This document shows positions 1-64,000 of a stretch of DNA of 64,000 bases, piece after piece (positions within the stretch are counted from its first letter, which is position 1; each line of letters begins with the position of its first letter). Below the pieces are notes generated by a model that saw nothing but the letters and a program-made list of their open reading frames with translations, was not told the DNA's origin and made no database searches. A program made the position numbers and the translations under genes. Origin of the DNA: an endosymbiont of Lamellibrachia barhami (GTDB lineage Bacteria; Pseudomonadota; Gammaproteobacteria; Chromatiales; Chromatiaceae); the NCBI RefSeq assembly GCF_011947365.2, contig NZ_JAAVSH020000001.1:3556492-3620491 (forward strand), read 5' to 3'.

Positions 1-91
1 GCATGGCATACCAGGAGAGCACTCCGGCCAGCAGAATGATCGCCAGCAGCAGGTTGACGATCAGTGGGTTGCGGATGGAGAACTCGATCAC
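1..91 (-). CDS. RND efflux transporter permease, N-terminal fragment
   Basis: Only the first 30 codons are in the window; the gene runs off the left edge. The start is GTG at 91-89, overlapping the TGA of the upstream membrane-fusion gene (GTGA), which fixes both reading frame and operon. The visible protein begins IEFSIRNPLIVNLLLAIIL: a short cytoplasmic stretch and then the first transmembrane helix, the usual opening of AcrB/MexB-type inner-membrane pumps. Pairing with an AcrA-type adaptor supports the call. Substrate cannot be judged. Confidence 0.75.
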   Translation of the reverse strand, partial: MIEFSIRNPLIVNLLLAIILLAGVLSWYAM

Positions 92-1284
92 CGACCGGAC
101 TCCACTGCCTCAACCGTTACCTTGATCCCGTCACTCAGCACCTCCACATCCCGTGCCACCAGCGGCTCCCCCTCAGCCAGACCGGAGAGAATCACCTGCA
201 GACCGTTGTAGCGAATGCCCGGCACCACCGCACGCCGCTGCAGCCGCCCAGCGTCAACCACGAAGACATAGGCCAGCCCCTCTTCGCGCAGCAGTGCCGC
301 CGGCGGTACGACCAGTGCGCCGTTGCGGGGTTCCAGAGGCAGCAACACCTCTCCCAGCATGCCTGGCAGCAGACCATCTGCGGGGAGACGGATCTGCAAC
401 GGATGAGTATGGGTCTTGGCTTCAGGATCCGGCTGCAGTGCCGTCAGTTCACCCTCCAGCTCGGCGCCATCAATCTTTATGATCAACTTCTGACCCATCG
501 TCAGGGCCGCCGCCACGTCGCCACTCACCTCGACATAGAGTTCGAGGAATTCACCCTGAATCAACTCCACCACACGGCCACTGGTCTGCAGATAGTCACC
601 CACCTCCGCCTCGACCCGGTTGATCAGACCATCGAAAGGCGCGAGCAACCGGGTTCGCTGCAGATTACGTTGCGCCCGTTTCAGGGCCGCCTCCTCCCGT
701 ACCAGCCGGGCCTGACTGCTCTCGATACTGAAGGCCAGCCGTGCCTCGTCACTCGACAGTTTGAGCAGTTGTTGGCGAGCGCTGCCACGGGTGGAGGCGG
801 AGGAGAGAGAACCCTCCCCCAGTTTCACCAGGCGCCGATACTCCTGCTCCGCCAGTTTGCGGTTCTCCTTGGCCAATCCCAGCAGGGAGCGGTCACGCCG
901 GATAGCCGCACGGGTCTCGGTGAGACGGGCTTCGTTCTCGGTTACCGCATCCCGGTAGTCCGCATCGTCCAGCCGCAGCAGCAACTGGCCGTGTTCAACC
1001 TTCTGCCCCGGCTCGACCAGCCGCTCCACCAGATCCCCTTTCACCTCGAATCGCAGAGAGGCCACACGCCAGGGGCGCAGCAGGCCGGTCTGCCGCACCA
1101 GGGGGTTGATATCCCGGGCCACCGCCTGCACCACCTCTACTCGTGTAACCTGGGGCTTTTTCAAAACCACTTCCGGCTGAGGACGGGTACGCCACAGTGC
1201 CATCACCACAAAAACAGTCAGCAACAGGATCAAAAAGGTCAGCAGTGTACGGCGCAAAGAAGATGCCACAATGGTTTCCAGCAA
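88..1284 (-). CDS. RND efflux periplasmic adaptor (membrane fusion protein)
   Basis: A 398-residue HlyD/AcrA-family adaptor that would link an inner-membrane RND pump to an outer-membrane channel. One N-terminal membrane anchor (about residues 14-31, rich in L/V/F) follows a basic start. A barrel-sandwich half (about 75-110, GDLVERLVEPGQKVEHGQLL) leads into a long alpha-hairpin (about 110-205) full of E, R, Q and L. The second half of the sandwich carries LLAPFDGLINRVEAEVGDYL, and beta-barrel and membrane-proximal domains finish the protein. No lipobox cysteine is seen, so anchoring is by the helix. The stop overlaps the start of the RND permease by four bases, so the two are translationally coupled. 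It is divergent from lptD. Confidence 0.9.
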   Translation of the reverse strand: MLETIVASSLRRTLLTFLILLLTVFVVMALWRTRPQPEVVLKKPQVTRVEVVQAVARDINPLVRQTGLLRPWRVASLRFEVKGDLVERLVEPGQKVEHGQLLLRLDDADYRDAVTENEARLTETRAAIRRDRSLLGLAKENRKLAEQEYRRLVKLGEGSLSSASTRGSARQQLLKLSSDEARLAFSIESSQARLVREEAALKRAQRNLQRTRLLAPFDGLINRVEAEVGDYLQTSGRVVELIQGEFLELYVEVSGDVAAALTMGQKLIIKIDGAELEGELTALQPDPEAKTHTHPLQIRLPADGLLPGMLGEVLLPLEPRNGALVVPPAALLREEGLAYVFVVDAGRLQRRAVVPGIRYNGLQVILSGLAEGEPLVARDVEVLSDGIKVTVEAVESGR

Positions 1285-1378
1285 TCAGAGGAATTGAAGA
1301 TTAGACGATTCTATGCGATTTTATGCCGCGCGACAGCTCAGTCACCAACCACAAGGCATCACAACCCCAACAAAAGAC

Positions 1379-3646
1379 ATGAATCGACTGAGTCTCCGAC
1401 ACCTTCGCATCTGGCCGGTTCCCCTCCTGCTGATTGCCGCCCCGACCCTGGCAGCCGACAATGACGGCGAGAACCTGCGTATCGACCAGGGACTGAACTG
1501 GGAATACTGCGATCCTGCCACCGCCCACGAATCCACGCCCCTGCCCTTGGAAGCGGGTCAACCCGGCAGCACCCAGGTCGAAGCGGATGCCGCGGAGTTG
1601 GATCAGCTCAATAACCGCACTTATTTTTTTGGCGGCGTGCAGGTCAGACAGGACGACCACTATCTTGAAGCCGATCACGCCTATTATCAGCGGGACACCC
1701 GACTGCTCGAACTCGACGGCAACATCTATCTTGAGAAACCGGGACTCAGGGTCGGCGGCAAAGAGGGGCAGATGGATCTGGACAACAATAACGGCTGGCT
1801 CACGGAGACGGAATTCCGCCTGCCGGAACGCAACGCCAGAGGCAGCGCCAGCCGGGTGGATATAGAGTCGAAGACACTCTCCCATTACGAGGATGTCTCC
1901 TACACCACCTGCCGCCCTGGCGCCGGCGACTGGAATATCGAGGCCGAGACGCTCGATATCAATATGGACGAGGGCTGGGGCGTGGCGCGCAATGCCAAGC
2001 TGCGATTCGGCGGCGTCCCTGTCTTCTATACCCCCTACTTCAGCTTCCCGGTGGACGACCGGCGCAAATCGGGCTTCCTGCTGCCTGCCATAGGTTCATC
2101 CAGCCGCGGCGGCGGTGAGTTCTCCATCCCCTACTATCTGAACCTGGCGCCCGACTACGACGCAACCATCACCCCCCGTCTGATGAGCAAGCGGGGCCTG
2201 ATGCTGGGTGGCGAGTTCCGCTTTCTCAGTGAAAACCAGAAAGGCAACTTCACCGGTGAGATCCTGCCCAACGATGGAGACGCCGACAACGACCGCCCCT
2301 CCACCCGCGGCGCGTTCAATATGCGCCACAACAGTTGGCTGGCCCCAGGACTGACCACCACCATCGACGCAGGTTATGTGAGCGACAAAGAGTATCTGAC
2401 CGACTTCGGCAAGGGGCTCGCCATCACCAGCAGTCGGCATATCGAACAGCGGGGCGATATCAGCTACACCAACGGCGATTGGTCACTGTTGGGCCGCCTG
2501 CAGAATTTCCAGACCGTGGACAAGGATATCGCCCGCATCGACTATCCCTACAGCCGGCTGCCGCAACTGCTCGCCAGTTATGAGCACAGCTTGGACGAAA
2601 CGGGACTCGATCTGTCACTGGAGGCCGAATATGTCTATTTCGACCACGTCGAGCAGGTACGGGGACACCGGGTCGCCATCTCGCCCTATCTGAGCCTGCC
2701 ACTGCGGCGCTCCTGGGGCCATGTGACCCCCAGAGTCGGTCTCAACTACGCCAATTATCAGCTCAGCAATACGGACGCGGGGGATAATTCCGCCCCAAGC
2801 CGGATGGTGCCCACCCTGAGCCTGGACAGCGGCCTGATCCTCGAACGGGACAGTAACTGGTTCGGCAGTGCCGCCACCCACACGCTGGAGCCACGTCTCC
2901 ACTACCTCTACGCCCCTTACGAGGATCAGAGCGACACACCAAATTTCGATTCATCCGAGCTCGACTTCACCTTCTCCAGCCTGTTCCGGGACAACCGATT
3001 CAGTGGCCGAGACCGCATCGGCGATGCCAATCAGATCACACTGGCGCTCACCTCACGTTTGCTGGAGAGCGACAGCGGCCGGGAACGATTTCGCGCCAGT
3101 CTCGGTCAGATACTCTATTTCGAAGATCGCAAGGTGCAACTCAATGGCACGGACGTTACCGCAACCACAACCTCGTCGGTGGTGGCGGAACTCTCCTCCC
3201 GGTTGAACAGCAACTGGAGCAGTTCCGCCACCCTGCGTTGGGATCCGCATCTGGAAGGCGGCCGCATGGACAAAGGCAAGTTCGCACTGCGCTACAATAC
3301 CTCTGCCGGGCAACTGCTCAATTTTGATTACAACTACACCCGCGAGAGCATTGAAGATATCAACGTCTCGGCCTATTGGCCCATCGGTCATAAATACACC
3401 CTGCTGGGTGTCTGGAAACATTCATTGCTGTTTGAACGGGACATGAACCAGATCCTGGGAATGGAGTATTCAGGACACTGTTGCTGGAAGCTGCGGGCAC
3501 TGTTACAGCGTTATGTCACGGATGCCGACGCGGCAGCGGACACCAGTTTCATGATACAACTGGAACTCACTGGACTGGGCGCACTGGGTGACAACATTCA
3601 GGACACCCTGGAAGAATCCATCTACGGTTATCAATCGGGAAATTAG
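1379..3646 (+). CDS. lptD: LPS-assembly protein LptD
   Basis: A 755-residue outer-membrane protein that inserts lipopolysaccharide into the outer leaflet together with LptE. The ATG at 1379 is preferred over an upstream in-frame ATG at 1313 because it directly precedes a signal peptide (basic start, hydrophobic core, TLAADN cleavage region). An OstA-like N-terminal jellyroll (about 60-170) precedes the beta-barrel. All four family cysteines are visible: Cys44, Cys178 and the adjacent pair Cys701-Cys702 near the C-terminus, as needed for the two interdomain disulfides known from E. coli LptD. surA follows after 5 bases, as in many gammaproteobacteria. The Lpt bridge genes lptC-lptA-lptB lie near 51 kb. 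Confidence 0.97.
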   Translation: MNRLSLRHLRIWPVPLLLIAAPTLAADNDGENLRIDQGLNWEYCDPATAHESTPLPLEAGQPGSTQVEADAAELDQLNNRTYFFGGVQVRQDDHYLEADHAYYQRDTRLLELDGNIYLEKPGLRVGGKEGQMDLDNNNGWLTETEFRLPERNARGSASRVDIESKTLSHYEDVSYTTCRPGAGDWNIEAETLDINMDEGWGVARNAKLRFGGVPVFYTPYFSFPVDDRRKSGFLLPAIGSSSRGGGEFSIPYYLNLAPDYDATITPRLMSKRGLMLGGEFRFLSENQKGNFTGEILPNDGDADNDRPSTRGAFNMRHNSWLAPGLTTTIDAGYVSDKEYLTDFGKGLAITSSRHIEQRGDISYTNGDWSLLGRLQNFQTVDKDIARIDYPYSRLPQLLASYEHSLDETGLDLSLEAEYVYFDHVEQVRGHRVAISPYLSLPLRRSWGHVTPRVGLNYANYQLSNTDAGDNSAPSRMVPTLSLDSGLILERDSNWFGSAATHTLEPRLHYLYAPYEDQSDTPNFDSSELDFTFSSLFRDNRFSGRDRIGDANQITLALTSRLLESDSGRERFRASLGQILYFEDRKVQLNGTDVTATTTSSVVAELSSRLNSNWSSSATLRWDPHLEGGRMDKGKFALRYNTSAGQLLNFDYNYTRESIEDINVSAYWPIGHKYTLLGVWKHSLLFERDMNQILGMEYSGHCCWKLRALLQRYVTDADAAADTSFMIQLELTGLGALGDNIQDTLEESIYGYQSGN

Positions 3647-3651
3647 ATTTC

Positions 3652-4959
3652 ATGCAGTCATTCTTTAGACCCCTGCAACTGCTAGCTACTCTGCTGTTGC
3701 TCTTGAGCACACTGCCACTCAGCGCCGCCGTCGAGGAACTCGACCAAATCGTAGCCGTGGTGAACGAAGATATTATCGCCCGCAGCGAACTCGACAGCAG
3801 CACCCGCGAACTGGCCGCCCAACTGCTGGAGAAAGGCACCGGTTTGCCAGCAAGGAGCATCCTGGAACGGCAGGTGTTGGAGCGCATGATAAGCAAGCGT
3901 CTGCAGATGCAGGCGGCAAAGCAACTCGGCGTCGGCGTGGATGACGCCACCCTGTCGAAAACCATCTCCAACATCGCCAAACGCAACAACATCACCCTGG
4001 GAGAACTCCGAGACACCCTTGAGTCGGACGGCATCAATTTCACCCTTTTCCGCGAGAAACTGCGCCGGGACATCATCATCAACCGGCTGAAGCAGAAAGA
4101 GGTGATCAATCGCATCGTGGTCACCGACCAGGACATCCGCAACTTTCTCGCCCGCGAAGCCGGGGGAAACCGGCAACGCTCCGCCCTGCTTCTGCAGCAT
4201 ATCCTTATCGCCACCCCGGAAGGCGCAGCACCGGAGGATGTCCAGGCCGCTAAAAAGCGCTCGGAGGAGCTGGTCGTCCAGTTGCGGGAAGGTGCCGATT
4301 TCGGCGAGGCGGCCGTGCGGGAATCCGATGGTCGTCAAGCACTGGAAGGCGGTGACCTGGGCTGGATCGAGGCAGCCCGTGTTCCCTCCATCTTCACTCA
4401 GGTGGTGGATAATATGGAGCCGGGAGATATCAGTGATCCGATACGTAACGCCTCCGGTTTCCACATCGTCAAACTGCTGGAGACAAAAGGTGCAAAACGC
4501 CATCTGATCACCCAGACACACGCCCGCCACATCCTGATCAACACCAATGAAATCGTCTCGGATTCCGAGGCTCGCCACAGTCTGGAGACCCTGCGAACCC
4601 GCCTGGAGAATGAGGAGGACTTCGGCACGCTGGCACGCTCGCATTCCAATGACAAGGCATCCGCCATCAAGGGCGGCGACCTGGGATGGACCAGCCCCGG
4701 TGACATGGTGCCGCAATTTGAAAAACAGATGGACACCCTGGAACCCGGCGGGATCAGCCACCCTTTTCAGACTCAATTCGGCTGGCATATCGTGCAGGTG
4801 CTGGAGCGCCGCAAGCACGACAATACCGAAGAGGTGATACGCACCAACGCACGCAAGGCGATCCGCAAACAGAAGGCGGAGGAGGCCACCGACCTCTGGT
4901 TGCGCCGTCTGCGCGACGAGGCCTACGTGGAGATACATCTGGAGCAGGAACCGGGTTGA
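3652..4959 (+). CDS. surA: Periplasmic chaperone / peptidyl-prolyl isomerase SurA
   Basis: A 435-residue periplasmic chaperone for outer-membrane proteins, including LptD encoded just upstream. A signal peptide (about 1-25, ending LPLSAA-VEE) is followed by the SurA N-terminal domain ([21 protein letters not shown]). Two parvulin domains follow, each with the repeated GGDLGW signature (near residues 238 and 342) and FxxGFHIVK / FGWHIVQ endings. The length matches the family (about 430). The final codons overlap the TTG start of pdxA. Confidence 0.97.
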
Positions 4960-5933
4960 AGGCGTTACGCATCGCCCTGACCCCTGGCGAACCCGCCGGG
5001 GTCGGGCCGGATCTATGCGTGATGTTGGCCCAGGGGCCGCTGACAGCCCCGGTTGTCACCATCGCCGACCCTGGACTGCTGGAGCGGCGCGCCGAACAAC
5101 TGGGGCTGCCGCTGACGTTGATCCCGCATGATGCCGTAGAAGCGGAACCGGGCAGTCTCCGCATCCTGCCGGTTCCGCTCGCTGCCGCAGAGCAGTGCGG
5201 CAGGCTCAATCCGGCCAACGCCGGTTATGTCCTCGACACCCTGCGCCTGGCAACCGAAGGGTGCCTGAACGGCAACTTCGATGCGCTGGTCACCGGCCCG
5301 GTGCATAAAGGCGTCATCAACGATGCCGGACACACATTCACCGGGCATACCGAGTTTCTCGCTGAACTCACCCAGGCACACCCGGTGATGATGCTTGTGA
5401 CCAAAGGCCTGCGGGTGGCTCTCGTCACCACCCACCTGCCGCTGAGCGAGGTCAGCCGCCAGATCACATCCCAACGGCTCGAACGGGTCATCCATATTCT
5501 GCATAACGACCTGCGTCGGCACTTTGGTCTGACAGATCCCCGCATACTCGTCTGCGGCCTCAATCCCCACGCCGGGGAGGGCGGCCACCTTGGGCGGGAG
5601 GAGATAGAGGTCATCGAGCCGACCATCGACCGGCTGCGGCAGAGGGGCATAAACCTCACCGGCCCGCTGCCCGCTGACACCCTCTTCACACCCAAGTATC
5701 TGCAACAGGCAGACGCCGTGCTCACCATGTATCACGACCAGGGCCTGCCGGTGCTCAAACACCTGGGGTTCGGCAGGGCGGTCAATGTCACACTGGGTCT
5801 GCCCATCATCCGCACCTCCGTGGATCACGGCACCGCTCTCGATCTGGCGGGAAGCGGTCAGGCGGGGATCGGCAGTCTACAGGCGGCTGTCGCCATGGCA
5901 GTGGAGATGGTTGGGGCAAAACGCAGGGTGTAG
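4956..5933 (+). CDS. pdxA: 4-hydroxythreonine-4-phosphate dehydrogenase PdxA
   Basis: A 325-residue NAD-dependent enzyme of the DXP-dependent pyridoxal-phosphate pathway; it oxidises 4-phosphohydroxy-threonine. The start is TTG at 4956, overlapping the surA stop (TTGA). This is supported because the family motif [12 protein letters not shown] begins only nine residues in. Other signatures are [17 protein letters not shown] and the metal-binding [11 protein letters not shown]. The stop codon (5931-5933) lies inside a REP-like palindrome. In E. coli rsmA follows; here it does not. Confidence 0.96.
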
Positions 5934-5996
5934 GAGCCGCGCCCTCGCGGCGAAAGTTCGGATTCCATGCCCGTTCGCGGCGGAGCGCCGCTCCTA
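5931..5996. repeat. REP-like inverted repeat at the pdxA 3' end
   Basis: Two GC-rich arms, TAGGAGCCGCGCC (from 5931) and GGAGCGCCGCTCCTA (ending 5996), face each other around about 35 bases, with GCGGCG cores in both. The layout resembles the GTAGGAGC-type REP pairs of other gammaproteobacteria. The repeat supplies the TAG stop of pdxA. The family differs from the CGCTACGCTT repeats elsewhere in the window. Confidence 0.65.
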
Positions 5997-6030
5997 CCGA
6001 TTAATTGTCATTTTGACCGGGAAAGAGAGA

Positions 6031-6972
6031 TCACCCCGGCTGCAGAATCTTCGCTTTCACCTGCATCGCCACTTCCAGCGCCTTCTGGCCGACCTTCCCA
6101 TCCACCAGCGGGACTTCGCCACTGTTGATGCAATCGATAAAGGCCTGCAGCTCGGTGTCCAGCGGCTTCACCGGCTCCACCTGCAGACGCTCGGTGACGA
6201 TCTCGGGCCACTCCTCACCAGGTTGTGGTCGTGGATGGGCGGTATCGATGGTCTGCGCGATGAAGTCGAGAGATTCGTAACGGTTCTCCTCGAACACCCG
6301 GATACGGCGCGTCGTCTTGTCCGATACCCGGCTGGCAATGATGTTGGCGACGGTACCATTGGCAAACTCAAGCCTGGCGTTGGCTATATCCACATGGGAT
6401 GTCAGTACCGGGGTGCCGACTGCGGCAATGGAGGTGATCTCCGACCCCACCAGCGAGAGGATGATATCGATATCGTGAATCATCAGATCGGAGACCACAT
6501 CGACATCGGTTGCCCGGGCGACGAACTCACCCATGCGGTGGGCCTCGATGAAACGGGGCTTCTTGATCCGCTCCGCAAGTTTCATGACGCCTGCATTGAA
6601 ACGCTCCAGATGACCGATCTGCAGCACTGACCCGGAAGCCTTCGCCAAGGCCACAATCTTTTCTCCCGCCTCGACAGTGGATGCTATCGGCTTCTCCAGC
6701 AACATGTGGATGCCTTTTTCAAGGAAGGGACGGGAGACGTCCAGGTGCAGAGAGGTGGGAACCACGATGCTGACCGCATCGACCTTGTCCAGTAGCTCGT
6801 GAAAATCGGTATAGGCGGCACATCCGGCTTCTTGCGCCACCCGATCAGCCGTCTCCTGATCGGTATCCACCACACCGACCAGTTCCACATCACTCATTCT
6901 GGAGTAGATAAGGGCATGAAAACGCCCAAGATAACCCACCCCAACTACGCCAACACGTCTCTTTTCCGCCAT
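6031..6972 (-). CDS. Gfo/Idh/MocA-family NAD(P)-dependent oxidoreductase
   Basis: A 313-residue dehydrogenase. The N-terminal Rossmann fold has GVVGVGYLGRFHA and an acidic residue at the end of strand 2 (VGVVDTD), suggesting NAD. The family's EKP motif is present as LLEKPIA (about residue 93), followed by IGHLERFN and a C-terminal alpha/beta domain with DLMIHDIDI. The sugar substrate is unknown. The sequence style resembles UDP-sugar 3-dehydrogenases of lipid A modification (GnnA type), but no partner aminotransferase is present, so this is only a possibility. It sits on the opposite strand in the place where rsmA normally lies. Confidence 0.85.
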   Translation of the reverse strand: MAEKRRVGVVGVGYLGRFHALIYSRMSDVELVGVVDTDQETADRVAQEAGCAAYTDFHELLDKVDAVSIVVPTSLHLDVSRPFLEKGIHMLLEKPIASTVEAGEKIVALAKASGSVLQIGHLERFNAGVMKLAERIKKPRFIEAHRMGEFVARATDVDVVSDLMIHDIDIILSLVGSEITSIAAVGTPVLTSHVDIANARLEFANGTVANIIASRVSDKTTRRIRVFEENRYESLDFIAQTIDTAHPRPQPGEEWPEIVTERLQVEPVKPLDTELQAFIDCINSGEVPLVDGKVGQKALEVAMQVKAKILQPG

Positions 6973-7043
6973 CGTCTGTAACCCTGTTTTTCAAACAGGC
7001 GGCAATCTACCACATCAGAGAAAAAACTTGTCAGAAAACCAGG

Positions 7044-7208
7044 TTACCCTTGATTCAGATAGAACCCGGACGCCACCGGCGCAGCCATGATCTCCGTCGT
7101 ATCCGCCGAGCGCATCTGCAGGGAGACGCTTAAAGTGACTCCGAGCAGGACCAACATGACCAGCACGAAGAAGAAGTCGGGTTTTCGATGAGGATGTTGT
7201 AATTGCAT
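7044..7208 (-). CDS. Small single-span membrane protein (54 aa), unknown
   Basis: Short reading frame beginning MQLQHPHRKPDFFFVLVMLV and ending FYLNQG. It has a strong Shine-Dalgarno AGGAG (7220-7216, reverse strand) seven bases before the ATG. A basic N-terminus is followed by one clear hydrophobic helix (about residues 12-30) and a short polar tail, so an inner-membrane protein with its N-terminus inside is likely. No family is recognised. It lies 71 bases upstream of the Gfo/Idh gene on the same strand and may be cotranscribed with it. The ribosome site and membrane profile support a real gene; function is unknown. Confidence 0.6.
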   Translation of the reverse strand: MQLQHPHRKPDFFFVLVMLVLLGVTLSVSLQMRSADTTEIMAAPVASGFYLNQG

Positions 7209-7383
7209 GACAAAACTCCTGAAACACCATTTGCCTTGACCGAAGCATGGTTCAGTCTGTAGACAGCCGCTTTGAAACCGGTCACATTCACCATAGAATG
7301 GCGACAGTCTTTGTTTAAAGTGTGAAGTAAAAACAGTCGGTTATGGTTCCAGCTCACACTCCTGGAAGTCACAAGGGATCCGG

Positions 7384-7854
7384 CTATTTCTTTTTATCCC
7401 CCTCTTCAGCGACCTCGACGGCACCAGCTGCGGTGAGCATCTTCACCATCGCCCCATGTCCTCCCCTGCCGGCAAGACTCAAAGCCGTATTTCCGCCCTG
7501 GTCCCTGGCATTCACATCCGATCCCGCCTGGATCAGCAGGGTGACCACCTTGGGGTGATTGAAGGAGGCCGCCTGCATCAGTGCGGTGGCTCCCTTTGCG
7601 TCAACGAGATCGACATCCGCCCCCGCACTCACGAGTGCGCGGACGCTGTGCAGGTTCCCGTTGAACGCTGCCAGCAGCAGGGCTGGGCGCCCAGCCGCAT
7701 TTTTGCTGTTGGCATCCGCGCCCTGCGCCAGCAGGTCGTGCAGCGTCTCCACCCGGCCACTCATCGCGGCTGCCACCAGTTCCTGAGCCTGATCCGCCGC
7801 AAAAACCGGGAAGATCAGGAGAAAAAACAGGGCAAAAAAAGTCTTTTTGCGCAT
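7384..7854 (-). CDS. Exported ankyrin-repeat protein
   Basis: A 156-residue protein with a signal peptide (MRKKTFFALFFLLIFPVFA-AD) followed by about four ankyrin repeats. Repeat hallmarks seen are LLAQGADANSKNAAGRPALLLAA, LVSAGADVDLVDAKGATALMQAA and LIQAGSDVNARDQGGNTALSLA. A charged tail ends EEGDKKK. An in-frame ATG 21 bases upstream (7875) would put a poor leader before the signal peptide, so 7854 is preferred. The protein is probably periplasmic and binds another protein; the partner is not evident. Confidence 0.85.
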   Translation of the reverse strand: MRKKTFFALFFLLIFPVFAADQAQELVAAAMSGRVETLHDLLAQGADANSKNAAGRPALLLAAFNGNLHSVRALVSAGADVDLVDAKGATALMQAASFNHPKVVTLLIQAGSDVNARDQGGNTALSLAGRGGHGAMVKMLTAAGAVEVAEEGDKKK

Positions 7855-7975
7855 CACAAACACCATATAATCCATTTATAATAGATGATCGGCCAGACGC
7901 CAAAAAACTTGATTCCACTGCACATTGGCAGAATTTCCCGCCTTTGCGCCCTAGATGAAACCAGCAAAATTAATG

Positions 7976-8356
7976 ACCTCAAAAAATCCGCACCAGATTG
8001 GCATCCAGGTAGAGACAGAGTATGTCGAGTCCCAATCCACCCCCAGGACAAACCGTTACGTCTTCTCCTACACCATTACCATCCGTAACGATGGTACCGA
8101 GGCGGCACGTCTGTTGAACCGGCACTGGGTCATCAGCGATGCCAACGGCAAGGTACAGGAGGTGCGTGGCGAAGGGGTGGTGGGCGAACAGCCCCGCCTC
8201 GGTCCCGGCGAGTCTTTCCGCTATACCAGTGGCACCATACTCGACACTCCGGCAGGCAGCATGCAGGGCAGCTATGACATGGTGGATAGCCAGGGCAACC
8301 ACTTCGATGCGACCATCCCCCCTTTTTCTCTGGCCAGACCGGGCAGTCTGCACTAG
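7976..8356 (+). CDS. apaG: ApaG (CorD) domain protein
   Basis: A 126-residue single-domain ApaG protein, the length of E. coli ApaG (125) when started at the second ATG (7976) rather than 7955. Recognisable blocks are YVESQSTPRTNRYVFSYTITIRNDG, GEGVVGEQPRLGPGESFRYTSG and GSMQGSYDMVD. The fold is fibronectin-III-like; its biochemical role is unsettled, although loss in enterobacteria affects Co/Mg handling. It stands upstream of apaH as in E. coli, but with a DUF2238 gene in between. Confidence 0.93.
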   Translation, partial: TSKNPHQIGIQVETEYVESQSTPRTNRYVFSYTITIRNDGTEAARLLNRHWVISDANGKVQEVRGEGVVGEQPRLGPGESFRYTSGTILDTPAGSMQGSYDMVDSQGNHFDATIPPFSLARPGSLH

Positions 8357-8381
8357 AAACCCTGTTGCCTCCGGACCCTTA

Positions 8382-9014
8382 ATGAGAACATCTTTTCAAA
8401 ACGAACCCCTGGTGTTGGGAGCAGGCATTCTGCTGATCCTTATCCTCAGCGGCCTCGATCCTGTTGCCGACCGCCTGACCTGGCTGCTGGAAACGGTGCC
8501 GGTGATGATCGGACTGGTCCTGCTTACGATGACTTGGCAGCGATTTCCCCTCACTCCCCTGCTCTATCGCCTGCTTGCGCTGCATGCCGTCATTCTTATG
8601 ATCGGTGGTTACTACACCTACGCAGAGGTTCCGCTTTTCAACACGCTGCGCGACAGCCTCGATCTCTCCCGCAACCACTATGATCGCATCGGCCACTTGG
8701 CGCAGGGGTTTATTCCCGCCATCCTGGCCAGAGAGATCCTGCTGCGTCGCTCGCCTTTACAAGCTGGCCGCTGGCTCGCCTTTACGGTGATCAGTATCTG
8801 CCTCGCCTTCAGTGCATTTTATGAACTGATCGAATGGTGGGTTGCGTTGGCAAGCGGTGAGGCGGCAGAGGCCTTTCTCGGCACCCAGGGCGACCCCTGG
8901 GATACCCAGACAGATATGTTTCTGGCGCTGATCGGCGCTATCATGGCGCTGCTGCTGTTGCAGCGAGTCCACGACCGGGCGCTGGCAAATCTGCTTAGCG
9001 TTAACAAGCAGTAG
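8382..9014 (+). CDS. DUF2238 (YjdF-type) inner-membrane protein
   Basis: A 210-residue polytopic membrane protein with about six hydrophobic segments (starting LVLGAGILLILILSG, VPVMIGLVLLTM, LLALHAVILMIGGYYTY). The polar loop GIxHLAQGF-type sequence (RIGHLAQGFIPAILAREILLRR) and ELIEWW are typical of the YjdF / DUF2238 family. The ATG at 8382 begins 25 bases after apaG. Its position between apaG and apaH suggests one transcript with both. Function is not known. Confidence 0.85.
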   Translation: MRTSFQNEPLVLGAGILLILILSGLDPVADRLTWLLETVPVMIGLVLLTMTWQRFPLTPLLYRLLALHAVILMIGGYYTYAEVPLFNTLRDSLDLSRNHYDRIGHLAQGFIPAILAREILLRRSPLQAGRWLAFTVISICLAFSAFYELIEWWVALASGEAAEAFLGTQGDPWDTQTDMFLALIGAIMALLLLQRVHDRALANLLSVNKQ

Positions 9015-9030
9015 AATGGAGGCATCCTAA

Positions 9031-9870
9031 TTGGCCGTCTACGCCATTGGCGACATACAGGGTTGTTACGATGAACTGCAGCGCCTGCTGGAGTTCATCG
9101 AATTCGATCCATCCAAGGACAAACTCTGGCTGGCGGGAGACATCGTCAATCGCGGCCCAAAATCCCTGGAGGTGATGCGGTTCGTCAAATCCCTCGGCAA
9201 ACGGGCCATCACTGTGCTGGGCAACCACGACCTGCACCTGCTGGCACTCTCCCAGGGTAATCGGCGTCACTCCAAACACGGTACCCTCGACAAGGTCCTG
9301 CAGGCTCCCGACCGCGATGAACTGCTTCACTGGCTGCGACACCGGCCGGTGATGCACCATAGCCGCAAGCAGGACTTCAGCATGGTTCACGCCGGACTGC
9401 CACCACAGTGGGACATCCCTACGGCCCTGGCCCTGGCCGGGGAGTTGGAAGCGGTAATACGTGGCCCGAATTTCCACAAGTTCTGTCGCCAGATGTACGG
9501 CAATGAACCCGACCTCTGGTCCACTAACCTGACCGGCATGGCGCGGCTCCGTTTCATCACCAACTGCTTCACCCGTCTGCGCTTCTGCACCCCCGGCGGC
9601 AGGCTCGCCCTGCAGGAGAAGGGCTCTCCCAACTCCCAGCATGGCAAGCTTTTGCCCTGGTATGAGATGCCGAAACGGGCAAGCCGAAACGACCGCATCC
9701 TTTTTGGCCACTGGTCGACGCTGGGCTACCATGTGGCACACCAGATCTGGTCTCTGGACACCGGTTGCCTCTGGGGCGGCGCACTGACCGCACTGCGTCT
9801 ACGCAAAAAGAAAAAGCCCAAACCCATCCACCTGCCATGCTCAGGCGCCCTAAGACCCGGCAAGGGTTGA
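9031..9870 (+). CDS. apaH: Symmetrical bis(5'-nucleosyl)-tetraphosphatase ApaH
   Basis: A 279-residue metallophosphatase that splits Ap4A symmetrically into two ADP and, in enterobacteria, removes Np4 RNA caps. The start is TTG (9031) with GGAGG 7 bases upstream; it begins AVYAIGDIQGCYDEL, so the first phosphoesterase motif (GDxxG) is intact. The following motifs GDIVNRGPKS and GNHDLHLL are also present, plus the later HAGLPPQW and FGHWSTLG. Length and motifs match E. coli ApaH (280). Confidence 0.96.
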   Translation: MAVYAIGDIQGCYDELQRLLEFIEFDPSKDKLWLAGDIVNRGPKSLEVMRFVKSLGKRAITVLGNHDLHLLALSQGNRRHSKHGTLDKVLQAPDRDELLHWLRHRPVMHHSRKQDFSMVHAGLPPQWDIPTALALAGELEAVIRGPNFHKFCRQMYGNEPDLWSTNLTGMARLRFITNCFTRLRFCTPGGRLALQEKGSPNSQHGKLLPWYEMPKRASRNDRILFGHWSTLGYHVAHQIWSLDTGCLWGGALTALRLRKKKKPKPIHLPCSGALRPGKG

Positions 9871-9930
9871 GCACTACCGCAAACGTTGCCTGTCATGACA
9901 CCTGTTTGAAGCACCTCGGGAGAAACCACC

Positions 9931-10683
9931 ATGAAAGCCCACGAAATCGACTACAAAATCATCGGCCACGACATGCAGCTGGTGGAGATTGAACTCGACC
10001 CAGAAGAGACAGTCATTGCAGAGGCCGGCGCCATGACCTACATGGAACAGCAGATCAGCTTCGAGACCAAGATGGGTGATGGCTCCAATCCGGACCAGGG
10101 CATCTTCGGCAAGATGTTCAGTGCGGGCAAGCGCATGATCACCGGCGAATCCGTCTTTATCACCCACTTCACCAACAGCGGCAGCTCGGGTAAACAGTGT
10201 GTCGCTTTTGCAGCGCCCTACCCGGGCACCGTCATGCCTCTCGACCTGTCCCAACTCGGGGGACGCATTATCTGTCAGAAAGATGCCTTCCTCTGTGCCG
10301 CATTGGGCACAAAACTTGGGATCGCCTTCAACAAGAAACTGGGCACCGGACTGTTTGGCGGCGAAGGCTTCATCCTGCAGAAGCTGGAAGGGGACGGCCT
10401 CGCCTTCATCCAGGCCGGCGGCACGGTTGTGGAAAAACGGCTAAACGGCGAGACCCTGCGCATCGACACCGGCTGCCTGGTGGGCTTCACCGACGGCATC
10501 GACTACAGCATTGAGATGTCCGGCGGACTCAAGTCGATGGTCTTTGGCGGGGAAGGGATCTTTCTCGCCACCCTCACCGGTACCGGCACCGTCTGGATCC
10601 AGAGCCTGCCTTTCTCCCGTATGGCAGACCGGATCCTGAAACACGCCCCACAAGGTGGTGGCAAGGAGCAGGGAGAGGATTAG
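9931..10683 (+). CDS. AIM24 / TIGR00266 family protein
   Basis: A 250-residue protein of the AIM24 family (TIGR00266). It has the start [35 protein letters not shown], a glycine-rich middle ([21 protein letters not shown]) and the end [17 protein letters not shown]. These proteins form beta-prism-like folds; their bacterial function is unknown. No signal peptide or membrane helix is seen. A Shine-Dalgarno-like GGGAGAAACC precedes the ATG. It is 60 bases downstream of apaH and may be read from that transcript. Confidence 0.88.
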
Positions 10684-10783
10684 CGTCCACTTATCCGGCA
10701 ACCCAATTTCACGCCGGGAATCTCATGGGGGATCCGGATCCCCCCAAGAGAGCGTCAGATCACTTCAGGCCTTTTCATGGTTT

Positions 10784-10832
10784 TTGATGCCAATCAAGTA
10801 AAACCACACGAATTATAAGTATAATGGAGTCG
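10784..10832 (+). promoter_or_regulatory. FNR/Anr/Dnr-type class II promoter
   Basis: A perfect FNR-family palindrome, TTGAT-N4-ATCAA, lies at 10784-10797. A consensus -10 box TATAAT follows at 10820-10825. With transcription starting near 10832, the palindrome is centred at about -41.5, the classical position for an FNR/Anr/Dnr-activated promoter. No good -35 box is present, as expected for an activator-dependent promoter. The leader to the ATG at 10917 is about 85 bases. Confidence 0.75.
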
Positions 10833-10916
10833 TTATTTGAGACCTGTTTAAGACGCATAGAGATTCACTCACTATTTCCATCTCTCAACGCACCGTCATC
10901 GGGAAGGGGTATAGTC

Positions 10917-12389
10917 ATGAGCATGAGACCGATACGATCCATGGCGATCGTCATCACCGCCTTGATCGGCAGCCTGTGTTTTTCGGGCCAGGCGTTCGCC
11001 GAGGAAACGCAGAAAAAACTATTCAGCGCAAAGATTGAACACAAGGATCAATCATGCATTGAGTGCCATGTGCAAGAGACGCCGGGCATCGTCCGGCAGC
11101 ATATGTCGAGCAAGATGGGCAATCCGAGCAACGCCGCTGACTATGTCGGCTGCAACGACTGCCACGGCGACACCCACAATGAGTCAGACGACGCCAATCT
11201 CGCCGAAATGCCGACGCCTGCAACCTGTACCGTATGTCACAAGGAGCAGGTCGAGCAATACGAGGCAGGCAAGCACAATCTGGCCTGGTATGGCATGAAG
11301 ACGCAGGCCGCCTGGCATCATCAGCCGGCATCCATCGTCAAGCAGGGTTATCGCGGCTGCTCGGGCTGCCACAAGCTCGGCACCAAGGGCCTGCTCGGCG
11401 TCAAGGAGGGCAACTCCGGGCCACTCAAGCATGATGGCGGCAAGGAGGCAAGCGAGTATCGTTACGGTAACGCCCAGTGCGATGCCTGCCATACGCGGCA
11501 CAACTTCTCCAAGGCCGAGGCGCTCAATCCACGCGCCTGCTCCAATTGCCATATGGGTTTTGACCACCCACAGTGGGAGATGTGGATCTCATCCAAACAC
11601 GGCATCGGATACCTGAGTAATCCCGATGATTCCAATCATGGCGGCTATCCGAGTTGCCAGACCTGCCACATGAACGGCGGCAACCACGAAGTCCGCACAC
11701 CCTGGGGTTTCCTGGGGCTACGTATTCCCACCAAGGAGAATGTGCTTGCCCTGATCGATGTTGCCCCCTCCCTGAAGGAGCAGTTGACCTCGTTGGCCGC
11801 AGCCTTGCCGAGCGGCAATTTCATCGATCTCGATGACGACCCGCAGTGGACCTTCGACCGTGCCCTGATTCTGCAGGCCGCTGGCGTGCTGGATGCAAAC
11901 CTGCAGCCGACCGAGCGTTTCGTCGATGCCGTCATTCAGGCAGAGATCGCACGCGGTCCTGAGGCGTTCAACGAAGAACGCACGCGCATGAAGCTGATCT
12001 GCAGCAACTGCCACAGCAACTCCTATGTCGATGACTTCTTCAAGAGCTCAGATGACGTCCTGAAAAACGTCGATCACGTCTTCGCCAAGGGCATTGCCGC
12101 AGTGCAGGGTCTATACAAGGACGGCATACTGACGAAACCCGAAGGCTGGGAATATGGTCCTGATCTGTTGATGTACTATGACACCAAGACGGCCATTGAA
12201 CAGGAGCTGTTCATGATCGTGCTCGAGTACAAGCAGCGTGCATTCCAGGGGGCCTACCATGCCAGTAACGACTACATGCACTGGTATGGCTGGGCACCGT
12301 TGAACCGTGCGGTCAACGAGATCCTCGAGGAAGCTGAAAGACTGCGCTTCGAACATGAAGTGAAGCAGAAGCTAAAAATAAAGGGATGA
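10917..12389 (+). CDS. Octaheme cytochrome c of the hydroxylamine oxidoreductase family
   Basis: A 490-residue exported multiheme protein. A signal peptide (about 1-28, ending SGQAFA-EE) is followed by exactly eight CxxCH heme sites, at cysteines 47, 79, 104, 148, 188, 208, 247 and 362. This number, the gap before the eighth heme and the C-terminal YHASNDYMHWYGWAPL block fit the HAO-like octaheme family. The ATG at 10917 has GGAAGGGG upstream and begins the signal peptide, so it is chosen over 10824. HAO forms P460 heme through a cross-linking tyrosine; Tyr453 in NDYMHW is a candidate, but only an alignment would tell. No haoB, cytochrome c554 or cM552 gene is next to it, and the promoter is FNR-like. 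A role in nitrite, NO or hydroxylamine reduction/detoxification under low oxygen is therefore more likely than ammonia oxidation (inference). Confidence 0.88.
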   Translation: MSMRPIRSMAIVITALIGSLCFSGQAFAEETQKKLFSAKIEHKDQSCIECHVQETPGIVRQHMSSKMGNPSNAADYVGCNDCHGDTHNESDDANLAEMPTPATCTVCHKEQVEQYEAGKHNLAWYGMKTQAAWHHQPASIVKQGYRGCSGCHKLGTKGLLGVKEGNSGPLKHDGGKEASEYRYGNAQCDACHTRHNFSKAEALNPRACSNCHMGFDHPQWEMWISSKHGIGYLSNPDDSNHGGYPSCQTCHMNGGNHEVRTPWGFLGLRIPTKENVLALIDVAPSLKEQLTSLAAALPSGNFIDLDDDPQWTFDRALILQAAGVLDANLQPTERFVDAVIQAEIARGPEAFNEERTRMKLICSNCHSNSYVDDFFKSSDDVLKNVDHVFAKGIAAVQGLYKDGILTKPEGWEYGPDLLMYYDTKTAIEQELFMIVLEYKQRAFQGAYHASNDYMHWYGWAPLNRAVNEILEEAERLRFEHEVKQKLKIKG

Positions 12390-12411
12390 TTCTCAGCGAG
12401 TGAATCATTCG

Positions 12412-12445
12412 GCGGGTGCAGCTCACGCTGCACCCGCATTTTTTT
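12412..12445 (+). terminator. Rho-independent terminator after the octaheme cytochrome
   Basis: Stem GCGGGTGCAG / CTGCACCCGC with a short loop, followed by a run of seven T. It ends the cytochrome transcript 23 bases after the stop codon. Confidence 0.9.
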
Positions 12446-12521
12446 GCCATGGGACTGGTAGTCTTTCCATGCAGCAGGCTATTCTTCCAGTCCTTTTCAC
12501 TCATCGGTGGGAGTTATCTCG

Positions 12522-13568
12522 ATGCAAAGTAGCCTCTCTTGTCCCAGCTTTCAGGCACTCATCCTTACCACATTGTTGGCCATCACCGGCTTTTCTGCAG
12601 CAAATGCCGCAGACGAAGGGCTTTTCGCCGAAATCCACACAGGCAAGGGCGTTATCACCGCACGACTCCATTATAAGTTGGCGCCTTTGACGGTGATGAA
12701 TTTCATCGGGCTGGCCGAAGGTACGACAGAATGGACGGATCCCGGGACAGGAGAAAAAAGGCAGCAGCCTCTCTACCGCGAACTCACCTTTCATTCGGTC
12801 AAGGAGTTCATGATCCAGACCGGTGATCCAAGCGGGTCAGGCAGGGGGGGGCCAGGATATATTTTCGATGATGAGCTTCACCCACAACTCACACACGACA
12901 AGCCCGGTATTCTGTCGATGGCCAATCGCGGCCCCAACACCAACGGCAGTCAGTTTTATATCACCAAGGTTCCGGCGCGCTGGCTAGACCGCCACAGCGT
13001 GTTCGGTGAAGTGGTCTCGGGTCTCGATATTACCAACAACATAGTCCAAGGCGATCTGCTCAGGAAAATCAAAATAGTACGTAAAGGCGAGGCAGCCCAG
13101 GCATTCAATGCCAAACGCGCCCACAGGTTAGCCGAGCAAAACCTGGTCGCGCTAAAAGAAGCGGCAAGAAAAACCATTCCTGACGCCACCTCCCCGCTGG
13201 ATTCATCTAAGGCGCCGGGCAATGATCAGCCCGCAGTCTCTCCCGGAAATTTTGAATTTCTCGTTATCGGTCACACTGGAATCAAGGATTTTTCCCGGCT
13301 CAACCGGGTCTTCTATTACGACCATGACGGAGCAATTGAAGTGGCCCGCAAGCTTGTGCGTCTGGCCCGTGCCGATGGCGTCGATTTCACCACGCTGATC
13401 GAGAAATACACAGACATGCCCGATAACCGGTTTCGGAGGGGGGTCAAGGATACGTTGTATCTTCCCGCTGGCTTGAAGAAGATATTCCATCTTAAACCGG
13501 GTCAGATCAGCGATCCTGTCGATCTTTCCACTGGTGTTTATGTTTTCCGGCGCCTGCCGCATAGTTAG
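12522..13568 (+). CDS. Exported cyclophilin-parvulin fusion (PPIase-like)
   Basis: A 348-residue protein with a signal peptide (1-29, ANA-ADE). The ATG at 12522 has GGGAG upstream and is preferred over the GTG at 12507. Residues 34-188 are a cyclophilin domain (KGVITARLHYKLAPLTVMNF, GPNTNGSQFYIT, HSVFGEVV). The usual catalytic FHR motif reads Phe90-His91-Ser92 here, so the key arginine is replaced. Residues 245-345 resemble a parvulin domain: a GHTG strand, then ARKLVRLARADGVDFTTLIEKY, then IFHLKPGQISDPVDLSTGVY. One protein thus joins two unrelated prolyl-isomerase folds. It is probably a periplasmic folding helper, perhaps for the cytochrome encoded before it (inference). Confidence 0.85.
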   Translation: MQSSLSCPSFQALILTTLLAITGFSAANAADEGLFAEIHTGKGVITARLHYKLAPLTVMNFIGLAEGTTEWTDPGTGEKRQQPLYRELTFHSVKEFMIQTGDPSGSGRGGPGYIFDDELHPQLTHDKPGILSMANRGPNTNGSQFYITKVPARWLDRHSVFGEVVSGLDITNNIVQGDLLRKIKIVRKGEAAQAFNAKRAHRLAEQNLVALKEAARKTIPDATSPLDSSKAPGNDQPAVSPGNFEFLVIGHTGIKDFSRLNRVFYYDHDGAIEVARKLVRLARADGVDFTTLIEKYTDMPDNRFRRGVKDTLYLPAGLKKIFHLKPGQISDPVDLSTGVYVFRRLPHS

Positions 13569-13735
13569 TGCTCACCTGGCGACACCGTTTCAACCACGAA
13601 GCGCCCTTGAGGTTTTAAGGAATCTGCTAAGATTACACAGGTACAGGAATTGCGATAATGCCCCTAAAGGGTCTAACACTGTTGTCGATATAGTCAATAG
13701 GCGACACAGAGCAATAAAAGGCAACGTTAGTCCAG

Positions 13736-14913
13736 ATGAAATCAGATGGCATGAGTTCCGGCAACAACGCAATCCGACACCTTCCATTGAATACGGCGTC
13801 ACTCAAGGCCCTGCTGCAAACGTGGCGCACCGAATATCCGCATGCAGGCGTACTCGCCCTATTGCCGGAGAGCGAAAAAGATAATCTGCACATACTCCAG
13901 AGCTGTTGCGGTGACCAGGGCATCCCCCTCGCAGGCGCTATTTTTCCTGCCCTGCTGATCGGTAACGATTTTCACCAGGAGGGCGTATTACTGTTTCGCT
14001 TCGATGAGTGGGTGCCCAGTTTTCTGATCCCTGAGATCAATGACGGCCAATCCCTGCCAGAGGAAAAAATCTCCCAAGCGCTCATTCCGACAATCGAGGC
14101 TATAGATCCCGACGCAGCCAAGCCGTCGCTCTATATGATTTTCGATGGTTTACTGCCGAATATTGCCAGCATTCTCGAAGGTCTCTACCTGCAGCTATCG
14201 GATCGGGTGAGTTATGCCGGCGTCAACGCAGGGAGCGAGACTTTTCAACCCATGCCCTGTCTGTTCGACGGTGACCGCATTGTCGGTAACGGCGTCCTGT
14301 GCCTGCTTATACCGACTCACAATGTAACCGTGCTCGAACACGGTTACACGGCCCCCAAACATGCCATGAGCGCAACCTCCACCAATGGAAACCAGATTCT
14401 CAGCATCGACTGGCGTCCGGCATTCGAAGTCTATCAGGAGATCATCAAACGGGAGTATGGGATTGCCCTGACCCAAGAGAACTTCTATCACCATGCGGTG
14501 CATTTTCCATTCGGCATCCCCCGAGCCAACGAGGATCTGGTAGTACGGATTCCGGTGGCCCTGAGTGAAGACGGCTCCCTGTTCTGCGTCGGAGAAGTGC
14601 CGGAGAACGCCATGCTGGTTCTGTTGCGGGCGCCGGAAGCCGGAGAAGGAGACTGCATCAACCATCTTGCTGCCGACCTGCAGTCAAGCAACGGTTCGTT
14701 ACGGGGCCGCAGTATACTGACCTTCTATTGTGCCGGACGCCGCATGCACCTGGGCGAAAACTCGCGCCAGGAACTCACGGATCTCCTGAAGGAGACAGGT
14801 GCAGCACATCTTGCGGGCGCGCTTTCCCTGGGCGAAATCGGCGGCACCGGAGAGTGGGACTATCCGATGTTCCATAACGCCACCCTGGTCTGCACCCCCT
14901 GGGGAACCAATTG

Positions 14914-14914
<1 letters not shown>
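13736..14914 (+). CDS. FIST-domain sensor protein
   Basis: A 392-residue protein of the FIST N / FIST C family, predicted ligand-sensing modules found with signal-transduction domains. The N-terminal part has the typical LKALLQTWRTEYPHAGVLALLPE opening, and the C-terminal half ends ALSLGEIGGTGEWDYPMFHNATLV. No signal peptide or membrane helix is seen. The stop overlaps the start of the hybrid histidine kinase by one base (TGATG), so the two are almost certainly one signalling unit. This FIST protein lacks its own output domain. ATG 13736 is used; 13751 is an alternative. Confidence 0.85.
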
Positions 14915-17361
<2,447 letters not shown>

Positions 17362-17452
17362 GCGCCTGAGTCCGGTGGGAATGGTAATTTAAGGTGCACA
17401 CCCAGCAATCTTTTGAGAATGGTCCGGCAGCATCTTGATGCGCAGGCCCTCA

Positions 17453-17956
17453 CTAATTTTCACGTTCGAGGGTAACAAAACTATAGGCGAAGCAATTTTT
17501 TTCGTCAGCGGAAAAATCCTCCCGCCCGACCTCCCGCCAGACCGACAGATCAAATTCGGGAAACCAGGCGTCACCCTCCACCTCCGTATGCACCAAGGTG
17601 AGATAGAGCCTGTCCGCCCGCGGCAACATCTGAGCATAAAAGGCGCCGCCGCCGACAATCATGATCTCCTGCGCATCCCCCGCAGCAGCGACGGCCTCAT
17701 CGATGGAGTGAACCACCAGGGCGCCCTCCGCCCGATAGTCCCGATTGCCGGTGACCACGATATGCTGCCGCTTCGGCAACAGTCCCGGCAGGGACTCCCA
17801 GGTCTTGCGCCCCATTACAATGGGCTTGCCCAGTGTGAGCCGTTTGAAGTGCTGTAGATCTGCGGACAGATGCCAGGGCAGCTGGTTATTGCGCCCGATC
17901 ACCCGATTCTCCGCCATCGCCCAGATCAGGGAGATTGTGGGCCTATCTCCACTCAT
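17453..17956 (-). CDS. folA: Dihydrofolate reductase
   Basis: A 167-residue NADPH-dependent enzyme regenerating tetrahydrofolate, needed because thymidylate synthase next door oxidises the cofactor. Motifs: [40 protein letters not shown] and [13 protein letters not shown]. The ATG at 17956 overlaps the thyA stop (ATGA), so synthesis of the two enzymes is coupled. An in-frame upstream start at 18022 would lie within thyA and is rejected. Confidence 0.96.
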
Positions 17957-18747
17957 ACGGCAACCTGCGCCTTGATGTGCGGGTGCGGATCGTAATCGAC
18001 CAGCTCGAAGTCTTCGAAGCAAAACCCGAAGATATCCTTCACCTCCGGGTTGATGCGCATACGGGGCAGATTGCGCGGCTCGCGGCTCAACTGCAGATCT
18101 GTCTGTTCAAGGTGGTTGGAGTAGAGATGGGCGTCACCGAAGGTATGCACAAAATCCCCCGGTTGCAGCCCCGTCACCTGGGCCATCATCATGGTCAGCA
18201 GGGCGTAGGAGGCGATATTGAACGGTACGCCGAGAAATATGTCCGCGCTGCGCTGGTAGAGCTGGCAGGAGAGCCTGCCCTCCGCCACATAGAACTGGAA
18301 CAGACAGTGGCAGGGGGGCAGCGCCATCTCATCCACGTCCGCTGGATTCCAGGCGGTCACCATGAGGCGGCGGGAGTCCGGATTGCTGCGAATCTGCTCC
18401 ACCAGTTGGCTGATCTGATCGATACTGCGCCCACCGGATGCCGGCCATGAGCGCCACTGATAGCCATAAACAGGACCCAGGTCGCCATTCCCGTCCGCCC
18501 ACTCATCCCAGATACGCACCCCATTCTCTTTCAGATAGCGAATATTGGTGTCGCCCTGCAAAAACCAGAGCAGTTCATGAATGATGGAGCGCAGATGCAG
18601 TTTTTTTGTCGTCACTGCGGGAAAACCCACTGACAGATCGAAGCGCATCTGGTAACCGAAGACACTCTGCGTCCCGGTGCCGGTTCGATCCCCTTTGACC
18701 GTGCCGGTATCCCGCACATGCCGCATCAGGTCAAGATACTGTTTCAT
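17953..18747 (-). CDS. thyA: Thymidylate synthase ThyA
   Basis: 264 residues, the same length as E. coli ThyA. It methylates dUMP to dTMP with methylene-tetrahydrofolate. The catalytic Cys146 lies in [27 protein letters not shown] near the N-terminus and the substrate-binding [10 protein letters not shown] and HLYSNHLEQ blocks are intact. It overlaps lgt by 17 bases and folA by 4, forming lgt-thyA-folA as in many gammaproteobacteria. Confidence 0.98.
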
Positions 18748-19576
18748 GGCGCTCCTTAGTATAAGCCAGGATCAGCAGCAGAATACCGAACAGGATCATC
18801 GGCAGGCTCAACAACTGGCCCATTGTCACCCAGTCAAATGCCAGGTAGCCGAGATGGACATCCGGCATACGCACGAACTCCACCCCAAAGCGGAAGGCCC
18901 CGTAACAGAGAAGGAAGAGTCCTGAAACCGCCATACGCGGTCTACCTCGGGCGGAAAAAAGCCATAACACCAGAAATAGCACCACCCCTTCCAGCAGCAC
19001 CTCATAGAGTTGATTCGGATGCACCGGCAGCGAGTGGATGCCATCAACTGCAACCCCGACCCGACTGCAGAGATCACCCGCCTCTACGCAGGGCACCTGC
19101 ATGCCCCAAGGCAAGCGGGTCACTCCCCCCCAAAGCTCACCGTTGATAAAGTTGCCCAGACGTCCCGCCCCAAGACCTATCGGGATCAGCGGGGCGATAA
19201 AGTCCGTGGCCTCAAAAAAGGTTCGCCCATACTTGCGACCAAAGAGCCACATGGCAATCAACACCCCTATCAGACCGCCATGAAAAGACATTCCCCCTTC
19301 CCAAACTTTTAACAGGGTCACAGGATCTTCAATAAAACGGGGGAAACCATAGAAAAGTGTGTACCCGAGCCGACCGCCCAGCACCACTCCTACTACTATA
19401 TAGAAAACCAGGTCATCGACTTGCGTGACCGTCCAGCCGCTGCCCGTTTTTTTTGCGCGCACCCGGCCAAGCCACCAGCCACCCCAGAATCCAACCAGGT
19501 ACATCACGCCGTACCAGTGAATTTCGAGCGGCCCCAGTGCAATCAGAACAGGGTCGATCTCAGGATAAGTCAACAT
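18731..19576 (-). CDS. lgt: Prolipoprotein diacylglyceryl transferase
   Basis: A 281-residue inner-membrane enzyme that transfers diacylglyceryl from phosphatidylglycerol to the lipobox cysteine of prolipoproteins. About seven hydrophobic helices are visible. The signature [13 protein letters not shown] (about residue 135) with the essential arginine and asparagine is complete, as is the early [18 protein letters not shown]. First gene of the lgt-thyA-folA operon. Confidence 0.97.
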
Positions 19577-19815
19577 TTGTGGATATAACCTCAGGAATAG
19601 AATTCATGAACTTTGCCGGAACTAATCGATTTAGCTATCGTCTACCCATAATGATGGTAAAATTATGTGACGTGGTTCGCATTTTTCAGGTTTTCTGGAA
19701 TGAGATTCACAAAAATTGTGACGGCTTTTCGCAGAGTGTCAAGATTTTGCTTCCCCGGCCGTTAAGTAAGTCAGACGATGCAGTACTCCACTTCATCTAG
19801 AGACCAGGAAGGGAT

Positions 19816-20190
19816 ATGACTTACGCACAAGCACAACACTTTGAGACTTATATACCAAGAAATATGGAAACACTAGGTTCAAGATTAAGAAGAAAGCGCC
19901 GCGAGCGCGGTTGGACCCAGGAAGAACTCGCCTTACGGGCAGGCACTAATCAAGCCGTGATCCAAAAGATTGAAAACGGCAAGAGCCTGCGGCCACGCAA
20001 GATCGACGAAATTGCTCAGGTACTGGACGTCAATCCAGCCTGGCTGATGTTTGGCGAGAAATCAGGCCCAGCCCTCGACGACGATGCCATCGAAGTCGCA
20101 AAAGCCTGGCAGCGGCTTCCTGAACCCATCCGTACACGGATCAAGCGTAACATTTTTGAGCAGGCGCTGCTCCATTCGTCCAAGAAATAG
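19816..20190 (+). CDS. XRE-family helix-turn-helix regulator
   Basis: A 124-residue protein. Residues 17-70 form a Cro/C1-type HTH (LGSRLRRKRRERGWTQEELALRAGTNQAVIQKIENG), followed by a short helical tail (PEPIRTRIKRNIFEQALL). A good AGGAAGGG site precedes the ATG at 19816. No toxin or phage gene lies alongside, so this is a stand-alone regulator. It has its own terminator. Confidence 0.85.
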   Translation: MTYAQAQHFETYIPRNMETLGSRLRRKRRERGWTQEELALRAGTNQAVIQKIENGKSLRPRKIDEIAQVLDVNPAWLMFGEKSGPALDDDAIEVAKAWQRLPEPIRTRIKRNIFEQALLHSSKK

Positions 20191-20201
20191 GGCCAGGTTA
20201 T

Positions 20202-20230
20202 CGGGGCGCTTGTGCGCCCCGGCCCGTTTT
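20202..20230 (+). terminator. Terminator after the XRE gene
   Basis: Strong hairpin GGGGCGC-TTGT-GCGCCCC at 20203-20220, extended by an outer GGGCC/GGCCC pairing, then TTTT. It separates the regulator from the convergent rlmI. Confidence 0.7.
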
Positions 20231-21426
20231 CAAAAGACCGGCAGCACTCTCAGGAAGTAGCTCTTCAGGTAGGCCGTCTCCGGAATCGCCGGATGCACAG
20301 GATGATCCATCCCCTGGTGGCCGCTTTCCAGCAACTGCAAGCTGCGTTCCAGATGACGTGCGCCCTGCTGTATCCTGCTCAACAGCTTTTCTCCTGACAT
20401 ATGATGTGAGCAGGAGGAGCTAATGAGCACACCATCCCGCTCCAACACCTGCATGCCCGCTTGATTGAGGCGCCGGTAAGCCAGCTCCCCCTCTTTCTGA
20501 TCCTTGCGACGCTTGATGAATGCGGGCGGATCGAGCAGCACCACATCGAAACGCTCCCTTGCCTGTCGCAGGGCTTTTAACACCGCAAACGCCTCCCCCT
20601 GATGGACCTGAATCCGATCCGCCACGCCATTGCGTTCAGCATTTACCCCAACCTGCTCCAGGGCAGACCCCGACAAATCGACACAATGCACTTCCCTGGC
20701 GCCATTCCTGGCCGCAGCAACTCCCCAACTTCCTGTATAGCTACAGACGTCGAGCACCCTTTTGCCGGAAATATATTTAAGCATCCGGCTGCGATTCTCC
20801 CGCTGATCGTAAAACCAGCCGGTTTTTTGCCCTTTCATCAAAGAAATCTGAAAGGCTGTGCCATTCTCCTCCAGCGTCAGCCATTCAGGCACGTCGCCAG
20901 CCGCTGTTTCGATAGTACTTTCCAGACCTTCCATTCCCCTGGTCGAGGTGTCGTTGCGGAACAGCACACCTGCCGGTCTCAGCACCTTCTCCACGGCAGC
21001 CACGATCTCACTCTTGATACGCTCCATACCCGCAGTGGTGATCTGGATCACAACCTGATCGCCGTATCGATCCACGATCAAACCGGGCAGACCATCGCTT
21101 TCACCGAAGACAAGCCGGTAGAAGGGGCTGGGATAGAGCCGCTCGCGCAGACCCAGGGCAATCTTCAAACGATGCACCAGCAGCGATTGGTTCAACGGAT
21201 GCGCAGGGTCGCGGCTGACAAGCCTTGCACAGATGAGTGAGTGGGCATTCACATACCCTGTACCAAGCCACTTCCCCCTGTGACTGAAAATCTCCACCGG
21301 CTGCCCCGGCTCGAAGCCGGTCAGGGGCGTGGCACTGATATCGACCTCATTGCTGAATACCCAGCAGTGACCGGCATGCAGACGGCGCTCACGGTCTTTC
21401 TTCAATTTCAGCGGTGCGATTTCCAT
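20230..21426 (-). CDS. rlmI: 23S rRNA m5C1962 methyltransferase RlmI
   Basis: A 398-residue protein with an N-terminal PUA domain (LKKDRERRLHAGHCWVFSNEVD) and a C-terminal Rossmann methyltransferase: motif I VLDVCSYTGSWGVAAARNGA, catalytic-loop LLDPPAFIKRRKDQKEG and ISSSCSHHMS. These features define the RlmI (YccW) group acting on 23S rRNA cytosine 1962. Length matches E. coli RlmI (396). Confidence 0.93.
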   Translation of the reverse strand: MEIAPLKLKKDRERRLHAGHCWVFSNEVDISATPLTGFEPGQPVEIFSHRGKWLGTGYVNAHSLICARLVSRDPAHPLNQSLLVHRLKIALGLRERLYPSPFYRLVFGESDGLPGLIVDRYGDQVVIQITTAGMERIKSEIVAAVEKVLRPAGVLFRNDTSTRGMEGLESTIETAAGDVPEWLTLEENGTAFQISLMKGQKTGWFYDQRENRSRMLKYISGKRVLDVCSYTGSWGVAAARNGAREVHCVDLSGSALEQVGVNAERNGVADRIQVHQGEAFAVLKALRQARERFDVVLLDPPAFIKRRKDQKEGELAYRRLNQAGMQVLERDGVLISSSCSHHMSGEKLLSRIQQGARHLERSLQLLESGHQGMDHPVHPAIPETAYLKSYFLRVLPVF

Positions 21427-21490
21427 GAAAATGTCTCTTGATTATTGGCAGCGGAAGCGGAAACCCCATGCAGTCTGTCAATTTGAGAGT

Positions 21491-21520
21491 GCCCGATCCG
21501 CTACGCTTGATCGGGCCTAC
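21491..21520. repeat. REP-like palindrome (CGCTACGCTT family), single copy
   Basis: CCCGATC-CGCTACGCTT-GATCGGG followed by CCTAC, just after the moaE stop. Arms pair perfectly; the centre is identical to the other family members listed here. Confidence 0.8.
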
Positions 21521-21522
21521 GC

Positions 21523-21984
21523 TTACGTTTTAAGTTTCCAGCGCGCCTCAGCTTCATCATCGCTATGGCGGGCATCCACCCAACGACTGCCTTCCGGCGT
21601 TGACTCTTGTTTCCAGAATGGGGCTCGGGTCTTGAGGAAGTCGATGATGAACTCACAAGCTTGAAACGCCTCTCCCCGATGCGCACTGGCCACGGCCACC
21701 AGCACGATAGGATCTGTGGGTTTCATCTTTCCAACCCGATGAACCACACGACAGCCCAGCAGATCCCAGCGCTGATTCGCCTCATCGACAATCGTTTGCA
21801 GCGACTTCTCCGTCATGCCCGGATAGTGTTCCAGGGTCATGGTGGAGACCGTTTCCCCTTCGTTGATATCGCGCATCAGGCCGATAAAGCTCACAACGCC
21901 GCCGATAGCAGGGTTCCCGGCTCGCAGGATGTCGACCTCGATGTTGGGGTCGAAGGGTTCGGACTGGATGCGGATTTCGTTCAT
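21523..21984 (-). CDS. moaE: Molybdopterin synthase catalytic subunit MoaE
   Basis: A 153-residue large subunit that, with MoaD, converts cPMP to molybdopterin. Blocks: GGVVSFIGLMRDINEG, TLEHYPGM, VHRVGKMKPTDPIVLVAVASAHRGEAFQACEFIIDFLKTRAPFWK, which contain the conserved lysines and the arginine of the active site. It lies 70 bases after moaD. Confidence 0.97.
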   Translation of the reverse strand: MNEIRIQSEPFDPNIEVDILRAGNPAIGGVVSFIGLMRDINEGETVSTMTLEHYPGMTEKSLQTIVDEANQRWDLLGCRVVHRVGKMKPTDPIVLVAVASAHRGEAFQACEFIIDFLKTRAPFWKQESTPEGSRWVDARHSDDEAEARWKLKT

Positions 21985-22054
21985 GGGCAGACAGCAAGCT
22001 CCGGAAACACATGCTCTTGAATGGAAAACAAAAGTCTCAAATATAAATCGCAGT

Positions 22055-22306
22055 TCATCCTCCGGTCACGGGAGGGAAGAAGGCGACTTCATCACCATCC
22101 AGAACCGGCGTATCGGCACCCGTCATCTCCTGATTGAGCGCCATCATAACTGTTTTATCGGCTGCAAAAACATCGGCCCAGATGCCGCCCCGCTCTCGCA
22201 GGCGCATCAAAACCGCCCCCAGGTCCGCAAGATCCTCTGCCTCCATCTCCAGGGACGCTGCATCGAGCCGCTCCCGCAAACTGGCGAAAAAGAGCACCTT
22301 GATCAT
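22055..22306 (-). CDS. moaD: Molybdopterin synthase sulfur carrier MoaD
   Basis: An 83-residue ubiquitin-like carrier. It begins IKVLFFASLRERL and ends with the essential double glycine (FFPPVTGG) that becomes the thiocarboxylate. The start overlaps the moeA stop (ATGA). Confidence 0.96.
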   Translation of the reverse strand: MIKVLFFASLRERLDAASLEMEAEDLADLGAVLMRLRERGGIWADVFAADKTVMMALNQEMTGADTPVLDGDEVAFFPPVTGG

Positions 22307-23553
22307 GACATCAACTCATGGAAAGAGAGAAACTGCACCGGATCACCCTTTTTCAATATCTCCCGCTCCGGAATGATCGCCAGTCCATTCGCCCATGCCA
22401 CCGAACTCAAAACCCCTGATGAACGGCTTGGAAAGAGCGTGACCACCGCTTCGCCGGATTCATTGAGCGTCATCCGTGCGCGGGCATATTCTCGGCGCTT
22501 GTCAGGCTTGTTCCAGTCAAACCCTGCCTTGGCGGTCATCGGCGTGGGAATTGCACCTTCCATCACTCCCTGGCAGCGCAGGATATAGGGGCGTGCAAAC
22601 ACATTGAAGGTCACAAACAGGGAGACCGGGTTACCGGGTGTGCCGATGAACGGCGTCTCGCCAATATGGCCGAAAGCCAGCGGTTTGCCGGGACGGATCG
22701 CGATCTTCCACAGATCCAGCGACCCCAGTTTTTCCACCGCAGGTTTGACGTGATCCTCTTCACCGACAGAGACGCCGCCTGAGGCGACCACCAGGTCGGC
22801 CTGTTCGGCCGCGCGCGCCAAGGCATCACAGGTTGCCTCGAAGGTATCCTCGATGATACCGAGCTGAATCACCTCACAGCCCAGCACCTGCAGCATGCCG
22901 CCCAGGATAAACTGGTTGGAGTTGTAGATCTGACCGGGACCCAACTCACTGCCGGGCATCACCAGCTCATCACCGCTGGAGAAGACTGCAACCTTGAGCC
23001 GGCGAAAGACGGTCAGATCCGCGACTCCGACTGCGGCCGCAAGACCCAGATGCTGTGGACCCAGACGGGTACCGGCGGAGAGGATCTCCTCTCCCTCTTT
23101 GATGTCCTCTCCGGCAAGACGGATGTTGGCACCGACCTTGGGCGCATCGTTGACGACAACGTCATCGCCATCCTGCTCGCAAACCTCCTGAATCACCACC
23201 GCATCGGCACCTGACGGCACCGGCGCGCCGGTAAAGATACGCGCCGCAGTACCCCGCTGCAGCGGCTCCCCGATGACCCCCGCCGGGATGCGCTGGGAGA
23301 CCGGCAGGCGGGTGGAATCAATCTGCAGATCAGCCGTATTGACCGCATACCCGTCCATCGCACTATTGTCCCAGGGCGGTACCGTCACCAGACTGGCCAC
23401 CGGTTCGGCCAACACCCGTCCCAGGGCGTCCTCTGTTGCGACCTGCTCTGTTTCGCTCACGGCATGAACACGCGCCAGCAGGAAGTCGAGTGCCTCTTCG
23501 ATGGGTTTCAGCGCAGGTCCGCTGTGGTGGGATCCGCAGTCACATCCACTCAT
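22303..23553 (-). CDS. moeA: Molybdopterin molybdenumtransferase MoeA
   Basis: A 416-residue enzyme inserting molybdenum into adenylated molybdopterin. Visible blocks: ALGRVLAEPV, PPWDNSAMDGYAV, IFTGAPVPSGADAVVIQE, SSGDELVMPG, SGGVSVGEEDH and GTPGNPVSLFVTF. The N-terminus carries CDCGSHHSG, a short His/Cys stretch common in this subgroup. Placed between moaB and moaD. Confidence 0.96.
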   Translation of the reverse strand: MSGCDCGSHHSGPALKPIEEALDFLLARVHAVSETEQVATEDALGRVLAEPVASLVTVPPWDNSAMDGYAVNTADLQIDSTRLPVSQRIPAGVIGEPLQRGTAARIFTGAPVPSGADAVVIQEVCEQDGDDVVVNDAPKVGANIRLAGEDIKEGEEILSAGTRLGPQHLGLAAAVGVADLTVFRRLKVAVFSSGDELVMPGSELGPGQIYNSNQFILGGMLQVLGCEVIQLGIIEDTFEATCDALARAAEQADLVVASGGVSVGEEDHVKPAVEKLGSLDLWKIAIRPGKPLAFGHIGETPFIGTPGNPVSLFVTFNVFARPYILRCQGVMEGAIPTPMTAKAGFDWNKPDKRREYARARMTLNESGEAVVTLFPSRSSGVLSSVAWANGLAIIPEREILKKGDPVQFLSFHELMS

Positions 23554-23566
23554 GATTCAAAACTCC

Positions 23567-24097
23567 TTACACTTCAAGAAGACGGGGGAACATCTGGGCA
23601 AAATTACAGGGCCGCGTACGATGATCGAGTTGCGCCAACAGAATCTTGTCCCAACCTGTACGACAGGCCCCGGTAGAGCCCGGCAGACAGAAGACCAGGG
23701 TACCGTTGGCAAGCCCGGAAATAGCCCTGGACTGAATGGCTGACGCGCCGATCTCCTCCAGAGAGATGGTGCGAAAGAGTTCGCCAAACCCCTCGATCGA
23801 CTTGTCGAAGAGGGGCATCAGCGCCTCCGGGGTGCTGTCGCGGCCGGTGATGCCGGTGCCGCCGGTGCTGATGATGATGTGCACATCGGGATCGGCGATC
23901 CAACGCGAGACGATGGCCCGCATCTGATAGACATCATCGGGCACGATGACTTTCTCAACCACATTGTGTCCCGCCTCGACGGCGCGATCCCGGAGGGTAT
24001 CACCCGATTTGTCGGTCTCTTCGGTGCGCGAATCCGAGACGGTCAACAGCGCAATATTCAGGGGCACGAACCCGGTATCTTCAAAATGTCCACTCAT
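23567..24097 (-). CDS. moaB: Molybdenum cofactor biosynthesis protein MoaB
   Basis: A 176-residue MoaB/Mog-type protein, adenylating molybdopterin. Motifs: LNIALLTVSDSRTEETDKSGD, IISTGGTGITGRDSTPEAL and LVFCLPGSTGACRTGWDKIL. Length is closer to MoaB than Mog. It lies 13 bases upstream of moeA. Confidence 0.93.
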   Translation of the reverse strand: MSGHFEDTGFVPLNIALLTVSDSRTEETDKSGDTLRDRAVEAGHNVVEKVIVPDDVYQMRAIVSRWIADPDVHIIISTGGTGITGRDSTPEALMPLFDKSIEGFGELFRTISLEEIGASAIQSRAISGLANGTLVFCLPGSTGACRTGWDKILLAQLDHRTRPCNFAQMFPRLLEV

Positions 24098-24114
24098 GCT
24101 TTATCGGTTTCCTG

Positions 24115-25050
24115 TTACTGGAATGTGTAGCCGAATGCCTGCTTGAAACGCGCAGCAAACTCTTCGCGGGTAAAGATATGATTCTGGGTACCCGCCTGCT
24201 CGATCTTATAGGCCCCCATCAGCGCCGCGATCCGCGCGGTGGTCTCCCAGTCCATCCCGTTCATCAGACCATACAACAGTCCGGCGCGATAGGCGTCACC
24301 ACAACCGGTGGGGTCATTGACCGCATTGACGGGGGCGACAGGGATATCGATACGCTGCTTCTTTGTATAGATGCTTGAGCCCTCGCCACCCCGGGTGACG
24401 ATCACCGCCTCGACCATCTCCGCCAGTTGCTCCGGTGTCTTGCCGGTACGCTCCTGCATCAACTGTAATTCATAGTCGTTGAAGGCAAGCCAGGTGGCCT
24501 GCTCGGCAAACCCAAGCAGGTTATTGCCATCGAACATAGGCATACCTTGACCCGGATCAAAGATGAACGGCACATCCGCATCGGCAAACTGTTCGGCGTG
24601 ATCAATCATGCCCTGGCGACCATCCGGAGAGACCATGCCGATGGTACAGCCCACGACCTCGGTGACATCTATCTCATGGGCGTTGTTCATCGCGCCGGGA
24701 TGGAATGCGGTGATCTGATTGTCATCCCTGTCCGTGGTGATATAGGCCTGTGCGGTATAGGTATCCTCGATCACCTTGAGATACTCACGGCTGATGCCGC
24801 ACTCATCCATCCATTTTGCATAGGGGCCGAAATCCTCACCCACGGTACCCGCCGGTTTTCCGTCTCCGCCCAGCATCTTCAGATTGTAGGCGATATTCCC
24901 GGCACAACCGCCGAACTCGCGGCGCATGTCAGGCACCAGAAAGGAGACATTCAGGATATGCACCTGCTCGGGCAGGATGTGATTTTTGAATTGATCATGG
25001 AAGACCATGATGGTGTCGTAGGCGAAAGAGCCACAGATCAGTGCAGACAT
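24115..25050 (-). CDS. PfkB-family sugar/nucleoside kinase (adenosine kinase-like)
   Basis: A 311-residue ribokinase-fold kinase. The first glycine-rich motif is REFGGCAGNIAYNLKMLGG, and the C-terminal anion-hole/catalytic motif is NDPTGCGDAYRAGLLYG with the catalytic Asp in GCGDAY. The overall sequence resembles bacterial adenosine/nucleoside-type members more than fructokinases, but substrate is not assignable. It precedes moaB by 17 bases and heads the molybdopterin gene group. Confidence 0.87.
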   Translation of the reverse strand: MSALICGSFAYDTIMVFHDQFKNHILPEQVHILNVSFLVPDMRREFGGCAGNIAYNLKMLGGDGKPAGTVGEDFGPYAKWMDECGISREYLKVIEDTYTAQAYITTDRDDNQITAFHPGAMNNAHEIDVTEVVGCTIGMVSPDGRQGMIDHAEQFADADVPFIFDPGQGMPMFDGNNLLGFAEQATWLAFNDYELQLMQERTGKTPEQLAEMVEAVIVTRGGEGSSIYTKKQRIDIPVAPVNAVNDPTGCGDAYRAGLLYGLMNGMDWETTARIAALMGAYKIEQAGTQNHIFTREEFAARFKQAFGYTFQ

Positions 25051-25114
25051 GATTTATCCCGCGCAAAAAACTAGAGATAGTACACCAGTGCGGGATGGGA
25101 TTCAGCGGGTAGGA

Positions 25115-25160
25115 GGCTAAAGGCTAAAGGCTAAAGGCTAAAGGCTAAAGGCTAAAGGCT
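25115..25160. repeat. Heptanucleotide tandem array (GGCTAAA), 6.6 copies
   Basis: Six perfect consecutive GGCTAAA units plus GGCT. It lies in the 339-base gap upstream of the PfkB kinase gene. Confidence 0.97.
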
Positions 25161-25205
25161 GGCAAATTGAAAATTTGCCTGAATCTTGCGTCAACAGCTA
25201 GCGTA

Positions 25206-25293
25206 TAGGCCCGATCAAGCGTAGCGGATCGGGCATCCAGGCTTTGACATAACGATTCAGGCTGCCGGTTCCGCTACGCTTGAACCGACCTAC
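25206..25293. repeat. REP-like inverted pair (CGCTACGCTT family)
   Basis: First element 25206-25234 reads CCCGATC-AAGCGTAGCG-GATCGGG; the second (25264-25293), inverted, reads CCGGTTC-CGCTACGCTT-GAACCGA. The conserved centre is the same on opposite strands, while the arms are of the GATC and GGTT types. Confidence 0.85.
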
Positions 25294-25344
25294 GCGACTA
25301 ACCGCAGTAACGACAGCGTTCGCCCAATCCGTTGGCACGACCTC

Positions 25345-25407
25345 CTTTCGCCTTTCTCCTTTCGCCTTTCTCCTTTCGCCTTTCTCCTTTTACCTTTCGC
25401 CTTTCGC
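25345..25407. repeat. Heptanucleotide array (CTTTCGC / CTTTCTC) running into gcvPB
   Basis: Nine heptads in register: alternating CTTTCGC and CTTTCTC for six units, one CTTTTAC, then two CTTTCGC. The TAA stop of gcvPB (25390-25392) is formed by the deviant CTTTTAC unit, and the last residues of GcvPB (KGER) are encoded by the array. Confidence 0.95.
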
Positions 25408-26847
25408 CTTCCATGCCAAATCCAGATCCCGGGCGGCCCGCACATCATCAAGCCGCCTCACCGGCAGATCATGGGGGGCAGACTTCACCTGCTCCGGATC
25501 ACTCTGCGCCTCATGCAGTATGGTTGTCATAATATCCACGAAGCGATCCAGCTCATCCTGCGCCTCGGTCTCGGTCGGCTCGATCAACAGGCACTCAGGC
25601 ACCAGCAGGGGAAAGTAGGTGGTGGGCGCATGCACACCGAAATCGAGCAGCCGCTTGGCAAAGTCCATGGTATTAACGCCCAGCTCCCGGGCCTGCCGCT
25701 TCAGGGTCAGGATAAATTCATGGCTGGCGCGCCGCTGCGGATAAGCGGCATCGAAACCGGCGTCGGTAAGGCGCTTCAGCAGATAGTTGGCGTTGAGGGT
25801 GGAGAACTCTGCCACCCGATGCATGCCGTCACGCCCCAGCATGCGGGCGTAGATATAGGCCCGCAGCAACACGCCTGCATTGCCGGCAAAGGCGGAGAGC
25901 CGCCCAATGCTCTCCGGCCGGTTATCTTCGGTCAGCCAGACATAATCCTCACCATCCTGTGCCACCATCGGCACCGGCAGATAGGGTTCCAGCCGTTCGC
26001 TCACCCCCACCGGACCGGCACCAGGGCCACCACCGCCGTGTGGCGTGGAGAAGGTCTTGTGCAGGTTCATGTGGATGACATCGAATCCCATATCGCCAGG
26101 ACGCACCTTACCGAGGATGGCATTGAGGTTGGCGCCATCGTAATAGAGCAGCCCGCCAGCCTCATGGACCAGACCGGCGATCTCTTTGATGCGACGCTCG
26201 AACACGCCCAATGTGGAAGGATTGGTGAGCATAATGCCTGCGGTCTGCGGCCCCAAAACACCTTTCAGTGCCTCGACATCGATATCGCCGTCCGCACCAG
26301 TGGGGATCTCCCGCACCTTGTAACCGCACATCACCGCCGAGGCGGGATTGGTGCCGTGGGCCGCGTCCGGCACCAGAATCTCGTCGCGGGCATCATCGCC
26401 CCTGGCATCGTGATAGGCGCGGATCATCGCCACCCCGGCAAACTCCCCCTGAGCGCCCGCTGCGGGTGAGAGTGAAACCGCAAACATGCCAGTCACCGCT
26501 TTGAGCATCTCCTGCAGATCGTACAGGCAACCCATGAAACCCTGGCTGTGAGTCTCCGGCGCCAAAGGATGGCGCGCAAGGAAACCGGGCAGCGAGGCAA
26601 GACTGTTGCTGGCCCGTGGGTTGTACTTCATGGTGCAGGAACCCAGCGGGTAGAAGTGGGTATCGATGGAGAAGTTCTTCTGCGAAAGCTGGGTGTAGTG
26701 GCGCACCACCTGCATCTCGGAGACCTCGGGCATCGACGCTGACTGACGGCGGCGAAACTGCGCCGGTATCCCCTCCAGATCAACCTGTTGTAGCGGCGCC
26801 TGGGCAGTTGCACGACGACCCGTGCGGCTTTTTTCAAAGATCAACAT
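25390..26847 (-). CDS. gcvPB: Glycine dehydrogenase (decarboxylating) subunit 2, GcvPB
   Basis: A 485-residue PLP-binding half of the split P-protein of the glycine cleavage system. The PLP lysine lies in [17 protein letters not shown] (Lys about residue 269); QPAAGAQGE-like [13 protein letters not shown] and [14 protein letters not shown] are family blocks. It forms an alpha2beta2 enzyme with GcvPA, encoded 7 bases upstream. The C-terminus ends inside a heptanucleotide array, so the last few residues (KGER) are repeat-derived. Confidence 0.96.
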
Positions 26848-26854
26848 AGTCGTA

Positions 26855-28252
26855 TCACCAATCAGGTTTCAGCTTGCAGGGGGTCTGGATACGTGCGTTG
26901 ATCACCCGCTCCAGCTTGCTCCGATACTGCTCGATATCCTCATCGCCCCGCATCTCGGTGGCACAGACCAGAACAGCATTGCCGAGTTCGGGATAGTCGG
27001 CGCTCAAATCGAAACCGCCCAATACGTTGTGGGCCGCCAGGGAGCGCAGTGCATCCTTCGCCTCCAGCGGCAGGCGCAGCACGCGTTCATGGAAGACCGC
27101 TCCCTTGAATACCGGAGCGACGCCAGGCAACGCACTCAAGACCTTGACCAGCTTCGAAGTGTTGGCATGGCAGGCAGCCGCAACCCGCTCCAGGCCTTCC
27201 GCACCCAACAGCGACATATGGATGGTCGCCGCCGTGACCATCAGACCCTGATTGGTGCAGATATTGGAAGTCGCCTTGGAGCGACGGATATGCTGCTCGC
27301 GGGCCTGCAGGGTCAGGGTGTAACCAATCTTGCCGTCGAGGTCGAGGGTGCGACCAATGATACGTCCCGGCATCTGGCGCACCAGCTTCTGGGTGCAGGT
27401 AAGAAAGCCGAAATAGGGGCCACCCGACGCCAGGGGCGCTCCCAGGGGCTGTCCCTCGCCACAGCAGATATCCGCCCCCTGTTCACCCCACTCGCCCGGC
27501 GGTTGCAACACTGCCAACGCCACCGGGTTAGCCACCGCGACAGCCAGCATCCTGTTGGCGTGCGCCCAGTCGGTCAGTTCATCCACCAACTCCAACACCC
27601 CGAAGAAGTTGCACTGGGGAATAACCAAGGCCGCAAAATCCTCACCGGCATACTGCTCAAGAGCCTCTGGATCTGTCTGCCCGCACTCCATATCGAAGGG
27701 CAGTTCCACCAACTCTATGCCCTGATTGCGCACGATAGAGTGGACCACGCGCCGATAGGCGGGATGCAGTGAGCGGGGCATCAGGATACGCTTCGACTTG
27801 GACTTGCGGTTCGCCCGCACCGCCATCAACACCGCCTCGGCCAGGGCGGAGGCCCCGTCATAGAGGGAGGTATTGGAGACATCCATGACGGTGAGCGCCG
27901 TCATCATCGACTGGAACTCATAGAGCAGTTGCAGGGTGCCCTGACTCGCCTCCGCCTGATAGGGGGTATAAGCAGTGTAGAACTCACCCCGCGAGGCAAG
28001 CTGCCAGACCGCAGCCGGGATATGGTGGTCGTAGGCGCCAGCGCCGATAAAACAGAGCGGCTGCCCATCCTGGCGGGCGCGGGCGTTCATCAGCCGCCCG
28101 ACCTCCATCTCCGACATCCCCTGCGGGATCTGCTTCAGCTCGCCACAGCGCAAGGCCTGCGGAATCTCGTCGAAAAGGGCATCGATATCCGGCGCACCGA
28201 TGGTCGCAAGCATGGCCTGAATATCAGTTTCAGTATGGGGAATGAACGGCAT
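26855..28252 (-). CDS. gcvPA: Glycine dehydrogenase (decarboxylating) subunit 1, GcvPA
   Basis: A 465-residue first half of the split P-protein. It begins [19 protein letters not shown]; the family's [13 protein letters not shown] and [24 protein letters not shown] blocks are present. With GcvPB it decarboxylates glycine and passes the aminomethyl group to GcvH. It sits 16 bases after gcvH. The split arrangement replaces the single gcvP of E. coli. Confidence 0.96.
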
Positions 28253-28268
28253 GAATCAGGACCTGTCT

Positions 28269-28661
28269 TTAAGCTTCTTCGGCAACCAGGGCATCATACC
28301 CCGCCGCATCGAGCAGACCGTCCAGGTCTGCCCCGTCAGAGAGCTTCACCTTGAAGATCCAGCCTTCACCGAAGGCGTCGTCATTGATCGTCTCAGGGGC
28401 ATCATCCAACGCTTCGTTCACTGCGATAATCTCACCACTGACCGGACTATAAATATCGGAGGCAGCCTTCACCGACTCCACCACCGCGCACTCAGAGCCG
28501 GCCTCGACGTTGTCGCCCACCTCGGGCATATCCACGAAGACCAGGTCTCCCAGCAGCTCCTGGGCATGGTCGGTGATGCCGATGGTGACGGTGCCGTCCC
28601 CCTCGTTCTTCACCCACTCGTGGGACTTTGCATAGCGCAGTTCGCTTGGTGTATCACTCAT
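28269..28661 (-). CDS. gcvH: Glycine cleavage system H protein
   Basis: A 130-residue lipoyl carrier. The lipoate-accepting Lys65 is in [27 protein letters not shown] opens the domain. The ATG at 28661 has AAAGGGG upstream and gives the family length (about 129). A longer frame starting at 28787 would run through an inverted-repeat element and is rejected. Confidence 0.97.
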
Positions 28662-28700
28662 CTCTGGTTCCCCTTTCAATCTTAAAAGCATCTTGGCGAA

Positions 28701-28775
28701 GGGGTCGGAGTCAAATTTAATCGAAGCCACAGCGCCATTGGTTCCGTGGTAACCATCAAATTTGACTCCGACCCC
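28701..28775. mobile_element. 75-bp MITE-like inverted-repeat element between gcvT and gcvH
   Basis: Terminal inverted repeats GGGGTCGGAGTCAAATTT (from 28701) and AAATTTGACTCCGACCCC (ending 28775) flank 40 bases that contain a second pairing, GGTTCCGTGG. The ends resemble those around the RAYT gene (GGGGTCAGACTCGAATTA at 43274 and its inverse at 44049). This suggests a non-autonomous relative moved by such a transposase. It stretches the otherwise tight gcv operon. Confidence 0.7.
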
Positions 28776-28796
28776 TGTGATATTCAAATTGGAATT

Positions 28797-29888
28797 CTAT
28801 AACGAAATGCAGGCTTTGCCATTACGCACGAACGGCGCTTTCACCACTTGCGCCGCCACCCGCTTGCCACGGATCTCCACATCACAGGTTTCGCCGATCC
28901 CGGCGCTAACCCTGGCAAAGGCGATGGATCGTCCAAGGGTCGGCGCAAAACCGCCGGAGGTGATCTCGCCGATCTCTGTTTCACCGGCAAAAACCTTCAG
29001 ATGGTTGCGCAGCACCCCGCGTCCGGTCAGCAGCAGTCCGACGAAACGGCGCTTGCCGGTATCCTTGCGCTGCGCCTCCAGAACGCTGCGACCCACAAAG
29101 TCACGCTCGACGGGCTCCCAGGCAACTGTCCAGCCCAACCCGGACTCCAGCGGCGAGACGCTCTCGTCCATGTCAGAACCATAGAGATTCATTCCCGCCT
29201 CCAGGCGCAGGGTATCCCGCGCCCCCAGACCGCAGGGAGCAACACCCGCATCCGCCAAGGCCTGCCAGAAGCCCGATGCTTCACTCTCGGGCAGCACGAT
29301 CTCGAAGCCGTCCTCGCCGGTATAACCGGTGCGGGCAACGAACCAGCCATCGCCCGGGTGCGCATTGAAGGGCTTGAGTGCCGCGACGCTTTCGCGCATC
29401 TCCGCAGGCAACAGGGGCAGTGCCTTCTCCCGCGCATTCGGCCCCTGCACCGCAATCATCGCCAGATCGCGCCGGGGTTTTATCTGCAGGTCGAAGTCCT
29501 CAGCCTGCTTTTTCAACCAGGCCAGATCCTTCTCCGTGGTACCGGCATTGACCACCATCCGATACCAGTCGTCCCGCAGATAATAGACGATCAGGTCATC
29601 AACCACTCCGCCCTGCTCGTTCAACATGCAGGAGTAGAGCGCCTTGCCTGAATCCTTGAGCCGTTCGACATCGTTGGCAAGCAGACGTCGCAGATAGGGA
29701 CGGGCGTCCGGCCCCTCCAGATCGACCACGGTCATATGGGAGACATCGAACATACCTGCATCCCGGCGCACCTGATGGTGCTCCTCTTTCTGCGAACCAT
29801 AGTGCAGCGGCATCTCCCAGCCGCCAAAAGGAACCAGGCGGGCGCCCATCGACTTGTGGGCCGCATAGAGGCAGGTCTGTTTATCCAT
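28797..29888 (-). CDS. gcvT: Aminomethyltransferase (glycine cleavage T protein)
   Basis: A 363-residue folate-binding T protein that releases ammonia and makes methylene-tetrahydrofolate. Blocks: [64 protein letters not shown] and the C-terminal barrel ending with [11 protein letters not shown]. The ATG at 29888 is chosen; an earlier start at 29906 adds six non-family residues. First gene after the glycine riboswitch. Confidence 0.97.
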
Positions 29889-29912
29889 CACGATTCTCCA
29901 GATCATAAACGC

Positions 29913-29948
29913 AAAAGGGCGGCGCAGAACTACTGCTCTGCGCCGCCC
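29913..29948 (-). terminator. Riboswitch expression-platform terminator
   Basis: Reverse-strand hairpin GGGCGGCGCAG / CTGCGCCGCCC followed by TTTT, between the second glycine aptamer and the gcvT start. In this class glycine binding is expected to prevent its formation and allow transcription of gcvT-H-PA-PB. Confidence 0.85.
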
Positions 29949-30112
29949 CTCTGTCCAAAACCTGAGAGTTTGCAGCCACTGGCCGCTGCCCCGTCGGTGG
30001 GTCTAATGACCGCTCTCCAGAGTCGACCCTAGTCCCCGCGGTCCTTTTGCCTGAGCGATTCCGGGCGGATTGCGCCTTCGGCGTCGGTAAAAACCGATCT
30101 CTCCCACGGGGG
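29949..30112 (-). ncRNA. Tandem glycine riboswitch controlling the gcv operon
   Basis: Read on the reverse strand, two aptamers are visible. The first (about 30112-30035) has GGGAGAGA, the GCCGAAGGCGCAA hairpin, GCTCAGGCAAAAGGACCG and its closing stem. The second (about 30030-29950) has CTCTGGAGAGC, CACCGACGGGGCA, AAACTCTCAGGTTTTGG and ACAGA. These are the conserved cores of the two cooperative glycine aptamers. The terminator at 29913-29948 follows, so an on-switch is predicted: high glycine leads to cleavage-system expression. Confidence 0.95.
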
Positions 30113-30359
30113 TTGGTCGAGGGCAGGACTATACCGCTCTGTCTAGTGTCCGTCCAGACACGCAAAGTTTTGGGAGGACGCTACCTATGAGAGTCCACGC
30201 AGCAAACAACAGGAGGCAGAGCGAAGCAGGAAGCCAAAACCAAGCTTGCTAACCGCTTCATTCACGCCCCTTCACCCCCATTTCCACCGAAATCTCTACT
30301 GATAAATGTCAAAAAAATCCCCAATAAACCGTTATTTATCCCTAAATCCGAAAATAACC

Positions 30360-30386
30360 TAAAGAAACAGGAGACAGCTCCGATAG
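30360..30386 (+). promoter_or_regulatory. Sigma-28 (FliA) promoter of the chemoreceptor
   Basis: TAAAGAAA-N11-TCCGATAG matches the flagellar/chemotaxis consensus TAAAGTTT-N11-GCCGATAA at 12 of 16 positions with exact spacing. It lies 64 bases upstream of a chemoreceptor start. The rest of the 30121-30449 gap holds a small hairpin GTGTC-CGTCCA-GACAC near 30145 and nothing else recognised. Confidence 0.75.
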
Positions 30387-30449
30387 CACTCTCATACCGC
30401 CAGTGGTTTGCTCCCCCCAATGGCACACATTATTCGAGGAAATCACGAA

Positions 30450-32918
30450 ATGAAATTTATAGCCAATCTGAAACTCTCCCACAAACTGGCACTCATGGTG
30501 CTGGTGCCGCTGATTGTAATGATTGGGTTTGCGGCCACCCAATCGATCTCGGCCTTCTCACTGCGCCAGATCACGGTCCAGCTGCAAACCATGAGCGAAC
30601 TGAGTGTCAATATCAGCAACCTGGTGCATGAATTGCAGAAAGAGCGCGGCATGACCGCCGGCTTCATCGGTAGTGGAGGGAAAAAGTTTGGCGACACCAT
30701 CAAAGATCAGCGCCAGGAGACGAACCAGAAACTCGCAGTGCTGAAACAGTTCCTGGAAACATTCGGTGGCTCTGCACTGGGATCAAAATTCCAGAACAAC
30801 CTGGGAAAAACACTGGAGCGCCTGGATCAGCTTGAGAACAAGCGTAAGGCAGTCGATACCTTTACCCTGAAACTCGGCGACGCCCTGAGGTACTACACCG
30901 GCAACAACGCAGCACTGCTTGGACTGATCTCCGAATTGTCCACCCTCAGCCCCGAGAAAGAGCTGGCGATCATGACCGCAGCCTACGCAAACTACCTGCA
31001 GGGCAAGGAGCGGGCCGGCATCGAGCGGGCCGTCATGTCCAATGTATTTGCCAAGGATCAGTTTCTCGGCGGCCTGTTCAACAAGTTCATGTCTTTGATC
31101 ACCGTACAAAACACCTACCAGGAGGTCTTTCTCTCCCTCGCAAAAGAGGAGAACAAGGCGCTCTACAAGAACTCCCTGCAGGGTGAATTCGTTGATGAGA
31201 CCGAACGGATGCGCAAAGTTGCTATCGATAAGGCCACATCCGGCGGTTTCGGTATCGATGCGGTCTACTGGTTCAAGATGCAGACAGGCAAGATCAATCT
31301 GTTGAAAAAGGTAGAAGACCAGCTCGCAGCTGGGTTGCGCATCAAAGCCGATGAACTCAAGGCCAGTGCAACCATGGAACTGGCGCTCTCTCTACTGATC
31401 GCACTGCTGGGGCTTGCGGTCTCCGCCGGCCTGGGCTTCTATGTCGGACGCGGTGTCCGGCAGCAGTTGGGCGGCGAACCCGGCCATATCGAAGAGATCG
31501 CCAACCGCATCGCCAACGGCAGCCTCGACATGAAACTGCAGTCTACCGGGGCAACCGGCATATACGCAGCCATGATCACCATGCAACAGCGGCTGTCGGA
31601 AGTCATAGAAAGGGACATACAGTCTATCGTCGACTCCGCACGCGCAGGAGATCTGAGCGGCAGGATTCCACTGGAAGGCAAGCAGGGTTTTTATGAAAAA
31701 CTCAGTTCCGGCGTCAACGACCTGGTGGAAGTCAGTGAGAATGTCATCGACGACACCCAGCGTGTATTTGGCGCGCTCTCCCGGGGCGATCTGAATGAAC
31801 GTATCGAACGGGAATACAAAGGCTCCTTCGACCAGCTGAAACAGGATGCCAATGCAACCATCCTCAAGATCCAGGAGGTGATAGAGGGGGACATACAGTC
31901 ACTCGTGGATGCGGCCCGCTCCGGTGACCTGAATCAGCGTATCGATCTGGGCAACAAGCAGGGTTTCTTTGCGACATTGAGTAGCGGCATCAACGAACTG
32001 ATCGATTCCGTGGAAAATGTTTTCAGTGATATCGCCCAATCCATGCACGACATGGCCAAAGGAGACCTGACCAAACCGATCACGAGAAACTATCAGGGTA
32101 CCTTCGATGACCTGAAGCAGGACATCAACCAAACCATGACCAACCTGGAGCAGATTATTATCCAATTACGTGAATCGGGCGAGGTAATCACCACCGCCTC
32201 GGGCGAGATCTCCTCCGGCAACAACAACCTCTCATCCCGTACCGAACAGCAAGCCAGCTCACTGGAGGAGACCGCCTCCAGCATGGAAGAGCTGACCAGC
32301 ACGGTGAGGAACAACGCCGACAACGCACAACAGGCCAATCAACTGGCCGCCAACGCATGCCGTACAGCAGAAGCGGGTGGTGAAGTGGTGCGACAGGCGA
32401 TAGAGGCCATGGAGGCCATCAACCAGTCCAGCAGCAAGATCACTGAGATCATCGGCGTCATCGATGAGATCGCCTTTCAGACCAACCTACTGGCCCTTAA
32501 CGCCTCTGTCGAAGCCGCCAGAGCCGGTGAACAGGGGCGGGGTTTCGCGGTTGTTGCCACAGAGGTTCGCAATCTGGCTGGCCGTAGCGCGACGGCCGCC
32601 AAAGAGATCAAAGAGCTGATCCGGGACAGCGGAGAGAAGGTGAAGACTGGCGCGGAACTGGTCGACCAGTCAGGTGAAAACCTGGAAGAGATCGTCAATG
32701 GCGTGAAAAAGGTCGGTGACATCGTCTCCGAGATCGCCGCCGCCAGTCAGGAGCAGTCTGCCGGTATCGATCAGGTTAACCAGGCGGTGACCAGCATGGA
32801 CGAGGTGACCCAGCAGAATGCCGCACTTGCCGAAGAGACGTCCGCCGCGGCCGCCTCGATGAGCGAGAAGGCGCAGGAGATGGATCAGCTGATGGGATTC
32901 TTCACGGTCTCCAGATGA
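30450..32918 (+). CDS. Methyl-accepting chemotaxis protein with nitrate/nitrite-sensing (NIT) domain
   Basis: An 822-residue receptor. TM1 (12-30), a periplasmic NIT-type helical domain (about 50-290; [18 protein letters not shown] is its hallmark) and TM2 (309-332). A chain of HAMP and HAMP-like modules follows (about 335-570, with the repeated pattern IxxxARxGDLxxRI at 393 and 484), then a standard signalling domain. The hairpin tip [36 protein letters not shown] is complete, with methylation helices on either side. There is no C-terminal CheR pentapeptide. The ATG at 30450 has GAGGAAA upstream. A sigma-28 promoter implies coexpression with flagella. Confidence 0.95.
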
Positions 32919-32922
32919 GATC

Positions 32923-32992
32923 GCCGGTTCCGCTACGCTTGAACCGCCTACTTCAACGCTGTAGGCCAGATCAGGTGAAGCGGCTCCTGGGA
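32923..32992. repeat. REP-like pair, second copy degenerate
   Basis: CCGGTTC-CGCTACGCTT-GAACCG (32924-32946) and CTAC directly after the chemoreceptor gene; an inverted, decayed partner (GTAGGCCAGATCAGGTGAAGCGG...) starts at 32961. Confidence 0.75.
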
Positions 32993-33101
32993 TCTATATT
33001 CTTAAGTCCGCCATACTGTGCTTCCCGCACATTTTTCTCAGCAGTTTATCCGTAGACTGTCACTGATTTTAGTAAATACCAAGCTGTATTTGGAGTTCAT
33101 C

Positions 33102-34052
33102 ATGTACAAACATATCGCGCTTTCCGGTCTCTCTTTTTCCCTCATGCTCCTGCTACTTGCAGGGTGTGGCGGCGGTGACACCGGCACCACAACCGCCAGC
33201 CGGATAGACCTTGGCATTACCGACGCGCCGATAGATGGTGCCGACGCGGTGTGGGTCGAATTCAGCGAGGTTGTCATTCAACCTGCCGACGGCGCACGCA
33301 TCAACATTCTGATGGAGGACGTGAACGGCAACCCCACCCCCAAACGCATCAATCTGCTCGACCTGCAGGGCGGTGTGCGGGATATGCTGCTGGACGGCTA
33401 TGAGCTTCCCACAGGCCAGTACAGCTGGATTCGTCTCATGGTCAACGCTGAGGCCGACGGCATACTCGATTCCTATATTGAGTTTCCCGGCCCGCTGCAG
33501 TACGAACTCAGGGTACCCAGCGGACCCCAGACAGGGCTTAAGATAAACACCGGCTTCGAGATCCTGGAGGGTGATACCAACGATTACACCATCGATTTCG
33601 ACCTGCGCAAATCCGTGCATCAGCCCAATGGGCAGGTAGGTCCTTTGGGGCCGGTCTATTTCCTGCGCCCCACCCTGCGCCTGGTAAAAACAGCCACCAC
33701 CGGCACCATTTCAGGCACTGTCGATCCTGTCGTCTTTGCGGGTGAAGCCTGTGACGGCAACACTGTGGGTTACGCTGTGTATGTCTTTAGCGGCGCCGGT
33801 GTAATCCCCGTCGATGTCAACGTCAACGATCCCGATCCTGCAAGAAACAACCCGGTCACCACTGCTGCCATCTCCGACGACGGCAACTTCACCTACACCG
33901 CCGCTTACCTGAGCGGGGGGACATACACGGTGGCTGCAACCTGTGCGGCCGACCTGGATGATCCGGAACAGGATGATGCTGCCGTCACCTTTGTCGGCAC
34001 TGCTGATGTCAACGTCACCGCAGGCGGGGAGACGCTGCACCCCATTCCCTGA
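33102..34052 (+). CDS. DUF4382 lipoprotein
   Basis: A 316-residue lipoprotein. The signal peptide ends LLLLAGC, a proper lipobox with Cys22. Residues about 35-190 match the DUF4382 pattern (LGITDAPIDGADAVWVEFSEVVIQP, INLLDLQGG, LPTGQYSWIRLMV). The C-terminal part is a beta-sandwich-like region (GTISGTVDPVV, GTYTVAATC). TTGGAG precedes the ATG at 33102. Probably cell-surface or periplasmic; function unknown. No linked partner. Confidence 0.87.
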   Translation: MYKHIALSGLSFSLMLLLLAGCGGGDTGTTTASRIDLGITDAPIDGADAVWVEFSEVVIQPADGARINILMEDVNGNPTPKRINLLDLQGGVRDMLLDGYELPTGQYSWIRLMVNAEADGILDSYIEFPGPLQYELRVPSGPQTGLKINTGFEILEGDTNDYTIDFDLRKSVHQPNGQVGPLGPVYFLRPTLRLVKTATTGTISGTVDPVVFAGEACDGNTVGYAVYVFSGAGVIPVDVNVNDPDPARNNPVTTAAISDDGNFTYTAAYLSGGTYTVAATCAADLDDPEQDDAAVTFVGTADVNVTAGGETLHPIP

Positions 34053-34071
34053 TCCATACGGATCGACTGCT

Positions 34072-34225
34072 GTAGGTCGGGTTAGATGCGCGTTGCTTCG
34101 AACCTGGATTTTACCACCAGACTTTGCGCGCATCGTAACCCGACAAATTGTCGTCGGGTTACATCGCGCACAGAATGTAGTACCGGATTGAAACTTTCTA
34201 CCGCTGCGCGATTAACCCGACCTAC
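34072..34225. repeat. Four-arm palindromic repeat (GTAGGTCGGGTTA family)
   Basis: Four related arms alternate in direction: GTAGGTCGGGTTAGATGCGCG (34072-34092, shown by its ends GTAGGTCGGG and ATGCGCG), CGCGCATCGTAACCCGAC (34127), GTCGGGTTACATCGCGCA (34153) and TGCGCGATTAACCCGACC (34205). The last arm supplies the final residues and TAA stop of ubiI. The family is distinct from the CGCTACGCTT repeats. Confidence 0.85.
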
Positions 34226-35459
34226 GTTCTGTTGATCTGTCCCAATCGCGCCGCGCCAGCTTTGGCAACTCCCCCACCATCCCCATCGCCCGCCGTACCA
34301 CGATATGTTTGAGCGGACCTGAATGGTCCACCAGACTCAACCCCAGGTTGCGGGCCAGCTTGAGGGGCAATATTTCGTTGCTGAAGAAACGTTTGAAAAA
34401 ATCCATGGCGCCGAGCATGCCCATGTTTGCCCCTTTACGCGCCCGTTCATAACTGCGCAGGGTGGCCGGCGAACCAATCTTGCGTCCCGCCTGCCTCGCT
34501 TCAATCAATACCTCCGCCAGTTGCGCCGCATCGAGAAAACCGAGATTCACGCCTTGGCCCGCCAAGGGGTGAATGGCATGAGCGGCATCCCCCACCAAGG
34601 CCAGCCCTTCACGAATATAGGTCTCCGCATGTCCCAGGCGCAGGGGGAATGCCGCCCTCGGCCCCACCTCAAGCACCTCCCCCAGATTCTGCTCACTGGC
34701 CCGGGTCAACTCCCGGCAGAAACCGGCATCGTCCAGCGCCATCAACTCCCTGGCCAGCAGGGGGGAAGTCGACCAGACGATAGAGCAGCGGCCGTCATCG
34801 ATAGGCAGAAACGCCAGGGGGCCGGTAGGCATAAATCGCTGCCAGGCGGTATTCTGATGATGTAACGCGGGGCGCACGGTGGCGACGATGGCGTGCTGAT
34901 CGTAGTCCCAGCCACGGGTGCCGATTGCCGCCATCCTGCGGATCAGGGACTCTCGCCCATCCGCGCCCACTACCAGTTTCGCCTGCAGAGAGGCGCCGTC
35001 TCTCAGCGTTACTGAAGGTGTCGGCCCCATCTTGAGATCGGCCACTTCAGCCGGACATATCCGGGTGACATTTTCATAGGTTGCCAGCCGCTCCCAGAGC
35101 GCCAGTTGGGTGACCCTGTTCTCCACGATATGGCCGAGATTGGACTCACCGACGTCGTGACAGCTGAAGTGGATGCTGCCGCTGCCCCCCGCATCCCAGA
35201 CGTGCATATCGCTATAGGGTGAAACGCGTTTCTCGCACATGCGATCCCAAACCCCCAGGTTTTCCAGCACCTGCTGGGAGGCCCGCGTCAGGGCTGAGAC
35301 CCGCAGGTCGACCTCATCCTCGGGCCAGTCGGTTTGCGGCTCACGCAACTCCAGCACACAGAGATCGAAACCGGCATCGGCCATGGCGCAGCCGAGGGCG
35401 CTGCCCACCATGCCGCCACCCACGACGATCAGATCAAAACTGTCTCGTTGTTCAGACAA
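34212..35459 (-). CDS. ubiI: Ubiquinone-biosynthesis FAD monooxygenase (UbiI/VisC type)
   Basis: A 415-residue FAD monooxygenase of the UbiH/UbiI/UbiF family. The N-terminal dinucleotide motif is LIVVGGGMVGSALGCAMADAG; the second FAD motif is ALVGDAAHAIHPLAGQGVNLG, and DLRVSALTRAS is typical of the VisC group. Its place next to ubiH-pepP-ygfB is that of ubiI in E. coli, acting on ring C5 in coenzyme Q synthesis (assignment from context). Its C-terminal RRSG-stop is encoded by a palindromic repeat. It overlaps ubiH by 8 bases. Confidence 0.87.
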   Translation of the reverse strand: MSEQRDSFDLIVVGGGMVGSALGCAMADAGFDLCVLELREPQTDWPEDEVDLRVSALTRASQQVLENLGVWDRMCEKRVSPYSDMHVWDAGGSGSIHFSCHDVGESNLGHIVENRVTQLALWERLATYENVTRICPAEVADLKMGPTPSVTLRDGASLQAKLVVGADGRESLIRRMAAIGTRGWDYDQHAIVATVRPALHHQNTAWQRFMPTGPLAFLPIDDGRCSIVWSTSPLLARELMALDDAGFCRELTRASEQNLGEVLEVGPRAAFPLRLGHAETYIREGLALVGDAAHAIHPLAGQGVNLGFLDAAQLAEVLIEARQAGRKIGSPATLRSYERARKGANMGMLGAMDFFKRFFSNEILPLKLARNLGLSLVDHSGPLKHIVVRRAMGMVGELPKLARRDWDRSTERRSG

Positions 35460-36675
35460 GAGGAATACCTCGCGCCAGTCGCGGCAGCCGTCCGTTCAAT
35501 CCCATGAACTGACGAGCCACCAGATGCTTCAACCCCGGGGCGCTATCCAGCCCGAGCAGCGCGAGATTGCGCGCCAGACGCAACGGAGTCAGAGGATTGG
35601 CAAACAGGCGCGCCAGGGTATCGGTAATCATGGCCACCGCATTCTGATCCCGCCGCCGCCAGTCGACATAACGCTGCAGCAGATCCATGCTGCCGGGATC
35701 GCCCTGCCCTGCGGACACGTCAGCCAGAAGATCGGCAAGTACAGCAACGTCGCGAATTCCAAGATTGAAACCCTGTCCGGTAACCGGGTGCACCGTGTGC
35801 GCGGCATTGCCGATCAGCGCGATACGGGGGCGCACATGCTCATTGGCCTGCCGCAGCTTCAGAGGATAGGCAAAGCGTTTGCCGCACTTTGTCAGATATC
35901 CCAGGCGATAACCAATGCGAGTCTGCAGACGTTCCAGGAAGGCGGTTTCACCCAGCGCCATCAGCTCAGTGACCTGTTCATCTTTTGCCGTCCACACCAG
36001 AGAGCTACGCCCCTCGGTCATCGGCAACATTGCCAGGGGACCGGTATCGGTAAACCGTTCATAGGCGACCCCCTGATGAGGCCGTTCGGTAGTGATATTG
36101 GCAATGATGGCAGTCTGGCCATAGGTCTGCTCTTTGGATGAAATCGCCAGGCGACCTCTTACCACAGAGTCGCCACCATCCGCCGCGACCAACAGTGCTG
36201 CTGTCACGCGCCGGTCAATACCCGCTGCTTCCAGACTCACATCGACTGAATCATCAGAAACGGAAAAGCTCTTCAGACTCGCGGGACAGAGCAGATCGAT
36301 ATCCGACTCCTGTTGCAGATCCTTGAGCAGGGCCTGTCCCAAAGCACGAGCGGTGGCAACATAACCCAGCGCCTCCACGCCCTCACTGCGATTGTTGAGC
36401 CGGGCAAAACCGAAGTGGCCACGATCAGAGATATGGATATCTGTGATTGGCTCCGCCTCGCCGGAGAGCCCCTCCCAAACCCCCATGCCCTGCAGTATCA
36501 ATCGGGTCCCCCAGGAGAGGGCGATAACCCGGTCGTCATAGCTCGGCTGAAGATCGGAGTTGAACGGCCATGCCTCCACCACACCAATCTTCAGACCCAA
36601 TCCACAAATGGAACGGGCAAGGCTGGCCCCCACCATGCCGCCGCCGATAATGAGAACGTCGTAATCGTTTGCCAT
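35452..36675 (-). CDS. ubiH: 2-octaprenyl-6-methoxyphenol hydroxylase UbiH
   Basis: A 407-residue FAD monooxygenase, paralogue of the next gene. GGGMVGASLARSICGLG opens the Rossmann fold; ALIGNAAHTVHPVTGQGFNLGIRD is the second FAD motif, in the GNAAH form characteristic of UbiH rather than UbiI. It acts on ring C1 in coenzyme Q synthesis. It starts 5 bases after pepP. Confidence 0.9.
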   Translation of the reverse strand: MANDYDVLIIGGGMVGASLARSICGLGLKIGVVEAWPFNSDLQPSYDDRVIALSWGTRLILQGMGVWEGLSGEAEPITDIHISDRGHFGFARLNNRSEGVEALGYVATARALGQALLKDLQQESDIDLLCPASLKSFSVSDDSVDVSLEAAGIDRRVTAALLVAADGGDSVVRGRLAISSKEQTYGQTAIIANITTERPHQGVAYERFTDTGPLAMLPMTEGRSSLVWTAKDEQVTELMALGETAFLERLQTRIGYRLGYLTKCGKRFAYPLKLRQANEHVRPRIALIGNAAHTVHPVTGQGFNLGIRDVAVLADLLADVSAGQGDPGSMDLLQRYVDWRRRDQNAVAMITDTLARLFANPLTPLRLARNLALLGLDSAPGLKHLVARQFMGLNGRLPRLARGIPLV

Positions 36676-36680
36676 TTCAA

Positions 36681-38000
36681 CTAGGACCTGTTGACCCTAA
36701 CCATCAGGGTTTCGAGCTCGACTACCGTCTTGGGCGTATCCTTGGTCAGCAGATCACAACCATCCTTCGTCACCAACACATCGTCTTCAATCCTGATGCC
36801 GGTGTTCCACCACTTCTTCGCCACGCCTCTGGTGCCGGATGGGATATACAACCCCGGCTCGATGGTCAGAACCATGCCCGGCTCGAACAGCCGCCAGGTT
36901 CCATCGACCTTGTAATCCCCCACATCGTGCACATCCATACCGATCCAGTGGCCGGTGCGGTGCGGATAAAATTTCTTGTACTTCTCCTCACGGATCAGCT
37001 TGGGTACCGAACCTTTAAGAATGCCCAGCTTGACCAGACCTCGGGTCATGATGCGCACGGCAGCCAGGTGAGGATCGTTCCAGTGGTTACCCGGTTTCAC
37101 TTTGGCGATGGCGGCCTCCTGCGCCGCCAGCACCAGCTCATAGAGTTGCCGTTGGGGTTCTGTAAAAACGCCATTCACCGGATAGGTGCGGGTGATGTCG
37201 GAGGCGTAACACTCCAGCTCACAACCGGCGTCGATCAACAGCATGTCGCCATCATTCAACTTGTCCCGGTTATCGATATAGTGCAATACACAGGCGTTGT
37301 TGCCACCGCCCACGATAGGCGTATATGCCTGTTCACGCGTGCCGAGACGGCCACACTCGGCCAGGAACTCCGCCTCCAGCTGATACTCCCAGACACCCGC
37401 ACGACAAGTCTTCATCACCCGTTTGTGCGCCTTGGCGGAAATCTTTGCCGCCAGCCGCATCACCTTGATCTCGGAACGGCTTTTAAAAAGCCGCATCTCA
37501 TGCAGATAGTGATCGAGGGCGATGATCTCCATCGGCCCCTGGCCACCACTGCGGGATTCGCATCGAATCTGATTGATCCACTCCATCAGTCGCTTGTCCA
37601 GATCAGGACTGCAACCCATGGCATAGTAAACCCGGTCGGTCTGCTCCAACATGCGCGGCAGGATGTCGTCGAGATCGCCGATAGGGAAAGAGTCGTCGGC
37701 ATCGTAACTATCACAGGCGCCCTCCTGACCGGCCCGTGGACCATCCCACTGTTCCATCTTGGGATCCCGTTCGCGATTGAAGAGGATATACTCAGCCTGC
37801 TTTCTACCGGGAATCAGAACCGTGACAGCCTCCGGTTCAGGGAAACCGGTGAGGTAGAAAAAATCACTGTCCGGACGGTAATGATAGTGCACATCACGGT
37901 TGCGCACCTGCAGCGGTGAGGTCGGCAGGATTGCGATACTGCCCGGACCCATGATGCGCATCAGTTCACGACGACGCCGTTTGAACTCACTCGCTACCAT
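36681..38000 (-). CDS. pepP: Xaa-Pro aminopeptidase PepP
   Basis: A 439-residue metallopeptidase removing an N-terminal residue before proline. The N-terminal creatinase-like domain (FYLTGFPEPEAVTVLIPG) is followed by the pita-bread catalytic domain. The dinuclear-metal ligands are visible in LLIDAGCELECYASDITRTYPV (two Asp), TGHWIGMDVHD (His) and MVLTIEPGLYI (Glu). Length matches E. coli PepP (441). It overlaps ygfB by 14 bases. Confidence 0.96.
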   Translation of the reverse strand: MVASEFKRRRRELMRIMGPGSIAILPTSPLQVRNRDVHYHYRPDSDFFYLTGFPEPEAVTVLIPGRKQAEYILFNRERDPKMEQWDGPRAGQEGACDSYDADDSFPIGDLDDILPRMLEQTDRVYYAMGCSPDLDKRLMEWINQIRCESRSGGQGPMEIIALDHYLHEMRLFKSRSEIKVMRLAAKISAKAHKRVMKTCRAGVWEYQLEAEFLAECGRLGTREQAYTPIVGGGNNACVLHYIDNRDKLNDGDMLLIDAGCELECYASDITRTYPVNGVFTEPQRQLYELVLAAQEAAIAKVKPGNHWNDPHLAAVRIMTRGLVKLGILKGSVPKLIREEKYKKFYPHRTGHWIGMDVHDVGDYKVDGTWRLFEPGMVLTIEPGLYIPSGTRGVAKKWWNTGIRIEDDVLVTKDGCDLLTKDTPKTVVELETLMVRVNRS

Positions 38001-38553
38001 TACCCTTCTCCCGCTTGCCGGTCAGTGCCTCCCGGATCAGAAACACCGCCACCCGCAGAAACTCCTCCAGTTCGACATAGGCCAGTTCGGCCTCCTCACC
38101 TGGTTCAATATCCGCATGGTCGAGGCGGGTAAATTCCGTGATATCCCGGATCGCTTCTCCTGCCTCATCTTTCAACTGGGCTTCAGTGATACCCGCCAGC
38201 CCCAATCCATAGAGATAACCCTGACACCATTCACTCAATGCCTTGGCGCGTACCTCTATCTCCAGTTCGTCATCCGGCAGAAACGGCGTGAAATTCAGAT
38301 CTTCCCCTTCGATGTAACCCTGGGTCGACTGATAAAGCTGACCCAGCAACTGCCTGGCTTCAACCACCAGAAGATCATCGTCCGAGCGACCTTTGAACAA
38401 TTCGACAAACCAGGCAGCATGGGCATCAGAATGACCGGCACAGAGTATGCCGCTGATCACCCCATGAATCTCGCTCGCGCCAATATCCAGGCCGATCGAT
38501 TGCAGAACCTGATCAAAGCGTTCGAACTGGGGCATTGCCGGAGTATCGTTCAT
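37987..38553 (-). CDS. ygfB: YgfB/UPF0149 family protein
   Basis: A 188-residue acidic all-helical protein of UPF0149. Blocks: EIHGVISGILCAGH, WCQGYLYGLGLAG and EEAELAYVELEEFLRVAVFLIREAL. It is first in the ygfB-pepP-ubiH-ubiI operon, as in E. coli. In Pseudomonas YgfB affects beta-lactam resistance gene control; the role here is unknown. Confidence 0.93.
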   Translation of the reverse strand: MNDTPAMPQFERFDQVLQSIGLDIGASEIHGVISGILCAGHSDAHAAWFVELFKGRSDDDLLVVEARQLLGQLYQSTQGYIEGEDLNFTPFLPDDELEIEVRAKALSEWCQGYLYGLGLAGITEAQLKDEAGEAIRDITEFTRLDHADIEPGEEAELAYVELEEFLRVAVFLIREALTGKREKGNGSE

Positions 38554-38647
38554 GCAGATTTTCTTTACTTAACCTAATATTGAAGAAGAATCATAACATG
38601 AGCTGTAAAGATTGACCGTTCCCTGAGCGCCCTCTATATTGGGGAAC

Positions 38648-38881
38648 ATGATCGAAGATGAGATGAAAGAGAGCACAGAACTCGACCTCAGAAAACTTGA
38701 GCTTCAGATTGAAGAACTCATCCAGGCCTGCGCCTATCTGAAAGATGAGAATAAATCCCTGCGTGCCCGCCAGGATCGCCTGGTGGCAGAACGCGCCTCT
38801 CTGATCGAGAAGACTGAACTCGCCCGCACTCGGGTCGAGGCAATGATCACCCGCCTGAAGTCCATGGAAGCCCCACAGTGA
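38648..38881 (+). CDS. TIGR02449 ZapB-like coiled-coil protein
   Basis: A 77-residue coiled coil (LDLRKLELQIEELIQACAYLKDENKSL) of the TIGR02449 family found immediately upstream of zapA in many gammaproteobacteria. It is probably a division-ring accessory like ZapB (inference). GGGGAA precedes the ATG at 38648; TTG 38639 and ATG 38663 are alternatives. The stop overlaps the GTG start of zapA (GTGA). Confidence 0.88.
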   Translation: MIEDEMKESTELDLRKLELQIEELIQACAYLKDENKSLRARQDRLVAERASLIEKTELARTRVEAMITRLKSMEAPQ

Positions 38882-39192
38882 GTGAGACACAGACTCCCAT
38901 CACCGTCCTGATTCTGGATAAGGAGTATCGCGTCACCTGCGAACCGGAAGAACGCGAGTCGCTGATCGACACCGCACGCTTTCTCGATGACAGGATGAGA
39001 GATATCCGTAAGGCGGGACGGGTCATCGGCACCGAACGCATCGCAGTCATGGCCGCACTCAATATCGCACACGAACTACTGGAGCAGCGCAGCAGCAAAT
39101 CCAGCGATGTGCAGAATATCTCCCGCCGCATTCAAAATTTGCAGGAGAAGATCGAGATCGCGCTGAATTCAAGCAACCAACTGGAACTTTGA
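38878..39192 (+). CDS. zapA: Cell division protein ZapA
   Basis: A 104-residue FtsZ-bundling protein. It opens with the ZapA head (ITVLILDKEYRVTCEPEERESLIDTARFLDDRM) and ends in a coiled coil (IQNLQEKIEIALNSS). The start is GTG at 38878, coupled to the ZapB-like gene. 6S RNA follows directly, the standard zapA-ssrS-fau order. Confidence 0.96.
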   Translation: MSETQTPITVLILDKEYRVTCEPEERESLIDTARFLDDRMRDIRKAGRVIGTERIAVMAALNIAHELLEQRSSKSSDVQNISRRIQNLQEKIEIALNSSNQLEL

Positions 39193-39220
39193 CCCATTTA
39201 GGTTTAGCCTATAGGTAGAT

Positions 39221-39403
39221 GACCCCTGCCGTGTTCGTTAGTGACCCGGGTATTTTCTTGAGCCTAATTAGTGCCCTGGGAACAAAATGTCGATGCCGGT
39301 GTGCATGTCCGCCTCGTAGCGGGAAGCCTGAAGCATCCCTGCTGTTCCCACTTGAACCTACCGGTTCAAGAACAATGGTTTGCGACGGCACATGTGGGGG
39401 TTG
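39221..39403 (+). ncRNA. ssrS: 6S RNA
   Basis: A 183-base RNA gene between zapA and fau, the universal location in proteobacteria. The ends pair (GACCCCTGCCG with CGGCACATGTGGGGGTT). The conserved 3' block CTTGAACC...GGTTCAAG followed by TTTGCGACGGCACA matches E. coli 6S, and an open central bubble lies between CCTGGGAAC and GTTCCC. It mimics an open promoter and holds sigma-70 RNA polymerase in stationary phase. A -35/-10 pair, TTGACC at 39189-39194 and TATAGG at 39210-39215, overlaps the end of zapA. Confidence 0.92.
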
Positions 39404-39430
39404 TCTCTTTCAAATCACTCCCCTGCTCCG

Positions 39431-40015
39431 ATGAATACAAAATCGCTGCGCCACGTGGTCCGCACCCGACGGCGCCAATTGAGCAACCAGACACACAAAG
39501 CCCACAGCCTGCAGATGAAACGCCTGGCTTCGGCGTATACAGCATTCAGACACAGCCACCGCATCGCTTTCTATTTTGCTGCTGACGGAGAGATGGACCC
39601 AGCCCCTTTGGTAAAGCACGCACGCCACTCCGGTAAGCGCTGCTTCTTCCCCGTCCTGCGCAACCGCCCATCGCGATCCCTTTGGTTCGCGGAGCATAAA
39701 ATAGAAGGTCGACTGAAAAACAATCGATTCGGAATCCCCGAACCTGCATCACACCATAAACATATTTCCATGCCCTGGGGGCTGGACCTGATCTTCGTGC
39801 CACTGGTTGCATTTGACATCCAAGGTAACCGACTAGGAATGGGAGGTGGCTTCTATGACCGCACACTCGCATTCAGAAAAAATCGTCATCACTGGCCCGG
39901 ACCAAAACTGGTTGGACTTGCCCATGAGTGCCAAAGGGTCGATGGCCTTCAGGCAAAACCGTGGGACATCCAACTCGATGCGATCATTACCGAGAAGAAG
40001 ATCTATTCATTGTAA
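39431..40015 (+). CDS. fau: 5-formyltetrahydrofolate cyclo-ligase
   Basis: A 194-residue enzyme that converts 5-formyl- to 5,10-methenyl-tetrahydrofolate using ATP. The C-terminal signature RLGMGGGFYDRTLAF is complete, as is VPLVAFDIQGNRLG. The 6S RNA-fau order (ygfA in E. coli) allows processing of 6S from a joint transcript. The ATG at 39431 begins NTKSLRHVVRTRRRQLS, the family's usual start. Confidence 0.94.
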   Translation: MNTKSLRHVVRTRRRQLSNQTHKAHSLQMKRLASAYTAFRHSHRIAFYFAADGEMDPAPLVKHARHSGKRCFFPVLRNRPSRSLWFAEHKIEGRLKNNRFGIPEPASHHKHISMPWGLDLIFVPLVAFDIQGNRLGMGGGFYDRTLAFRKNRHHWPGPKLVGLAHECQRVDGLQAKPWDIQLDAIITEKKIYSL

Positions 40016-40081
40016 CTTTTCAGCTCACTCCTGATTTATACATCACGACCAATGAGCGAAATGAAGAACTAAAATAGATGC

Positions 40082-40168
40082 AGGCCGGTTCAAGCGTAGC
40101 GGAACCGGCAATGCTCTACCCGCTTTCAGTGATTAAACGCCCGAGCCGCTACGCTTGATCGGGCCTAC
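40082..40168. repeat. REP-like inverted pair in the fau / histone-like gap
   Basis: GGCCGGTTC-AAGCGTAGCG-GAACCGGC (40083-40109) faces CCCGAGC-CGCTACGCTT-GATCGGG (40140-40162). The second has one arm mismatch. The remainder of the 40016-40411 gap is AT-rich leader for the next gene with no other recognised feature. Confidence 0.85.
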
Positions 40169-40411
40169 ATCCATGATGGACAGACAAACATCTTTGACCC
40201 GTATTCCGTTTACACTTTCCACATCGATAACATCCACTCGCAGGAATCCTCATCAATCAATCCTAGCAACGATAGTATCGTTCACTTACTCTACTTGAAT
40301 ACAAGCAACAGACTGTATTAAATAAGAAAAAACGTATTTATTCTGGATTTTTTTTCAAGCTGACTTATACTCAGTGCATCATATGGGGTAGATGTCTCTG
40401 GAGGACATGTT

Positions 40412-40807
40412 ATGGCGAAGAAAAAAACCGCCAAAAAGAAGGCCGCTGTAAAGCGTAAAGTTTCCACCACAAAGAAAGTAGCTGCCAAGAAAAAAGCATC
40501 TACCAGGAAAAAGTCGGCAGCAAAAAAGATCGTCTCAAAGAAAAAGGTAGTCACTAAGAAGAAGACAGTAAAGAAGAGGGCCTCCAAGAAAAAGGTTGCT
40601 GCCAAAAAGAAGACCGTAAAGAAGAGAGCCGCCAAGAAAAAGGTTGTTGCCAAAAAGAAGACAGTAAAGAAAAGAGCCGCCAAGAAAAAGGTTGTTGCCA
40701 AAAAGAAGACAGTAAAGAAAAGAGCCGCCAAGAAAAAGGTTGCTGCCAAGAAACAAGCAGCTCGGCCACGCAAGGTCACGCCACGCAAAAAGGTCACCCA
40801 AAAATAG
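40412..40807 (+). CDS. Histone H1-like Lys/Ala-rich protein
   Basis: A 131-residue protein made almost only of K, A, V, T and R, without a folded domain; it resembles the C-terminal tail of histone H1 and AlgP/Hc-like bacterial proteins. The central part is a tandem repeat of the 16-residue unit AKKKVVAKKKTVKKRA, more than three copies, also nearly identical as 48-base DNA repeats. GGAGG lies 7 bases before the ATG. It probably binds DNA or RNA through charge alone; copy number of the unit is likely to vary between strains. Confidence 0.88.
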   Translation: MAKKKTAKKKAAVKRKVSTTKKVAAKKKASTRKKSAAKKIVSKKKVVTKKKTVKKRASKKKVAAKKKTVKKRAAKKKVVAKKKTVKKRAAKKKVVAKKKTVKKRAAKKKVAAKKQAARPRKVTPRKKVTQK

Positions 40808-40828
40808 GGTCGATCTGATCACCACCTA

Positions 40829-40862
40829 AAAAAACGCCCCATGAATCATGGGGCGTTTTTTA
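40829..40862 (+). terminator. Bidirectional terminator between the histone-like gene and ilvA
   Basis: AAAAACGCCCCATG-AAT-CATGGGGCGTTTTT: a perfect palindrome with A and T runs on both sides, able to stop both convergent genes. Confidence 0.93.
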
Positions 40863-40882
40863 CTTCCCTGCAAAAAACCGCG

Positions 40883-42403
40883 TCAGTCCACACCCGCAAA
40901 GAGTTGATATGCCGGATTATCGCTCTCTTCCCAAAAGGTGTAACCCAGGTCTTTCAGCATTTTCCTGAAATCACCTTTTTCACCCACTGGAATCTGTATA
41001 CCCATCAGTACACGTCCATAGGCTGAACCGTGATTTCGATAGTGGAACAAACTGATGTTCCAGCGTTTGCCAATATTGGACAGAAAATAGAGTAATGCAC
41101 CAGGGCGCTCGGGAAATTCAAACCGCACCAGCATCTCGTTTTCAACACCCTTGGCATGGCCGCCCACCATATAGCGAATGTGCAGTTTAGCGGTTTCATT
41201 ATCGGTCATGTCGACAATGGGATAGGATTTCTTCTCGAACCTGGCGACCAACTCCTCTCTCTCCCGATCCCCGTCACTCAACTCCACACCGACGAATATC
41301 TGTGCAGTGCGGTCACTGGCATAACGATAGTTGAACTCAGTGATACTGCGTTTGCCTATTACTTTGCAAAACCGATGAAAGCTTCCCGGCCGCTCAGGAA
41401 TCTGCACTGCAAAAAGCGCCTCTCTTCTTTCGCCGAATTCCGCGCGTTCAGCAACATGGCGCAGACGGTCAAAATTGATATTGGCGCCGCTCTCTATGGC
41501 GATCAGATCGGTCCCTTTGATTCCTTCACGCTGCACATATTTTTTCAGACCCGCAACAGACAATGCACCGGCAGGCTCGGCAATCGTTCTCGTGTCATCA
41601 AAAACGTCCTTTATCGCAGCACATATCTCATCTGCATTGACCAGGATCACCTCATCCACAAGCTTGCGGGCCACACGAAAACTCTCTTTTCCTATCTGCC
41701 TGACCGCCACGCCATCTGCAAATATTCCCACCTGCTTAAGTTTGACCCGGCGCCCAGCCTCCATCGCCCGATAGAGCGTAGGCGCGTCATCCGGCTCAAC
41801 ACCGATAATCTTCACCTCGGGCCGTACATATTTAACATAGGACGCGATCCCCGCAATCAACCCGCCACCGCCCACCGGAACAAAGATTGCCAGCGGGGGC
41901 TCCGGATGCTGCCGCAACAACTCCATCCCAATCGTGCCCTGACCCGCAATCACCTCCGGATCATCAAAGGGATGAATGTAGGTCAGCCCCTTCTCCTCCG
42001 CCAACTTCTGGGAGTGCGCATAGGCTTCATCATAGGAGTCTCCGAACAATACAATCTTGGCACCAAGATTACGCACCGACTGTACTTTGATGGGCGGTGT
42101 CGTACGCGGCATAACAATAAGCGCCTGAATCTTCAGCTTGCGGGCCGACAGAGCAACACCCTGGGCATGATTACCGGCAGATGCAGCAATGATCCCCTTC
42201 TCCCTCGCCTCCGGCGAAAGACTCTGAATCTTGTTATAGGCCCCCCTCAACTTGAATGAGAATACAGGCTGCAGATCCTCCCGCTTCAAAAAGATCCGAT
42301 TCTCCATCCTTGCAGAGAGCAGCGGCGCATAATCCAGAGGCGTCTCATGCGCCACGTCGTAGACCCGCGCGCGGAGGATTTTTTCTATATAACGCTGTGG
42401 CAT
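40883..42403 (-). CDS. ilvA: Threonine ammonia-lyase, biosynthetic
   Basis: A 506-residue PLP enzyme making 2-oxobutanoate for isoleucine. The PLP lysine lies in VFSFKLRGAYNKI; the glycine-rich phosphate loop is VGGGGLIAGIASY. Two C-terminal ACT-like domains (FAVQIPERPGSFHRFCKVIG and VRFEFPERPGALLYFLSNIG) mark the isoleucine-feedback-regulated type. ATG 42403 gives a length close to E. coli IlvA (514). Confidence 0.96.
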   Translation of the reverse strand: MPQRYIEKILRARVYDVAHETPLDYAPLLSARMENRIFLKREDLQPVFSFKLRGAYNKIQSLSPEAREKGIIAASAGNHAQGVALSARKLKIQALIVMPRTTPPIKVQSVRNLGAKIVLFGDSYDEAYAHSQKLAEEKGLTYIHPFDDPEVIAGQGTIGMELLRQHPEPPLAIFVPVGGGGLIAGIASYVKYVRPEVKIIGVEPDDAPTLYRAMEAGRRVKLKQVGIFADGVAVRQIGKESFRVARKLVDEVILVNADEICAAIKDVFDDTRTIAEPAGALSVAGLKKYVQREGIKGTDLIAIESGANINFDRLRHVAERAEFGERREALFAVQIPERPGSFHRFCKVIGKRSITEFNYRYASDRTAQIFVGVELSDGDREREELVARFEKKSYPIVDMTDNETAKLHIRYMVGGHAKGVENEMLVRFEFPERPGALLYFLSNIGKRWNISLFHYRNHGSAYGRVLMGIQIPVGEKGDFRKMLKDLGYTFWEESDNPAYQLFAGVD

Positions 42404-42564
42404 TATTCTATTCCAATGTGAGATTGCCGCACCTGACATCAAAGAGGTGCATCGGTATGATAACCCCCAAAATCCGATAAACGTTAGATAATATCGACAA
42501 AGCAGGCAATCGGGCTTCTAATCCGAATCCCCAAGCTTGCAGTCGATAGCAAAGGAGTTAGCGC

Positions 42565-43224
42565 ATGAATGCAGACGAAATGAAAAAAATGGCCGCAGAG
42601 GCCGCGCTGGAGTATGTCGATGGCGGCATCGTCGGTGTGGGTACCGGTTCAACGGTCAACCATTTCATCGACTACCTGGCCACCATCAAGCATAAAATCG
42701 ATGGCGCGGTTTCAAGTTCCGAAGTTTCGACCGAACGCATGAAGAGCCACGGCATTCCGGTAATGGATCTTAACGTAGCGGGGGAGCTGGATATCTATGT
42801 GGATGGCGCAGATGAAGCGGATCACAATCTGGCGCTCATCAAGGGCGGTGGTGGCGCGCTGACCCGCGAGAAGATCATCGCGGGCGCCAGCAGAAAGTTT
42901 GTCTGCATCGCAGACGGCAGCAAACTGGTGGACATACTGGGCAAGTTCCCACTGCCGGTGGAGGTCATCCCCATGGCCCGCAGCCATGTGGCACGCCAGC
43001 TGGTCAAACTTGGCGGCACCCCGGTCTGGCGTGAAGACTTCATTACCGACAACGGAAATGTCATCCTGGATGTTCACAATCTGGAGATCATGAAACCCAT
43101 CGAGATGGAGAACCGCATCAACGCCATCGCCGGCGTGGTCACCACCGGTCTCTTTGCCATGCGTGGCGCTGATGTGTTGATCCTGGGCACCGAGGATGGC
43201 GTCAAGACAGTGCTGCCCAAATAA
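42565..43224 (+). CDS. rpiA: Ribose-5-phosphate isomerase A
   Basis: 219 residues, the length of E. coli RpiA. It interconverts ribose-5-P and ribulose-5-P. Motifs: [15 protein letters not shown] (phosphate loop), [25 protein letters not shown] (catalytic Asp and Glu) and [18 protein letters not shown] precedes the ATG. Divergent from ilvA. Confidence 0.97.
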
Positions 43225-43262
43225 GAGGGCCGAGGTTGATAGGGCCGAGGGCCGAGGATCTA
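43225..43262. repeat. GGGCCGA heptad-type repeat after rpiA
   Basis: Three copies of AGGGCCGAGG, two of them in direct tandem at seven-base spacing. The same word recurs at 46229, 46445, 46845 and 50096. Confidence 0.85.
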
Positions 43263-43273
43263 AATTGGGGTGG

Positions 43274-44066
43274 ATCTAAATTGGGGTCAGACTCGAATTA
43301 GTCACGTGTGCTCCTAGGTCTTCCTCTAGGCCTCGGTGCCGCACGCCGACCTGTTAACTTTTCAATCTTTTCACGAAAGCGGTCATTGCCCATCGCCCAG
43401 CCTTTGTTGGTTGATGCCCGAATAACCTCAAGATCTGATTTTCCGATACCTGCCTGAAAAAGCAGACAATATGCGGACTGCCTGTCAGCTTCACTATCTC
43501 CCAGATGACGGTACAAATCATGCGGCTTTAGCAGCTTGTTTATATTTCCAAAGGCATTACTGGCATAACTTGACCAAGGGTATTTTTGGGGATGGTCGAC
43601 CATTCCTGTACGCACTGGATTGAGTTCAATATAGCGCATACAGGTCAACAGATAGTGGTCGCTGTCGATAAGCGTAGCCTTATAACGTCCCTCCCATAAG
43701 GTGCCCGTACGTTTGTAACGGTAGTTGAAATATTGAACATATCTGCGGCCAACTGATTGCAGAGTCTTGGGAATGCTGACCTCTGCTTCAGGACTAGCCA
43801 GTAGATGCACATGATTTGTCATCAAGACATAGGCATGAACCGTGAGTTCATGGAGCTTTGCGGCCTCTTGCAGACAATCCAGATAGAAATGGTAGTCATC
43901 GCTTGCCGCAAAGATCGGCTCACGATTATTTCCCCGCTGGATGATGTGCTGAGCCTGACCTTTGACAAAGTAACGAGGAAGACGTGCCATGATATCTGCT
44001 TCCGTGCAAATAAAATAAAGAGTCTAACAGAGGTTCTGTCTTAATTCTTAATTCGAGTCTGACCCC
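43274..44066 (-). mobile_element. RAYT element with terminal inverted repeats
   Basis: GGGGTCAGACTCGAATTA (43274-43291) and its inverse AATTCGAGTCTGACCCC (44049-44065) bracket the Y1 transposase gene. The left end also has a doubled ATCTAAATTGGGGT word. The unit is about 790 bases, with no other gene inside. Confidence 0.8.
43298..43990 (-). CDS. REP-associated tyrosine transposase (RAYT, Y1 family)
   Basis: A 230-residue HUH single-strand transposase. The start MARLPRYFVKGQAQHIIQRGNN and the HUH motif VLMTNHVHLLASP are typical, with the catalytic tyrosine in the YVQYFNYRYKRTGTLWEGRYK helix. The C-terminal part RYIELNPVRTGMVDHPQKYPWSSY marks the RAYT group. The gene appears intact. Such proteins act on REP-type palindromes; whether this one mobilises the CGCTACGCTT family or only its own GGGGTC-ended units is unknown. 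Confidence 0.93.
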   Translation of the reverse strand: MARLPRYFVKGQAQHIIQRGNNREPIFAASDDYHFYLDCLQEAAKLHELTVHAYVLMTNHVHLLASPEAEVSIPKTLQSVGRRYVQYFNYRYKRTGTLWEGRYKATLIDSDHYLLTCMRYIELNPVRTGMVDHPQKYPWSSYASNAFGNINKLLKPHDLYRHLGDSEADRQSAYCLLFQAGIGKSDLEVIRASTNKGWAMGNDRFREKIEKLTGRRAAPRPRGRPRSTRD

Positions 44067-44121
44067 ATTAGTCTTGGGTTTGCCTCTTTCTTTCAGGGGG
44101 CCGTGTAGCTATGGGGCAAGC

Positions 44122-44968
44122 ATCGAAGTAGGGTGAGAATACTACCCGCCTCATCCCTCTCACAGAGAACAAGCCGTACAGTGGACCACGTATACGGCTC
44201 CGCAAACCAGGTATCTGAATGCTTTGGGGCAAATACTAATGAGTACTGGCCATATCCACCAGCACAACTCCTCACGAAGCCAGCGGTTTTGGCATGGCAA
44301 AACTGGCTAAGGTTTGACCGCCAACTATGCATCGGACAAACTTAAACGTTGGCTTTGTAGCGCCTTGCTTCAACCTTCGGTACAACCGTTCGGCTTCTTC
44401 CATATTTCAGTTGCGGATGCGTGATCGCCGTCGTATTTGTGTACTTCGTTCAGTTACGTATTGCTCTTCGCATCTCATGCCAGCTTTTGGCTGTCACAAG
44501 CCCACTGAACCTCCGTCAGTGGTCATTCCGGTTTTCTCCTCCACACTGTTACCAGGCTTCACAGGCCGGAACTTCATCACTACTACGAGCTCATCTGCCA
44601 CACCTCCACACTTAAACATCTTGGTCTCCACTCTTGATAGTGAGCCTTGAAAACAAGGACTGTGAGCTTCCCCGTTACTACAGCTCCCGGTAAGCAGCAT
44701 GCATCCTGCAACACACCACAGGCCTGATGACCATTATTGGGCTTCGCCCTATTTCTGAAGCTGACCCACCTGTTGTGCCGACCAGGTTCACTTGCGTTAT
44801 GTAATAAAGCACTTCCTATGGCTTCCTTCAGACCCAGCCGTTACCAGCTACGCCCTTGCCAATCGGATTGTCTTCCCTCGATCGGGGTGACGCCTCTTCT
44901 TCAGAGGGCGGGTTTGCCTACTTCGCAGAACGACAAAAACAGAGACGAGGCCCCGTCTTCTTCCTCAC
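44122..44968 (-). mobile_element. Group II intron relic lacking reverse transcriptase
   Basis: A region of about 850 bases without credible genes, but with group II intron features on the reverse strand. Near 44968 is GTGAG, a possible 5' end. The interior has CGAAGTAGGCAAACCCG, CTGAAGGAAGCC, and the CAAGAGTGGAGACCAAGATG type of sequence seen before intron ORFs. A domain-V-like hairpin GAGCCGTATACG...GTACGGC (about 44201-44173), a domain-VI-like stem GGATGAGGCGGGTAG... and a 3' end CCCTACTTCGAT near 44122 follow. No reverse-transcriptase frame is present. The domain V match is imperfect (a few extra bases), so it may be inactive. It begins 11 bases after the porin stop, where a terminator would be expected. 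Confidence 0.6.
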
Positions 44969-44979
44969 TAAAGTAAGAC

Positions 44980-45948
44980 TTAGAAGTTGTGGCTCAGCTG
45001 CAGAGAGATAACGCTGCTGTCGGTGCTTGGTGCACCAGCTGCGTCGTCTACGTCACGAGCATTGTAGAGAACCTGTGCATCGGTACGCTTGCTGAAGCTG
45101 AACTGGTAGCCAATAGCATAAGTATCGAAGTCGGTACCTGCGGTGTTGTCGAAGTCAGCAGAACCGTACATGCCCTTGATGCGGTGCATGCCCATGTCGT
45201 ATGCGCCAGACAGCTGGTAGGTTGCCTTGTCGTCATTGGCAACGCCGCCGATGTCGGAACGCGTCTCGTAAACACCGGTCACGCTGATGTTGTTCCAACC
45301 CAAAACGCCGCCGCCGATGCGGAACTGAGTCTCGTTCTCAGCAGGTGCGCCGAAGTTGTCTTCATCAAGCTGCTCGTAAGCGATGGCACCGTAGAAAGGG
45401 CCGTTGCTGTACATACCAGCGATGGAGTAAGCATCCTGGAAGTCTTCGGTGGCCAGAGTCTGAACGACTGCACCAGCAAGGGTGAGACCGGAGAAAGAGG
45501 GAGAGATGTATGCAATGGCACCATCAACGCGACGATCCATGAACAGGTTGGTGTGGTTGCCGCCCTGATCGTAGTCAGCAGCGGTATCTGCGAACAGATC
45601 CAGCTTGCCGGTGGACATCTTCAGAGGAGTGTCGTGACGACCGGCAACAGCGGTACCGAAACCACCAGCCAAGCCGACGAAAGCGTTACGACCAGACCAG
45701 TTGAATGCAGAACCTGCAGCCATGCCGAACTCCATCTGGTAGATGGCTTTCAGGCCGTTGCCCAGATCTTCGGAACCCTTGATACCAAGACGGGAAGCTT
45801 GATCCTGCATGCCCCAGGAATCAAGACCATTGTCGACATCCCACTTGTCAGAAGCGACACGAACCTTACCGTAGATGGTGGAATCAGCCATGGCAGCCGC
45901 AGGGGCAATCAGAGCAGCAGCAATTGCGAAAGAAAGGATTTTCTTCAT
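44980..45948 (-). CDS. Gram-negative trimeric porin
   Basis: A 322-residue outer-membrane porin. A clear signal peptide (MKKILSFAIAAALIAPAAAMA-DS) is followed by amphipathic beta strands with the porin opening STIYGKVRVAS, SRLGIKGSEDLGNGLKAIYQMEFG and GTAVAGRHDTPLK. The protein ends in a phenylalanine (LSHNF), the signal for BAM insertion. Codon choice is strongly biased, as in abundant proteins. ATG 45948 has TTGGAG upstream; earlier starts would precede the signal peptide. Confidence 0.95.
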   Translation of the reverse strand: MKKILSFAIAAALIAPAAAMADSTIYGKVRVASDKWDVDNGLDSWGMQDQASRLGIKGSEDLGNGLKAIYQMEFGMAAGSAFNWSGRNAFVGLAGGFGTAVAGRHDTPLKMSTGKLDLFADTAADYDQGGNHTNLFMDRRVDGAIAYISPSFSGLTLAGAVVQTLATEDFQDAYSIAGMYSNGPFYGAIAYEQLDEDNFGAPAENETQFRIGGGVLGWNNISVTGVYETRSDIGGVANDDKATYQLSGAYDMGMHRIKGMYGSADFDNTAGTDFDTYAIGYQFSFSKRTDAQVLYNARDVDDAAGAPSTDSSVISLQLSHNF

Positions 45949-45998
45949 TTTTAAAAAACTCCAATGAGTTAGAGATGAATTCTGTACGTTCGCTGGCA

Positions 45999-46027
45999 AT
46001 ACTAGATAAGCCAGCGCTGCATTGCAA
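45999..46027 (-). promoter_or_regulatory. Sigma-70 promoter of the porin gene
   Basis: Reverse strand: TTGCAA (46027-46022), 17-base spacer, TAGTAT (46004-45999). Start near 45992 gives a leader of about 44 bases. Confidence 0.65.
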
Positions 46028-46228
46028 GTCTTTTTTGTAAAAAAATCACATGTGGTAATTTTGTTGCAAAAAAAATACACCTCACATAGGACAGGCAATT
46101 AAAATGCGGCAATTCCGTTAGTTACCATCATTTCCTCGAATTCCCAATAAAATTCAACCAACAACATTTAACCATCTGCAGGTAAATTATTGTCTCAGAG
46201 ACTCGAAATATAGGAGTAGTGACATAAA

Positions 46229-46318
46229 GAAAACAGGGCCGAGGATTTAAGGGCCAAGGGATAAGGGATAAGGTGGCGGTCCTCGGCCCTAGGCCCTATC
46301 AACCTCGGCCCTGTTTTT
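46229..46318. repeat. Inverted repeat of the GGGCCGAGG family
   Basis: AAACAGGGCCGAGG and its inverse CCTCGGCCCTGTTT flank decayed heptads (AGGGATA twice in tandem). It lies between the porin promoter and the tRNA terminator. Nothing else is recognised in the 46028-46330 gap. Confidence 0.8.
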
Positions 46319-46330
46319 TGGCCCTAAAAC

Positions 46331-46356
46331 AAAAAACCCGCCGAAGCGGGTTTTTT
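46331..46356 (-). terminator. Terminator of tRNA-Gln
   Basis: AAAAAACCCGC-CGAA-GCGGGTTTTTT; on the reverse strand CCCGCTTCGGCGGG followed by six T, directly after the tRNA. Confidence 0.92.
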
Positions 46357-46360
46357 ATTT

Positions 46361-46434
46361 TGGCTGGGGATAGAGGACTCGAACCTCTACAAACGGAGTC
46401 AGAGTCCGTTGTCCTGCCATTAGACGAATCCCCA
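46361..46434 (-). tRNA. tRNA-Gln (anticodon CUG)
   Basis: 74 bases with encoded CCA. Acceptor TGGGGAT pairs with ATCCCCA, the D arm is TCTAATGGCAGGA, the anticodon arm ACGGA-CTCTGAC-TCCGT reads CUG, and the T arm is AGAGGTTCGAGTCCTCT. Confidence 0.97.
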
Positions 46435-46442
46435 ATTTTCTT

Positions 46443-46875
46443 TAGGGCCTAGGGCCGAGGATCTCCACCTTGGCCCTCTCTACCGGCACTTCGCTCAAAA
46501 TAAACGATTAGCCCGTATACCATCTTTGAAATCTGTATGATTTCTTCGGATTTTTCAAGGCCGATTTCACGATCAATCAGATCTGACTCGATGCCGATCA
46601 GAATTTGTGTCCAGGCCTCATAGCTGGAAGCCTTTGCAATCCGAAGGAAGTGAATGCGCTCTTTGACTGATTCCCGCCCATAACCTTCAGCTATGTTTGA
46701 GGCTATGGAAAGCGCCGATCTTCCCAACTGATCCCTGAAGCCAAAATTGGCACAGCCACCAATCAGTTTGTAAATATCTGCTGAGAGCCGACAAGCCCTC
46801 TTCCATACATCGAGGCTTATCAGGGCATCCATGCCCGCCTCCTAGGCCCTCGGCCCTTAAAACCTCGGCCCTATT
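46443..46875 (-). mobile_element. Four-helix-bundle gene cassette bracketed by GGGCCGAGG heptad repeats
   Basis: The gene at 46449-46832 is flanked by AGGGCCTAGGGCCGAGGA (46444) on one side and, inverted, CCTAGGCCCTCGGCCC and CCTCGGCCCT (46841-46873) on the other. The repeat contributes to the Shine-Dalgarno (AGGAGG adjoining GGGCCT) at one end and encodes the last residues and TAG at the other. The unit looks like an insertion between tRNA-Gln and rpsI. Confidence 0.55.
46449..46832 (-). CDS. Four-helix-bundle protein (S23 / Avd-like family)
   Basis: A 127-residue helical protein of the S23 / Avd-like four-helix-bundle family: LDVWKRACRLSADIYKLI, FRDQLGRSALSIASNIAEGYGRES, FLRIAKASSYEAWTQILIGIESDLI and SKMVYGLIVYF are its four helices. 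Related proteins are encoded in 23S rRNA intervening sequences and act as RNA/RT accessory proteins in retroelements; the free-standing ones have no known function. The last residues (GGDPRP) and stop come from the flanking repeat. AGGAGG lies five bases before the ATG. Confidence 0.9.
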   Translation of the reverse strand: MDALISLDVWKRACRLSADIYKLIGGCANFGFRDQLGRSALSIASNIAEGYGRESVKERIHFLRIAKASSYEAWTQILIGIESDLIDREIGLEKSEEIIQISKMVYGLIVYFERSAGREGQGGDPRP

Positions 46876-46876
46876 T

Positions 46877-47266
46877 TTATCGTTTGGAGAACTGAGGACG
46901 CTTGCGCGCCTTGTGCAGACCGACTTTCTTACGCTCGACCTCACGGGCATCACGAGTCAGGAATCCGGCTTTGCGCAGACCAACATGCAGCGACTCGTCA
47001 TATAGATCAAGGGCACGCGCTATGCCGTGACGAATGGCGCCTGCCTGACCAGTGGTGCCGCCACCTTTTACGGTGACCTTGATATCAACCTTGTCGAGTG
47101 TTGCGGTGACGTCCAGCGGCTGACGCACGACCATACGCGCTGTTTCACGGCCAAAATATTCGTCCAGAGGACGATTATTGACAACGATGCTGCCGCTGCC
47201 GGAGGTCAGGAAGACCCGGGCTGCTGAGCTTTTGCGGCGGCCGGTGCTGTAATGAATATCTGCCAT
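46877..47266 (-). CDS. rpsI: 30S ribosomal protein uS9
   Basis: 129 residues, a standard S9: [15 protein letters not shown] at the start, [19 protein letters not shown], and the basic C-terminal tail ending RKRPQFSKR that reaches P-site tRNA. Follows rplM by 25 bases in the usual rplM-rpsI operon. Confidence 0.98.
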
Positions 47267-47291
47267 CGGTTTTACCTGATGAAAATGGTGA

Positions 47292-47720
47292 TCAGATGTC
47301 CAGCGGCTGAGGCTGCTGGGCCTGATGAGTGTGTTCGGGACCTACAAAGACGCGCAGCTTCTTGAACATGGCGCGACCCAGAGGATTCTTAGGCATCATG
47401 CCCTTGACGGCATGCTGAATCACCCGCTCCGGCGCCTTGTCCAACAGCTTTTCCAGGCTGATCGACTTGAGGTTGCCTATATAACCGGTGTGATGGTGAT
47501 ACATCTTGTCCGACATCTTGTTGCCGGTCACATGGATCTTCTCCGCGTTGATTACCACGATGTAATCCCCGGTATCCACATGAGGGGTATATTCAGGCTT
47601 ATGCTTACCGCGCAGGCGGCGCGCAATTTCGCTGGAGAGGCGACCGAGGGTCTTGTCGGTTGCGTCCACGAGGTACCAGGTGCGGCGTACCTCAGCCGGT
47701 TTTGCACTAACGGTTGTCAT
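47292..47720 (-). CDS. rplM: 50S ribosomal protein uL13
   Basis: 142 residues as in E. coli L13: [41 protein letters not shown] and [19 protein letters not shown] 47720 has TTGGAG upstream; an earlier frame start at 47735 is not needed. L13 represses its own operon in E. coli by binding the mRNA leader; a hairpin in that position is noted separately. Confidence 0.98.
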
Positions 47721-47763
47721 ACCGAGTCGCTCCAATGGAGAACTATTATCGTCCGAAAAAGAC

Positions 47764-47810
47764 GGCGAATGGTACCGGATGATCCGACAGGAAACAAGAC
47801 CTCATTCGCC
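47764..47810 (-). promoter_or_regulatory. Leader hairpin upstream of rplM
   Basis: On the reverse strand GGCGAATG (47810-47803) can pair with CATTCGCC (47771-47764), with an inner CCGGATCATCCGG-like fold, 43 bases before the rplM start. A candidate site for L13 feedback control (inference). Confidence 0.45.
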
Positions 47811-47815
47811 GCCGG

Positions 47816-47914
47816 CAAAAAAAAAGCGCAACGGAGGACGTTGCGCTTAAATATAACCACCATTTTAGGAGGATGGAGGAGTACTGACACTCGCCATCGG
47901 CAGGTAATCAGTAT
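47816..47914 (-). ncRNA. Candidate small RNA with CUCC motifs upstream of rplM
   Basis: A complete promoter-to-terminator unit of about 100 bases with no reading frame. It starts near 47914 and ends in a strong terminator: AAGCGCAACG-TCCTC-CGTTGCGCTT followed by nine T (hairpin 47848-47824). The terminator loop (UCCUC) and the upstream single-stranded part (ACTCCTCCATCCTCCT) expose at least three CUCC/CCUCC words complementary to Shine-Dalgarno sequences. Such loops are the targeting sites of several known trans-acting small RNAs. It could also act as an attenuator of rplM-rpsI, which is downstream on the same strand. Confidence 0.6.
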
Positions 47915-47920
47915 GTTAGA

Positions 47921-47949
47921 ATTATCTGATATTATTATTGATATGTCAA
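47921..47949 (-). promoter_or_regulatory. Near-consensus sigma-70 promoter
   Basis: Reverse strand: TTGACA (47949-47944), exactly 17 bases, GATAAT (47926-47921), in an AT-rich setting. One base from consensus. It drives the candidate small RNA and, by read-through, possibly rplM-rpsI. Confidence 0.88.
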
Positions 47950-48050
47950 GCTCAGCGAGCAACCCGGCTAACATCTCTTTGGACTTTCCCCTCCGGGTCT
48001 GAAAAAATTGCGCCCTTCCCCGACAACACAATAAACCTTAATAAGAAGAG

Positions 48051-49019
48051 ATGCTGATCGACTCACTTGCCATTCTCGTCGGACTTGCCATCCTGGTTTG
48101 GGGCGCCGATCGCTTTGTCATCGGCGCCGCCGCTCTGGCCAGCAACCTGGGTGTGTCAGCGATGCTGATCGGGCTCACCATCGTCGGCTTCGGCACATCC
48201 GCACCGGAGATACTGGTCTCGGTCGTCTCCTCGCTCGATGGCAATCCCGGCCTCGCGATCGGTAACGCACTGGGTTCGAATATCGCCAATATCGGCCTGA
48301 TCCTTGGCACTACCGCGCTTATCGTCCCTCTGACCGTCCACTCCAGCGTATTAAAGAGGGAGTACCCCCTGCTGCTCGGCGTGACCGGCCTCAGCCTGCT
48401 GCTCATGCTGGACGGGGAACTGAACCAGCTCGACGGCGTGATCCTGATTATCGTCTTGATCGCCGTGCTCGGCTGGATGATCCACGCCGCTAAAACCGGC
48501 TCTCCAACCGACCCGATAGCCGACGAGTTCGATGCCGAAATCCCTCACGACATGCCCACCCGCCGTGCGATCTTCTGGCTGATACTCGGGCTTATCTGCC
48601 TGCTGGTGAGTTCACGCATGCTGGTCTGGGGGGCAGTCAACATCGCCACTGCGTTCGGCATCAGCGATCTGGTGATCGGCCTTACCATCGTCGCCCTGGG
48701 CACCAGCCTGCCCGAGCTGGCGGCAAGCATTGCCAGCGCCCTCAAGGGAGAGGACGATCTTGCCATCGGCAACATCATCGGTTCCAACCTCTATAATCTG
48801 TTGGCGGTCCTGAGCCTGCCGGGCCTGATTGCACCGGGCGCCTTTGCCCCAGCCGCACTCTACCGGGATCAACCCATGATGATTGGGCTGACCCTTGCCC
48901 TCTTTGCCATGGGCTATGGTTTTGGGAAACTGAAAGGGCAGATCAACCGCATCGAAGGCGTTCTGCTGCTGCTCGCTTTCATCGGCTATCAGTCAGTGCT
49001 GTTTTTTACCTTAAGTTAG
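48051..49019 (+). CDS. Calcium/sodium antiporter (YrbG type)
   Basis: A 322-residue inner-membrane exchanger with about ten helices in two homologous halves. Each half has the alpha-repeat signature: LIGLTIVGFGTSAPEILVSVVSS...GNALGSNIANIGLI and VIGLTIVALGTSLPELAASIASALKGEDDLAIGNIIGSNLYNLL. The acidic residues of the GTSxPE motifs coordinate the cation. It precedes kdsD as in the E. coli yrbG-kdsD-kdsC-lpt cluster. Confidence 0.95.
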   Translation: MLIDSLAILVGLAILVWGADRFVIGAAALASNLGVSAMLIGLTIVGFGTSAPEILVSVVSSLDGNPGLAIGNALGSNIANIGLILGTTALIVPLTVHSSVLKREYPLLLGVTGLSLLLMLDGELNQLDGVILIIVLIAVLGWMIHAAKTGSPTDPIADEFDAEIPHDMPTRRAIFWLILGLICLLVSSRMLVWGAVNIATAFGISDLVIGLTIVALGTSLPELAASIASALKGEDDLAIGNIIGSNLYNLLAVLSLPGLIAPGAFAPAALYRDQPMMIGLTLALFAMGYGFGKLKGQINRIEGVLLLLAFIGYQSVLFFTLS

Positions 49020-49030
49020 ACTATTTTGCC

Positions 49031-49057
49031 TGATCCGCTACGCTTGATCATGCCTAC
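49031..49057. repeat. REP-like palindrome, single copy
   Basis: TGATC-CGCTACGCTT-GATCA then TGCCTACG, between the antiporter and kdsD. Shorter arms than other copies. Confidence 0.75.
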
Positions 49058-49093
49058 GAACGGCTGTTTTTTACGTTTAATCGAGAGAGATCA

Positions 49094-50092
49094 ATGAGAC
49101 AAGGCAAACCGATCACCCAGGAAGAGGCCGGTAGACTCCGAAGCCTGGGACTGGCAGTGATCGAAACCGAGGCTGCTGCCATCTCATCGCTGGCAGCGCG
49201 CATCGACGACGATTTCGCCCGCGCCTGCAGCTATATGCTTGAGTGTCCCGGTCGCATAGTGGTCATCGGCATGGGAAAATCAGGGCACATCGGCAGCAAG
49301 ATCGCCGCCACCCTCGCCAGTACCGGCAGCCCCGCTTTTTTCGTCCATCCCGGTGAAGCCAGCCATGGCGATCTCGGCATGATCACCAGCGGTGATGTGG
49401 TGCTTGCACTCTCGAATTCAGGGGAGACCGGCGAACTGCTGACCATCCTGCCATTGATCAAACGTCTCGGTGTGCCACTCATCAGCATGACCGGCAACCC
49501 GGAATCCACACTGGCATGCGAGGCGGAAGTCAGCATCGATGTCAGTGTGGAGAAGGAGGCCTGTCCCCTGGGTCTCGCCCCCACCTCCAGCACCACCGCT
49601 GCACTGGCAATGGGTGACGCCCTGGCGATCGCCCTGCTTGAGACGCGGGGATTCACCGCCAAGGACTTCGCCCTCTCGCATCCCGGCGGCAGCCTCGGAC
49701 GGCGCCTGCTGCTGCACATCGGTGATATCATGCACACTGGGGATGCGATTCCAAAGGTCTCCATCGGTGCCAGCCTGAACACAGCACTGATCGAGATGTC
49801 ATCCAAAAGCCTCGGCATGACTGCCGTGGTTGACGGGCAGGGAGCGTTGGCGGGAATCTACACCGACGGGGATCTGCGCCGCACCCTCGACCACAAAGTG
49901 AACATTCACGCAGCGGGTGTGTCGGAGGTGATGACCGTAAACTGCAAAACGGTGGCGCCGGAGATGCTCGCTGCCGAAGCCCTGCAGCTGATGGAAGAGA
50001 ACAAGATCAGCGGCCTGCTGGTGGTAAACGGGCAAGGTGAACTGGTCGGCGCATTCAACATGCACGACCTGCTGCGTGCCGGTGTTATGTAA
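49094..50092 (+). CDS. kdsD: Arabinose-5-phosphate isomerase
   Basis: A 332-residue enzyme making D-arabinose-5-P for Kdo, the inner LPS sugar. The SIS domain (about 40-180) has VVIGMGKSGHIGSKIAATLASTGSPAFFVHPGEASHGDLGM; two CBS domains (about 210-325) follow. GAGAGA precedes the ATG. Confidence 0.96.
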   Translation: MRQGKPITQEEAGRLRSLGLAVIETEAAAISSLAARIDDDFARACSYMLECPGRIVVIGMGKSGHIGSKIAATLASTGSPAFFVHPGEASHGDLGMITSGDVVLALSNSGETGELLTILPLIKRLGVPLISMTGNPESTLACEAEVSIDVSVEKEACPLGLAPTSSTTAALAMGDALAIALLETRGFTAKDFALSHPGGSLGRRLLLHIGDIMHTGDAIPKVSIGASLNTALIEMSSKSLGMTAVVDGQGALAGIYTDGDLRRTLDHKVNIHAAGVSEVMTVNCKTVAPEMLAAEALQLMEENKISGLLVVNGQGELVGAFNMHDLLRAGVM

Positions 50093-50095
50093 GAC

Positions 50096-50285
50096 AGGGC
50101 CGAGGTTTTTAGGGCCTAGGGCCGAGGAAGGGAAAGGAGGTACAACTTACCTTTGGTCCTTGGTCCTTGGTCCTTGGTCCTTGGTCCTTGGTCCTTGGTC
50201 CTTGGTCCTTGGTCCTTGGTCCTTGGTCCTTGGTCCTTGGTCCTTGGTCCTTGGCCCTCGGCCCTAATAACCTTGGCCCTAATAA
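50096..50285. repeat. Heptanucleotide tandem array: 14 perfect TTGGTCC units with GGGCCGAGG flanks
   Basis: TTGGTCC is repeated exactly 14 times without a change (50153-50250), then TTGGCCC and TCGGCCC. The array is flanked by AGGGCCGAGG and AGGGCCTAGGGCCGAGG on the left (50097-50127) and CCTTGGCCCTAATAA words on the right. It fills the kdsD-kdsC gap and ends 16 bases before the kdsC start. Confidence 0.98.
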
Positions 50286-50300
50286 AATCGGAGAGAGAAA

Positions 50301-50822
50301 GTGCAGGACATCCAGGAAAAGGCTCGCAACATCAAGCTGGTCATATTCGATGTCGACGGTGTGCTCACCGACGGCAGTCTGTTCCTCGGCGATGATGGAC
50401 AGGAGTACAAGGCGTTCAACTCCCGGGATGGCCACGGCATGAAGATGCTGCAGGCCAGCGGTGTTGAGATCGGCATCATCACCGGCCGCTCCTCGGAAGT
50501 GGTGCGCATCCGCATGGAGAGCCTGGGGATCAAACACGTCCACCAGGGCAAGCTGGATAAGCTGCCCACCTATCTCCAGTTGCGGGATCAGCTCGGCCTG
50601 AGCGATGAAGATGTCGCCTACGTGGGAGACGACGTGGTCGATCTGCCCATCATGCGCCGCGTCGGCCTCGCTATTGCGGTCAATGACGCACACCCCTTTG
50701 TGCTCCAGCATGCCCACTGGCAAACCCCGCATGCGGGGGGCCGTAGCGCCGGGCGGGATGTCTGCGAACTACTGATGGATGCTCAGGGCAATCTTCAGTC
50801 TGCGCTGGAAAACTATCTTTAA
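50301..50822 (+). CDS. kdsC: 3-deoxy-D-manno-octulosonate 8-phosphate phosphatase
   Basis: A 173-residue HAD phosphatase of Kdo synthesis. The catalytic DxD lies in VIFDVDGVLTDG, with ITGRSSEVVRIR and the metal-binding DVAYVGDDVVDLPIM. The start is GTG at 50301 with GAGAGAAA upstream. A heptanucleotide array separates it from kdsD, so length changes there could alter its expression. Confidence 0.96.
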   Translation: MQDIQEKARNIKLVIFDVDGVLTDGSLFLGDDGQEYKAFNSRDGHGMKMLQASGVEIGIITGRSSEVVRIRMESLGIKHVHQGKLDKLPTYLQLRDQLGLSDEDVAYVGDDVVDLPIMRRVGLAIAVNDAHPFVLQHAHWQTPHAGGRSAGRDVCELLMDAQGNLQSALENYL

Positions 50823-50834
50823 GCCGTTACGCTG

Positions 50835-51398
50835 GTGAATCGTCATACGCTCTTCATCGTCCTGTTCACTACCGCCATTGCGGGACTGAGTTGGTGGCTG
50901 GCCGAGATAACAGAACCGAAACAGCAGCGCCAGCAGGTCGCAGGACACCATCCAGACTACTACGCCGAAGACCTCACGATCACCACCTACAGTGAGGCAG
51001 GCACCCCAAAACACCGCCTGGTAACGGAGCGTTTGGTCCACTTCAGGGACGACGACAGCGCCGAATTGGACAATCCACATCTGTGGATATTCGATCCAGC
51101 CACCCCGCCCTGGAAGATGCGCGCCAAGCAGGCACTCATCACCAACAAAGGCGAAAACATCTTCCTTCCGGGCAAGGTATTCATTGACCGGGAGGGGCAG
51201 GGGAAAAACCGCCCCTATCACATCATCACCTTCGATCTGAAGGTACATCCCAAACTCTCCTACGCCGAAACTGATGGCGCATTTCGTCTCGACAGCCGCC
51301 GGGACTGGGTCACCTCCATCGGCATGCAGGGCTGGTTCAAAGAACCCGCCAGAATCAAACTACTATCCGAGGTACGAAGCCGTTATGAAACCCAATAA
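50835..51398 (+). CDS. lptC: LPS export protein LptC
   Basis: A 187-residue inner-membrane-anchored periplasmic protein passing LPS from LptBFG to LptA. A single N-terminal helix (RHTLFIVLFTTAIAGLSWWLA) and an OstA-like beta-jellyroll (YYAEDLTITTYSEAGTPKHRLVTERLVHF) are visible. The start is GTG at 50835. It overlaps lptA by 14 bases. Confidence 0.93.
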   Translation: MNRHTLFIVLFTTAIAGLSWWLAEITEPKQQRQQVAGHHPDYYAEDLTITTYSEAGTPKHRLVTERLVHFRDDDSAELDNPHLWIFDPATPPWKMRAKQALITNKGENIFLPGKVFIDREGQGKNRPYHIITFDLKVHPKLSYAETDGAFRLDSRRDWVTSIGMQGWFKEPARIKLLSEVRSRYETQ

Positions 51399-51894
51399 CC
51401 GGCTCTTGAGTCTGCTGCTCGCCCTCTCCCTGTCCATGCCGGCCCTCAGCCTCGCACTCAGCACCGATAAAGATCAGCCGATGTATCTGGAGGCGGACAG
51501 CGTGGACATCGATGACGCCAAAGGCGTCAGCATCTACGAAGGCAACGTGGTCATCACCCAGGGCAGCACCAAACTGTGGGCCGACAAGATATGGGTCTAT
51601 CGTGTCGATGGCGAAACAGAAAAGGTCTTCGCCATCGGCAAGCCGGTGCGCTTTCAGCAGCGCATGGACGACAGCGACGAGGTGGCCCGCGGACAGGCGC
51701 TGCGGGCCGAATACTATGCCAGGAAGGATGAGATCTATTTGATCGGGGAGGCGCTGCTGCAACAGGGCAAGGATCAGTTTCGCAGCGACCGCATCACCTA
51801 CCTGCGCGGAAAATCCCAGGTCAAGGCGGGCGCCAGCGCCGCAGGCAAAAAGCGGGTTCGGGTGGTCATAGAACCCAGGAAAGAACAACAATGA
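51385..51894 (+). CDS. lptA: LPS transport periplasmic protein LptA
   Basis: A 169-residue periplasmic bridge protein. A signal peptide (ending LSLA-LST) is followed by the OstA jellyroll: [39 protein letters not shown] basic C-terminus ([12 protein letters not shown]) follows. The stop overlaps the lptB start (ATGA). Confidence 0.95.
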
Positions 51895-52616
51895 CCCAGT
51901 TGCTCGCCACCAACCTGGAGAAGCAGTATCGCGGCCGCAAAGTGGTTGACCGGATTTCGCTGGAGGTCGACAAGGGCGAGGTGGTCGGACTGCTCGGTCC
52001 CAACGGCGCAGGCAAGACCACCAGTTTCTACATTATCGTGGGTCTGATCCCGGCGGACGGCGGCAGCGTCATGGTCGACGGACGTGAGGTCACCGATCTG
52101 CCTATGCACAGCCGGGCCCGGCTCGGCATCGGCTATCTCGCCCAGGAGCCCTCGATCTTTCGGCGGCTCTCTGTGGAAAACAACATTCTGGCCATCCTGG
52201 AGACCCGCAAATCCCTGAAAAAGGCGGAACGCCAGGAGATCTGCGACAGACTGCTCGATGAGTTCGGTATCGCCCATCTGCGGGATAATATGGCCATGAG
52301 CCTCTCCGGCGGCGAACGGCGGCGACTGGAGATCGCCCGTGCACTCTCCATCGAACCCCGTTTCGTGCTGCTGGACGAACCCTTCGCCGGGGTTGACCCC
52401 CTCGCGGTGCTGGAGATCAAAAAGATCATTCTGCACCTGAAAGAGCGAGGCATCGGCGTACTGATCACCGACCATAATGTGCGGGAGACCCTCGACATCT
52501 GCAATCGCGCCTACATCATCAACGCAGGCAGCGTGCTGGCGGAGGGGACGCCGCAGGATATTCTTGTAAACCCGGAAGTTCGCTCTGTCTACCTGGGAGA
52601 GCATTTTTCCATGTAA
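51891..52616 (+). CDS. lptB: LPS export ABC transporter ATPase LptB
   Basis: A 241-residue ATPase powering LPS extraction. Walker A is GPNGAGKTT, the Q-loop is [17 protein letters not shown], the signature is [15 protein letters not shown], Walker B is [13 protein letters not shown] and the switch is [10 protein letters not shown]. Length equals E. coli LptB. lptF/lptG are not in the window. Confidence 0.98.
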
Positions 52617-52820
52617 GGAGAGAGGGATTTTTCCACAAATTTCAAGCGGTTACTTGTCTCGATTCAGATATCAGGCCAGCTGCCGACAAGTTCAATAACG
52701 ATTTCATGATCCAGAACAACTGAAAGCTGCGATAAAGTTTTCCGCACCTTCCATTTTTGGCTAGAATGAAATTAGGAAATCCATACAAATAACGTACCAG
52801 GTTTTGATAATCACCTGCAG

Positions 52821-54302
52821 ATGAAGCAAACCCTTCAGCTCCGACTCGGACAGCACCTCACAATGACGCCACAGCTGCAACAGGCTATCCGCCTGTTACA
52901 GTTGTCTACGCTTGACCTCTCCCAAGAGGTGCAGGAGGCCCTGGAGGCAAATCCGTTACTGGAGACCGAAGAGGAGTTTGAGCGGCTCAAGCAGAACAGC
53001 GATGAAACGGAGCAGAAACCTGAAAAACAGGAATCCACCGCCGAGCCGTTCAACGACGTGAACAACGAACGTGAGGTTCAGACGGAATCCCCAGAGATGC
53101 CGGAAGAGCTGCCCGTGGACAGCGAATGGACCGATGTCTACGATAGCTATACGCCACCCACCAACAACGGCTCTGCCGAGAGTATGGACAGCGATTTCCT
53201 GGCCCAGCGAGGGCAGGCGCAAACACTGCAGGACCATCTGTTCTGGCAGTTGAACCTCACCCCCTTCTGTCCTACCGATCGTGTCATCGCCACCATGATC
53301 ATCGATGGCGTCAATGAAGACGGCTATCTCACCACCAGCCCCGAAGAGATCCTCGAGACTTTGGAGGACGAGGAGATGACCCTGGAGGATGTGGAAGCGG
53401 TACTCCATCGAATTCAGGCATTCGATCCCCCCGGCGTGGCCGCACAGGATCCCCGTGAGTGCCTGCTGATTCAGCTGCGGCAGCTGCCTGAAGATACGCC
53501 ATACCTGCAACCGACCATCCGCCTCTGCGAGGATTTCTTCAAACTGCTCGCCAGTCAGGACCAGGCTCAGATCAAGCGCCGCATGAAGGTTACGGACGAC
53601 GAACTCAGCAGCATGACCCAGCTGATTCGTTCCCTGCATCCCCATCCCGGCAGCCTGATCGCCGAGTCGGAACCTCAATATGTCATCCCCGACGTCTTTG
53701 TCACCCGGCGCAACGGCACTTGGCGAGTGGAACTAAACCCGGAAGCAGCCCCCCGTCTACGGGTCAATACCGACTACGCAAAACTGATCCGCCGCGCCGA
53801 CTCGGGTAAAGACAACACCTTCCTGAAAAACCATTTGCAGGAGGCCCGCTGGTTCATCAAGAGCCTGCTGAGCCGCAACGACACGATCCTGCGGGTTGCC
53901 TCCAGAATCGTCGAAGTCCAACAGGCCTACTTCGAACACGGCGCCGAGGCGATGAAACCCCTGGTGCTGCGAGATATCGCCGAGGCGCTGGAGATGCATG
54001 AGTCGACCATTTCACGGGTCACCACGCAGAAATATATGCACACGCCCCGCGGCACCCTGGAGTTTAAATACTTCTTCTCTAGCCATGTTAGCACCAGCGC
54101 CGGCGGCGAGTGCTCAGCCACTGCAATCCGCGCTTTGATCAAAAAACTGATTGCCGCAGAAAAGCCATCAAAACCACTCAGCGACAATAAAATCGCCACT
54201 ATACTGTCAGAACAGGGCATCAATGTTGCCCGCAGAACAGTGGCCAAATACCGCGAGTCGATGACGATTCCGCCATCGAACGAGCGTAAACGCCTGGTAT
54301 GA
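52821..54302 (+). CDS. rpoN: RNA polymerase sigma-54 factor
   Basis: 493 residues. The glutamine-rich region I (LRLGQHLTMTPQLQQAIRLLQLSTLDL) interacts with activators; an acidic region II follows. The C-terminus carries the core-binding domain, the HTH (ALEMHESTISRVTTQKYMHTPRG) and the RpoN box ARRTVAKYRE that reads the -24 element. The 204-base gap after lptB shows no clear feature. Followed by hpf and ptsN as in most proteobacteria. Confidence 0.98.
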   Translation: MKQTLQLRLGQHLTMTPQLQQAIRLLQLSTLDLSQEVQEALEANPLLETEEEFERLKQNSDETEQKPEKQESTAEPFNDVNNEREVQTESPEMPEELPVDSEWTDVYDSYTPPTNNGSAESMDSDFLAQRGQAQTLQDHLFWQLNLTPFCPTDRVIATMIIDGVNEDGYLTTSPEEILETLEDEEMTLEDVEAVLHRIQAFDPPGVAAQDPRECLLIQLRQLPEDTPYLQPTIRLCEDFFKLLASQDQAQIKRRMKVTDDELSSMTQLIRSLHPHPGSLIAESEPQYVIPDVFVTRRNGTWRVELNPEAAPRLRVNTDYAKLIRRADSGKDNTFLKNHLQEARWFIKSLLSRNDTILRVASRIVEVQQAYFEHGAEAMKPLVLRDIAEALEMHESTISRVTTQKYMHTPRGTLEFKYFFSSHVSTSAGGECSATAIRALIKKLIAAEKPSKPLSDNKIATILSEQGINVARRTVAKYRESMTIPPSNERKRLV

Positions 54303-54348
54303 ATACGGGCAGAATGATGGAAAATCCCATCGGAAACAGGAGTTAACT

Positions 54349-54675
54349 ATGCAAATTAGCCTGACCGGTCATCACATCGATATTACTGACTCTCTGAAAG
54401 ACTACGTCGACACCAAACTAGAAAAACTGGAACGCCACTTCGACAACGTCACCAATGTGCATGTCATCCTCAGTGTGGAGAAACTGCGTCAGAAGGCGGA
54501 GGCGACACTGCACGTCAACGGCGCGAATGTTTTCGCGGATTCCGTGCAGGAGGATATGTATGCAGCCATCGATTCCTTGATCGACAAACTCGACCGCCAG
54601 GTAATCAAACACAAGGAGAAACTAAAAAATCATCGTGGCAATGGCGTGGATCTCAAATACGCTACCGAAGAATAG
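54349..54675 (+). CDS. hpf: Ribosome hibernation promoting factor
   Basis: A 108-residue short-type HPF that forms or stabilises 100S ribosomes in stationary phase. It begins MQISLTGHHIDITDSLKDYVDTKLEKLERHF and ends without the long-form C-terminal dimerisation domain. AGGAG precedes the ATG. Confidence 0.96.
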   Translation: MQISLTGHHIDITDSLKDYVDTKLEKLERHFDNVTNVHVILSVEKLRQKAEATLHVNGANVFADSVQEDMYAAIDSLIDKLDRQVIKHKEKLKNHRGNGVDLKYATEE

Positions 54676-54693
54676 ACGCGAAGCGAGGTCTGC

Positions 54694-55164
54694 ATGTTTC
54701 CCGACGGCTTTATTGTTGAGGAACGCATCGGTTGTCGAATCGAAGCCGGTAGCAAGAAGAGGGTGCTGGAGGAACTCGGCCGACGCCTGGCCGGGGAGAT
54801 TCCAGCGCTGACTCAGGACAGGGTCTTCGACAGCCTGCTGCTGCGTGAACGTCTGGGCAGTACCGGGCTGGGCCGGGGCATCGCCCTGCCCCACGCCCGC
54901 ATGCCACAGGTAAAAAACGCTATCGGCGCTTTCATCCAGCTCCAGCGGGGCGTCGATTTCGACGCCGTGGATGGGCAACCGGTCGACTTGGCCTTTGCCA
55001 TGCTGGTGCCGGAAGAGGCGACTGATGCGCACCTGCAGCTTCTGGCCAAATTGGCTGCCATGTTCAGCGACGCCGGTTTCTGCGACAAACTGCGGCAGAC
55101 CAAAACGGCAGAAGATGCTTTCGAACTCATCCGTCTGCGGGATGGCGCCGACACCGGTCCATGA
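54694..55164 (+). CDS. ptsN: PTS IIA-like nitrogen regulatory protein PtsN
   Basis: A 156-residue EIIA-Ntr. The phosphorylated histidine is His67 in RGIALPHARM; QLQRGVDFDAVDGQPVDLAFAMLVPE follows. It receives phosphate from a PTS chain and signals to nitrogen, potassium or envelope control. It overlaps hprK by 4 bases, implying joint regulation with the HPr kinase. Confidence 0.96.
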   Translation: MFPDGFIVEERIGCRIEAGSKKRVLEELGRRLAGEIPALTQDRVFDSLLLRERLGSTGLGRGIALPHARMPQVKNAIGAFIQLQRGVDFDAVDGQPVDLAFAMLVPEEATDAHLQLLAKLAAMFSDAGFCDKLRQTKTAEDAFELIRLRDGADTGP

Positions 55165-56108
55165 ATCCACCCGTCACCCTTTATGATCTGATCAGCCAAT
55201 ACGGTACAGAACTGGCGCTCAGCTGGTTCCGCAGCCGGCAACCTGTAGATCGCCATATTCACCCAGTGGATGAGCAGGATGATACTCAGCCCCCCGTGGG
55301 TCCGATGAACATGATCCGGCCCAATCGGATACAGGTCATAGGCCCACAGGAGCAGCGCCACCTGCAGTCGCTTGACGAGACCCACCACCGAAAAAGCCTC
55401 AAACGACTATTCGGCGCCAATCCCGCAGCCATTATCTTTTCCAACAGCTGTACTCCCAGCAACGATTGCTTCCAACTCGCCACAAAAAACGACATCCCCC
55501 TCCTGATCACGCCAACGGGAGACCATGAGATCATCACTCGATTGCAGCACCTGCTCAATCAACGCAAATCCGAAACCACACTGGTACATGGTGTCTTCCT
55601 GGAAGTACTGGGCAAGGGGGTCCTGCTGAGCGGCGATGCAGCGGTAGGTAAAAGTGAGCTGGCCTTGGCGCTGATCTCCAGGGGACATCGTCTGGTAGCT
55701 GACGATGCCACCGAGATCACCCGCATCGACAACAAAACACTAAGCGGCAGCTGCCCTCCGGTATTGAAGGATTTTCTGGAGGTCCGGGGCCTCGGCATCC
55801 TCAATATCCGCGCCATGTTCGGCAACTGCGCCGTCAAACCCCGCAAGAACCTGAACCTGATCATCGACCTGCAGTGTCTCGACGACGATGAGGTGGCGCA
55901 GATGGACAGACTCCAGGGCAGCCATTCCTTGAAAAACCTGCTCGGCGTCGACATCCACCAGACAATGCTGCCGGTGGCGGCAGGGCGCAATCTGGCGATC
56001 ATGGTGGAAACTGCAGTCAGACAACACCTGCTACGTATCGATGGTTACAATGCGGCTGATGATTTTTCCCAGCGGCAACGCCATTTCATCGACCAGCAAC
56101 AGGATTAA
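55161..56108 (+). CDS. hprK: HPr kinase/phosphorylase
   Basis: A 315-residue bifunctional enzyme phosphorylating and dephosphorylating a serine of HPr. The N-terminal domain is followed by Walker A GDAAVGKSELALAL (the usual second glycine region is altered to DAAV), VADDATEI and the family signature FLEVRGLGILNI. HPr downstream (57777) keeps the target serine, so the pair should be functional. Confidence 0.95.
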   Translation: MNPPVTLYDLISQYGTELALSWFRSRQPVDRHIHPVDEQDDTQPPVGPMNMIRPNRIQVIGPQEQRHLQSLDETHHRKSLKRLFGANPAAIIFSNSCTPSNDCFQLATKNDIPLLITPTGDHEIITRLQHLLNQRKSETTLVHGVFLEVLGKGVLLSGDAAVGKSELALALISRGHRLVADDATEITRIDNKTLSGSCPPVLKDFLEVRGLGILNIRAMFGNCAVKPRKNLNLIIDLQCLDDDEVAQMDRLQGSHSLKNLLGVDIHQTMLPVAAGRNLAIMVETAVRQHLLRIDGYNAADDFSQRQRHFIDQQQD

Positions 56109-56248
56109 TTTAATTTCAAGGGCAAAATATCTGCTGCGAGATAGGCTTTTAGTTTGTAAAATGCCACTCTGGATTTTCAATCTGGCGACAGATTGCGCTA
56201 CCCTACCCATATTGCGGCCTCCAAAATAATACCAACGTGCAGTAAGAC

Positions 56249-57115
56249 ATGACAGCTGGCATCAGACTTCTTATCCTCACCGGACTCTCGGGTTCAGGAA
56301 AATCCATCGCCTTGCACACCCTGGAAGACCTGGGTTACTACTGCATCGATAACCTGCCGGTCTGCCTCTTCGAGGCTTTCTCCAAACATTTGATCGAAAA
56401 ACCGGAAGAGATCTTTCAATCCACCGCAGTCGGTATCGACGCCCGCAGCCAACCCGACCAATTGGGCAGACTGCCCAAGATGGTCGACAAGATGCGTGCG
56501 CAGGGTATCAAGTGCGAGATGATCTTTCTCGAGGCGCAGAGCGATACCCTGATCAAACGCTTCAGTGAGACGCGCCGCAAACACCCGCTCTCCACTGCGG
56601 ACATCTCCCTGGATGAGGCCATCAAGCGTGAACGGGTTCTGCTCGAACCCCTGATCAGCAACGCCGACCTCTGTATAGACACCACCCACACCAATCTACA
56701 TGAACTGCGGGACCTGATTCGTGGCCGGGTGAGCGGAGACAAACAGCAGGTATCACTGTTGGTTGAGTCCTTCGGTTTCAAACATGGTGTGCCACGTGAC
56801 ATCGACTTCGTCTTCGACGTGCGTTGCCTGCCCAATCCGCACTGGCAAGCAGAGCTGAGGCCCTTTACAGGTCTCGACGGGCCGGTAGCACGATTTCTGG
56901 AAAACAGCGAAGACACCCGGCAGATGCGAGCTGACCTGATCCGTTTTCTGGAGGAGTGGATACCCCGCTTCGAGGCGGACGGACGCAGCTATCTCACCAT
57001 CGCCATCGGTTGCACCGGCGGTCAACATCGATCGGTTTTCATTACCGACCAACTCTTTCGCCATTTCAAATCCCAGGGCCGCAAGATACTGAGCCGTCAC
57101 CGGGAGCTGTCATGA
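56249..57115 (+). CDS. rapZ: RNase adapter protein RapZ
   Basis: A 288-residue ATPase-like RNA-binding adaptor. Walker A is GLSGSGKSIAL; the C-terminal domain has RCLPNPHWQAELRPFTGLDGPV and IAIGCTGGQHRSVFI. In E. coli it delivers GlmZ/GlmY to RNase E to control amino-sugar synthesis. It overlaps the EIIA-Man gene by 4 bases. Confidence 0.97.
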   Translation: MTAGIRLLILTGLSGSGKSIALHTLEDLGYYCIDNLPVCLFEAFSKHLIEKPEEIFQSTAVGIDARSQPDQLGRLPKMVDKMRAQGIKCEMIFLEAQSDTLIKRFSETRRKHPLSTADISLDEAIKRERVLLEPLISNADLCIDTTHTNLHELRDLIRGRVSGDKQQVSLLVESFGFKHGVPRDIDFVFDVRCLPNPHWQAELRPFTGLDGPVARFLENSEDTRQMRADLIRFLEEWIPRFEADGRSYLTIAIGCTGGQHRSVFITDQLFRHFKSQGRKILSRHRELS

Positions 57116-57516
57116 GTATCGGCCTGCTGATCATCACCCATAACCAGGTCGGACACACCCTGTTGCAGACAGCCGTCAACATGATGGGGATCTGCCCGCT
57201 CTCCACTGAGGTGATGGCAGTCACCACCGACTGCGATCCGGACGAATTGCGCACCACGACCCAGAGACTGATCGCTCAGCTGGATCAGGGAGACGGTGTA
57301 CTGGTACTCACCGACATGTTCGGCTCCACCCCGAGCAATATCGCCTACGATCTGCTGGATGAGGGACGAATCAACGTGGTGGCAGGCATCAATCTGCCGA
57401 TGCTGGTACGGGTACTGAACTATGCACCGCTCGACCTGAAAGAGCTCACCAGCAAGGCGATCAGCGGCGGCAAGGATGGCATTGTCTGTTGCCGCCTCAA
57501 AACGGAAACGGCATAG
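57112..57516 (+). CDS. PTS mannose-type EIIA domain protein
   Basis: A 134-residue stand-alone EIIA of the mannose family. The phosphorylatable His10 is in IITHNQVGHTLL; VLTDMFGSTPSNIA follows. No EIIB, EIIC or EIID gene is nearby, so a regulatory rather than transport role is likely. The start overlaps the rapZ stop (ATGA). Confidence 0.93.
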   Translation: MSIGLLIITHNQVGHTLLQTAVNMMGICPLSTEVMAVTTDCDPDELRTTTQRLIAQLDQGDGVLVLTDMFGSTPSNIAYDLLDEGRINVVAGINLPMLVRVLNYAPLDLKELTSKAISGGKDGIVCCRLKTETA

Positions 57517-57534
57517 ACCCTGAATGCTCAAGGC

Positions 57535-57625
57535 GTAGGCACGATCAAGCGCAGCGGATCGGGCGATCCCGGCTTGATAGAACACGAGGAATGTTGCCGG
57601 TTCCGCTACGCTTGAACCTGCCTAC
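57535..57625. repeat. REP-like inverted pair
   Basis: GTAGGCACGATC-AAGCGCAGCG-GATCGGGC (57535-57564) and, inverted, GCCGGTTC-CGCTACGCTT-GAACCTGCC (57596-57621), in the EIIA-Man / HPr gap. The first copy has one centre substitution. Confidence 0.85.
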
Positions 57626-57776
57626 TTCAGGGTTGTCGATAACTCACTGGCCATGATGGGCTGAACAGTGCTTCTGCGATCTTTGCATTCACAGGAGCAC
57701 TTCTGGACGAACACTAGTCTAATTTTGCCTGAACATCCTGACCTGCAGCGCACCTGTCAATGGACAACCAAAGGCC

Positions 57777-58046
57777 ATGATCCTTAAAGAAGTTACCATC
57801 ATCAACAAGCTGGGCCTGCACGCCAGGGCAGCTGCCAAACTGGTAAAATGCGCCAGCCGCTACGGCAGCGAGGTCCACCTGAAACGCAACGGTCAGCAGG
57901 TCAATGGCAAAAGCATCATGGGCGTCATGATGCTGGCGGCGAGTCAGGGCTCTACACTGAGCATAACTATCTCAGGAGAGGATGAGAACGAAGCATTTGA
58001 TGCCATTGAGGCGCTGATAAACAACCGCTTTGGAGAGGATGAGTGA
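57777..58046 (+). CDS. ptsH: Phosphocarrier protein HPr
   Basis: An 89-residue HPr. The active histidine is His16 in KLGLHARAAAK; the HprK target serine is in VNGKSIMGVMML (about residue 46). Both sites being present indicates dual control. The stop overlaps the ptsI start (GTGA). Confidence 0.97.
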   Translation: MILKEVTIINKLGLHARAAAKLVKCASRYGSEVHLKRNGQQVNGKSIMGVMMLAASQGSTLSITISGEDENEAFDAIEALINNRFGEDE

Positions 58047-59773
58047 CCCTCTCCTGCCACGGGATCGGCATCGCAGCCTCTCGGGAGGTGGCCATCGGCC
58101 AGGCCTTCCTGCTGCAACAAAGCTTTCTGGAGGTCGTTCCCCGCACCATCCCGGCTTCCGATGTCGAAAGGGAGACAGCCCGTTTCAATCAGGCACTGGC
58201 GCATGCCAAAGAGGAGCTGCAGCGAGTCCATCAACACATCCCGTCCGATACGGCCCAAGACATAAGCTCCTTCATCGAAACACACCTCCTGATGATGGAG
58301 GATTCGGCAATCAGCAAGGCGCCGATCATACTGATCCGGCAACAACACTTTGCCGCCGAGTGGGCGCTACAGGTACGCCGGGACGAACTGGTGCGGGTCT
58401 TCGATGAGATGGATGACCCCTACCTGCGCACACGCAAGGATGATGTGGACCACGTCGTGGGGCAGATTCAGCGAGCCCTGCAGGGCGCCGACCATCCAGA
58501 CAGGCAAAGCCTGCGGGGGCGAATCGTCGTCGCCCGGGATCTTACGCCCTCCGACATCATCATGCTGAAACACCAGGGCATCGCTGCATTCGTCACCGAA
58601 TACGGCGGACCACTCTCCCATACGGCTATTCTGGCCCGCAGCCTGGGTATTCCCGCCATACTGGGCATACGCCACGCCAGTCAACTGTTTCAACAGGATG
58701 AGATGCTGGTGGTGGATGGTAGCCAGGGCATTGTCTTAGCCGACCCAACCGACCCCATCCTGCAACATTTCCATCAACGCATCAGCCAGCGGGAAGCGCG
58801 TGAAGCAGAGTTACGGCGCGGCATCGATCTTCCTGCGGTCACCCGCGACGGCACACGGATCACTCTGCTGGCAAATATTGAACTGCCTGACGACATCGTC
58901 ACCACGCTTGAAAATCGGGCAGATGGGGTCGGGCTTTTCCGTACAGAATTTCTCTACATGAACCGCACCGCTCCACCGGAAGAGGAGGAGCAGCTCACTG
59001 CTTATCTCGACGCAGTGAGAGGACTTCAGGGCAGGCTTCTCACTATTCGCACCCTTGATCTGGGAGCAGACAAGACCCTGGAGGGCAACGGCGTCACTTA
59101 CCAGCCCGCAGCAAACCCGGCCCTGGGTCTGCGCGCGATCAGACTCTGCCTGAAAGAGCCGGGACTCTTCCTGCCCCAACTGCGAGCCATCCTGCGCGCT
59201 TCCGTCGAAGGACCGGTGCGCCTCATGATCCCTATGCTCTCAAGCATTGCCGAGGTAAATGAAGTTCTGCAAATTATCGGGCAGACCAAACAGGCCCTGC
59301 AAAAGGAGGGACTAGCCTTCGACCCGAAGATACCGATCGGCGGCATGATCGAAATCCCGGCTGCAGCTATCTCCGCCCAGGCATTCGCCCGCAAACTGGA
59401 CTTCCTCTCTATCGGCACCAACGATCTGATTCAGTACACGCTTGCCGTCGACCGCATGGACGAGGAGGTCAACTTCCTGTTCGACCCACTACACCCTGCT
59501 GTGCTGCACCTGATTGCCCTTACCATCAGCGCCGCCAAACAAAATAATATACCGGTCAGCATGTGCGGCGAAATGGCCGGCGACCCGCTGTTTACCCGAC
59601 TGTTGCTGGGCATGGGATTGACTGAACTCAGCATGCAGCCCGGCGCCCTGCTGGAGAGCCGTGAGGTGGTGCGCAACAGTCATCTGCCAGAACTCTCAAA
59701 GCGCGCCGCCAACTTTATAGAGCGCCTGGATCACGAAGCACCGCTGGCACTATTCGAAGAACTGTTCGGTTAA
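58043..59773 (+). CDS. ptsI: PTS enzyme I (phosphoenolpyruvate-protein phosphotransferase)
   Basis: A 576-residue enzyme passing phosphate from PEP to HPr. The phospho-histidine is His193 in GGPLSHTAILARSLGIPAI; the PEP-binding barrel has GVGLFRTEFLYMNR and FLSIGTNDLIQY with MCGEMAGDP near the active cysteine. No GAF domain precedes it, so it is EI rather than EI-Ntr, although the neighbourhood is a regulatory PTS. The start is GTG at 58043. Confidence 0.97.
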   Translation: MTLSCHGIGIAASREVAIGQAFLLQQSFLEVVPRTIPASDVERETARFNQALAHAKEELQRVHQHIPSDTAQDISSFIETHLLMMEDSAISKAPIILIRQQHFAAEWALQVRRDELVRVFDEMDDPYLRTRKDDVDHVVGQIQRALQGADHPDRQSLRGRIVVARDLTPSDIIMLKHQGIAAFVTEYGGPLSHTAILARSLGIPAILGIRHASQLFQQDEMLVVDGSQGIVLADPTDPILQHFHQRISQREAREAELRRGIDLPAVTRDGTRITLLANIELPDDIVTTLENRADGVGLFRTEFLYMNRTAPPEEEEQLTAYLDAVRGLQGRLLTIRTLDLGADKTLEGNGVTYQPAANPALGLRAIRLCLKEPGLFLPQLRAILRASVEGPVRLMIPMLSSIAEVNEVLQIIGQTKQALQKEGLAFDPKIPIGGMIEIPAAAISAQAFARKLDFLSIGTNDLIQYTLAVDRMDEEVNFLFDPLHPAVLHLIALTISAAKQNNIPVSMCGEMAGDPLFTRLLLGMGLTELSMQPGALLESREVVRNSHLPELSKRAANFIERLDHEAPLALFEELFG

Positions 59774-59859
59774 AGAAATCGGTTTCCTCGCTTTTCCGGG
59801 GCTGGCAAGTCTCAATCTGATCTGAAGGGCGAAGCACCGACCGCGAGGAGAACAATTGC

Positions 59860-61014
59860 ATGAATATCCTGTTCATCGACGACGAACCGGCCATTCTCAG
59901 GTCGATCAAACGTACCCTGCGGGGCAGTCTTTCCAAACATCATCTGGATCTCGTCGATAATCCACAAGAGGTGAACGAGTATCTGCAGCGCACCCACTAC
60001 GAATTGATTGTTTCAGACATGCGCATGCCGGGGAAAAGCGGTTGTCATGTCCTGGCGGAGGTTGAAGCGCAGAGCCCCGATACGGTTCGCGCCATACTCT
60101 CCGGCTATAGCGATGAGGAACAGGCGGTAAAGGCAGCGCAACACGCCCACCTTTTTCTATCCAAACCCTTTGAGCCTAAGGCAATCGTTGATCTTGTCCA
60201 AAGAACCGAGAGGCTGCTGGCGATGCCGCTGACCGATCATCTGCGACGGGTATTGGGAAATCTGAAGGCGCTGGCCCCAGCGCCAAAATTGTTCCGATCC
60301 CTCACTGATACATTGAACAGTGGCACCAAAACAGCCACTGATATTGCAAATATCATAAAGCAGGATATGGCGATGACCTCAAAGTTCCTGCAGCTCACCA
60401 ATAGCGCCTTCTTTGGCGTCAGCCAGCCGGTCACGGATCTGGAGAGGGCAGTGACCCTCCTGGGCACTGAGATCATCAAGGGACTGATACTCCACTACGA
60501 GCTGTTTGGAAAACAGCAGACGTCACAACCCTGGCAGGAAGCACTCTATCGGGAGAGCCAACACACGGCCCGTCTGGCCAAGTCGATAGTCAGTTCTCAG
60601 AAGGGGGATAGATCGCTGCTGGAGAGCACCTTCCTGGCTGGCCTGCTGCACGACACCGGTCGTCTGGTGCTGTCGCGACTGCCGGAGGGTGCCGCGCACC
60701 AAGACGAGCTGTTCGTAGCGCTATGGGGAAAGGAACTTTGTGAAAAAGAGATGCAACTGTTTGGCGCCCACCACGGTTGGGTAGGCGCCTACCTGTTGAG
60801 GCTCTGGGGATTCTCGGATCCGGTCGTGGAAGCCGTTGCCCTGCACCACCATCCATCAGAGTCGGGAGACAGGGGATTCACGGCCCTGACTGCGGTGCAT
60901 GCGGCAGACTGTCTGTTACATCAGGCCGATGAAACAGCCGCGCTGGATGAGACCTATCTGGCGTCGATCGGCTGCGCTGAATCCCTGCCCGAGTGGCGGC
61001 GGCTGGCAGAGTAG
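59860..61014 (+). CDS. Response regulator with HDOD output domain
   Basis: A 384-residue protein. The receiver (1-120) has the acidic pair Asp7/Asp8 and phospho-acceptor Asp53 in VSDMRMPG. The HDOD domain (about 135-335) has FLQLTNSAFFGVSQPVTDLERAVTLLG, FLAGLLHDTGRLVL and AVALHHHPS. HDOD proteins act in signalling without a proven catalytic activity. GAGGAG precedes the ATG. It converges with the HD-GYP gene, whose receiver is very similar in sequence. Confidence 0.92.
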   Translation: MNILFIDDEPAILRSIKRTLRGSLSKHHLDLVDNPQEVNEYLQRTHYELIVSDMRMPGKSGCHVLAEVEAQSPDTVRAILSGYSDEEQAVKAAQHAHLFLSKPFEPKAIVDLVQRTERLLAMPLTDHLRRVLGNLKALAPAPKLFRSLTDTLNSGTKTATDIANIIKQDMAMTSKFLQLTNSAFFGVSQPVTDLERAVTLLGTEIIKGLILHYELFGKQQTSQPWQEALYRESQHTARLAKSIVSSQKGDRSLLESTFLAGLLHDTGRLVLSRLPEGAAHQDELFVALWGKELCEKEMQLFGAHHGWVGAYLLRLWGFSDPVVEAVALHHHPSESGDRGFTALTAVHAADCLLHQADETAALDETYLASIGCAESLPEWRRLAE

Positions 61015-61054
61015 TCTGGAGCAATCTCTTCATAGTGCCCATTCACACCTTCGG

Positions 61055-62401
61055 TTAATCCTTTTTCGTAAGGATATAGAGGGTATAGCGATGCCTGTCG
61101 CTCTTCTCCAGACGTTTGATGCCGACAATGGTTGATCCGGTCAGCCGCTGGCCGCTGGTCAACAGCAGCATGCCATCCTTATTCAGCAGATTCTCATGCA
61201 GCAGCATCCCGGGTTCGAGTGCATCGGAATGCACTACCCTGATATTGCCCTGCCCATGTGGAGCATCATCCGCTTCCGCCCTTATCATTTTGCAGAAATC
61301 GACGGCAAGATCGGGATCGTAGTATTGGGATGCGTGTTTTTCGATATAGGCCAACGCATCATCTCTGGACAACGGCTTCTCCATGCCGCGGCCTTCGATC
61401 ATATTCTCGTAGTCATTTGCAATCAGAATGATCCGCGAACCCAGAGGAATATCCTTACCTATGCGCCTGTCCGGATAACCCCTGCCGTTGAACAACTCGT
61501 GGTGGTGACGCACCAACTTTGCCGCTCCCCGCATCGCAGGCAGCCCCATCAAGGTGTTTTCACCCAGTACGGCATGCTTTTCGATGATTTTATTCTCCTC
61601 CCTGGAACGGGCCTCTTTCGGTTTGGCGAGTACAGCATCGCTGACCACCACCAACCCGATATCGTGCAGCAGTGCAGCGGCGACGATATCTCTTGATGCC
61701 TCTTCATCCAAATTGATGGATTTCGCGAAACGGCTTGCGTACCTGGCCACGCTCTGCCCGTGATTACCCATGGACGGGATGCCGATTTCGCTGTAGTGGG
61801 AGAGCATCTTCACCATGCTCTGGTAACTCTCGTCCAACTCCTTATAAGAGTGCTGAAGCTTTTCCTGCGCCTTCTCAAGCGCCGCAGTACGCTCTCTAAC
61901 CTTCTCCTCTAGGGAGCGGCTCATCAAATCAAGCTCAATATTCTGCTTTCTTGTCAATCGTTTGAGATAGAGTCGCTCAGCGGCGTTTTTTACCTTGAGC
62001 TTTAGGTCCAGATCATCCCACGGCTTGTGGACATAACTGAATATCTTCGCCTCATTGACCACGTCAATGACACTCTCAGGTTCAGCATAACCACTCAGCA
62101 CGATGCGCATCACATCCGGGTAGAGCGACTCGACATTCGTTAGAAACTCAAGCCCGCTCATGCCCGGCATCCGCATATCTGAGACGATCACGTCGATCGG
62201 CCTTTCGGCCAGCAGCTGCAGCGCCTCATCACCCCCACCTGCGGTATGCACCTCATAAACAGCCCCACGAAACAGACGCTGAAGTGAACTTAGAATCGAT
62301 GACTCATCATCAACCAGCAGCAGTCTGATGCGATCATCCGGCCGGAGGATGTCATCTTCCTGCTTCTCTACTGCTCGTTTGACTCTGCTCGCCTGTTCCA
62401 T
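61055..62401 (-). CDS. Response regulator with HD-GYP output (c-di-GMP phosphodiesterase)
   Basis: A 448-residue protein. The receiver (25-145) has phospho-acceptor Asp75 in VSDMRMPGMSGLEF; a long coiled coil (150-205) leads to an HD-GYP domain with AALLHDIGLVVV and the GYP motif as HHHELFNGRGYPDRRIG. A short C-terminal extension (LEPGMLLHENLLNKDGMLLL) follows. The GYP residues predict c-di-GMP hydrolysis. ATG 62401 begins 1 base after the histidine kinase stop, so the kinase is the likely partner. Confidence 0.93.
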   Translation of the reverse strand: MEQASRVKRAVEKQEDDILRPDDRIRLLLVDDESSILSSLQRLFRGAVYEVHTAGGGDEALQLLAERPIDVIVSDMRMPGMSGLEFLTNVESLYPDVMRIVLSGYAEPESVIDVVNEAKIFSYVHKPWDDLDLKLKVKNAAERLYLKRLTRKQNIELDLMSRSLEEKVRERTAALEKAQEKLQHSYKELDESYQSMVKMLSHYSEIGIPSMGNHGQSVARYASRFAKSINLDEEASRDIVAAALLHDIGLVVVSDAVLAKPKEARSREENKIIEKHAVLGENTLMGLPAMRGAAKLVRHHHELFNGRGYPDRRIGKDIPLGSRIILIANDYENMIEGRGMEKPLSRDDALAYIEKHASQYYDPDLAVDFCKMIRAEADDAPHGQGNIRVVHSDALEPGMLLHENLLNKDGMLLLTSGQRLTGSTIVGIKRLEKSDRHRYTLYILTKKD

Positions 62402-62402
62402 T

Positions 62403-63293
62403 TCAGCTCTCCGAACTTTGCTCTTTGTAAACGGGAAGATAGATTGTGAAGGTGGACCCCTTGCCGAAGTCGCTCTCGACTTCGATGCGACCGCCATGAT
62501 CCTCAATGATGCCGTGGCTGATCGAAAGCCCCAAGCCGGTACCCTTGCCCTTCGTCTTGGCGGTGAAGAATGGCGTAAAGAGTTTATCCATGTTCTCAGC
62601 GGGGATACCTTCACCGTTGTCCGTGATACACAACACCACTTCATCGCCCGCACACAGGGTATCGATATTTATCTCGCCAAACTCCGGGATCGCCTGCGCC
62701 GCATTCATCAGCAGGTTCAGAATAACCGAACTGATCTCTCCCGGCCTGCCGTGCAGTGGCAGGAGTCGTCCCGCTTCGTGGTGTACCTTTGCCTTGTATT
62801 TCAATTCGTTCCAGGCCACTTTCAGGGTGTCCTGCACACACTGATTGAGATCGAACAGCTCTCCCTCTGTATCATCGCAACGGGCAAACCGTTTGAGTCC
62901 ATCCACAATCTGTTCCAGCCTGTCACCCCCTTCGACGGCATCCTTTAGCAACGGGTCGATATCCTCGATCAAGAAAGCCAGATCCTCTCCAGCAGCGATA
63001 TCCCCGATCTGTCGGCGCAGACTCTCACCCTGACCGGTTTCGGCAAAGGCCAGACTTTCAGAGAGCACGGGCAGCAGCACTGCCAGATACTCGCGCAGTG
63101 AGATGAGGTTGTTTTTGACGAAGCCGATTGGATTGTTGAGCTCATGCGCCACACCCGCTGCCAGGGATCCCAACCCCGCCATCTTTTCAGACTGAATCAA
63201 CTGCACCTGCAGGTTCTTCACCTGCTCACGAAGCCTCTCCAGTTCCTGCTCTTTTTTCCGCAAGTCCCTGGCGCTCTCATCCATTTCGTTCAT
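62403..63293 (-). CDS. Soluble sensor histidine kinase
   Basis: A 296-residue kinase without a membrane segment or recognised sensor. An N-terminal coiled coil (5-38) is followed by HisKA with His50 in AAGVAHELNNPIGFVKNNL and a HATPase domain (N box LLMNAAQAI, G1 TDNGEGIP, G2 GKGTGLGLSI). The signal probably comes through the coiled coil or a partner. It sits between two receiver genes and overlaps the upstream one by 4 bases (ATGA). Confidence 0.93.
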   Translation of the reverse strand: MNEMDESARDLRKKEQELERLREQVKNLQVQLIQSEKMAGLGSLAAGVAHELNNPIGFVKNNLISLREYLAVLLPVLSESLAFAETGQGESLRRQIGDIAAGEDLAFLIEDIDPLLKDAVEGGDRLEQIVDGLKRFARCDDTEGELFDLNQCVQDTLKVAWNELKYKAKVHHEAGRLLPLHGRPGEISSVILNLLMNAAQAIPEFGEINIDTLCAGDEVVLCITDNGEGIPAENMDKLFTPFFTAKTKGKGTGLGLSISHGIIEDHGGRIEVESDFGKGSTFTIYLPVYKEQSSES

Positions 63294-63877
63294 ACGCGCT
63301 CCAGGCGGCCTCTCTGCACACCGTTGCTCAACAGCACAGCCACCTTAGAAATCAGTACATCCTTTTCAAAAGGCTTCGACAACACATCATCCGCACCAGC
63401 CGCGAGCGCCTCATCCAGCTTGCTCTCAGGAAGCGCTGAAATGACCAGAATCTTCAGACGCGACAGTGCAGTGTCACGCTTTACATACTCGATCACCTTG
63501 AGGCCATCCAGACCCGGCATACTCAAATCCAACGTCATTACCGCAGGCAAAAACGTTCTGATCGCATCACCGGCCTGAAAACCGTCATAGGCCGTTTTGG
63601 TTTCATAACCTGCCACACGCAAAACGCGCTGAATACTGTCCGCCATCGGGCGCTCATCATCCACCACCAAAATCCGCCGGCTGTAATCCCGGTACTCCTC
63701 CGGCAGTGGAATACCGTACTCAGCCATAAAATTCAGAAAATCCTGCAGCTGGATGCGATTGTTTCCCCGCCCAGGCAGCTTGAACGATTTCAAATGACCC
63801 TTTTCGATCCAACGAATCACGGTACGCAGGTTGACACCGCAATATTTAGCCACCTCACCCGAAGTCAGTGTGCGCAT
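63290..63877 (-). CDS. Excisionase-type HTH + receiver protein (reversed domain order)
   Basis: A 195-residue protein. Residues 1-55 are a MerR/excisionase-like winged HTH (TSGEVAKYCGVNLRTVIRWIEKGHLKSFKLPGRGNNRI); residues 66-185 are a receiver with Asp73/Asp74, phospho-acceptor Asp117 in LDLSMPG and Lys168. Usual response regulators place the receiver first. AGGAG five bases before ATG 63877 decides this start over 63892. First gene of the HTH-REC / histidine kinase / REC-HD-GYP operon. Confidence 0.92.
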   Translation of the reverse strand: MRTLTSGEVAKYCGVNLRTVIRWIEKGHLKSFKLPGRGNNRIQLQDFLNFMAEYGIPLPEEYRDYSRRILVVDDERPMADSIQRVLRVAGYETKTAYDGFQAGDAIRTFLPAVMTLDLSMPGLDGLKVIEYVKRDTALSRLKILVISALPESKLDEALAAGADDVLSKPFEKDVLISKVAVLLSNGVQRGRLERV

Positions 63878-63972
63878 AGAGTCTCCTTTCATATCCTGCC
63901 CGGCATTTCCACAGGAAGAGTCGCTCGGGTCATGCCCTAAATGTCGTAACTTACTTACTTGACATGTATGGC

Positions 63973-64000
63973 ATTATAGACATAATTAACACTAATGCAA
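63973..64000 (-). promoter_or_regulatory. Sigma-70 promoter of the phosphorelay operon
   Basis: Reverse strand: TTGCAT (64000-63995), 16-base spacer, consensus TATAAT (63978-63973), about 95 bases before the HTH-receiver start. A possible rightward promoter TTGACA-N16-CATAAT (63959-63986) overlaps it and would serve a gene beyond the window. Confidence 0.6.

Follow-up and report, generated by a model that had tools for sequence, protein, structure and literature searches.

An S23 four-helix-bundle gene between inverted heptad arms very probably forms a small transposon-like element

An S23 gene together with the two inverted heptad arms that enclose it very probably forms a small transposon-like element (about 450-650 bp) without a recognised transposase. 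The arms themselves, their period, their usually inverted layout, the insertion of gene and arms as a unit, gene-free insertion, inversion and a fast turnover of copy number and unit are shown directly by the comparisons below. That the S23 protein is the driving protein is inferred, in the absence of biochemistry and of any obvious catalytic part; we favour this reading by a modest margin, and the whole statement, the element plus an S23-driven mechanism, is likewise one that we prefer without being able to press it.

We analysed a stretch of 64,000 nucleotides (the window) in which an S23 gene lies between tRNA-Gln and rpsI (Table 1). Profile searches matched its product to PF05635 (93.7 bits; curated cut-off 33.8) and TIGR02436 (95.6 bits; cut-off 24), and PF05635 was the only Pfam domain found. 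The AlphaFold model was confident (mean pLDDT 92.8) and consisted of four helices. A Foldseek search with this model returned 2gsc (Xcc0516) as the top match with a probability of 1.00, and 2rld (BT_0352) as well; the next-ranked fold was Avd of the Bordetella phage DGR (4dwl), with a TM score of 0.72 by query length, a weak E-value of 0.08 and an identity of 11%. The scores above cut-off and the 2gsc-type bundle place the ORF in the S23 / 23S_rRNA_IVP family. A second S23 gene of the same genome, at C1:133629, has AGGATAA-type arms on one side and the inverse on the other.

Table 1. Positions of the S23 gene, its arms and the gene-free heptad repeats in the window
Feature	Position	Strand	Basis or remark
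S23 four-helix-bundle gene (PF05635, TIGR02436, NF008912)	46449-46832	-	127 aa; profile matches, AlphaFold model, fold search
Arm at 3' end of the S23 gene, GGGCCTA-GGGCCGA-GG, holding the stop codon	46444-46460	+	alignment to G005 (empty) and to four filled congeners
Arm at 5' end of the S23 gene, inverted copy, edge overlapping the Shine-Dalgarno sequence	46842-46873	-	sequence
Gene-free inverted heptad pair, interval between porin gene and tRNA-Gln	46236-46317		mapped in three of the six genomes
Gene-free inverted heptad pair with (TTGGTCC)15 array	50096-50290		repeat and genus comparison
Gene-free inverted pair of a second heptad family: AGGCTAA (25114-25160) and CCTTTCG (25344-25410)	25114-25410		
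Gene-free GGGCCGAGG array directly after ORF 42565-43224, beside RAYT element	43227-43257	+	

The arm heptad at this gene is GGGCCNA. The word GGGCCGAGG was found 13 times in the window against 1.15 expected, a count reached in none of 100 shuffles. The copy at one end of the ORF, at 46452, is on the plus strand and those at the opposite end, at 46848 and 46863, are on the minus strand, so that the arms are inverted. The first-pass annotation, which was made from the sequence alone, had claimed that inverted repeat-type sequence brackets an S23/Avd-like gene and that gene-free copies occur at 43225, 46229 and 50096; both claims held, the copies being at 43227-43257, 46236-46311 and 50097-50264, with one further lone copy at 34656. 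It had also stated that the repeat contributes to the Shine-Dalgarno sequence and encodes the C-terminus and stop, and the stop TAG (46449-46451) indeed falls within GGGCCTAGGG of one arm, and the Shine-Dalgarno AGGAGG (46838-46843) overlaps the edge of the opposite arm. The site of the 5'-end arm carries period-7 CCCTCGGCCCTCGGCCCT in two congeners (G003 and G004). The claim for a specific word required correction: the word is not general, because the unit varies from locus to locus. GGGCCGAGG was rejected as a genome-wide signature since the word is clustered in the window and, as a single word across the whole genome, was not enriched (67 matches against 60 for the pattern read backwards); it is thus not the general signal. 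The general feature is a period of 7 rather than any particular word.

Several other repeats were observed in the window. The gene-free GGGCCGAGG array is adjoined by a Y1/RAYT-like transposase gene (43298-43990, minus strand), which scored 76.1 bits against NF047646, slightly below the cut-off of 80. This gene is accompanied by GGATCTAAATTGGGGT as a 16-bp tandem and by inverted GGGGTCAGACTCGAATTA-type ends. Beside this RAYT element, positions 44686-44850 (minus strand) matched Rfam group-II-D1D4-3 at 36.3 bits (gathering threshold 32), probably an intron remnant. A 48-bp tandem repeat of 4.6 copies, AAG/AAA-rich and by its look a lysine-rich tail, lies at 40538-40757.

We surveyed S23 loci from four sources, which do not make up a random sample. 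Among relatives, 18 of 55 genomes matched, and 30 of 31 rows yielded loci; in the class, 80 of 370 genomes matched, and only the top 30 loci were taken. Viral contigs (IMG/VR) added 29 loci, and named genomes from a wide range of phyla added the top 80 of 448. The 168 loci, two of which had no profile match at E 1e-4 (L039 and L041), gave 184 gene places, reduced to 179 by removal of identical cores and to 173 by the requirement of 300 bp on both sides; stop-containing copies were scored unmended. Arrays were called at a score of at least 12, and control windows were taken from each locus at a distance of more than 900 bp. A comparison of homologue flanks had been proposed in the first-pass annotation, and heptad arrays were far above control: of the 173 unique genes, 58 had a period-7 array in the upstream 300-bp flank, 65 in the downstream flank and 37 in both, compared with 68 of 1870 control windows. 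Lags of 3-6 and 9-13 gave 0 or 1 per side and lag 8 gave seven upstream, seven downstream and six on both sides, while lag 14, a multiple of 7, gave 41, 56 and 20, respectively. When one locus was taken per 60%-identity cluster (n = 95), period-7 arrays were found upstream in 37, downstream in 36 and on both sides in 23 (control, 37 of 1005), and 50 of the 95 loci had an array on at least one side (Fisher p 2e-37, flanks versus control windows). The corresponding figures for 50%-identity clusters (n = 46) were 12, 15 and 9, with 15 of 501 control windows (p 6e-14). At a looser threshold (score 9, lag 7 or 8), 133 of 176 loci had at least one flanking array and 76 had arrays in both flanks; 30 of the 176, six Pedobacter genes included, lacked arrays as well as inverted words of 12.

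The two arms of a locus usually matched each other in inverted orientation. The longest inverted word common to both flanks was at least 11 in 110 of 176 S23 genes as against 10 of 476 control intervals, and the same test in direct orientation was positive for 17 of 176 genes. Among 61 two-armed loci, arm similarity was 0.794 inverted and 0.496 direct; the inverted match beat the direct one in 52 loci, and the direct match was equal or better in the remaining nine. On the gene strand, the upstream arm had the higher purine content (mean 0.65 versus 0.41; richer in 44 of the 61 loci). The unit word differed from locus to locus, with period and inverted layout kept. Similarity to the arms of other loci was 0.504, and the conserved terminal inverted sequence that would define a TIR transposon or MITE was accordingly not met.

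The period was also distributed by lineage to some extent. In a FastTree phylogeny of 173 rows (protein segments shorter than 75 aa excluded), the nearest labelled neighbour was also of period 8 for seven of the 11 proteins with period-8 arms; label shuffles gave a mean of 0.97, and none of 2000 reached seven. Clustering was weaker when the label was counted as changes on the tree (9 versus a shuffled mean of 10.8; as low in 7 of 500). One period-8 group unites Empedobacter and Cloacimonadota, but this grouping is suggestive only, because a single genome supplied both Empedobacter copies and the tree rests on few columns. Protein identity correlated only weakly with unit sequence (Mantel r 0.067; 11 of 1000 permutations). 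We therefore rejected strict co-evolution of protein and unit; with so low a coefficient, the unit drifts fast. As a separate observation, a pair of S23 genes in one Empedobacter falsenii locus (L109) is accompanied by several long period-8 arrays, an arrangement that looks like nested or tandem elements.

Filled and empty sites were compared within the genus. The cassette at the tRNA-Gln/rpsI site is present in five of six genomes, one copy having a stop. The first-pass annotation had proposed a search for an empty site here, and one was found in the remaining congener (G005), with a 44-nt unrelated spacer and no heptads. All six genomes have an S23 gene at the rnf site (some with stops), but it comes in three alleles that differ in the unit carried by both arms. 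Inspection by eye showed agreement of the sequences as far as the outer arm ends, and arms and gene were apparently swapped together. Array copy number at one site was 3, 6 and 10 units.

Plasmids provided further sites. S23 genes were found on 31 plasmid records, 29 of them cyanobacterial; ten of the 31, from the upper ranking, were examined first. Both arms had period 7 in seven of these ten copies (by script, score of at least 9) and period 8 in one (Gemmatirosa), and the two-sided arms of the Picosynechococcus and Stanieria copies were seen by eye only. Annotated copies lie, among other places, in nrdB/nrdA, cas6/cas4 (twice) and cmr2/cmr3 intervals and in conjugation gene clusters. A TrbI-side site is filled in two Trichormus plasmids and one Scytonema plasmid and empty in three plasmids at 97.5-97.8% identity, and three more show the same two-piece match; no heptad is present at the empty conjugative-plasmid sites. 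The empty site reads AAAAA-GTAATTAAC and the filled site AAAAA-GTAAT-element-GTAATTAAC, and a Nostoc record (C052_E) has a remnant with one-sided arms at this site. In a Nostoc operon, for which seven of the ten best-matching records were used (H39, H40 and H41 were left out), one junction is filled in three plasmids and empty in four, one of which is filled at the next junction. The filled and empty sites on cyanobacterial plasmids of about 97% identity and in the congener at tRNA-Gln/rpsI thus show that gene and arms insert as a unit.

Gene-free copies insert as well: in Nostoc N6, a 182-bp gene-free pair of the same heptad interrupts the S23 ORF without evident duplication. Stanieria PCC 7437 retains arm sequence at the site of the full NIES-3757 element. 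Target duplication was inconsistent, with a 5-7-bp direct repeat GTAAT(T)A at one plasmid site and none at the N6 insertion, and a duplication of constant length was not found at the two insertion sites compared. In phage records, a tblastn search with one query detected no S23; IMG/VR, however, supplied the 29 viral loci mentioned above, and two further viral scans yielded one S23 locus each, both on contigs already in the set.

Inversion was seen at three gene-free pairs, where the flanks stay in place in the congeners compared. At the 25.1-kb site, G003 and G004 have the inner segment in opposite orientations (minus-strand match of 96.9% over 160 bp), and at the 50.1-kb site it is inverted between G000, G001 and G005 on the one hand and G003 and G004 on the other (93-98% over 45 bp). 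At the 46.2-kb site, the inner segment is reversed in G004 relative to G000 and G001 (94% over 35 bp for G001 versus G004).

We then compared array content between genomes with and without S23, using the first 20 kb (or less) of contig 1 rather than random places. The 40 S23-carrying genomes were hand-picked, mostly for few contigs, from the 80 in the class; the 40 without a match came from the searches of relatives and class, half of them picked by contig number. The S23-carrying genomes had 14 period-7 arrays in 10 of the 40 (707 kb), whereas those without S23 had none in 670 kb (Fisher p 0.001). Other periods were balanced (S23-carrying versus without: period 6, 6 versus 6; period 9, 5 versus 5), and period 8 gave three arrays, all in one S23-carrying genome, versus none. 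Several arrays were close to contig ends; with the first 1000 bases of each contig excluded, nine arrays in six of 40 genomes remained versus none (p 0.026). In the organism's own family, S23-carrying genomes had 11 arrays in 262 kb, from three of ten genomes, and those without a match had none in 98 kb (six genomes, all also in the 40-genome set).

Gene-free inverted heptad pairs are dispersed in genomes with S23, and within the genus there are far more gene-free arrays than S23 genes. Arrays located over 900 bp from an S23 gene resembled the local S23 arm (0.692) more than the arms of other loci (0.529), and this held in 26 of 33 loci (p 2e-6). Counts of AAAGGNN/CAGGTNN arrays were 139/20 in G000, 125/31 in G002, 123/28 in G003, 131/6 in G004, 67/138 in G001 and 16/160 in G005, with backward-read controls of 0-24 for the AAAGGNN and 0 for the CAGGTNN pattern. 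The CAGGT-rich extreme, G005, has a sole S23 gene with AGGTGAC arms; G001 is an exception, as it has many CAGGTNN arrays, yet its two S23 genes have AAAGGTG and GGGCC arms. GGGCC arrays are present in G005 although the GGGCC-type S23 is absent, which could reflect loss of the gene with the arrays left behind; a passive model allows this equally. Apart from these comparisons, one 1.5-Mb genome (G319) gave 11 PF05635 matches, seven at an identical 34.4 bits, possibly near-identical copies from a recent burst.

The element resembles several known systems without coinciding with any. The intervening sequences (IVSs) of 23S rRNA genes share its protein family and inverted flanks; the Coxiella IVS has a tandem heptamer upstream of its S23 gene (PMC4990558), and in CPR rRNA genes the S23 family spans several insertion sites, some shared-site insertions being shorter and ORF-less (PMC11270868). 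Unlike an IVS, the present element is found outside rRNA genes, here in the tRNA-Gln/rpsI interval and at other loci between protein genes, and has dispersed gene-free relatives; an Rfam scan of window positions 40000-52000 found no rRNA, so that location inside a 23S gene was not met. Intergenic period-7 arrays like ours are known as the heptameric repeats of Xanthomonas and Nostoc, with 70 convergent pairs in Xcc and 75 in Xac and no general mobile-element link (Rehm 2015; PMC4692102), and as the TAACTGA repeats of Beggiatoaceae, for which horizontal transfer was suggested with no evident mechanism (MacGregor 2015; PMC4679880). The present arrays meet the description of intergenic tandem arrays with a unit of 7. 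The terms 'helix bundle' and '23S' do not occur in the main texts of either paper, nor 'S23' in that of PMC4679880, and we found no paper linking S23 to heptads in the literature searched, which left out most subscription papers and all preprints.

The first-pass annotation had compared the arrangement with RAYT/REP pairs. Both arrangements have a gene flanked by inverted repeats of which other copies are scattered without it, and dispersed gene-free copies of the flanking repeat are indeed found for the S23 arms. RAYT is a Y1 HUH transposase with a fixed-sequence palindrome, whereas the S23 protein is a helical bundle whose gene has arms that keep their period but vary in sequence, and the window protein, matching PF05635 only, does not meet the criterion of a Y1 (HUH) domain. 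The comparison therefore holds for behaviour only, since S23 is no Y1 transposase. MITEs and TIR transposons likewise have short inverted ends and gene-free derivatives, but the gene in the present element does not encode a DDE transposase, the ends vary in sequence, and target duplication was inconsistent. DGR Avd shares the fold at 11% identity, and a resemblance of PF05635 to Avd has been described (PMC10053308).

As to mechanism, S23 would bind the arms as DNA, with approximately one four-helix bundle per heptad, although no binding data exist; spacing rather than sequence would then be read, because each heptad would hold about one bundle. Xcc0516, the solved S23 relative, reportedly forms a homopentameric ring. 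By holding two inverted arms together, S23 may promote slippage, inversion and copying of the enclosed segment, and copies would enter new intergenic or intercistronic sites via host replication and recombination enzymes. Gene-free pairs would be passengers mobilised in trans, as REPs are by RAYT. The strongest pointer to S23 as the driver, itself an inference, is that arrays occurred only in S23-carrying genomes of the sample. The suggestion in the first-pass annotation of a four-helix-bundle protein acting on or carried by heptanucleotide repeats was thus borne out plainly for 'carried by'; 'acting on', together with ownership of a dispersed repeat, has indirect support only, without biochemistry, from the confinement of arrays to S23 genomes of the sample, their likeness to local arms and the insertion of a gene-free pair.

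Of the alternatives, an RNA-level element survives best, though we consider it unlikely. Here, the arms would form a stem in the transcript, RNase III would remove the insert, the arms would be retained because the operon mRNA is thereby spared, and S23 would bind RNA. In its favour, 23S rRNA IVSs encode S23, and RNase III excises the Coxiella IVS, in which S23p is preceded by three tandem heptamers (PMC4990558); seven of nine annotated plasmid copies lie in sense between co-directional genes; and Avd, the nearest further fold, is part of the DGR ribonucleoprotein. Against it, G-U and A-C arm mismatches are balanced (22 loci versus 22, p 0.92; 52 loci with a concordance of at least 0.6), and there is therefore no sign of selection for an RNA stem, for which a G-U excess would be expected on the sense strand. 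In addition, the other two annotated plasmid copies run antisense to the genes on either side, and inversion and gene-free insertion are changes in DNA.

Passive hitch-hiking, in which arrays arise by replication slippage and S23 spreads by homologous recombination between existing arrays, is very unlikely. It would account for the fast variation in array copy number at one site, the excess of gene-free arrays over S23 genes in the genus and the GGGCC arrays of G005 without that S23. It is opposed by the absence of period-7 arrays from the 40 genomes without S23, by the heptad-free empty conjugative-plasmid sites, and by the involvement of periods 7 and 8 alone with the better match of inverted arms. 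Equally improbable, though no systematic enzyme search was made, is that the S23 cassette and the gene-free pairs are both passengers that an unrelated transposase or recombinase moves in trans: elements this small are usually mobilised in trans and the window S23 protein has no other Pfam domain, but the arms offer no fixed sequence for a transposase to recognise and array presence tracks S23 presence.

We thus retain the S23-driven element as the preferred reading. The element itself is in our view a previously unrecognised, transposon-like one with gene-free passengers, S23 as its driver remaining inferred. A bolder reading, which taken as a whole we hold to be rather less probable than its failure, is that PF05635 is the working part of mobile elements with period-defined ends (7, and 8 in some lineages); that the protein counts spacing and drives array growth, inversion and insertion in trans; and that it is the common source of heptamers in Proteobacteria, Cyanobacteria and Bacteroidetes, as well as of the intervening sequences with S23 in rRNA genes and possibly of DGR Avd.

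The S23 family is recurrently found near CRISPR-cas genes (PMC3936711, PMC10910872), and three of our loci (L338, L342 and L345) lie between cas genes of cyanobacterial plasmids (cas6/cas4 twice, cas10/cmr2-cmr3). Because of these three plasmid copies, the element may bear on the CRISPR-cas association, and S23 copies between cas genes could explain the family's reported CRISPR link. A very widespread family of unknown function, present in many bacterial phyla, gains a genetic context and a testable role; the heptamer repeats of Xanthomonas, Nostoc and Beggiatoaceae gain a possible carrier; and the S23 intervening sequences of rRNA genes are placed in a wider class of elements. If the reading is true, ends defined by period and free of a set sequence would be a new principle among mobile elements.
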